Assembly (NCBI GenBank): GCA_963930775.1
Contig: OZ005691.1
Location: 11,281,000-11,344,999, forward strand
Direction of reading: 5' to 3'
Source: Cliona cf. orientalis
Taxonomy: Eukaryota; Porifera; Demospongiae; Clionaida; Clionaidae
Length of the DNA stretch: 64,000 nt
Position 1 is the first letter of the stretch. Every line of letters starts with the position of its first letter. Shown piece by piece: positions 1 to 64,000 of this stretch. Made by a program: the position numbers and the translations under genes. The notes below the pieces were generated by a model. The model was not told where the DNA came from and made no database searches. It saw only the letters and a list, made by a program, of their open reading frames with translations.

Positions 1-3000
1 CGAGTGTTTTTCTATCTTTGGCAAATTATGCCAATATCCTACCTAGCTTGCTGTTGCTGCCATCTGCATACCATCCAACCTCTATCTCCACTTTAGTAAA
101 TGCATGATCATTTGATCCATTGCTGGTACAGTGATTGGCAGTTCCACCTAGTAACTACGTACATACCAACTCTGGAACTGTAGACGATTGGATGGACGCA
201 CTACATATCTTTGTATGTACACACGTAGATGGTGTATGTCCTATGCTCTCTTATTGTCAGGCTGATCGTATGGCTGGCTTACATACACGTGCATGTATCC
301 GCTCCCAGCTAGCTGGCCCATTATGTCTTTCTCATTATTAATAATGAGATACTGTGTACGTCCAAAGACAACTTGCATGCTCACTTGTTGATATTTTGTA
401 TCTAGCTCGCTCCTTGAGCTCTTCAACTTGCTGTTCATGTGTGGTAATAATCTTATTATGAAAGGTTATCTAAAACTATGCAAGTCAGACATTCAGAGGA
501 GTAAATATAGCACATACATGACATTCTATCATTCCTGTACATTGTTATCGAATTTCTACATTTGCTTCAGTTGATGATTGTTTGTAAATTAATGCATCGT
601 TTTCAACGCACGTAAGTCGCATCTTCTAAACTGCATCCTTTGTGGACAACTTTCAATGGCAATGTTTGAACACTGCTCGATTTTTCTATTATTTCCTTTA
701 ATTAATTATGCATTCCTTCTCATGACATCATAATGATGTAATACTTTTGCCAAAGTACTCTTCACATGCAGATTTTTGTTTGCCGATATCGCCGCAGTTT
801 TTGTCCAAAATTTGCCAAATTTGATTCATCATGCGTCCGTATTTTGTTTATCATTGAATTTTGCTGTTTTTCTGTGCCAAGATGGACACCCGCGTGCCCC
901 GAGGGCAGTTGGCCAGTGCTGTGTGCTCTGATTTGATTTATCGCTGCCTTTTGCATGAATCATTTGATGTGAATTGTTTAATTTGCATTAATTTTATTCA
1001 CACGTTTGCAAGGCCTGTTCCTCCTGTGTGACCAGTTTGCATCCCAATTAAAGGAGGTGTCATTTGCTGTATCTATGATACGTAGTATCACTACTTCTAA
1101 TCTACATGTACATGTATAATTATTACTGCTAGGTTTATTTGTTTCACTGGGGGCAGCTAGGGATGCTTTAGCTGCTTTCTAGTAATGTGCAGCCAATTTT
1201 TAAATTTTACCTCATTAATGGTTCTCCAAAAGGGCATCAGTAAATAGACTGCATGGATACGAGTGCCCAGCAGGTTAGTTGACTGTTTACCCTCTTACGT
1301 AACTGTTACGATGGACGCACATGTGTATACACCTACGTGCGTTCTTCCGTGCTTCCACGCTAACTAAGCTTCTTAGGAATTGGGTAATATCATACGATAA
1401 ACACATTATCAGTCGTTTAGTGTTCTCTTCTCTGCCAAGGTCAGGTGCAATTGATTCCCAGGCATGACTCAATCAAGCATGTGCGGTATAGTAAAGCTTT
1501 ATAGGTGTGTACATCCGTTATTTAGTACTTTTTTGATTGCTTATTGTGATCGTTGACTGCATGCAAATAGTGTCTGATGTTTTCCTGGCATCCGTTACGC
1601 CTCCACTATTTATTTTTCTTGCACTCCACGTCAACAAATTTTCATGGATGCCTGGATGAACATGGCAAATGTGTCACTCTAGCTAAATGCTTCTAAATCT
1701 TGGACTAGCTTCTCATTGCTGTGTTGAATATTCATTTCTGAATCACCAGTGATTGTCTGGATTTCTTATTTTGAAAGTATATTATATGTTTTGATTGATT
1801 TTTTTCCGAGAAATACATATCTCCTTGATGTACGCATAAGCATAATTCACTACATAATAATTTTACGCTCACATATCATAGAAATTGTGCCATATGTTCC
1901 TGATTTTGCCTTAAGCTGATACGTATGTAAACAATTACGCGGACAAATTATCGTTGTAGTCTCAATCAAAATTATACTACAATTATTACATATAATAATG
2001 TCAACATCTCTCTCCAATCTGTTCCGAAACGTGTTTTTGGGTGCAAAGATTAACGAGTAGAGATTGATGTTTACTGGCCGACAGCTGTTGGTGGATTAAG
2101 ACAGACGTCAGATTTCATGCTCCATGATCAAGAAAAGATTTGGAAATGATGTTCTACTGATTGTTCAGGAATCTGAGCAAATCAGTGCACGCGTCAACTA
2201 GACTATTGTGTGCACGTTCACATAATATTATATTACTGAGGAGAATAGGATTACAAAGACAGGGAGAGAGAGAGAGACATAGAGAGAGAGAGAGAGAGAG
2301 GGAAGGAAGACAGGGAGAGAGAGGAGGAGAAGGAGGAAAGGAAACTGTTGCCTTCCCTTGTTCATAATTATACGTAATTCCAATTATGCAAAAGTAGCCT
2401 TGCTAGTTTGCCCATAAAAGCATGTTGTGGTCTCTCAAATTGACCTTAATTCAATCAGTTTGCTTGGAGAGTAAACATTCACATTATCAGCTGGAATAAT
2501 CACATTACTACAATTACGTATAACTGCTTGTGCTTATATAATATGTTGACTTGGAACTAGCATGTACACGTTAGATCACCCAACACTTTACTTTGTTTTA
2601 TTATTAGTTAATTGAGTAAATAATATTATTTATATTGCTGCAGGTTTTCAGCTCACCTGTGGTTTTGTCAGTCTACAAGTGCATGTGTGCGTTAATTATT
2701 GTCTTGTATCGAGAACATGCTCTGACAATATTCTGTCGCGTCGATTATCAAACTATCCGGCGAATGGAAACGATGCCGTGCCCACGCACCTTTTTAATTG
2801 GTAATAATCGTTTAACCGCTAAATCTTGTATGAAACCTAATCGGTTACAAGATCGCCACGTGTACGATTTGCTCGCGACGCGTGTTACTCCTTGTAGATA
2901 CAGCCTGGAATAATTAGTATTTAGATGTACGTACGTACGTGTCTGTGCGCGTGCGTGTGCGGAAATTAAATTACGATTGTGGTCACATTCAATGGCCAAG

Positions 3001-6000
3001 AATTGGATCCATCTTTGACAGTGGACACTGTACTGCCAATTTAATCGCCATGGAGATACACATACACATGTACGTTGACTTCCATTTGTCAACAACTGAC
3101 TCTTGGTTGGATATTAAGCTATGTACGTATGCTACTGTCAGGGCTGTCGTTGAAAGATTCGTTGTAACGCAATCTGTGTTGCTATAGCTGAGTTACGGTG
3201 CTGTACAAGTGTGATCGATGGATACACTAGAGCACAGTCCCTTGTTTTGCTCAGATGAAGGATGTTTTATAATTCCTACGCAATAAAGCAATCAACCATG
3301 TGCTTCAATATTGCTTATTATTATGTCTGTGTGTGATACATCAGTGCTTTGTCTGATGCGGTTTTCTAAACATCGCCATATATACGTATCTGGGACCATG
3401 TTATGCCTTAGAAATGAGTGGTTTACTATTTTGTCTTGTTAACATCCGCTGTATCTTGGTAACAGCCATTGAAATTACCTGACACTCTGCAAGTGTTTTC
3501 AGTGTTCAGTTTCAGTGTCAGGTATGAGCTGGGCTAGCTTGGTTCAGTGATGTGACCTAGCCACTTTTGGTGATGCAGTAGCTGATGTAGGTACTGTGTT
3601 GAAGATTTACAGGTCATGCGGTTCCATGGTAATATTATGCTGACCTAGCTAGCTGTGCTTGTGTTGGAAGATGGAATGACCAGTGGGGAAAATTATGACA
3701 TACATGTACATGTACATGTACGTGGGGTAGCTACCTACTGACAAGTACCTAGCATTTCTTTGGCTTCGTGGATGTAGATGTGTGATCATTTTATTTTCCG
3801 TGCAGTTGTGTTCAAGTATATCTGTGCATGTTTGTATGTATGTTTGTACATGAGTACTTTATGGGAGTTATAATGGTGTGATCAATATTACTTCATAATG
3901 TGATGTCGGCTAGTTTACCTATCTACGTAATCCTAAAAAAAATATTCCCATGTACATGTACTATCAGCAGCTTTTAGTTTAGTACAAATTCTAGAATACT
4001 CTCTCTGTGCGATGCAATTGCTATAGAGCTACGTAGTAGGCTTCGCAAGTTGCTGCAGACAGGACCCATGCAAGACTGATAGATAGCATCCCCCTACTTT
4101 GAATTAAACTTGTACGTATTTATGCCAGTGTTTGTGGATGATGAAAGTATTGCATCCGTTCGATTGATGCATTTTATGATTTCCCAGCTGAAATCTGCAT
4201 TGATGGCTTGTCACATGACAGAGTTAGAGGAAGGGAAATTAGTATCATTCCATTAAATTCAATGAGTGCAACATCCTTGTTGATAATTTTGTAATCTACC
4301 TCAAGCTCCTGCTGCATCAGTGAATGGACAAATATAGCAATAATAATAATAATAATAATGCTTCAGCTCGATCTGCCATCTGCATGCCGAGAGACGGGGA
4401 GGGTGATTATAGGAAGACAACGGATGGAGTCTTCTCTACATGTGTGCTACATCGTGTTTACTCGTAATTATAGCATCGGAGTTCCGCAAACAACATGCAT
4501 GCATACATGTCAGTAAGGCTTAATAGCGGGTAATTAACACGAATATTAACTAATACGGCATTCTCTCTCCCAAGCAGAATTCAAGGCATGACGGGAGGGT
4601 ATGTATGTAGCCACATAAAAGCATTTGGATTCTCTCCGTTCCCACATCAAAGGATGATCTAGCTGTATTGATAATTATTATTGGGCCGACATGCCTTGTA
4701 TTATGCTTCAGGGGACACCATTCTTCTAAGTGTGCATGAAATATTAATAATATGTCTTCACTCTGATATTGCAGCTAGGTAAGTGTAGTGATGCACGCAT
4801 CTTTACAAATGCACCTGTGCACTTCTGAATCAGCAGTCATTGTAGGATTGCTTCCAGTTCTCTTTCTTCCTTCCTGGTGTGCTCACATAATATTGCATAT
4901 ATATATATACGTATGCACTTGTGACCCGGATGCTTGTGGTCTGCCATGATTGGATGTCACGTTTCTTTATTATAGACTCTACATTATAATAGTACAGTAT
5001 AAGTTTGTTATAGTTATCGAAATTGTCGTAGATTCATTAACATACCGTAGTGTCCCGGGCGCTTAAACATACATCGCGATTTTGGCCCGCATGGGCGCTT
5101 ACCCGGGACATAATTTCCATGCGTTTGTATAGAAGCTGCTACATTGACCCCTTGAAATGAGGTACATGTACATGGATGCTTACCCGGGAGTGGGCGCTTG
5201 CCCAGGACACTACAGTGTTGTAATTTTATCTTTAAGTTACGGCATTCTATATAGTACATACATACGTATATTATTGTATGCATGCACATATTATGTAGTG
5301 TGTATCGTAATGTTTCTGGCTCTCTGGTGTGTCTGGAATTGTAACAAAAATCGGATGAGGTGTTTACAGCCGTAGAGTTTCCTTCCTTTCGCGGGAGATT
5401 CCCTCTCTCTCTTATGTGCATCCGTACGTTGGTTTATACACATTCGCGTGCAGCCTTGGCTTCAGCACGTGTTACTAAATATAATACCATGCAGGTATGT
5501 AAATCCCCTCCCGAATCAAAGTTTATGATGAACTCCAGAGGTTGCTCTCACTGGTAATAATAAGGTGATTACATGCGCCTGTGAGTTGCCCCCCTTTCCT
5601 GTCATGTGTTGAATCTCATCTGTGAGATAGTTTTCTTTCGTTTTCTGGCATCGTTTCGGAACTCTTGGAATCTTCCAACTGCCAGTTTCATCTCAGGCTT
5701 GGAATATCCTGCATTACCGATGTTTCCGTGCATGCTAATATTGGACCATTTCATCCTTTGCTTACATTACAAATCTCGTATAATAAATATTTGATTATTA
5801 AGAGTGTTATACTGTACATAGTTGGGTTGGCAATGGGCTTTGATGATTTACTATGGAGTGTCAATTTGGAGTGTGTGTATGTGCGAGTCTTATCAATTTT
5901 GGAGCCGCTCTCTGTATCTATGTACATACATACGTATATGGATTACTCTTTTGCCTATATTAATAGCATCTGGTAAAATCCCTCACATCAGTAGTAAATA

Positions 6001-9000
6001 TGTCCAGAAAACTTAGCATGCATGAAAAGCGTTTGATCCAGGATAGCAAATTGTCTGTGAACTGAGTGCAAAGGCGCACTTTTGTTTAACAACGCTTGCC
6101 CTTATTAAGCTATACAAAAGGTCTTGGCCTGATAATTATAATGTTGATGCTAAAAATAGCACAGTCATTGTTTAGACTGGATACATCTACCATACATAGT
6201 CCTTTGAGTTCCATATATAGTGTCCAGTACGGTGCTTTCCCCAGTACACTTCGAGTGATTAAAGTTAAGGGCCATCAGTGAGTGATTCCCTTTGATCTTG
6301 AAGTAGGTGGAGCTTAAAAGCTTTGATGTGGTTGACCAAAACATACCCTCCCACTGCGCATTGAGAGAACTCGGAGGAGAATTCTGCAACAACTCTGTGT
6401 GCTGGAACTACGTACCTTAGGGCTGTGATTATTTGCGGGTACAAATTTTAGCGGATTTCGGAAATGGCGCATTTAGCGGGTACTCATTTTAGTTGAGCGT
6501 TCTATTAAATTTATTCGAAGATGTTGATATTCAGTGGTACAATTTTTAGCGAAAAATTAGGCAAATTGCTAATTTTGCTACGTACAAACAAAAGCATCCT
6601 TAAGGTAGCCTCACTATAATTATGTGCAAGAGTCAAGCTAGTATTCAGTAAATTAAACATGAGTAAGCTAGCTACCCCTGAAATGAGGGCACACTAAAGC
6701 TGAAACTGAAACGCCACAATCTGCTTTTACTGATCTATTGCATCAACTACATCCACCTACGTACAATGTACTTTACATACCTCAAGGTCAAGGGCCACTG
6801 TGACTGGTTGGTATATACCCTCAATCCGGATTCCTTGGAGGCTCGTGGTTTGTAGTGTACTGTTTAGTTCAGTAGGAGCACGCACGTACATGTACTCATG
6901 CATACACCCTTTCCTGTACCCTCGTATTTGTGTACATGCATGTGACTTCCTAAGTGTACTATAGGCCGGCCAGGGCCAAGGATGTGATGAAACTGTAAGT
7001 TTAAATGTTGACATGTTTGGTCATGGGTCAGGATTTTTATTAGCAAACTCTACTCAATTCAGATTAACTATCGATGTCTGTAAATAGCTAATAAATAAGT
7101 GATGATGTAATAACTACGTACGTCGCTAATGAGACATATTTCTGGCATAGTATATAGCATATTTGCATCAGTACAATATTAATGTATTCTTACATAATAT
7201 TATTAGTGATGATGATTGATTAGTATAAGTAGGTTGTATCACGGAAATGACTTATAAAAATTTAAAAATCTTTGTTTCTTATTCTGTGCTGCAACCTGAT
7301 TGGTTAGAATAAACCTATCCTGGGAATTGATTTATTTTCTAATTACGTCCATATTGGTAGTTTTCCGCGTGTGTAGTTTAACCAACATGTGTTAATTATT
7401 TGTAAATATTTGATTTGACTGTGACAGACGTTCATGACAGCATGCTAGTGCACCGTGGCCAGATCATGCCACTGACATGCGTAGGACTTGAGTCAGTCGC
7501 CTAAGTCTGCAACAATTACGTTATCTGTCACTAATTAATAAGCCACTCCCACTTCCTGTCTCACACACATAGGGGACTTTATCATTGCTACTTAACCTCC
7601 TGTTTTGAAATGTGTACTTCCTGCCGTAACGTTCTTTGATGCACAATCATCTTGTGCCAAATCTCACAATCAGTTATAGTACATACATAGTACATGTTTT
7701 TTTTAACTGAGATTGTTACTGGTGAGGAAAGCTGTTATTAAACCAGGGACATTTTATGCAATGTATCAACGATTTACAAAACTTCCTAGATCAAAGATAT
7801 TTAAGCCAAAATTTTCTGGCATGTTTATTGATAAACATGAGGTATTTTGCCAGGTGTTAGTACCAGAGTTGCATATCCGTGCATCCACATGCAGCTGTGA
7901 AGCTAGCACCATGCTGGACTAATTTGGACACTTTAATGCTGTGTTATTGGGAGGGAAATTACGTAATGCAATGCAATGGAAGGAAGTGCTACAGAATTTG
8001 TTGCTATTTGACATCACTAGTCTAAGAGCAGGTGCTGGGCATCCGGAGAAATGTTGCTGCATGCTCTCCAAGTCTTGTCAAATATCCCCACTTGGTTCAC
8101 TTTATCCAAATACGGTGATTTTTGTCACGTATATGTACCATGTGGAATTTTTTTGTTTTGTAAGTTGTTGACTGTTGCTCAATGGCTCCTGTGATGTCAT
8201 TTCCTCTTCCTGGGTATTTACCTCTCCTTCCCTCCCCCTCTCTCCCTCCCTCTCTCCTTCTCCCCCTCTCTCCCTCCTTCTCTCTCTCTCTTTCTCTCTC
8301 CCTCCCTCTTTCTTAAGCCCCATTCTTCACTCCCTCTCTCTCCCTCTATCACTCTCCTCCTCTCTTTTTTCTCTCTTTGATTCTCACTCCTTGCAAAATT
8401 TTACTAGAGTGGGGTCCGTCGGCTAGTCGATTCCCCTCCGGTGTGATATGGATAGTCTCGTAGCTCCACCCCCTCTGTTCCCAACGACCCAGGGCTGGTA
8501 CATGTGGGGAATTTAGTCATGTGAATCCTGTATAGTCTAGACCTCTCTCCCCCTCTCTCCCTCCTCCCATCATAATCGGATATACCCACCCATTGAATAT
8601 TCCCATGCATTTACACGGTCCATATACATTATAGATATTAAAATTTATCATCATGATCGGGGAGGGGGAGGGTGAAATTTAAGTGCGCTTATCGTAATCT
8701 ATGAACGTAGATTTTTAGTACTAAATTGTACATCTGTCAAGTAAATCCCCAGTAAGCCACGATCTCCTGGGATGGTAGTGGAGTTATATTTCATTGTTGG
8801 TACACATGCAAAAGATTGTATTTTTTCCACTCAATATTTAGCATGGGACAGATTCAAGTGAACTAAGTGGGGGATACCTGGATAATTTTACGATTGCATC
8901 CAATGATGTACACCCCTTAATGATTTAATTGATCTGTAGAAGGTATCGAGAATGTGCATAAGAATTTTAAAAATTCTAAATAATATTACTGCATGTAGCA

Positions 9001-9877
9001 ACAAAATACTAGACTACAGTTCATTGTAATTATATCTCTCTCTCTCTCTCTCTCTGTTAAATTAAATCTGCATGTGGTCCTGCATCCCTTAAAAATACCT
9101 TTTATCAATCAGTTATATGATCAGTCTAATGTAGCTATGATATGGTAAATTTATCCCCTGTTGACTGAAGCTTCCAATTGATCCGTTGACTATTTTAGGA
9201 TGTGTGTTGCCATCTCTAGGATAGAATATTATTATTAGCTATGTGGTACGTGATGTTAGCTAGATCACGATATCGTATCTGAGGGTGTTCGAAAGTCTAG
9301 ACTACAAGTCTCGAATCTGACACTCTAGGATCCGGTTGCTCTTAATTTGAATCTGGTGTTGTTTTCATCAAAAATTTTCATGTGTTCTGTCCTTGAGGCC
9401 TTGTTGATATGTAAATATAGCTACGTATAATATTATTGTAATATGTTGAGTGTGATGGATGCATGTGGGCGGAGTACTATGGGATTTCTGCTACCCAGAC
9501 GCAAATCTTTTCACCTAAGCCATAAACACTTTATCATATTAAGTGATGAGAAATAGTAAGCTCAAATGACAGGACAGAGGCACTTCTGCGAATCTGTGAA
9601 TAACTGTTCTCTCTCCCTTCCTCACACTCCCTTCCTTCCTCCCTCTGTCTGTCTCTCCCTCCCTCCCTCCGTCTCTCCCTCCGTCTCTCCCTTCCTCCCT
9701 CCCTCCCTCTCTCTGTCCCTCTCCCCTCCCTCCGTCTCTCCCTTCCTCCCTCCCTCCCTCTCTCTGTCCCTCTCCCCTCCCTCCGTCTTTCCCTCCCTTC
9801 CTCCCTCCCTCTCTCCCTCTCTCTCTCTCCCTTCCTCCCTCCCTCCCTCTGTCTTTCCCTCCCTGTTTTCCTCCCAG
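1..9877. other. Long non-coding stretch, probably 5' intron of AARS1
   Basis: I find no exon here that I can support. The missing N-terminal AARS1 motifs were looked for on the plus strand and not seen. The first recognisable exon starts at 9878 with a split codon, so this stretch is most likely part of an intron longer than 9.8 kb. It holds a GA microsatellite (2262-2340), a MITE-like element (5043-5215), a possible MITE remnant with repeated 'tttagcgg' words (about 6425-6560), a CT-rich block (8220-8395), a short CT run (9034-9056) and a CT minisatellite running into the exon (9605-9875). A separate small gene hidden here cannot be excluded. Confidence 0.55.
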
Positions 9878-10022
9878 AGAGCCTAGTGGTGAGCTTAAAG
9901 TTCTCCCTAAGAAGAATGTGGACACTGGAATGGGACTAGAGAGGATTGTCTCGGTCATCCAGGGCAAGAAGAGCAACTATGACACTGATATGTTCGTCCC
10001 TTACTTTGACGCCATTCACAAA
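9878..10022 (+). other. AARS1: AARS1 exon with class II motif 3
   Basis: This exon starts one base before an in-frame GAG and ends at a GTTAGT donor. It encodes the end of the aminoacylation core: [18 protein letters not shown] includes motif 3, whose arginine contacts ATP in class II synthetases, followed by [15 protein letters not shown]. The acceptor lies directly after about 270 bp of CT-rich repeat, an extreme polypyrimidine tract. Confidence 0.93.
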
Positions 10023-13000
10023 GTTAGTACATGTATTAATAATTATTATGCTATATCTATTTCGGTTTGGTGCATGCTTGCATGCGTATGCGATTATGGT
10101 TCTTCCTAGAATTTAATTTAATGAACACTACAAACTTCTAGCATACATGCACGTCTGCTGGCTACAAGGGAAGTGGGTGTGGCCTCCTTAGTCTTTGATG
10201 TACGTATGTGTGTATATGCTGTAATTATATTGATGCACAGTTGGTATTCATAATCCAACGATGAAAGTGGACATCAAATGAAAATATGACTTTATTGATT
10301 AATTATGCTACCTTTGAGTTGCTTCTATTTTTTATTACCCATGTCAGTAATTCTACACTTTTATGTGTGATCGTGCTGCTGTCATGGCAATGCTCTCCTG
10401 GGATATGTAAATGTTAAATCTTATTACATCACACGGCAGACTAAGCATGAAGTAACTAAAATGTGCAAATGCTCTTCTTGCACATTTAAGTGATTTGAGG
10501 AATTAATTATCCTTGAAACGCAAATGGTAATCGTTGAAAGTGCTTCAGATCTAATTAAGCGTTATAAATGCATGTAGTCTTTTAATGATCTCTTAAATCT
10601 TTAGATCTGGTTACATTTCCGCATTAGTTAGATGAAGCTTTATTCCGATTCTGTAGTCTCGAAGTCACTTGCCAATTGCAAAGTAGCGTGCGCCTGCATG
10701 CTCAGGGCAAGCCATACAAATGCACTAGCAAGCTGATTGTTATCATACATACGGACATACATACATACATAGGTCGACCGCGATCCAATTGCATCCTCAC
10801 ATTCTTTTACCCGTCATTTTCACAGCACATGGTTATATAGACTAGCCTAGCTTGCAAACGCCAGCAGCCCTTGCAATTTGCCTAGCTCGCGTTGTTTTAC
10901 TAGTGGTATGCCGTGTGAATGTTATGCCCGTTTACTCCTTTTTGCGGATTTTTCCGACTAGAAATATGAAGTCTTTGATTCCTTGACTCCTACGCTTCAG
11001 TGTGTGTGATAAAAATGCTTTGATTGTAATTTTTCCCACAATATTAGTCTCTACCACAGACCGTCTATGGTGGTGGGAGGAGTAATGGATTATATAATCA
11101 TTACATCATTTTGTTTGCGTGTGATATTTGGCACTACCACAGACCATCTGTGGTGGGAGGATCTTGGAGGAGTAATGGATTATGTAATTATTACATCGTT
11201 TTGTTTGCATGTGGTATTTAGCACTACCATGGACCATCTGTATTAATTTAATGGGAGGGATGAAGAATAATAATCTTAATAATATTGCATAATTATTGCA
11301 TCGTTGGTGATAATGAGCACTACCACAGATCCTTATTGCGGGTAGACGTGGTATAAAGGAGTGTCATGATCGATGATGATTATGTAATCATTACATCATC
11401 GTGTAATGATATTTGTTTTCCGTCATGTGGATGGGCGTGCGTGCAGGTGGAAGATTATGGCATGTTTTTGCGCTCTTAGTATCCGATACACACTGGTAGT
11501 AATTGGCCTTTGATGCTTTATCCAGCGCACACATCAACCATATGCGATCGCCAAATTCAATATGCATAATACAAGCAGGATATCAGTTCTTATTATGATT
11601 TACACCCTTTAGAGTGTACAATCAATCGCAGGTTTAATGTGTCCTGCCTTCTTTGAGAGAAGAGGGTTAATTTTTCCTTTGCTTGTTTAATATCTAGCTA
11701 GTTAAATGCCAATCTTTGCATCCTCCCTCTCTCCTGTTGAGATCCGTTATGGTTAGTTGCTACGCGACTGTTGAGTTATTTAATAAGTCCACCACATGCT
11801 TCCCATAACTTGATAGTACCTGCGTTACTCTATCTAAACATGAATCAGTCTTTGTTATGGACTATCGCTCTCTCTCCCCCCCCCTCTCCCTCCCTCTCCC
11901 CCTCCCCCTCTCCCCCTCCCCCCCTCCACCACCACCAACGCGTTCAGATCTCTGTGAATATCTCGCACAGTTAGACACACGATTTGATTACTTAATCCTT
12001 TCATTATGTGACGTTGAAGAGGTCTGTCCTCCACATAATTAACGATCAGTCGTACACCCTCGCTCTCTTAATTACCAATGACTAGTTACATGTACGTAGC
12101 TATATAGTTTATCACTAATAATCTCTGTGTGGCTCTGAACACGGCCAGCCATCAAGAAATGATTGCATAGAGTAATTATCAATCCCACACTCTCCATCCT
12201 GTGGGGGCGTAGTTATATTTATCATCATGTGCACATGATTTCTTGTGCAGTATTTACATTGATATACGGTGTTACAGTATCGATGGTAAATATTGTCTAG
12301 AATTAGATTTGGCGGTTGTGTCCTATTGGCAGATCTCAATTTGGTGGTTCAGTATAATTATGTAAATGCCAGAGTTTGCAGCTATATGTATACTGTACAT
12401 GTACATGTATGGATTACACAGATCTAGAGCTATGAAAATGTTTTTAATGCAAAAATTTAATAATAATAATTATTATGACATTTTTGTGGATAAGAAATTA
12501 ATAATATTGCACGAATTACAGTAATACCCCTAATCTCCTTTTCTACCACAATTAAGTAACTTATTACATTTTTTCTCACGAATGTGATGCACAGATCGAC
12601 GTACTTCGTGAGTCCGAGGTTGGCTTTTGAGGCACACCCTATATCAAAATAACCATATTATGGCCATCATTGAATTAATTTTGGGTAGACTACGGATAAT
12701 GTTTGTGCCCTCTGCACGTTAATTACGTATATCTAATTATTGAGTTGCAATATCGAGCACTCTTGAAATTTATGCACTACTGTATATAGCATGTATGCAC
12801 TTAGCTTTAAGTTGACACACCTCATAAGCATATTAAAAATGATACCAAATTGTATAATAGTTATGAGTCTGCGGTGTGACATACCATTAACCATTACATC
12901 ATCCATCGCTTAGACATGACTGCTCAACACGAAGATACGTAGGGTGTACGTGGGCCGGCTTCCGTTCAAATCATGTATGTATGTATGTATGTATATATGT

Positions 13001-14989
13001 TTGTATATGCTTGTTTTAATTGTGGCTGTAATGAAGAGTCCATGGTCACGCATAGTGCTGGTATGTCACACTCGTATGCATGATGCGCCGTGTGGTGGTG
13101 TTAAGATGCTATCACGATCATGGGAATGTACCCAGAAGTGCATTAAATTAATCGCTTAGCATATGGGCACAGAGTGACCGCAATCAGCCAACCAAGCCTA
13201 TCTCTACAGTTTCCAAAAATTATGAAGATTCATATAGTGTCGTACATTATCATACATACATATACGAACCATCATTTTTTGTCTGTAAGTACGTACATGT
13301 AGATCTAGAGAGTTATATACATGCATGTATGCATATTTGACTCCATGTTTTTCCAAGGTTCTTGATGTGTTACTGGTATGACACATTCCAAGTCAACTAT
13401 GGTTAATGATAATATACATATATGTATTGAATTTTTGTGTGTTATACATGAGCATGCATGCCTTCCTTTTATCGCAGTAGTCGCACATAAACTGTGCCAT
13501 GTCTCTGGACCTTCAAAGTCACGGTAGCTGATGTAGCTAATGTAGATGGTTCGTAAGCAGCTCTATGTGCTAATGGTTCACTTAACTGCATCATTGCTGC
13601 AAACTGTGCTGCATCGCGTCACATTAGACACTGTGACTTGGGTACTTGCTATTTCAAAAATGGGTTTTTTATGAATACGTAGGTATTTGCAGGTGCATGG
13701 GCGTATGAATGTGGTATGTCCATACTGAGAATGTGAATTACATGTATAAGGTTTGTTGATGCGGTATCTCCATGGAAATGAAAGGGATTAGATGCTCTAT
13801 TACACAAACTGAACTTGCAAATTTTGTACCTGACAGCGACAAATTTAGAGCTGAAAGCCACTGATCAAGTGCACATTACCAAAGTCAAATATTTACTTTC
13901 TGAATGGAGGGGATATGAACATGAAATTAAATCAGCAGTAGTTTTTTTTTCATCGCTGCCCTATAAGCCTTCAACCACTATCTATAAATGGTGGTAGTTC
14001 CGATTAGATCATGAAATCGTGCTAAATTTCAAAATTGTCAGCATGTCAGTAGGCACGTTCTATTCCCCCTCACTGCTTAGCCTATGAATTTCAGTAGAGT
14101 GTGGGTGGTGTTGGGCGCTAGTGACATTTGATACTAACTATTGTACATAAATATTTACTTATTTGTTGGTGAGGTCATGCGTAATCAACAAATGAGAGGT
14201 CACCTGGGCTGTTAGTAGTTGTTAGCATTGGCGCTTGGGGGCATAATTATTGAAGTGACATCGTTCTCAGTTGCAATCTGCATGAACAAAACGAAGATTC
14301 TTTGTGGACAACTTAACTGTTCGGTAAAACTTGCCGACGTTTCGACTAGATGCTCTATAGTCATCCTCAGGGCATTGCAATGTACTGAGTGTGTGTGCAT
14401 ACATAATATACGTAGGTATTTGAACCTTGAGGAAGTACATTTTTTTATTTTGTGTTCAATTTCATTTGGACTTCCAGTACTGGTAGCATATATAATTTAA
14501 TCAGTGCATGCCATATATTGTACATAATTACCACATGCATGCAATATAATTATATTTACTGCAGTGTATGGATGCTGTACTCTGCCAATTTTGGGTCAAG
14601 GGGGAGAGAGAGAGTGTGAGAATTCAACCGAGGTTTAGCCAGTGATTAGATCGAAAATATGATTCTTTAATTAGTGGTTGTGAAAATTTCGGACCTGACC
14701 CTCAAAGTGTATGCTGCATTCGTAATTAATGATTACTTGTCATGCTTCGTGGAAATCACTAATGAACATTGTCTGGAGATTGCTATCCCCTTAGTAGGTT
14801 GGGATTTAACCACGCATACATGTAGCTGGTCTTGTCTTGCTGATGGCGTCTGATTAACTATTAATGTTGTTTGGAAATGTGGCTTACCTCAAGAAATGAC
14901 GACATGCAGACTTGTGATTGAATGAATGTGAATTTGTGTGAATAATTAAATTTTCGTTAAATTACATGAAGGTCTCCCTCTCTCTCTCC

Positions 14990-15022
<33 letters not shown>

Positions 15023-18000
15023 CCTCTCTCTCTCTCCCCCCTCTCTCTGTCTCTCAGGCCACTGGCGTTCGTCCCTACAGTGGTAAAGTTGGTGCTGATG
15101 ATACTGATGGTATTGACATGGCCTATCGTGTGATAGCTGATCATATTCGAACACTCTCCATTGCCATATCTGATGGGGGAAAACCTGACGCTACTGGAAG
15201 AGGGTGTGTCTATTGTATTTGTGTACCGTATAGCCGGAAAATTTGGCAGGGAATTAAATTTGGTGGTTTGGTGGTCTATATTACAATCAACAAATTAAAA
15301 TCTGCCAAAATTTCTTACTCGCATATATACGTATGGCGATCCCATACCGAACCGTCAAATTCTAATATTCTTGCAATAGCGATTTTGGGCTTAATCACCA
15401 AATTAAATTCCCGCCAATATTTCTGCCTATGCAGTATTTGTGTATGTATGTAGGTGCATGTGCGGACTTGAATTTAAAAGGAGTATGTTTGTAAACTTGT
15501 TTGAAAAGTTCCATTTAATTGATACTCCCATTGCTGTATACATAGTTATCCTAGATACTGTACATGTATACATGTACATTGTTTGACCTCACTGATGGCA
15601 ACATAGTATTATAATCAATTCTTTGTTGAATCTCAATCAGTCTGTAGCAGTCTAATTCTTAAGCTAACGAGCTCTAGATCAACTGATAGTGTTTTAGTGC
15701 GGTTTGCCATTACCCTGTGGCGATATCCTGGTTCATAGACGCATTGTTCAAAGCATGACAAGGCATTATTTTTTTCAGTTTACTCTCGGCGTGTTTGATG
15801 GTCCAAGATCAGTCGCTCTGTACCCTTGATTTCTACCCTCGTGTTTGAACACTATTTCTAGCACTTTGGCCAATTTTAGACTGCTATTTATCATATGAAT
15901 AGCCTCCTTTTGGACCTAGTTATGACTACTCATCTGAACTGTACCGCTCTTTGAAAGTGAAGTTTGGTTGAAAATACGTCTGTAGCCACACTAGACGGCA
16001 TAAAACACCTAAGCTTTTGCGGCTGTTGATAAAAAAATAAATACCTTTTAAAATATCCTGATTGTCTATTGCCATGGTGACATCTGGTAAGTACACATGT
16101 TGAATCAATCAGTCTTTAGCAGTCTATTTCTTCAGCTAACGAGCTCTAGATCAGCTGATAGTGTTTTAGTGCGGTTTGCCATTACCCTGTGGCGATATCC
16201 TGGTTCATAGACACATTATTTAAGAATGGCAAGGCATTATTTTTTTAATTTACTCTCTCGGTGTGTTTGATGGTCCAAGATCAGTCGCTCAGTACCCTTG
16301 ATTTCTACCCTCGTGTTTGAACACTATTTCTAGCACTTTGGCCAATTTTAGACTGCTATTTATCATATGAATAGTCTCCTTTTGGACCTAGTCATGACTA
16401 CTCCTCTGAACTGTACCGCTCTTTGAAAGTGAAGTTTGGTTGAAAATACGGCCCAGAACATCTGTAGCAGCACTAGACGGCATAAAACACCTAAGCTTTT
16501 GTGGCCATTGATAAAAAATAAATACCTTTTAAAATATCCTGATTGTCATCGCCATGGTGACATCTGGTAATTATAAGTATACATGTATGTATGTATGGAT
16601 GCATATATTTAATTTTGGTACTTAGCATCGTTTGAAGTCAGAGAACACATCAAGTTGTAAAAGCCGTTTGCACTTCCAAATCAGTCAATTTGTAGCGTCT
16701 ACCTATTCCTATTATATATGTATGTACATGTACAGTATGTGTAGCAAGTGGCATTTGATTGCAAAAATCAGCTGTGAATAAAAATAGAAGTCTTTTGAAA
16801 ACCTGTCTGCATTCAACAGGATGTGCACAGTCGGTAGTATGTAGCTTGCTTCTCAAAACTACTAATTTAGCAATTTTATTGCATGGTCTGGCAGTAGCCT
16901 AAGTCTTCTTGGGTGGGTGGGGAACACTTTATAGCATCTGCCAGTCAGCTAAAGCACATTTTAGAGCTGCTGAAGACTTTGGGAAAAGCTGATTAAGTCA
17001 TCTGAGATTTTATAAATGTAAATGATTAAGATGTTTGTGTGTACCCATTAGCAACCTTTCAAAGTGTGCCACATGTCAATTGAAGCACTGCAGTACCTGC
17101 TTAGTAGGTATAATTGTAATATGTTTATCATTTCTCATTTAATTTAACTTTTAGCAAATCTATTTATAGCATAGTGGTGCATTTCCCATCCAGGATGTGG
17201 CTGCATATTATAATTAAATATTGTTTTCATTATATATGGAAATTGTTGATTACCTATACTAGCACTTACTAACCACGTAAACATCACAATAACAGCTCTA
17301 TCAAATCTTCCACCACCTACACCTACCTACAACAGCTACTTGGTATGAATCCCCCTTTTCTCTCTCTCCTTCCCTTCATGTTAATCAATCTCGAATTAAT
17401 TTCTAGTTTGTCCATGTATACATACAAGTAGGTAACAGCCCTTAATTTTGCTCGAATGTGAAAGTGTATCATAATTATTAGTAATGGGGAATCCCCCCTT
17501 CCAGTGGATGGATGTATCACTCACTCCAGGGGACTGAAGCTCACTGGGTGTGGAACTATGCAATGCCACAGTTCCATATACCGTGCACTTTTTGCTTTCA
17601 ATGTTTTGCTCCATGTGACCGCTGGTGGGTATTTTTAGCATTACCCGGCCGCAGACACTGGAGTGCTAGTTATCACTGATTTTACCAAAACATTGAGAGA
17701 CATGCAGCAGAGTGGACATATTTGTGGCCTGAGGATTTCCTGAAGGAGGAAGACCAGGGAGTGAGTGGCCTTAGCTAGTCTGTATTTACTTGCACAAACG
17801 CATCAAGTGCTGCATGTAAAGTTGATGCTTGCATATGTAATAGTAATGTCACAATCCGGCTTCATCACAATGCATTGTAAGGGCTTGTAGTGTTGTAATG
17901 CCACACAATGATTCTAAATTAACTTCTGAAATGACCATGCATCCTGGTGTCTGAATTTGTGGTGCTGATGTCTGTAAGAATACTTCAAGCCCACAGTCTT

Positions 18001-21000
18001 GGTGTCTGCTATAGTGGTGATATTCCACATTATATACAGATAGCCATTAGCTCCTGAATAGCTGTTGAATTATTAATTGATATCGACCATTGTACGTGTC
18101 CACCATTGTACTATATTCAATGGTGTTACTCCGTGGTGGTCCAACCCTGGCATTTTGATGAATTAAGTAGTCAAAATATTCCTATGGCATTCACTCATGA
18201 TCACTAGCCTATCCACTGTTCAATGGCAGTGCTTTAATAGTTTATAGCATATTATATGCAATATTTAAAGAAGTATGCTTATAGTTGGTCTATGCTTGAG
18301 CAGCGCAGCGTGTGGTGGCTGTATCACATTTCATTGACAAATTCTAAGAAAATTGTGCACAGAATACCACATGGAGGTTACGTAATCAGCTCTAACAATT
18401 CGCAACAATCTTATGATTTTCTCTTTTCTCGGACATTGGAGCGCATGCTTGTTAGTAATCATAGCATTATTGACTGTAATTACTCTCAGCCCCCCCCCCC
18501 CCCCCTGCTCAGTGCTGTTAGATAATCCTTTGACATTAGATCTACAAAAAACACATAGCTGATCGATTTAGATAATGGCCCATTCTGCCATAGGCTGTTT
18601 TTAACCATGTGATGTGTAACCAATACAGGGTTAGACTTCTAAGCATGCAATAACTGTAAGGGATATCATCTCAATTAGTACGTGTTCGTTTGTGCATGCA
18701 CAATTCTGAGATGAAGTACAATGCTGTAATATATGGTGAATGAAGTACTTAGCAAGCGTAGGATGAATAATGGACAAAAACTTAGAGCAATCAGCTTTGC
18801 AATTATGAACCACACACATACACACACACACACACACTCACATACATACATACATATACACATAATAGTACGTACATGCACACGGGAGACAGCCTGCATT
18901 GTTGAAGAATTTCAGCATCGCTGAGGCGATCTCTCCCACTCCAAAATCCATGGCACTCGCACACTTGCAATGCACAGCTACAATGTAGCTAAACAGAAGC
19001 TATAGGATAACGTGGAAATACAGAAACTGCTAATTTCTTGAGAAAATGGAACTGAATACGCAATCTGATCTATTATGCAACGTGCCTTCCCTTAGTTACA
19101 TATGTACGTACCATACCATGGCCCTGGGGCATTTGCCGCAGACGTGACTTGCTAAAAAGAATAATTGCTGAGGTTTGATAGTTTTGAAAATTTCCATGAA
19201 AGATTATTGTCCATGAAAACAAAAAAAATTGTACCAGGATGCGACAGTCAAATGTTCTTTCACGTCTGACTAGGTTGTTATTGGTTCCATAGCTTAGCAA
19301 CGCTAACATCATCCTGGTTATATCTACATCTCACCATCTCTATGAATCGAAGGTTTGTTATTGGTTGGAGTAGGAGTGATCGAACCACCAAATTCTACTC
19401 TGGACAAAAAAACACCAGATGTTTAACTTTTCATAGCCCTCTGTTAGATGCTGATTGTGGATGATGTCGCACATGCATATATGTAGACGGTGATTAGCGT
19501 TTGAATGTAGCTAGATGCTGCACTGTTGAACTTGTGTGTGGGGCAGTCAATCGGTGCTTGACGTTTTGGATGAACTAATGAATTGACTGTTATAAATTGA
19601 GTGATGATATCAAATCATGATCTCTATTACAACTGTATCACTTTAGGGAATGTCTATTGTGTGATATGCCACATGGTGTTGCACTCTGACCCCTGCATGT
19701 ATATCTGCAAAGGTGGTTGGCTCAGTGCAACTTCTCGATTATCAATCGCTGGCTCTTAGGAGTGGGAAATACTATTCTTTATTTCTAGGGTGAGGAAATA
19801 ACCTCAAGGGAGTGCTGATATGCATACCCTATGTAGATATTAAAATTCATTTCCATGCTGACTAATTAAGAAATATCTCCAAATTGGGGGTGTCTCGATC
19901 GATCTGAAGAAACCCAACGTTGGCACCAGTCTAGAGTAACTTTCCTCACTTTCAATCGCCTTACTGGGACAGTTGTGATGTCTATGTGGTATAATAAAGT
20001 ATCCTCGTTAACTTGCAATAGTTATAAGATTATCAATGACATCACTGGTTGTGTGTGTGTCTCTTGGAGCTGTCCCCATCTTGTAACCCAGTATGTCTGT
20101 CTGCCTGGAAAGCATGCATCCCTACACTCGTGATGAGCACAGCATCGGTTGTTTACAGCCTAGTTATAGCTACGTACCTGACATTGCTTTAATAATTCTA
20201 ATATCATCGTCCCGGCTGCAGGCCTAGGCTAGCTTGTTATTGCATGCATGGCCTTGTCATCTTATCCTGAGTAAACAGATTTAATAATAATATTGGAATA
20301 AATTTGAGGCTTCTCAATAGCTGCGTATGCATACCACCAGCATATCATACCAGACCATACCATAGCACAGCTTATATGCATAATATGACATAGCATAGTG
20401 CAGCACAGCACAATATGACATGGCATAGCACAGCACAATATGACATAGCATAGCATAGTGACTTGTATCCGTGTGTGGGCCACAAACAGCTTGAATTTTT
20501 TGCATTGGGCTAGAAATGGATCATGTTTGCACATCAGATTCTCCCTTTGTTTTAACCAACTCAATCCCCTGGGCCTCAATATCTCACTATGTACCGTATA
20601 GCGGGAAATTTTCGAGGGAGAAAACTTTCGCGGATCGGTAGGAAAGGAGCATTTCGCGGAGAAAACTTTCGCGGAATGTTAAAACTGGTTGCGTAATGGG
20701 CGTGACATGCCTAGAATTTCGTGGAGAAAACTTTCGCAGATGGCTGAAAAATCGCGAAATTCGCGAAAGTTTTCTCCCTCGAAAGTTTCCTGCTATACGG
20801 TATGTGAAGGTTTACTTGTCTTGCTACAGCAGAAAAGCAGAGAACTGCACTAAATCTTTAGCAGACAAGTAATTTCAGTGAACTTCTTGATTGGGTGTTC
20901 GTCATGATATTGATAGCTATGAGCTAGATCGTGTTACACCAATCTGCCATTTTGATGAATTATTTTTCATTGGGAGAAATAATGCCAGATTGGTGTAACA

Positions 21001-24000
21001 CGATCTAGCTCGTAGCTATCAATATCAGTCACCTTTTACTGTGTTTATCTACATTCAGTGGTGGTAGCAGGGACTCACGTTTTGTTTATTTATCTAGTGC
21101 AAAAAAAAAAAATTGTGTACGTAATGTTGAGTGTACTACAAGTCCACTTGTGTAGTTTTGATAGTACGCCTGCTATACAGGTGTTCTGTATAAGCACTTG
21201 AAAACCTCTCAAGCTCGTAATCATAGTACGAGCTTGTTAGTGACAATTACATGCTTTCAAGTGGTGTGGCTACAAGTTAACTGTCTGGAACTAATTAATA
21301 CTAATTGTTTGCATTACCCACTAATTAAGTGTTGGTTATGATAACCTGTCGGATTGTAATTGAATTAATTTTTCCTTGAGAATTTATTGTACATCCATGT
21401 TTCAAGATAATGTACCGAGTACTTAACAAGGATAATAATTAGCACTAATGTGATTGTTATCAAAGAGTAAGTAGTTGCTGGCAGATATTGCTATCAAATC
21501 TACAACCAATAATTACCTGCTATGATTAAGACAATAATGTTTTGGTAATAACCAAACGCTTAATATATCATGTTGATTAGTGCTAATGTGATAGTTAATA
21601 AAAGTGGTTATAAATCTCACTAATTGACGTGTAATGAAATCTGCAACAATTCGGTGATGTCAGCTAATTACACCCTCTGAGTCACACTACTGTTTACACT
21701 TCTTCAATTAAGAAACAGTAGCCTAGTTACAAATTAATGTGATAGTTAACAAAAGATCGTTGAAAAATTTGAAGTTGTGCTACGATTAGCTGATGAATAA
21801 GTGATTGATGGCGTTGAAAGATTAATTTTTATAGCAATTGTGTTAAATTTATTTTTCAACTACGCTTCCCTCCCTGTGCAGGTATGTACTTCGTCGCATT
21901 CTGCGTCGAGGTATTCGCTACTGTAATGAGAAGCTGAAGGCCAAACCAGGACTGTTTGCCAGCCTGGTCGACACTGTCGTTGAATCCTTGGTAAGTTACG
22001 TTATTCTTGTGTTTTCGTCTCCAGGAAGAGGAGAGATAGATTGCAATTATTGTTTAGTTTAGTTGCCTGGTGCCATTATAAGCATTCAGCCAGCCACCCT
22101 GAACTTATGATACTGCCTATAAATAGTTTTGCACACCTGTGAAGTTACTCCAATCTTATTTTTAGATCTGTTACTCATCTTAGTATAATTACTCCCATAC
22201 GTAGCTGTTTACATTAAGCATAGTGGGGTAATATTAATTTTTATTCCCAGCGGGATATTCTGGGATATAAGATTTAATTATGTTACCACTAATTAGTGAT
22301 AACTGGCTGAAGGGGGTACTAAATATAGATATATGACTCCGGGTGTGGCACAGGTTGGCACTTTCACCATCTACCTTGTGGTGAGGGACACCACCTTAAT
22401 AATAAGGTGCTCTGAAATGGTATAAATATCTTAATTAGGAGTTCACGTGTGTTACTATAAAAAACTTGTTATTACTTGTAACACCTTTGGGTAATTAAGG
22501 CTACTCACTAAATCTATCAAATTAACGTAGTCACATGTATGCCTCCAACTGGCAGTGGTCTACCTCAACGACCCACGAGCGGTTTAAAGTACACAAGATT
22601 ATGATAATGATTTACTGTAATTACGTACGTAATATTATTATATGTATGGAACGAGGAGCGGCGCATCAGGTGGGGGGATGTGGTTAAACCACAGTCATCT
22701 GCTCTAGCGTACCACCAGCCTATTGAAATAGCTGCAGTGGGTGATATAACAATACCTAGTGGCTGGAGTTTTTGCTGCATGGATGATGATAGATAAAAAT
22801 CAAATTTTCTGATTTGTAATTTTTAGTTTTTGTAATATAATGCGTCGCTGGAGTGATGGATTTTGAGATTTTTGCGTAATTTGAAATTAATTTTAAGAAT
22901 TCTGGTATTACCAGTTTTAAGTAACATGACCCTGAAAATCTAAAGCGCTGTGGTGGAGTGAAAATGTACAAGTGATCAAGAATTAGCCATAACTTTTTTA
23001 ATTGGCCAGTCTGAGGCAGCCTAGCTACATAGCTTTGGGGCAAAACATAACTCAGAAGATGATTTGTTAATTTTAGCAAAATTAATGGACTGTGACTATC
23101 GATACTAACACTAATTGAGGTTGGGTCTGAGCGTTGAAGAGACAATGAGAGACAAGTGTTGCAGCTGACATAATATTATAGGGTTCGAGAAAAGATAGAT
23201 AAAGAGAGACAGGGGAGAGAGAGAGAGAGAGAGAATCTCGACATTTGTTATGGATTATGCGTTAATTGGTCCAAATTGTTAATTGCTTCACTTAAGCCAT
23301 TGATAAGTCATCTTAATTCCCCTGAACTACAGTCAAAATAATCATAACCGTTTGCGTTACCTTGACCACCGCATGTACGCTTCCACACATGCATACATAC
23401 ACATGGTGTATACTTGATGTATCGCTCTGGGCATGCTACGTGCTCAAGGGTTTCGAGAACATTTGGCTGCTAATTTAGTTGATAATTCCTATGTGGTGAA
23501 TCAGATATGTATGAGTAGCTTGTGGTCTGTGTGTTATCGTGGACTTAGTCTAGCAGATGCATACTTACAGTCAGTGTAGGTAGTGTAGTATGTACATGTA
23601 ATTGTCACTAATAACCATGTGCTATGATTACGAGCTTGAGAGGTTTTCAAATGCTTATACAGAACACCTGTATAGCAGGCATGCTATTTTTGTATCACGT
23701 ACACAAAGCAGTGTGTCTACATATTTGCATGCACATATACCCTATAGACGTATAATGATATGTTATGTATTCGTGTTTTTACAAGTGCTGCAGGGTCGTA
23801 GTGATTGATACGCATGTACGTGGGATGTTATTGTCCAAAGTTACGTATGATCACATTTAGTTGACATGCTATTGGGTCGGTTTTGTTTGAAGTCTTGTCT
23901 AATGTGGTTGCTCTACAGGAAAATAAGGAAATACTGTTTATATTCGATAATTTTTTGCTAATAGTCTCCTTGGCGATTTCTCAAGCCTCTCCCACCCCCC

Positions 24001-27000
24001 CCTACGGTAATTTAAATTCTTTAGCTTCAGGCATTCTTCTGCTGTTGTCCTTTTTATTGATATTTACATAAGTGAAATATTCCAGCAATTTGGCGATTTT
24101 CGACAATAGGATGGACAACAGCCTTGCACCTCGTAACCAGTCAACATCACGTATCAAGTTTCTTACCCATGGCTTTGATGAATTTGAATAACACCTGTTT
24201 CTCGCTAGTCTAGAAATCGGCTGATCTTGAGTTTGTGCCCGCGTCAAAAGTTCCTTATCTCCTGAATTTCCACACCAAAGCAAAATCTATACAGCAAGCA
24301 TGTGCATGTGTGGCCTGGAATGCTTTTAAATTAATCATACTTTCTAAAGGACCACTGATCTACGTACGTACATACATACAATGTACACATACTGTACTTA
24401 ATCTAATACTACGTATGGAAAAAAAAAAATAATTTTGATTTTGAAAATACGTGCTTTTCTGGTAAAGGTCGTCAATCCCCTCGGATATACACGTTATGAG
24501 AATTCGTAAAATGCTAATTTCGTTAGATTGGATCATATGTTGTATTTGATTAACTACAGTATTATGTACTTCTTCCGAAAACACACACTTTCACAGCAGC
24601 AGCGTTACTGTAGTGTTAATTTTCATTTTTTTTTTTCCTTCTCCTCCTCTTCAGGGTGATGCCTTTCCAGAGCTCAAAAAGGATCCTCAAATGGTCAGCA
24701 AATAAATATCATTTGTACTTGCATTTCTTAATTGACTTGAAATTTGTGGTGAACTGGTTTAGCCGAGCTTTGACAGTGGAACCTCTCTTAGACTATTGAA
24801 GGAGGACCTTTGAAATAAGCACATCATCTCAATCAGTTGCATGGAACTGATAGTTACGTGTATATTATTCCCTGAAATAAGGATCCATCCTCCCTTAGTT
24901 ATATTATGGTTCCTAGGGTGTCGGGTTCCACTGTTAGTACTGGTAATATTTCAATTTTTGAAGCCTTAACTCTTACTTAATTTATCAGCGGCAGGCGACT
25001 ACCTACAGACAGACATACTTGTATACACACACATAGGATGTAACTAATGCTGGTGGTATGTCGTAATGCCATACGAGCGTAGCTACATCAGTAGTTAAGT
25101 AATGTGGCTTTGTATACTTGTGGTATAAATATTGCATTCAGTGATAGCCTAAGCCAGTGCCTGGAAGTCTGCCGATGAATTATTTGGAATATTTAATGGT
25201 TAGAAGTAAGCAGTGGTAACTATGGTGATCACCTTGTGCATGTAGACCTATGGCTTACAGAGTAATAAATGATTGTGCCTTGAGCTTTTAATATTGTGCC
25301 GGTGATTTGAAGTCAGATCGTATTACTAGAAAGCTCGAGCTCTGTGTACATAGATTTTTATTCAATTTCTAGATGACCACACTTCAAATGTACATACCTA
25401 TTGGAATTAGGATATTAAAGTGTCCTTAATTGACTAATTAACTTAATGTTATATAATTGTGTGTATGGTGCCCTTTGGAGATCAAGGTGATGTACGTATG
25501 TATCGGCATATTTCTCTCTCTCTCTCTGTTGCATTTAAGCTGTGACCTTAGCCTGCATTAGCATTGAAAGTGGGTCATATAGAAGTGCAGACTTTGGATT
25601 TTGTAGAGCATACTTCTAGTGAATATGAAATTATTTGGCTAAGAAATCGAAGTGTACTTCAAAGATCATAACTATGCATCCCCCAAGTGCTGACTAGTGT
25701 CATATCTGGTGCACCTAATTACACATAATATGCTGTCAAGGGCTTATAGACTCCATAAACCCTTGATGCTGTGCACTGCTGCATTTCTTTACTGATTTAA
25801 TTGTGATGAATTTCATTTTTAGTTGCACGCAGCTTCGACTTCAAAAAATGTATAACATAGACCTTTAATTTAATAACCACATGTACAGTAATTAAATGGA
25901 GTTAGCCGGCGGCTTCAAGTGATGGAAACTAATTAAGAGCTGTCTGTGATCGCGGTTATAATTAAATATTAATTTCAGGAGCCATAGGTTAGTGATGCCT
26001 TATCTTCAGGGATTTCATAGATTACCTTATAATTGGTGTAATTAGCTACAAATTACACTGTAATTATGTACAACGCTGAAAGCATTTTTGCAGTATGTAG
26101 GCCTAGCACCTACTGTGCTTTGCAAGTCAGTTGTCCAGTGGAAAGGGTAAATAGGCAGTGGCTCTCAAGTGCTTAATTCAGTTGTACTACAAGTCACGAA
26201 GGCTTTCAGTTTATGTAGTGACAGAGACAGGTGCCATTCCCTAACCTTCCTAGTCAACTAGCACAGTAGGCCTAGATTGCGATATTTGGTAAGGGTCGTC
26301 GTTGTCACAAATCGTAATCATCTATACATTTGCTTCGTGTGTGTGCTCATGGCATTGCATGTGTGCCTTTTCGTGTGTGTGCATGACTCCAATGTAATTG
26401 CTTGTAATTTTATATAAGAGAAAATACCTGCCATAACTTTTATCATATGTCGCCGTGGTAACTGGCTTCATGTTGATTCGGTTAGTGCCAGAAATACAGT
26501 ATGGATTACAAATTCACTTTTTATTGCACGTTTGCGTGCATGCATAGCGGTTTACTTTGATGTATGTAATGTTTATCGATGAAAGTGTTAAATGTGGCGA
26601 TAACCATGTGCTACAAGCTGTGGTGAATTGATTAACGTACATACGCGTTTGTGTGTGCATGTACTTGTTATCATAATCGTTTTGGCCACATTACTAGTAT
26701 TCATGTGGTTTTGCTATACCATTTGACTCCAACAAAAGCATTGTGCCACCGTTTTTGCAAAGTCTGTACACAGTGTATATGAAAGTACGTACATCGAAAG
26801 AAAGAAAGATCCATAGTTTGTCAGTAGTCTAAATGGAGTTAATGTGGGGTATAAATAAATTCCAGTCACCTACGTACATATCTTCAAACGTACATATGTA
26901 TATACCGTAGAAACTGGTTGTTAAGCGCTGCTCGCTGTTAAGCGCATATTTTTTATTAAGCGCATAGTTTTGTGCGAGCATTACCGCTCTTTATTAGGCG

Positions 27001-30000
27001 CACATGCCCAGCAAGCAACCTGAATGACGAGTGATCGATTACACGAGCCCAGAAAGAAGGCTACAAGTAGGCTGGAGAAGAAAACGTCGAAAAATACGCT
27101 CTCTGGTCGCTTCTTGGCCATCACTGTAGGCCTTCCTACCCTCGACACGTTCTTTACGCACGCCCCACCTTAGCACTTTTAATTAAGTGCATGCTTCCTG
27201 TTAGCGCATACTTTTTATTAAGCGCATATTTTCTTGCTGCCGCGTGTTATAAGCGCATGCGCTTAACAACCAGTTTCTACGGTATGTACATGTATGCACC
27301 ATTAAAATTTGCTTGTACATCTATCAGGTGATGGATGTTATCAATGAAGAGGAAAAACAGTTTTTAAAGACTCTATCTCGAGGGAAGAGAGTGTTTGAGC
27401 GAACGATCCAAAGAATGGATCCTTCAGTCTCTGTCATTCCAGGTATGTAAGTATGTGTGTATGTTTGTATGGTTGGGTAAAGGTCGTCATCTGCATATGT
27501 CCGGTACCATCAGAATTGGACTTAATTTAGTGTCTGTGATTTCACGAGTAGTTAAGAGTGCTTGCAGTTTTACCATTTTTGGTAGCCAAGTAATAGTATC
27601 ATCTTCGGCCCTTTGATGTACGGTACCACCTGGTTCGTCAGGCCTCTGGTAGTGGGAGGGGCACGTACACTGGAGAAGAAAGTATTCAACTTCATTAAGT
27701 ATTATAATCGACGATTAATTAAAATGGAGACAAATTTGTAGGGCAAATTGCGAGAGATAATGGATTTATGAAATATGATCATACTCCACAATCTGAAGGA
27801 GTGGGGAATTAAATCAAGATCAAAGTGAAAATTTCCACGTCGAAATTTAATTTATAAGACGTAGTTGTGGCTCGATCGTAATTGTCGAGTATACTCCCTT
27901 CGGTCTGGTAGTGAATTTCGCAGCATGCTTGCATGCTTATTCTTGCCCAGCCCCAATTACCTAAACCAACATGGTCATTAATGCTGGCATTTATAGGATA
28001 ACTTGAGCTTAATATTAAAAGTACGCATAGGTTGCGTATTCTGTCACGGGCCATTGCTCGTTCCGTCTTAGAGGCTGCGATCTGATTGGTTGGATTAAAT
28101 CGCCTCTCCTTTGACCGAATTTCGTCATTAAATTTTAGCGTAGGGGGATGGCTTGCGTTGATGCGCAAGTTAATGGCTCGAGAGTGGCGTAATTAAACCA
28201 AATCCCATGTCATCAATTCCTTTCGACTGTTTCTACCTAATGCTGAAACACTTGATACTACCGGCCGATTAATTTGGACCAATTATTATTCGTTAGAGGA
28301 TTTCACCACCTGTCCAATGACACTGCAGTTTTCCATCACTCCCCCTTGTCCGCTGGAACACATACGTACGCAGAGAAATTAATTAAAGAATGCTGTTAGA
28401 ATTAGCATGTAGTGTAGCTTGAGATGTTTGACCTCTTTTTTGTACTCCTTACTATTTCAGTAATTGGCAGTGTAATGACTTCAAATTGAAGCAATAATTC
28501 ATGAGATGGTTTTGTTACCAGTTCAATTTTGTGTGCAGATCGGAGATGTATTTTTTATGGGAAACACCCCTGATATTTACCTTAAACTTTATTACTAAGG
28601 GTTATTATATAATTAGAGCACCATATACATACATATACGTACGTATACGCGTAATACTATACATGTAGGTAATGTCGCCTGGCGTCTTTACGACACCTAT
28701 GGGTTTCCGGTCGATCTTACCTCCTTGATGGCCGAAGAGAGAAATCTCACTATCGACTGTGAGGGATTTGAGATCGCTAAGCAACGTGCACAGGTACGTC
28801 ACATAATATTACAGTAGCAATTAGTGTCTAATTTTGTATGCGTGTGCTATTATATCTGTCAATTGACAAAATTTTAATGCTCTATAATTAAAATTTCTCT
28901 GAAATGATCTGTCTTTTAAGTGTGGGTGGTTTCATCAAACTAGCGAGAGTATTGCCTTGCACTAGCTTAGTGTGTACGTATGCATGTGCTACGTACGTAT
29001 ATCAATTGACGAATGCTTCATAATTAAAATTTCTTAGAAGTTATTACTAAACAGTTAAGAATCATTATATTCGTGTCGATAATTACATAATTACAAGCAT
29101 TTACGTTAGTTCACAATTATAGCAATTATATCAGTTTATTCTTTACGCAAATTAGTAATAATCGTTAGCAATCAGTTAGTTATTGTATAGTGTAACTGAG
29201 AATGTAATTAAGTTATGCTTTGAGTATTTTGACACCTTTTTGTTAATTACTGCCTCCTTTAGGAGATCGCTCGAGGCACAGGGGGCGGGGTCGATGATGT
29301 AATTTGTTAATTACCACCTCCTTTAGGAGATCGCTCGAGGCACAGGGGGCGGGGTCGATGATGTAATTTGTTAATTACCACCTCCTTTAGGAGATCGCTC
29401 GAGGCACAGGGGGCGGGGTCGATGATGTAATTTGTTAATTACCACCTCCTTTAGGAGATTGCTCGAGGCACAGGGGGCGGGGTCGATGATGCAATCAACC
29501 TGGACGTACATGCTATTGACGAGCTCCAAAAGAAGGGGATTCCCCCAACCAACGATAAACCCAAGTACAAATACACATCTGATGAGCAGGGAAACTATGG
29601 TGAGTCCGACTGAATTCTGCAACCATCATCGATTTGTTGGCAAGTGCAGAGATAAGATATCCTGTATAATTATAGCCTAAAATTTCAGTGGGCGAATACG
29701 TTTTATGGTCTGCTAAAACCTACTCAAAAATGAAATTATCATGGTCAAGCTATCAAGCTTGCATCTGTTATGAACGTGAAGTTTCTGGGAAGAACATTAT
29801 GGCTTCCCTGTGACCCATATAATCTGTAAACATTTTGTCCTCAAAAATTTTAGACTGTAATAATAATATTATGGTACAGTAACTGTATTAGCACATTCTG
29901 TCAGCATGCTTTAGATGGTGTGGTCCTTGCATGGTGCATCTTTAAATGAATCTGTCACATTCTTGAGAAGGCATTAAAACGTGTAAAATTTTCAAGTTTT

Positions 30001-31990
30001 GTAGCTTCTAATTAAGTCTCGCCATGAGCCAGATACCCAAGTTGCCAAAATGCATAAAATTACCACTAATCTCATTTCATTATGAATTTTATCGGATTAA
30101 CGCCTTCGGCTCAGACTGGGAACATACTTACGATAAGCAGTGCTTCAATTTAAATTGCGTTAGAAGACCGTCTATTGATGAGATCAGGTGATGCTCAATT
30201 TCAGCGTATATGTCGGAAGCAGTGCATAATATTATATGTGTGCGCTTGTGTGTAGTCATACGATACATACATGAAGCATATTATGTCAGGAGCAATGTAA
30301 TGAAGTCAAGTTCGTTTTTGTTGGAGAGGTGTATAATATGTAGTTTTCATTTTACATCCAGGGCATGCTAGTGCTATTATGCTTAATTATGCATTTAAAT
30401 TATGTGCACCTTAACGAGCTCTTAGCCTACTGTCTTCTGTCCTGTGATGTTGGAATTCCATGGGGTACCCCACCCTCCATCACCATGGCAACCTACATGT
30501 CCACCTACTCTTTTGGTCCAGTACTTGGTGCTAAAATTACAGTTTAAAGAAAATTAGGTGCCACTTGAAAAGCCAACTCTTTCTTTTACCTTCCTCTTTA
30601 AGTCTACTGAGTTTCTATGCCCTTCAGCATGAGCTAAGTATAATCATCAACATTCCAGCGGTATAGACCCATACTCCCCGGTGACTACTACCCTGTATCC
30701 TGCTTACTGCTGACCTATCTACAGATCTCCGCTAGATACTGGGCGTACTTAGTGTAAATATCCACTCTTTGCATGCAAACGAACGAGACCACAATTGAAG
30801 ATAGCTGCGTATACTGCTCTAGCTGGCTCTCGTTGCTTAGAGGTATCAAATGTCTTATGTATGCATTGTGCTCCGTGTTATGTGGTGCAGTACGTGCTAG
30901 GCACTAACGCTGTCATTTATTGCTCTCCAATCATCCAACCATTTCAACGACTACTACTTAGAGACAATGACATGCAAGGTGGGCTAAAGAATTTTAAGAT
31001 ACCATAGATGCGTTGGTGTGCCGTGTGTGTGTATGTGCGCAGTGAAGCGGCTCTGAACCAACATGCCAGATTAACCAGACGCCAGGTGGCGGTGGGTGAT
31101 CCAGCTGGTAATTGGCGACACTGATTCCTGTCGTGACTGAAATTTACACGCTTACTTCGTGATGATAGATTTAAATTATTGGATGTTTTCCATCATGGAT
31201 ACGCACTAACGTACATGTACATACATACATACGCTTTAAAATTTTATTGCTATACTCATATCTCCTGGGACTCTAATAGAAGGAGTTGTTCAATTCCACA
31301 AGTGACAGCGTAATATTTCTTGTAGTGAGCCATGATTAAAGGGGTCCTCTCATTTCTGATTTTCTAGTCTGAGAGTGTTCTGGAGGGAAGAGTAGTATTG
31401 CACAATGATCAACATCAGTACATGCCCTTATCAATTTCTCACAGAAGCTCTTAGACTATCTTCACAAATGTTTACGCATCCTGGCTGAATATTCTCCTGT
31501 CTCTGCCCTAGCTAGAGTACCACTGCCGGTATATGATTGCATATAAAGTGCTATCGAGCGAGCATTGCATAATAGTGCCCTGAAATGATAGAACACTACA
31601 CTGCAAGAGCAGCTGCTATGAGGAAGTGGCTATAGCACTGTTTGACAACTGTACTGATACTACAACCAGATAGAAAAGCCCTAGTACTATATTCAGAGGA
31701 ACCGTGATAATTTCAACATACACACAGGGGGTGGTCAATTCTTATACGTACCATAGCTGTGTACCTATGACAACTGTGTGTACGTATCTCATAGCTACGT
31801 ACATAGGTCAGATGGTACATACGTACACAGTATGCTAGCAGGGATTGATTGTCAATCAATGGCTATATACGTAATTATTATATACGTGCAAATAATGCCT
31901 GGGATTCCAGCCATGTCCAGTAAACTGTGAAGTTCATTCTTTTGATGCATCCAACTTTTTCATGATTAGCAGCATCAACCATGAATCTGT

Positions 31991-32045
<55 letters not shown>

Positions 32046-35000
32046 GAGAAAACAGTGTGATTCTTTAGAAGGAGGAGAGATTGAGAATCAGACTTGCTCC
32101 AGTGCTATCCTGTACATAAACTTTTAGGGAGATAAAATCAACCTTGGAGCCTTGCACTAACTAGTTGATCTATAGAGAAGCTAGACCTGTATCTGGTTGG
32201 CTAGTGAATTTTTTATACTTCAGTGCTTTGCCTAGTGTTCTTGTAGTTAGTAACATAGCGCTCAGTTTTCTGCTGGATGGAGACAGTGTGATACCACTCT
32301 AATTTAGCCATGTTTGCATGTTAAGTTAGGTCAATATGAACCATCTAAGTATGTACCACTTTACTAGTACAGGAAGCCACAACTATTGGGTTGTGACGCT
32401 TAAATTAACATTTTAGGTATAATTGTAATTTTAAGAGTGGCATGTGTCCAGCAGCAGGATTTTGATCATCTTAATGGTTTCATATCCCTCTGCTCCCATT
32501 TTGTTTCAAGCCTTGTCCCCAGTTCAGCATGGGATGAATCTGGACTTTGAGAACATATAGATATGGATTTATTTGGAGTGTGGGGGATTTCCCATCCCTG
32601 AGGTTGATTCCCCTCCCTAGAATTTCTAAAGTGTACATAAGGGATACCGTATAGCGGGAAATTTTTGAGGGAGAAAACTTTCGTGGATCGGTAGGAAAGG
32701 AGCATTTCGCGGAGAAAACTTTCACGGAATGTTAAAATTGGTCGCATAATGGGTGTGGCATGCCTAGAATTTCATGGAGAAAACTTTCGCGGATGGCGGA
32801 AAAATCGCGAAATTCATGAAAGTTTTCTCCCTCGAAAGTTTCCCGCTATACGGTACTCTCCAGTTATGAAACACTTAATCAATCCTGTCACAACTAACCA
32901 TATTTTTTGCACATGGACACAGGTAGGTAGTGTGCATACGTACATACATGCACAATATTTCAGCTTTATACCCTAACAGCAAGAAGAAAATTTTGATTTT
33001 TGTTGGGTGTTTCTTATCAGGAGCTGTTTCATATAATATTATGGTACCTCTACCATAAATTATACTAATTATAAAGTATTGAAACATGTCTGATTTAAAG
33101 AACCGACGACTGATAATCCCGTGATTTAAATTTCATACCCTGATACTTGCTGTTGCTGCAGCGTTTGAGAGTTGTGAGGGCACTGTGCTCGCTCTTCATT
33201 ATGACAAAAAGTTTGTGGAAGAGATCAAGAGTGGAGAGCACGCTGGAGTGCTCCTGGATACGACGTGCTTCTATGCTGAACAGGGTGGCCAGATCTATGA
33301 TGAAGGGTTTATCACAAAGACGGGCGATGAGGTGAGAGCTGAAACCAAGGAACCCACCAGGCCCTCTCCCGCATGGGGATTGGGAATGTGACTAGTCATC
33401 AGCTGAATTTCTCTAATAATTATTTTTGACCATTGGGATAATTAGAGCGAGTATGGAAATTATTAGCTAGGCCAGGCAGAATGTGCATACACTTGAGAGA
33501 GAGAGAGGGATGGAGGAAGATGAGAAGGGAAGAAAGAGGAAGAGAGAGAGAAAGAGAGAGGGAGTGGGAGTGGGAGGGAGAGAGAGAGAGGGAGGGAGAG
33601 AGTTGGGGGGGAGTAAATTAAAGAAGAGAGAGCTTGTGGAAGATTATTATATTGCATATTGTTATCATTTTGCAGGAGACTGAGTTTGCTGTGAGGGATG
33701 TTCAGGTGAGGGGAGGGTATGTCCTCCATATCGGAGCCGTTGAGGGCAGCCTGAAGGTCGGAGACAAGGTCGTCTGCACCATTGACGGGGTGAGTAGCTG
33801 CCACTGTATGGTAAGGGTCGTCAAGGCAAGCTTTTAACTTTGACGACCTATACCTCTTAGGAAATGGGTACAGTGTTATTGACAATATTTTTTGTCATGC
33901 AGGATCGTCGTAGTGATACTATGAAGAACCACACAGGCACGCATGCTTTGAACTTTGCCCTGCGGCGGATTCTTGGTGAGGCTGATCAGAGGGGCTCCCT
34001 CGTTGCTCCTGATAGGCTCCGGTTTGACTTCACTGCCAAGGTTCGTTGGAATGGAGAAGTCACTTAAATTTTACTTATCCTCTCTCTCTCTCCCCTCTTG
34101 CTCCTCTTGCTCAAACAGAAAGCCATGACCAACGATCAGATTCGTGAAGTTGAGGTTATTCTTGACAGTATAATAAAAGCCAACAACCCTGTCTTTGCGA
34201 AAGAGGCTCCCCTCCCACTGGCTAAAGAGGTGCAAGGACTCAGGGCCTGCTTTGATGAGGTATGTACGTCTGTACACACTAATCTTCGGTATACTAATTA
34301 CATACTTCGATGGATAAGTCGAACTTTGGCATCATAAATAATCTCAATTGATGGATGAAATCCATGAAGTTTCAAATTCTTAACATTTTCGTTCCTTGCA
34401 TACTTGGATGAACTGTATGGATGTTGCTACAGTCGCTATGGCAACCTTCAATTCCGAGAATGCTAGATCAAGAGCAGGCAATTAGCAGCATAGACTACAC
34501 ACACATACAGTGTCTGTGTCTGTCAGTCCCCTCGCTCACAACCTCATTCACGATAACCACTGATGCTTTCATAGCAAGTGTACTACTATAGGAAATACAT
34601 GACATTGTACATTTAGTACTATTAAATACCATGTAGCCGGAAATATTGGTGGGAATTAAATTTGGCGGTTGGGCCCAAAATTGCTATTGCAAGAATATTA
34701 GCAAATTTAAATTTGGTGGTTTGGTACGGGATCGCCATACGTATATATGTGAGTATGAAATTTCGGCGGATTTTAATTTGGCGGTTGTAACATAGACCAC
34801 CAAACTGCCAAATTTAATTCCCTGCCAAATTTTTCAGCTATACGGATTAGAGTTCTTCTAATGAAATTGCCATTGCTCAGCGATTAGGCATATTGATAAT
34901 AGCAGTCCACGATTCATGTGCAGATTGCGTGACTTTCTATGGTCTGTATTTTAGCCTTATGGCTTGTGTGTGTTTGCAGGTGTACCCTGACCCCGTTCGT

Positions 35001-37815
35001 GTGTTGGCCATTGGTGTCCCCATAGATAAGCTGATGGACGACCCCAGTGGACCCTGGGCCATTGAAAACTCAGTCGAGCTCTGTGGAGGAACGTACGTGC
35101 AATGCATAATGAAGAAAGTTTGTTTTATTTTATTGGAGATTGCTTTCTCTCTCTCTCCCTTTCTCCCTCTCTCTCTCCCTTCCTCTCTTTCTCCTTCTCT
35201 TTCTCCCTTCCACTCTCTCTCTCTCTCTCTCTCTCTCCCCCTCTCCCTCCCCCCACCCCCACAGTCATCTCCAGCGTGCTGGTCATATCAAGTGTTTTGC
35301 TGTTGTTAGTGAAGAGGCCATATCCAAAGGAATCAGAAGAATCGTTGCTCTCACTGGAAATGAAGCTATCAAGGTACATGTGTACCATAATCATCCATTA
35401 GAATCCCGGATAGATGTCCTTATTCAATATAGTAGCTTCCATACATTGGCACCCATACTGCAAGTTGTGTTTTAGCACCCGATTTAATGATACGATGACC
35501 CTTTACCACACATACATACACCCTTACGTGTGTACTTTCACATATATTTATATTGTTCCACCCTCTGCCACTGTTGATCCCTTTAGTCTCACCGCCATGC
35601 TGGGTTGCTGGAGCAGCAGGTGGACCAGCTCTGCTCCGAGGTGAAGGCTGGTCATGAAAGTGGCGTCATCTCCTTCAAGGGAGCTGTGAAGAGAATCACT
35701 GACATGGGAGATGTACGTTACCTCACACATACCGGCTTACTGAAATGTGCCATTTCACTCTGTAAAGCTACATCTCGGGGAAGGGGGGGGGGAGGGGGGC
35801 GGGTTGAGGGAGTGAAGGGGGACCTTTATTGTACTACTAAGCTCAAGACTGTTAGAATAATATACTATGCGCTGATAATGGGCATTAATTTTTATTCACT
35901 CCCGTTAAGAATGTTTTGTAAAAGCTTACAATACCTGTAACACTGACAGAACAGACAGCTTTGAAAGAATTTTCCCATCTAACAATCTACATAGTAATTA
36001 TTTTCCCCGAATGTACATGATGCAGGATCTTTCTGTGGCTGTGATCTCCCAGTGGAGAAAGGAGGCCATGAGGTCAACTCTCAAGACTTTCAAGAAGACC
36101 ATTATTGATGCTGACAAGGCTGCCAAGGCTAAACTGGTGCAAAAGGTCGGTGGTGGATGTGACAGCCACTCCTCAAGCTTGAGCTCCGAGTGGCAAAATG
36201 ATTCACTTAATTTAATATTAATTTTCGCGAAAGTTTCTCTCCACAAAAATCATTTTAATGTGCTCTTTCTACCGATCGATCTGCTATATATAATATCGTA
36301 TCTCTCCCCTCACACATATATTAACACACACCCCTACAGGCCAGCGACAAAGCCAAGGAGCTGATTGGTGGACTGCCCGACCCCAAAGCTACCGGTGTGA
36401 TGGTGGAAGTTCTGGAGGTCGAAGGTCAATCCAAGGTTGGTCATTTTTCACATTAATTAAATTTTTATGGATGTCTGCAAAAATTATTAATTTTTTGTTC
36501 GTAGGCTTTGGACAGTGCCCTGAAGCAGTTCAAGTCGCTTGCCCCCAACACGGCTGCCATGCTGTTCAGCGTCGATCATGACAACAACAAAGTAATATGT
36601 CTCAGCCTCGTCCCAGACGTAAGTCGAGATGATGTCATCATTACATCGTCACAGAATAAGCACTGTAATACTGAGTACTGAAACATTAAGTAACAAGTTA
36701 CGTATGTACGTATGTGCCCCCATGGCTAGTTGGGAATTTTCTGGATGATTTACAGCAGTTTCAATGTTGTAGTATTCTAGCTCCCTGCATAACATTATGT
36801 AAGGCTGCAATGGACTGTTCTTTGACGTGGGACTGGGGGGATCCAAAGGCTTAGATATGGGGACAGGCCCCACCCTCCCATCATGACTTTTGATTCTGCC
36901 TGGGGAGGGTACTGAAAATACCACCGAGTATTAGCATAGTTCCTTTCTGTCTCTCTGATCTGATAATCATATATAACTTAATTACTCTCGAGGGCACATG
37001 TAAATCACACATCAAGTTCAATACTAATTTCCCCAGAAAGAGTGTCGAAGAATGTTAAGTTTGATGTGGCGATTAAACGACCTCGTACATCCTGACCGTG
37101 GTACCACTGACCACTGTTAATTAGAACCGCTTCTTTAAAGTTCCTTTGGAAATTTTCTTTAGAGGAAAGAAGATTCTTTTTAAATGATTAAATTATGCCG
37201 TGGCAGCATGGTGGCTACGCCCTTAGTGTGTTGGGTGGGGGGTGGTGGGGATTTCATGAATCTCAACATAAGGATGTTAGCCCAGCTACCCTTTTTGTAC
37301 TTTTAGACTTCTGTATATATGTGAAAGGAAGCTATGATGCCTGCCATGTTATACTTTCTGTGTAGTTGACCCCCTGGTGAGCAGGCTACAACCAATTTTG
37401 GTGTATATATCAGTATTAATTTTATAATTATTGGAGAGACAGGTCTGGTATTGGTAAAAATTAAATTTGGCGATCTGAACCATAGGTACACATGCATTAT
37501 AATTTCAATTGATTTTGGTAATTTTGGTGATTTTTGTTTGACAATCTTTTCCCAATAATTCATGAAATAGACAATCTTTATTTTTTTGCTATAATTGATT
37601 TTAATATTACATAATTTATTGTGGCGTTTCCATACCTACAGGGCCTTGCTGGTAATGGCCTGACTGCCAGTGATTGGGTAAAGAGCGTTACTCCAATCAT
37701 CGGAGGGAAAGGCGGAGGTAGTGATACCAACGCCCAGGGGTCAGGGGTCAAACTGGACAAGCTTTCGGAAGCGGTGGAGGTCGCAAAGCAGTACGCTTCA
37801 TCGAGAGTCAAGTGA
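9878..37815 (+). CDS. AARS1: Alanyl-tRNA synthetase, cytosolic type (5' partial, 18 exons)
   Basis: It attaches alanine to tRNA(Ala) in the cytosol and hydrolyses mischarged Ser/Gly-tRNA(Ala). Coding exons: 9878-10022, 15058-15203, 21882-21990, 24655-24693, 27328-27442, 28669-28793, 29455-29599, 33162-33331, 33676-33789, 33903-34040, 34119-34259, 34980-35092, 35265-35373, 35587-35712, 36026-36145, 36340-36435, 36505-36618 and 37642-37815 (TGA). The phases join into one frame of about 745 residues. The sequence matches animal AARS1 from about residue 228 to the end: class II motif 3 ([10 protein letters not shown]), [10 protein letters not shown], the editing motif FYAEQGGQ, zinc ligands HTGTH and CGGTH, and a C-terminal domain ending in SSRVK. 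The first visible base completes a split codon, so upstream exons (about 225 residues, motifs 1 and 2) are outside the window. Exon 7 has a quadruplicated 3' splice site. Identity is near certain; single boundaries may be off by a few bases. Confidence 0.96.
11050..11415. repeat. Degenerate ~100 bp minisatellite, four units
   Basis: Four diverged units each begin with a word like CACTACCACAGACC and contain a palindromic core such as TGTAATTATTACA or ATAATCATTACATC. Starts are near 11053, 11133, 11224 and 11319. The first two units are most alike; the third and fourth have small insertions. The whole lies inside an AARS1 intron. Confidence 0.75.
14332..14374 (-). ncRNA. Hammerhead ribozyme-like motif (type I, minimal stem III)
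   Basis: Read on the minus strand, the 43 bases give stem I UGCC, core CUGAGGA, stem II GACUA/UAGUC closing a 9-base loop, core GAAAC, a minimal self-complementary ACGU in place of stem III, a GUC cleavage site and the stem I partner GGCA. This order is that of a type I hammerhead. An unpaired U sits before stem II, and stem I is only 4 bp before mismatches. Short-stem-III hammerheads are known from Penelope-like retroelements, so this may be a relic of one. No reverse transcriptase was seen nearby. Confidence 0.5.
15224..15435 (-). mobile_element. MITE-like element family 2, copy A
   Basis: It begins TACCGTATAGCCGG and ends in a decayed terminal repeat near CCTATGCAGTA. The interior has mirrored blocks (GGGAATTAAATTTGG and its complement near the other end). 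It matches the copies at 34627-34846 and 63066-63271 but lies in the opposite orientation. It has no coding capacity and sits 20 bp after the AARS1 exon ending at 15203. Confidence 0.8.
15625..16570. repeat. Tandem duplication of ~470 bp
   Basis: Two copies of about 470 bp lie head to tail. GCTCTAGATC is at 15671 in the first and its counterpart near 16143 in the second. Both end with the words CCATGGTGACATCTGGTAA. They differ by scattered substitutions and small indels, including a short insertion in copy 2 near 16450. No open frame is conserved between them. Confidence 0.85.
18491..18504. repeat. Poly-C run
   Basis: An uninterrupted C tract of about 14 bases within an AARS1 intron. It is prone to slippage and assembly error. 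Confidence 0.8.
20592..20802 (+). mobile_element. MITE-like element family 1, copy A
   Basis: 211 bp, starting TACCGTATAGCGGGAAA and ending with its near-complement TGCTATACGGTA. Several internal blocks of AGAAAACTTTCGCGGA occur in direct order on the left and inverted on the right. The copy at 32645-32855 has exactly the same length. It has no open frame of its own, so it is a non-autonomous element. Confidence 0.88.
20905..21027. repeat. Near-perfect inverted repeat (hairpin, ~47 bp arms)
   Basis: Left arm 20905-20951 and right arm 20981-21027 are complementary except for two positions (gagctag/cgagct-type difference and one G/C), around a 29 bp AT-rich loop. As RNA this would be a long stable hairpin inside an AARS1 intron. 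It could be a foldback element or a young MITE. Confidence 0.85.
21168..21226 (+). repeat. 59 bp dispersed repeat, arm 1
   Basis: This 59 bp block, starting GCCTGCTATACAGGTG and ending GTAATCATAG, recurs inverted at 23622-23680 with one mismatch. The two flank about 2.4 kb that includes an AARS1 exon. They could be separate insertions of one short element rather than termini of a single element. Confidence 0.8.
21991..24654. other. AARS1 intron (2.7 kb), no gene seen
   Basis: It contains the second arm of the 59 bp inverted repeat, a GA run (23213-23234) and a stretch around 24420-24500 with the word GGTAAAGGTCGTCA and similarity to the inside of MITE family 5. The 129-codon minus-strand open frame at 22756-23145 is low in complexity and unlike any family I know. 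Confidence 0.65.
23622..23680 (-). repeat. 59 bp dispersed repeat, arm 2 (inverted)
   Basis: The reverse complement of 21168-21226, with a single mismatch in the centre. Flanks outside the 59 bp do not match, so the similarity is sharply bounded. Confidence 0.8.
24694..27327. other. AARS1 intron (2.6 kb), one MITE-like element
   Basis: Between the 39-base exon ([13 protein letters not shown]) and the exon starting VMDVINEEE. Apart from the family 3 element near its 3' end (26903-27284), a short CT run near 25511 and a GGTAAGGGTCGTC word at 26288, I see nothing. Confidence 0.65.
26903..27284. mobile_element. MITE-like element family 3
   Basis: 382 bp bounded by exact 26 bp inverted termini beginning TACCGTAGAAACTGGTTG. 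Repeated TTAAGCGCATA words lie next to both ends. The centre has no recognisable coding sequence. It ends 43 bp before the AARS1 exon at 27328. One copy in the window. Confidence 0.85.
27443..28668. other. AARS1 intron (1.2 kb), no gene seen
   Basis: It contains a GGTAAAGGTCGTCA word at about 27476 and a block with GATTGGTTGGATTAAA at 28083. A 119-codon minus-strand frame (27809-28168) shows no family resemblance and no splice-flanked structure. Confidence 0.6.
29240..29490 (+). repeat. Four tandem 64 bp copies of the AARS1 exon 7 acceptor
   Basis: A 64 bp unit holds a polypyrimidine tract, the acceptor CCTCCTTTAG and the first 36 bases of the exon ([12 protein letters not shown]). Exon-like starts are at 29263, 29327, 29391 and 29455. 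Only the fourth continues into the true exon (GATGATGCAATCAACCTG). The first three read GATGATGTAATTTGTTAA, which gives an in-frame stop if read through, or a GTAATT donor after 36 bases if spliced. The copies are nearly identical, so the expansion is recent. Confidence 0.95.
31994..32042. repeat. GA microsatellite
   Basis: An almost pure (GA)n run of about 49 bp in an AARS1 intron. It is purine-rich on the coding strand, the opposite of the CT tracts found at acceptors. Confidence 0.9.
32645..32855 (+). mobile_element. MITE-like element family 1, copy B
   Basis: 211 bp, with the same termini (TACCGTATAGCGGG / CCCGCTATACGGTA) and the same internal order as 20592-20802, in the same orientation. 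The differences are scattered point changes, many of the C-to-T or G-to-A kind at CG sites. Confidence 0.88.
33493..33620. repeat. GA-rich tract in AARS1 intron
   Basis: A purine-only tract of imperfect GAGA/GGGA repeats, followed by AAAGAAGAGAGAG. It lies 56 bp upstream of the exon starting at 33676, where the acceptor has an ordinary T-rich tract. Confidence 0.85.
34627..34846 (+). mobile_element. MITE-like element family 2, copy B
   Basis: About 220 bp, left end TACCATGTAGCCGG and right end AGCTATACGGA. It shares TATTGGTGGGAATTAAATTT, GGGATCGCCATACGTATATA and the mirrored GGCGGTT blocks with the copy at 63066-63271. Non-coding. Confidence 0.85.
35143..35260. repeat. CT-rich tract at AARS1 acceptor
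   Basis: About 118 bp of C and T only, ending in CCCCACCCCCACAG, which forms the polypyrimidine tract of the exon starting at 35265. Confidence 0.9.
35587..37815 (+). other. AARS1: AARS1 C-terminal (oligomerisation/C-Ala) exons
   Basis: Five exons (35587-35712, 36026-36145, 36340-36435, 36505-36618, 37642-37815) encode a predicted coiled-coil stretch with heptad-like spacing ([18 protein letters not shown]) and the glycine-rich C-Ala domain (LASDW-like context SDWVKSV, then [17 protein letters not shown]). The full natural C-terminus is present, ending with a TGA at 37813-37815. Confidence 0.9.
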
Positions 37816-38033
37816 TTATTGACTCTAACAAAGCCAAGCTGATCAGAGATTGTTATAATTATTATTATAACTATTATTGGACAGTCATTATTATTATTAT
37901 TATTATCTTTACCCAGGATTAATACTTTTTTAAGGTCAGATTAAGACACATGGTATACTTATTGATTAAAATTTGGTTACATTATTACTAGGGTAATGCA
38001 AATTATTATTGCGAGGCTGAGTGAACCTTCGCC

Positions 38034-38094
38034 TCTCTCTCTCTCTCTCTCTCTCCCTCTTTTCCTCCCTCCCTCCCTCTCCCCCCCCCCCCCT
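38034..38094. repeat. CT tract plus poly-C
   Basis: (CT)n followed by CCCT repeats and a run of about 13 C, downstream of the AARS1 stop codon. Confidence 0.85.
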
Positions 38095-38951
38095 CAAACA
38101 ATTCAGATAATATAACCACAAGTGTGCACAATAGAGGATGTATAATAGCTGCTTGCAATGAACGCCATCATATTATGTATAATTAATACAGGTAAGAAAA
38201 AATAATGCTAGCAATGCAAGTAGCTGCATCAATGGCAAATTGGCATAGGAAGCTAGTTGGACTTTGATCACAAGAAATTTCGTTGCAAATTGCATACATA
38301 TTATAGCAGATGTTCCTTTCCCTTCAAAGTTGACATTATTTTGTGAATTAAAATCATTTGCTCGCTAATGATGTGACCACCACATTGCTATACAGTAAGT
38401 GTTACAGAAACTATGCCAGCTGCTTATATTATGCCGTTGCATGCCTCAATGCCCTCCAACAGTAAATAAATTCCCATGCATTAGTTCTCCTTCCTTGACA
38501 GTCAAAGGTAAGATCCCGGAACATACAGCTCAATATTTGAAGCCATAACTATAATTAACTAAGACAAACAGCAGTCACCCTACTATACTAATACTCACCA
38601 CACAGCTGCTGTGGATAAATGGAACTATGCACACAAAATACTATTATATCATTATTATTACGTATATATACGTATGAATCCATATAGTAATAGCCTATAT
38701 AGCTGGTGATGTCCGATATCTATAGCGATTTCCTATAACTGAACCATTAACCTCAGAATTGCGTATATCTTTCTGCATTCTTACGCTAGTTGCTTAGTAA
38801 TCTGAGCATGATATTATTATACGGTCAGACAATATTATGCATGCACATTTAACGTGCAGTGATTACATACAATTAGGCATATTTGGCGGCAATAATTGGA
38901 GATTATGCTATCGTGTAATGTTCATGATAAACATTGGCATCTAAGTTCTGA

Positions 38952-39619
38952 TACGTACATTAAAACAGTCTGCCTACACAAATTAAATGAAGCCCATTTC
39001 AGTGTACGTGAGTACCCCTTACTGAACGTACACATTACCCCGCGGTGTATACAAATAACTTCCATTAATTATCGTTGCCACGGAACCTTGAAGGCATGAC
39101 AGTTTGTGTAGTCTAGCCCGATTGGAAGTTCACAGTTGAAGATATTTTATGCAGCCATTGAAAGGACGACCAAATTCGATGGCGACATTGCAACGGATTT
39201 TTGGCCAGCAATCCGTGCAATGAAGCCTGCTTAATGACAGCAATATGTAGCATTTTTCCCACCAAAGGGGACTGTGTTATATTGTATGAAAATATGAGCT
39301 AATTAGGTCGTTAGCAGGTGCATATCTTCTTTGGTGCTGCTATGGGCTATTGTTGAAGGGTTTGACAGAGGCATACCACAGCTATCTGATCGACAATGTC
39401 AGTGTCAATACCAAAAATGCAACAGTTACAGTGCTTAATTCTCAGAAGAGAAAATCAACCAAGATTTCTGCTAGAATCTGATGTTAACAAGATATGGAAC
39501 CAAAGTGTATAATCTATTGTAAATAAATACAAATTCTGCTACGTACATTAAAACAGTCTGCCTACACAAATTAAATGAAGCCCATTTCAGTGTACGTAAG
39601 TACCCCTTACTGAACGTAC
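38952..39619. repeat. 80 bp direct repeat pair
   Basis: The copies at 38952-39031 and 39540-39619 share 80 bp (starting TACGTACATTAAAACAG and ending CTGAACGTAC), differing at one site (GTGAG versus GTAAG). They are 588 bp apart in the same orientation. The DNA between them has no clear open frame, so this may be a short element with direct terminal repeats or a local duplication. Confidence 0.85.
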
Positions 39620-39939
39620 CAATACTAATAGTTTGAGTAGCTAATCGTACTATTATTGTACTCCTATCACCAGGCTGGCATTTTCAAATTTTTTTCAAAC
39701 GCTAGACGCTAAAAGATGGAAATGACCTATATGCAGGGAAGTAACTACTGGTCAGGATGCTTGGGTATGGACATTTAGGAAGATAGGCGATATGATCATA
39801 CGAGGGACGTCATTGAGCACAGATTAGTTTAACTATAATGTGGGAGAGATCACACACCCTGTGTCAATAATATCGTATAAAAATTTTTCCAGGACTCCTG
39901 CTCTCTCTCTCTATCCCTTAATACTTGGAGCATGTACCA

Positions 39940-39980
39940 GCTTCCCCCACCCCCCACCCCCCCCCCCCACCCACCCCCCA
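39940..39980. repeat. C-rich tract
   Basis: Runs of C separated by single A bases, ending CCCCCCAGCC. Intergenic. Confidence 0.8.
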
Positions 39981-40859
39981 GCCAAAACATCTTCCTTGTA
40001 AAAATTCACTGAAACTGGATGAGATAACTGAAGCCAAGATAATGCTCGGGCAATACCCAAGGGAGTATGATGATTATACAAAAAGGGGTATATAATAGTT
40101 ACTAAATAGTTTATAATATCAGGTGTTTAAGGTCTATATAGCCAGATTTCTTGGGGATTTCAGTCACTGTTGCCTGACCCCAGCTAATCCAATAATTTTA
40201 CTAATTATTATCGTGAGTTATATCAATAATTATTATAGCTACGTGTAAAATTTAATCAGCAATGCCATCTACACACATTCTCCACACCTTTGGACTGAAT
40301 AGAACATTACATAGCAAAACCTATAGCGACTGTACTGGTACGTTTAATAGCAACTGCTGCATGGATTAAGTGTCAGTTGTCAATTATGCAAAGGGATTTG
40401 ATAGCTGCCTAGATATTCCAAGAATTAAGGAAATGATTTCAGTGTATCAGATTGTTTATCTACATGATTATTCCCTATTCACTGAAAGCAAACTTCACCT
40501 GCTCATTGTCCCATGCAGCAGCTAGTGCATCTGGTCATAGTTGGATGCATCACTAGAGCTACCAGAACCGTCCTGAAAAGCATTTCCTGCTTCATTAAAC
40601 GCATTGTGGCCACATCTGTAGAAGCATACGACCGAATACAAGCCACAAACATCAGTTATTATTATTAATCAATAATTGGCAACTGCATGCATACCACAGG
40701 GACCGTGACATAGTTCTCTTTCAGATTGTGGATGCTAACTAGTAGCTACGTATTGGCTTAAGAGTTTGTACGCTTTCTGAACTGGAAGCCGACCAGCAGG
40801 CGAATCCTGACCGCGTACGTAATGTGTCAGCGTTGTGGTTATCGAGGTGGGTGGGGCTG

Positions 40860-41233
40860 GACGAGGTAGATATAAGCTATTCCAGCTTCGAATCTCGTCA
40901 GTTCATCGATAGACAAGCTCGATCTCGAGTCTACAACAAAGTCGACGCACTGAGACTGCATTAATTAAATCAAGGTGAGTCGATCAGCGGCTAGTATGAC
41001 GGAGTCTACTAATTTACATCAGCGATCTCGGCTATTCCATGGGAGGCGCGTACTATACGTGCGCATGCTTACCGCTATTTAATACAGTGCAGGGGGTATG
41101 CATGTACAAAATTAATGCGTCACCACAACACCTTTGTATTATACTTATAGGTAGCTAGCTTTAATATTATTAAATTTTATGGCTAGTGATTATTAATAAT
41201 AATATTTCCACGTGCATGCATGTACATGTGCAG
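40860..41233 (+). promoter_or_regulatory. Promoter, noncoding exon 1 and intron 1 of SPARC-like gene
   Basis: A GGGTGGGGCTGG box (near 40850) and a TATA-like TATAAG at 40871-40876 precede a region ending in the donor CAAG/GTGAGT at 40974. The next exon starts at 41234 after CATGTGCAG and carries the start codon 48 bases in. I infer transcription starting around 40900 with a short noncoding first exon and a 259 bp intron. No transcript evidence is available here. Confidence 0.5.
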
Positions 41234-41281
41234 GACAGCTGTTGCATTGCTGGATATAATAAATCTAGAGGAATCAGAATT

Positions 41282-44200
41282 ATGGTGGAATTTCGACAAG
41301 CACCAATGAGACATCGATGTGCAAGAATAATCAAGTTTTTACTAGCGGCAACTTGCTTACAAGTAAGTACAATTCCTAATATAATTTTATTGCTCCGTCA
41401 GTTGTTGACCGTACAGCATGCTGGATTGCTATCAATAGTAGACTAATTTCAGCCATTAACACAATAGTAATTGACAGTTTAATAACAAGCATGCTTAGTT
41501 TAAGTGTGATGGCAAACCTGGCTGCAGGGCTGATGTAAATATTACAAATTATGACCAAATACTATTGCATAATTGCATAAGGTTACATCGTATGCGTTTA
41601 CAATTGAACATTTGAAATTCCTTCCTTTAATTAGATTGCACTTGTAAGTTGCCAAGGATTGATTCCCAATGAAGACATCCCATGTCCATATGACTGTGGT
41701 CCTGGCCATAAGTGTCAATATGGAGTTTGCAAACGTCAAAACTGTACGCTGGATTACGATTGCAGCAGAGATCCAGTCGAGCTGGTGTGTGCTTCAAATG
41801 GAGTGACATACGACAACCTGTGTGAACTTGACAGGGCAAGGTGTGAACTGGAGCACGACATCAAATACTACTACCACGGAACATGTATGCATGATGATAA
41901 TTAATTTTTTCTACCAACTATACCGTTAATTATTGTTCCTTCTCGTCGTACACATAATTGTTTGCAGGTATAACTCCAGTTCCTCCACCAGGTATGAATT
42001 AATTTTAATTATGTACAGTGTCACGTGATTGTGCAGAAAATAACAATACACAGTATCGAGCACTGCAGAAAGCATACAATGCATGATTGTAACGGTATCA
42101 AAGTATCAAGCCAAGAGCATTAAAAATAATTATTGATACTGAGTATACTGAAGCCATGCATGCAAATTACTGACGCCAGAAGTTAGGTATATAGTGTCTG
42201 GTCAGCATTGCTTGGCAACTATGGGTTTCTCCAGACATAAGCTACTTTTAGAGTGCAGCACAACTTATTGAAACCTTGGTTCATACAGATCAGGGGATGC
42301 TTACATTTTATAATAATATTATTATGGTTAATAATCCATTCCAGTACCAACAGCAGCTAGATTATGTTGATTTTTCCACCCCTAAATAGCTCAAGATTGT
42401 GCAGCTCATCAGGCTAGGTTTGAGCAAGGCAAGCACTCGGAGGAAACATGCAGCTTATTACTGGAGCAGTATGTCAACAGTACACTGGATCAGATGCAAA
42501 TTGATGGCTGCTATCGACCTCAATGTGACTTTGACACCCACAAGTATCTCATCAAGCAATGCCTGTTTGATTTTGAAGAGTGGTGCTGGTGCTCAACAAT
42601 TGAAGGGGAATACATCCAAGGAACGTTTCAAAATAACATGCCCCAAGACTACTGCAGTAAGTAATGTGACATCTTTAAGACTGTCTCAAAAGAAAGGTTA
42701 TAACAAGCTATAAGCACCAGTACCTTTGCGTGTGTCTTTGCTGGGGGTATCATCAATTAATGTCCCTGACGAGGCATGCAGATGGTTTCCCAGTGAACTA
42801 TTTGTAGACGACAAACTTAATGGCATGCAAGCATAAAAGATCACCAGTATTATAGAGTAAAGACTACAATATTATTATTCTATTGGTAAGCTGTCTCAAA
42901 CTATGGCTCTACAGAGCCCCTCAAATGCAAATGAATTTGTAGCAGACAAACTCATTGGCATGCATTGCCAAGTGTAAAAGATCACCCATGCATTCCGTAT
43001 ATAGAGGATAAACAGGTCAAATCGTGGCTCTAAAGAAGCCCCTCAAATATAGACCATTAAATTTCATCATAATTACGGTAATTTGTTTGTGTACGGAGCA
43101 GTGTTGGATTCACTGAGTGATGCAATTAACATTCCTTCATGCATATTATGCTGGTATGGTTTCTTTCAGGTAATCGACACAAGTGCATGGTTGAACGTAA
43201 GACTTACAATGATGGTGAAGTATTCACGCCTTCAAGTGTTTGTGGACTTTGGTAAGCAGTATGCAAATATTAAAAGTTAACTTTGTATAATTTTTGAATA
43301 GGCAAAACTTTTCCTATATTATTATTATAGTAAACATGTGAAGCATATAAAATTTCATTGACCTCCAAGGAATGCTAATTGGAATAATTGCACAGTGTAC
43401 ACGTCACTGATATTTGAGAGATTAAAACAATGTCACTTTTATCTTGCATGCTATATACAGTGAATGTTTGAATGGCACTCACCACTGCTTTGTGGAGTTT
43501 GACGTCGATTCCTCGGGCAGACTGAGCAACGATAGTTTGGAGAGTCTACAGAATGACTTAATCCAAGTCTTCAACTTTCAATACCACAATAAGGATCACG
43601 AACGTTTGGACATTAAATTCATCTACATGCATGAAACTATAGGTAAGGCTACACTATAGCTATATAAGGACAACAGTTAGTACCTTTGAGCTCTAGCTGG
43701 CCATTATCGATATTGTCAAATCTGTGTGTTAGTGGTCACTGTGTAAAGCAGCCATTCCTTACAACAGCCACTAGGGTTCAAGCTCCAAGTAGGCAATCTA
43801 TACACATAATATATCAGTAAGCCAGCTAGATAACTAATTTTGGCCCATGGGTGACCAACCATTACTTAAAAAGACAAGCTCCATGCCACATGAAGCTATT
43901 AACTAAAACTGCTCTTTATTCCACAGTTAATGAAGAGCAGAAAAACGACCTATTGGACTGGAAATTCAGCTACTATGACAACGACGAAGACGAGTACCTG
44001 AATAATTTTGAAGAGAGCAAGTTTCTGTCACATCTTCTGAGGCTGTTTGGACCGTGCAACAGATACATCTATCACATAAAAGAACTTCTCGATGAAAATG
44101 GAGATGACAAGATCACTCTGGCAGAGTGGAAACACCTCTTCCACACAACAGGTCAGCTTTGTAGCCACAGGGAATTGCATACAGTATCAATCGATAGATA

Positions 44201-44709
44201 GACCAAATGAGCACTAGTGAAAAGTAATACCGTGTTTATGCTAATAAAATGCATGATCTAATTAGTGCAAGAAAATTTGCGTTCTAGGATTTTTCACTGT
44301 ATCTTAATGATTGCATGACGACCTTTACCAGAAAATCGTGCAAAATTTAAAATCGTAATAATTTTTTTAGCTTGCGTTCTATTAGCATAAACACGGTAGC
44401 CAATAATCATAAGCTCTAGATTGAGTTGATATGCACACATACATTCCTTATATGGTAAACAGTGCAGTTGATATGAGTGGTCAGTGACATGTAGTCACTG
44501 ATTTTTAGACATAATGATTTGGAACTAGAAAGTTTTGGATTAGTTAGAAGCCATCATACATGTACTTTACCAAAATTCTACCACGTGCAGGTGATGATGA
44601 TGAATCAGGTGATTTTGAATCCAGTGAAGTAGTGAAGAGAGAAGCAGTGGGTTTCATTGCAAGAAAACCACTCCATCTTAGGAAAAAGTTTTACTACGTT
44701 CTCCAGTGA
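41282..44709 (+). CDS. Secreted SPARC/SMOC/testican-related matrix protein (Kazal, Tg-1, VWC-like, EF-hand)
   Basis: Eight coding exons: 41282-41362 (exon from 41234), 41635-41884, 41968-41991, 42390-42656, 43170-43251, 43461-43642, 43927-44151 and 44591-44709 (TGA). They join in one frame of 409 residues. Residues 1-35 look like a signal peptide with a basic start and the core IIKFLLAATCLQIALVS. A follistatin/Kazal module follows (CPYDCGPGHKC, then VCASNGVTYDNLC), then a thyroglobulin type-1 domain with the CWC motif (EEWCWCSTIEGEYIQGT). A short VWC-like module comes next (YNDGEVFTPSSVCGLCEC), then a helical region with EF-hand loops (DVDSSGRLSNDSLE, DNDEDEYLNNFEE, DENGDDKITLAEWK), as in the SPARC EC domain, and an acidic then basic tail. 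The relatives bind collagen, calcium or growth factors outside the cell. The module order matches no vertebrate member I know, so no symbol is given. Confidence 0.88.
42720..43160. repeat. Degenerate duplication in SPARC-like intron
   Basis: Two diverged copies of a ~130 bp block: TGGCATGCA followed by AAAAGATCACC near 42821 and 42957, and GGCTCTA with GCCCCTCAAAT near 42904 and 43025. Confidence 0.6.
44229..44398 (+). mobile_element. MITE-like element family 5, copy A
   Basis: 170 bp with near-perfect termini TACCGTGTTTATGCTAATA and TATTAGCATAAACACGGTA. The interior carries GACGACCTTTACCAG. It lies in the last intron of the SPARC-like gene and matches 49268-49440 in inverted orientation. 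Confidence 0.87.
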
Positions 44710-45093
44710 TATTCAAAGCAATAGAGTCAATGATTATTTTTGTACCACCAATTTCTATACGTTTTATGAATTATTCAAACACTGTTTAAAAGCAGAATAA
44801 TAGAACTCTCAGAGAATTTTATATTATTATTATTATGACTTATTTATTGCACAATTTGTACAGGATCTATTTCAATCAAGAATTAACTTTCATCAGACTT
44901 CCAATAGCAGAATAAGAATGGTGATTTGGTAAAGGGTCGCTAATATGACTTGTGATTGAAGGTGTATGAACTTCAATGCTCAAACAGTTTTCTATAATGT
45001 ACGTAATAACTAGCACGGTTGACCATCTACGTAAAAAATTATGGTAGTGAATCCATGTACTATCCATAAACACAGTTTCTAACATTACTTCCC
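44710..45093. other. Convergent 3' region between SPARC-like gene and PFDN4
   Basis: 384 bp between two stop codons facing each other, so both 3' UTRs end here and may overlap. The only canonical poly(A) hexamer is on the minus strand. An (ATT)n run lies at 44823-44836. Confidence 0.7.
44843..44848 (-). terminator. PFDN4: Candidate poly(A) signal of PFDN4
   Basis: AATAAA on the minus strand, about 250 bp past the prefoldin stop codon. Confidence 0.5.
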
Positions 45094-46407
45094 TCAGTCA
45101 GCTTCTAAGTTAATACTAGTGCCAAACTTTGCGTATAGCTGTACTTTGAGCTCAGAGAGAAGACGCTCTATGTCCTTAGCCTCCGTCTTGAGCGAGTCCA
45201 TCTCCTTCTGTAGGGAGGTTTTGGCGGACTCCAGAAGCCCCTGGGTCTGATCGCCATCTAGGTGGAAGAACACCTCACCAATGTGGTAGCTGAGCAGCGG
45301 CAGAATCCATGGCACAGGTCAGTTAAGATCAAAAGTGATTGACAAGTTTCAAAGAACAAAAATTCAAGACGTATGATCTAATTTTGGAGCCTACTTTTCA
45401 ATAATTATCAATGAAGTAGCCTAAATGCCACTTTGCTGTTTAAGTAGCGAACTATGGAATCTGTAATGTACTAGAATTGTTCGATACTCCTCCTCATAAC
45501 AGTAATATACAATCATAACGTGTCAAATTAGCACCTAAATATGCAGCTTACAAGATTGGTAAAAATTAGAGGTTTACAGTAATAATGATAATATGAGGAT
45601 ACGGGATGGGCTGGTCATCGTCTGCCAGCAGCAGCTCATCACCAGCATCTTCAAGGTTCTGCAGATCCTTCTGTAGAGCATAAAAAAACGGCACACTAAA
45701 TTGATTTTTCTCGTCCTACTATAATATAGTAGAGATACTATTGGCCCCACCCCGGAGGAAGGGATCTGGGGGCAATTCACACTTAAATTAAATCGAAAGA
45801 AGAAACTGTTCTAATATCACTCTAGATCTACCCTTCCCCGTACGGAAATGGAGCTGGGAATGAGACAACACAAGAGGGGGTATCAAGTTCAAGCGACGAC
45901 CCTGTACCTATTATGTTCGAGCGCACACATGCATAGGGAGGGGACGAGAAACAGATGCTGTGCACGGCCTAAATAAAGAAAATCCTTTATTCCATAGGGA
46001 TACATAAACCCCAATCATCCCCTGCCCACCCTCTTTCACGCATCAATGATGTTCTAGGCTATTTCTCACGTGTGACCCATACCTATAGTGCGATAAGGTG
46101 AGCTAGATCATCCACCATAGATCATACTAGACCACGCTCTATTAAATATCTATGGATCCACTGACCTCTTTGGAGGATATTTGCTCTTGAATGTCCACGA
46201 GGCGGGCGTTCTTCCGGGCAAACTGACAGATTCTCATCTGATCTTCATAACTAACATTGATCTCCTGAGTATTCAACACCATAAATAAATATTATACCAT
46301 AGACAACATGATAGATTATCTATGATACACACACAAGCACAGTCACACCACAGTACAGTCTCTACAGATCTATTAACCTTGCTGGTACTTGAAAACTTGG
46401 TAGCCAT
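45094..46407 (-). CDS. PFDN4: Prefoldin subunit 4
   Basis: Beta-class subunit of the hexameric prefoldin chaperone, which passes unfolded actin and tubulin to the chaperonin CCT in the cytosol. Minus-strand coding exons in order: 46407-46378 (MATKFSSTSK), 46264-46166, 45670-45603 and 45289-45094 (stop at 45096-45094). They join in frame to 130 residues, close to the human 134. Landmarks are SYEDQMRICQFARKNARL, LQNLEDAGDELLLADDD, PYHIGEVF and the highly conserved end VQLYAKFGTSINLEAD. The two flanking coiled-coil helices and the central beta-hairpin pair are all present. The start codon is the only one in frame in the first exon. It is head-to-head with the ABCA gene and convergent with the SPARC-like gene. 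Confidence 0.95.
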
Positions 46408-46623
46408 TCCAGCACTGATCTCGAGCAGAGACTGAACATGAAGCGCAGTATGAATTTGGAGGCGTGCACGTGGATTTAACAATTGATGACGTAATCACAC
46501 CGTTGGGACTCCCCCCCGGACCCACAGTGTGCAATGCCATGCCACATCAATCAATGCTTTGATCATATGACCGAAGCAATCAACGGTTCCGGTTTGATTG
46601 AGTTTACTGCTCGTCTGTCTGTG
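46408..46623. promoter_or_regulatory. Shared upstream region of PFDN4 (-) and ABCA gene (+)
   Basis: Only 216 bp separate the two start codons, so the promoters must overlap or be bidirectional. It contains TGACGTAA (46487-46494), a match to a CRE/ATF site that is readable on both strands. No TATA box is evident. Both 5' UTRs must also fit here, unless upstream noncoding exons exist. Confidence 0.6.
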
Positions 46624-63493
<16,870 letters not shown>

Positions 63494-64000
63494 ATCGTCA
63501 GGTTAGGTTTAAAGGAAAAAAATTAATATTCTATAAATTATTGTCAATTGATGAGTGCGATACACGGTATAAATTAACTCTAGAACTGGATTAATTTATG
63601 TTCAGGTTGCAATAATTGTGTGTGGCGTAATATTTATTTTTGAGAACTAACGTGCAAATTTTAGTAATTTTATTAACATTGGCACAATAATTTACAGCGT
63701 ATGTGTGCAATGCTTTGAAGTTGCACAGTATGCAGTATGTACGTATTGAAGTATTTAATTAATGGAGAAATTAAATAATGCTGAACTTTGCCCCTCCAGT
63801 GTACGTGCTAAACTAAGCAAAAGTATGCACGTACAAAAAATGAATTTGTACTTGAATCAATTATAACTAATACTATGCTATTATAAACAACATGCGCCTT
63901 TACCTTACCAAATCGGGATTAAGTCTGGACAAATAATTATACCACATAAAGTTTTTGAGCAGTGTTAATAATTTGTTAATTAGTACAGCTCTTAAGTGGA
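63494..64000. other. ABCA 3' UTR and downstream DNA
   Basis: AT-rich sequence after the ABCA stop. A variant poly(A) hexamer ATTAAA is at 63770-63775; no AATAAA is seen on the plus strand. Nothing else is recognised. Confidence 0.5.

Follow-up and report, generated by a model that had tools for sequence, protein, structure and literature searches.

Which 3′ splice site is used when the boundary between an intron and an exon has been copied four times in tandem? AARS1 of the sponge Cliona cf. orientalis raises this question, as a 64-base segment spanning the end of intron 11 and the start of exon 12 occurs there in four near-identical copies, each with its own acceptor. An initial annotation of this DNA had proposed that the arrangement provides normal, inserted and poison isoforms of this essential enzyme. 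Here we analyze the locus within a 64,000-base stretch of chromosome 3 (the window), together with searches of the whole genome that covered 216.8 Mb in 149 contigs. The published genome note gives 217.17 Mb in 307 scaffolds and describes an RNA-seq run, ERR13669944, from the same specimen as the assembly (PMC12639293).

AARS1 and the array at its exon 12 boundary

The exons of AARS1 were located by tblastn using a human AARS1 sequence as the query, and their limits were set by eye before being joined into one reading frame. The resulting model is comprised of 23 exons and 22 GT-AG introns, with a 971-codon frame that is intact when copy 4 provides the start of exon 12. Its product is collinear with human AARS1 in the tblastn alignment and contains the Pfam domains tRNA-synt_2c, tRNA_SAD and DHHA1. 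The alignment and the joined frame bear out the identification of the gene, and of a phase-0 exon upstream of the array, in the initial annotation. AARS1 extends over approximately 60 kb, with an intron 5 of 17.1 kb, yet the same gene possesses introns of 69 and 78 bases.

When the sponge AARS1 protein was searched against the genome, 22 of the 23 exons matched at the chromosome 3 locus, the exception being the 39-base exon 9, and elsewhere only pieces of the gene were found, on contigs C13 and C15. The chromosome 3 gene appears to be the sole complete copy. A genome search with PF01411 found no separate mitochondrial-type AlaRS, the matches listed outside chromosome 3 being AARS1 fragments; such a gene may simply be missing, because the BUSCO completeness of the assembly is only 80.8% (PMC12639293).

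The pieces on C15 are two processed, intron-free fragments (L013:8403-9105, minus strand, and L014:5149-6192) that cover CDS bases 1-709. One is contiguous, with 94.6% identity; the other, ~86-90% identical, contains an inversion of its central portion. The two break off at an identical base of exon 6, the sequence beyond it is related in both, and they perhaps represent a captured cDNA piece that was later amplified. As fossils of splicing, both stop short of the exon 11/12 junction, which lies at CDS 1356/1357. A candidate AARS2 locus proved to be a processed AARS1 fragment with 0 introns. The piece on C13 (L015:4428-4737, minus strand) comprises two adjacent partial copies of exon 2 with intron flank and is a genomic, not a processed, duplication.

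Table 1. Coordinates of AARS1 and array features. The first row is in chromosome coordinates and all others are numbered from the first base of the window; a slash marks a splice junction or candidate junction.
Feature	Position	Strand	Description
Window	C3:11281000-11344999		Cliona cf. orientalis, chromosome 3, GCA_963930775.1, assembly odCliOrie1.1
AARS1 exons 6-23	9878..37815	+	Human AARS1 alignment; exons 1-5 upstream on the same chromosome
AARS1 exon 11	28669..28793	+	Phase 0 end (...KQRAQ), donor CAG/GTACGT; alignment and intact frame
AARS1 intron 11	28794..29454	+	661 bases to the copy 4 acceptor; 469 to the copy 1 acceptor
Copy 1	29239..29302	+	Acceptor before 29263; exon-like part; weak GTAATT at 29299; own upstream intron context
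GGG/GTCGAT	29290..29291	+	Scores highest among the GTs in a unit (4.55 bits); outranks 4 of 57 used donors
Copy 2	29303..29366	+	Acceptor before 29327; weak GTAATT at 29363; identical to copy 3
In-frame TAA	29308..29310	+	Codon 16 after the copy 1 acceptor; equivalents at 29372 (copy 2) and 29436 (copy 3)
Copy 3	29367..29430	+	Acceptor before 29391; weak GTAATT at 29427
Copy 4	29431..29494	+	Acceptor before 29455; continuous with real exon 12; GCAATC where the others have GTAATT
AARS1 exon 12	29455..29599	+	145 bases; donor ATG/GTGAGT, 9.37 bits

The array, delimited by Tandem Repeats Finder at 29239-29495 (period 64, 4.0 copies, 97% matches, no indels, score 486), is as a repeat far beyond chance. 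Its units lie head-to-tail, each consisting of 24 bases from the end of intron 11 followed by 40 from the start of exon 12, and the copies are 94-100% alike. A search of the 216.8 Mb assembly with the array DNA yielded a single match at E <= 0.001. Tandem Repeats Finder and the comparison of units thereby confirm the four near-identical 64-base copies of the initial annotation, which had also placed the end of exon 11, the four acceptors and the three GTAATT candidates where Table 1 has them. It had credited each copy with a full acceptor and 36 exon bases; the acceptors do look complete, and the exonic part is 40 bases long (41 counting the T at 29495). Each unit has TAGGAG at its acceptor (for example at 29260-29265), and a shift to the second AG of this NAGNAG tandem acceptor could cost exon 12 its first codon (Glu).

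The units vary solely at positions 13, 14, 30 and 62 (4 of 64), where copy 1 has T, G, C and T, copies 2 and 3 have C, A, C and T, and copy 4 has C, A, T and C. The inner copies match copy 4 at positions 13 and 14 and copy 1 at positions 30 and 62, with each edge copy differing from them at two sites. This pattern, which involves four informative sites, is as expected if the inner copies arose through unequal exchange between an older pair or were homogenised while the edge copies drifted. With 4 of 64 bases differing between copies 1 and 4, the initial duplication is unlikely to be very recent.

Acceptors of the four copies

To score the splice signals of the array, position weight matrices were built from 57 introns, namely 22 from AARS1, 13 from EEF2, 8 from an EFTUD2-like gene and 14 from VCP, after one poorly aligned VCP junction (score 29) had been removed from an original 58. 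The EFTUD2-like introns, which were placed with the EEF2 query, are the least certain of this training set. An automatic junction finder returned 14 AARS1 introns, 12 of which agree with the set placed by eye; for the other two, introns 14 and 16, the automatic calls had low scores (45 and 26) and the version set by eye was kept.

In leave-one-out scoring, the acceptors of copies 1 to 4 reach 9.16, 9.9, 9.9 and 9.9 bits and outscore 39, 44, 44 and 44 of the 57 used acceptors, respectively. Elsewhere in the AARS1 introns, 13 of 2972 AGs reach the copy 4 score, two of these being the acceptors of copies 2 and 3. With a matrix from the 35 non-AARS1 acceptors, copies 1 and 4, the two that were scored, each rank above 24 of 35. 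Given these high scores, the upstream acceptors are real decoys in sequence terms. The copies differ in what lies ahead of the exonic part: in copies 2-4 the intron sequence is limited to 24 bases and is preceded by exon-like sequence, while copy 1 keeps the original upstream context. Every copy includes a TTAAT whose A lies 17 bases upstream of the exon, and copy 1 also has a TTGAC 31 bases upstream of it. YTNAY motifs as a class show no enrichment ahead of used acceptors: 41 of 56 in the sample have one, and shuffling gives a mean of 43.35. Masking of the decoys by strong RNA structure was considered and rejected: the fold of 29225-29600 is equalled or bettered by 88 of 100 shuffled versions (z = +1.18) and gives no basis for favouring any one copy.

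We consider it probable that the array is a tolerated “mirage”, the name given in amphioxus to minisatellite-like tandem repeats of intron-exon boundaries (PMC3087553), and that productive splicing goes to copy 4. A 64-base segment across the intron 11/exon 12 boundary would have been duplicated and later expanded, leaving the two inner copies as the youngest; the pattern of variant sites is observed, and unequal exchange or slippage may have generated it. The productive mRNA would most likely join exon 11 to copy 4, with copies 1-3 behaving as intron 11 sequence that carries decoy acceptors. We infer this junction because copy 4 alone is continuous with exon 12 and with the strong donor of that exon, 145 bases downstream, to which its acceptor is the nearest. 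A haplotype that directed most splicing to copies 1-3 would be expected to do severe harm, since 22 of the 23 AARS1 exons match at this locus in the genome search and other loci hold only pieces of the gene. As a counterpoint, the acceptors of copies 1-3 are about as strong as that of copy 4 and are nearer the upstream donor, and copy 1 might even be preferred because it alone keeps the original intron context and the second branch-like motif, TTGAC.

Some read-through into a poison reading frame is possible on this evidence, in that some transcripts may take a decoy acceptor, reach a TAA at codon 16 and be degraded. As the initial annotation had stated, use of an upstream acceptor without a new donor leads to this in-frame stop, which we read directly for copies 1 and 3, the sequence of copy 2 being that of copy 3. 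Eleven exon junctions lie downstream of exon 12, and the premature TAA precedes them; the predicted inclusion product therefore has the stop upstream of later junctions that is characteristic of a poison exon.

It is conceivable, although we regard it as doubtful, that this route is taken by a substantial share of transcripts, in which case the array would constitute a poison-splice allele that lowers AARS1 output through nonsense-mediated decay, not a regulated switch. The strength of all three upstream acceptors, the scarcity of intronic AG sites that match the copy 4 score, the stop reached from each upstream acceptor and the eleven downstream junctions, which would favour decay, all speak for such an allele. 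Against it, AARS1 has one locus with a near-complete exon set, and the amphioxus precedents are reported to be regularly spliced (PMC3087553, PMC3902484). The arrangement of exon 12 itself also weighs against the poison allele. Under exon definition, the acceptor nearest a strong downstream donor is favoured, and with the strong donor at 29600 this acceptor is that of copy 4.

Candidate donors and a putative microexon

The initial annotation had further suggested that a base change after GATGAT creates a plausible donor, GTAATT, in copies 1-3, so that a 36-base microexon fits in frame ahead of the true exon. A base change is indeed involved in the origin of GTAATT (C/T, with GCAAT in the exon and GTAAT in copies 1-3), but the duplication junction is needed as well. 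The in-frame arithmetic is correct, as are the hypothetical introns of 156 and 92 bases from copy 1 or 2 to copy 4, which fall inside the sampled intron range of 69-17123 bases. The corresponding intron from copy 3 would be only 28 bases long, below this range.

Scoring did not support the plausibility of the donor. GAT/GTAATT reaches 1.17 bits, compared with a median of 8.15 for used donors, and outscores 1 of 57; each of the 57 has a G at -1 or at +5, and GTAATT has neither. Among GT dinucleotides in AARS1 introns, 1155 of 3918 (29.5%, the three candidates included) score at least as high. As AARS1 sites placed by eye may lean towards consensus, the test was repeated with the 35 non-AARS1 donors alone, where GTAATT scores 1.0 bits and exceeds 1 of 35. 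GTAATT is also weaker than GGG/GTCGAT, the best-scoring GT of the unit, which recurs at 29354, 29418 and, within normal exon 12, 29482, and which would define a microexon of 27 bases, also in frame. The microexon is possible, but its GTAATT donor is close to the level of a random intronic GT.

If such a microexon were made, exon 11 would be spliced to copy 1 or 2 and, from GTAATT, across a new intron of 156 or 92 bases to copy 4, adding 12 residues in frame, and the locus would represent intron gain in progress. We judge this improbable. Beyond the arithmetic and the acceptable intron lengths, it can appeal to the 39-base exon 9 that AARS1 already possesses and to the RdRp gene of potato, where a duplication across an intron-exon boundary gave rise to an intron that uses GTAAG as its donor and is supported by RNA-seq (PMC4974935). 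The position of the insert might also be favourable. The exon 11/12 junction follows residue 452. Of 16 listed sequences from solved structures, nine are catalytic fragments whose match to the sponge protein extends to residue 452-459; beyond the match, seven chains have 2-6 further residues and the other two have 39. An insertion this close to the border of the catalytic fragment might therefore be tolerated. The donor argues the other way, being outscored by nearly all used donors and lacking the G that each of them has at -1 or +5, and even the stronger GTCGAT is presumably unused in the normal exon. The potato donor was GTAAG (PMC4974935), and copy 3 offers no intron of ordinary length. 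An efficient microexon is unlikely. There is likewise only a slim chance that intron gain has been caught in the act, with a microexon from copy 1 or 2 (36 bases through GTAATT or 27 through GTCGAT) in part of the AARS1 mRNA, the intervening copies serving as the new intron and copy number differing between haplotypes.

That the copy number is wrong or the array artificial is very improbable: one haplotype was examined and an alternate, GCA_963930685.1, exists, but the sequence comes from a HiFi assembly at about 90x with a primary-haplotype QV of 58.0, the 256-base array is far below the mean read of ~9 kb (4.11 million reads totalling 38.47 Gb; all PMC12639293), the copies differ in a structured way and the window contains no N.

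We order the readings in this manner, from a probable tolerated mirage through a doubtful poison allele and an improbable microexon to a barely credible assembly fault, because the alternatives entail either a stop or a below-par donor and no second complete gene was found. The system of normal, inserted and poison isoforms envisaged by the initial annotation is unsupported, as is a regulated switch, and lancelet genes with this kind of array are reported as regularly spliced (PMC3087553, PMC3902484).

Boundary arrays in this genome and in other organisms

To assess whether an array over a splice site is surprising, we surveyed 14 regularly placed 10-kb stretches (140,000 bases), which contain 13 merged arrays of complex units covering 3738 bases (2.67%; 1.47% without the largest). 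The species has 25,502 genes with 5.78 exons per transcript (PMC12639293), and random placement would put about 1,800-3,300 of ~122,000 acceptors inside arrays. Since such arrays are common, the location of one over a splice site needs no special explanation, and selection should remove many. Boundary arrays are not frequent in conserved genes, as shown by the boundaries of the 57 introns, of which 1 of 114 is embedded in an array; this one is the exon 12 acceptor, whose locus was chosen for it, and the other 113 yield 0. Arrays of a related 65-base unit (ACTGGTCAGTCGACTTAGCTG...) occur at L029:8324-10000 and L025:7980-8432, on contigs C5 and C4, and one of them has at least 26.2 copies and continues up to the end of the examined stretch.

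The closest relatives of the AARS1 array are the mirages. In amphioxus BflGb6, the mirage comprises the 3′ end of an intron and the 5′ part of exon 2, with six and three units in two haplotypes and homogenised inner units, and RT-PCR suggests that regular splicing is undisturbed (PMC3087553). The same source gives unit sizes of 10-72 in Adh3 and 150-160 in the globins and presents a hypothetical model in which the exonic part of the repeat could turn into a real exon. Mirages are also described in troponin C (TnC) and PGBD5, and those of Adh and TnC are reported to yield no aberrant mRNAs (PMC3902484). The AARS1 array is a sponge instance of this already known architecture: its units span the boundary (24 intron and 40 exon bases), their length of 64 bases lies in the described range, and copies 2 and 3 are identical with diverged edges. 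As in amphioxus, a unit of minisatellite size covers the boundary, inner units are homogenised while edge units have diverged, and splice signals are present in many copies (PMC3087553). The AARS1 array differs in phylum and gene, and in that every upstream sponge copy possesses a GT that is missing from the authentic copy. No sponge mirage was among the literature matches listed, which does not establish that none is known.

The potato RdRp gene resembles AARS1 in that the duplication crosses an intron end and exon start, so that acceptors are inherited, and in that the upstream exonic part holds a donor candidate. Yet the sponge locus has four copies versus two, and its weak GTAATT contrasts with a GTAAG supported by RNA-seq. 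A boundary-crossing duplication that supplies acceptors is thus common to both genes, whereas no GT in the exonic part of an upstream AARS1 copy reaches the strength usual for a donor. The creation of new splice signals by tandem duplication is further shared with Drosophila near-intron pairs (PMC2891723) and human internal tandem repeats (PMC2812944). The Drosophila cases are described as old and as derived from proto-splice sites in coding sequence (PMC2891723), unlike an array that straddles an existing acceptor; the human repeats are described as lying within exons (PMC2812944), unlike the AARS1 copies, whose 94-100% likeness extends over the acceptor.

If copy 4 is used, the array is an ordinary curiosity. 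With four near-identical 3′ splice sites, three of which lead to a stop, the locus is a natural experiment in acceptor choice, and which acceptor this sponge uses bears on the roles of proximity and exon definition outside bilaterians, on the tolerance of mirages and on a possible route from them to introns.
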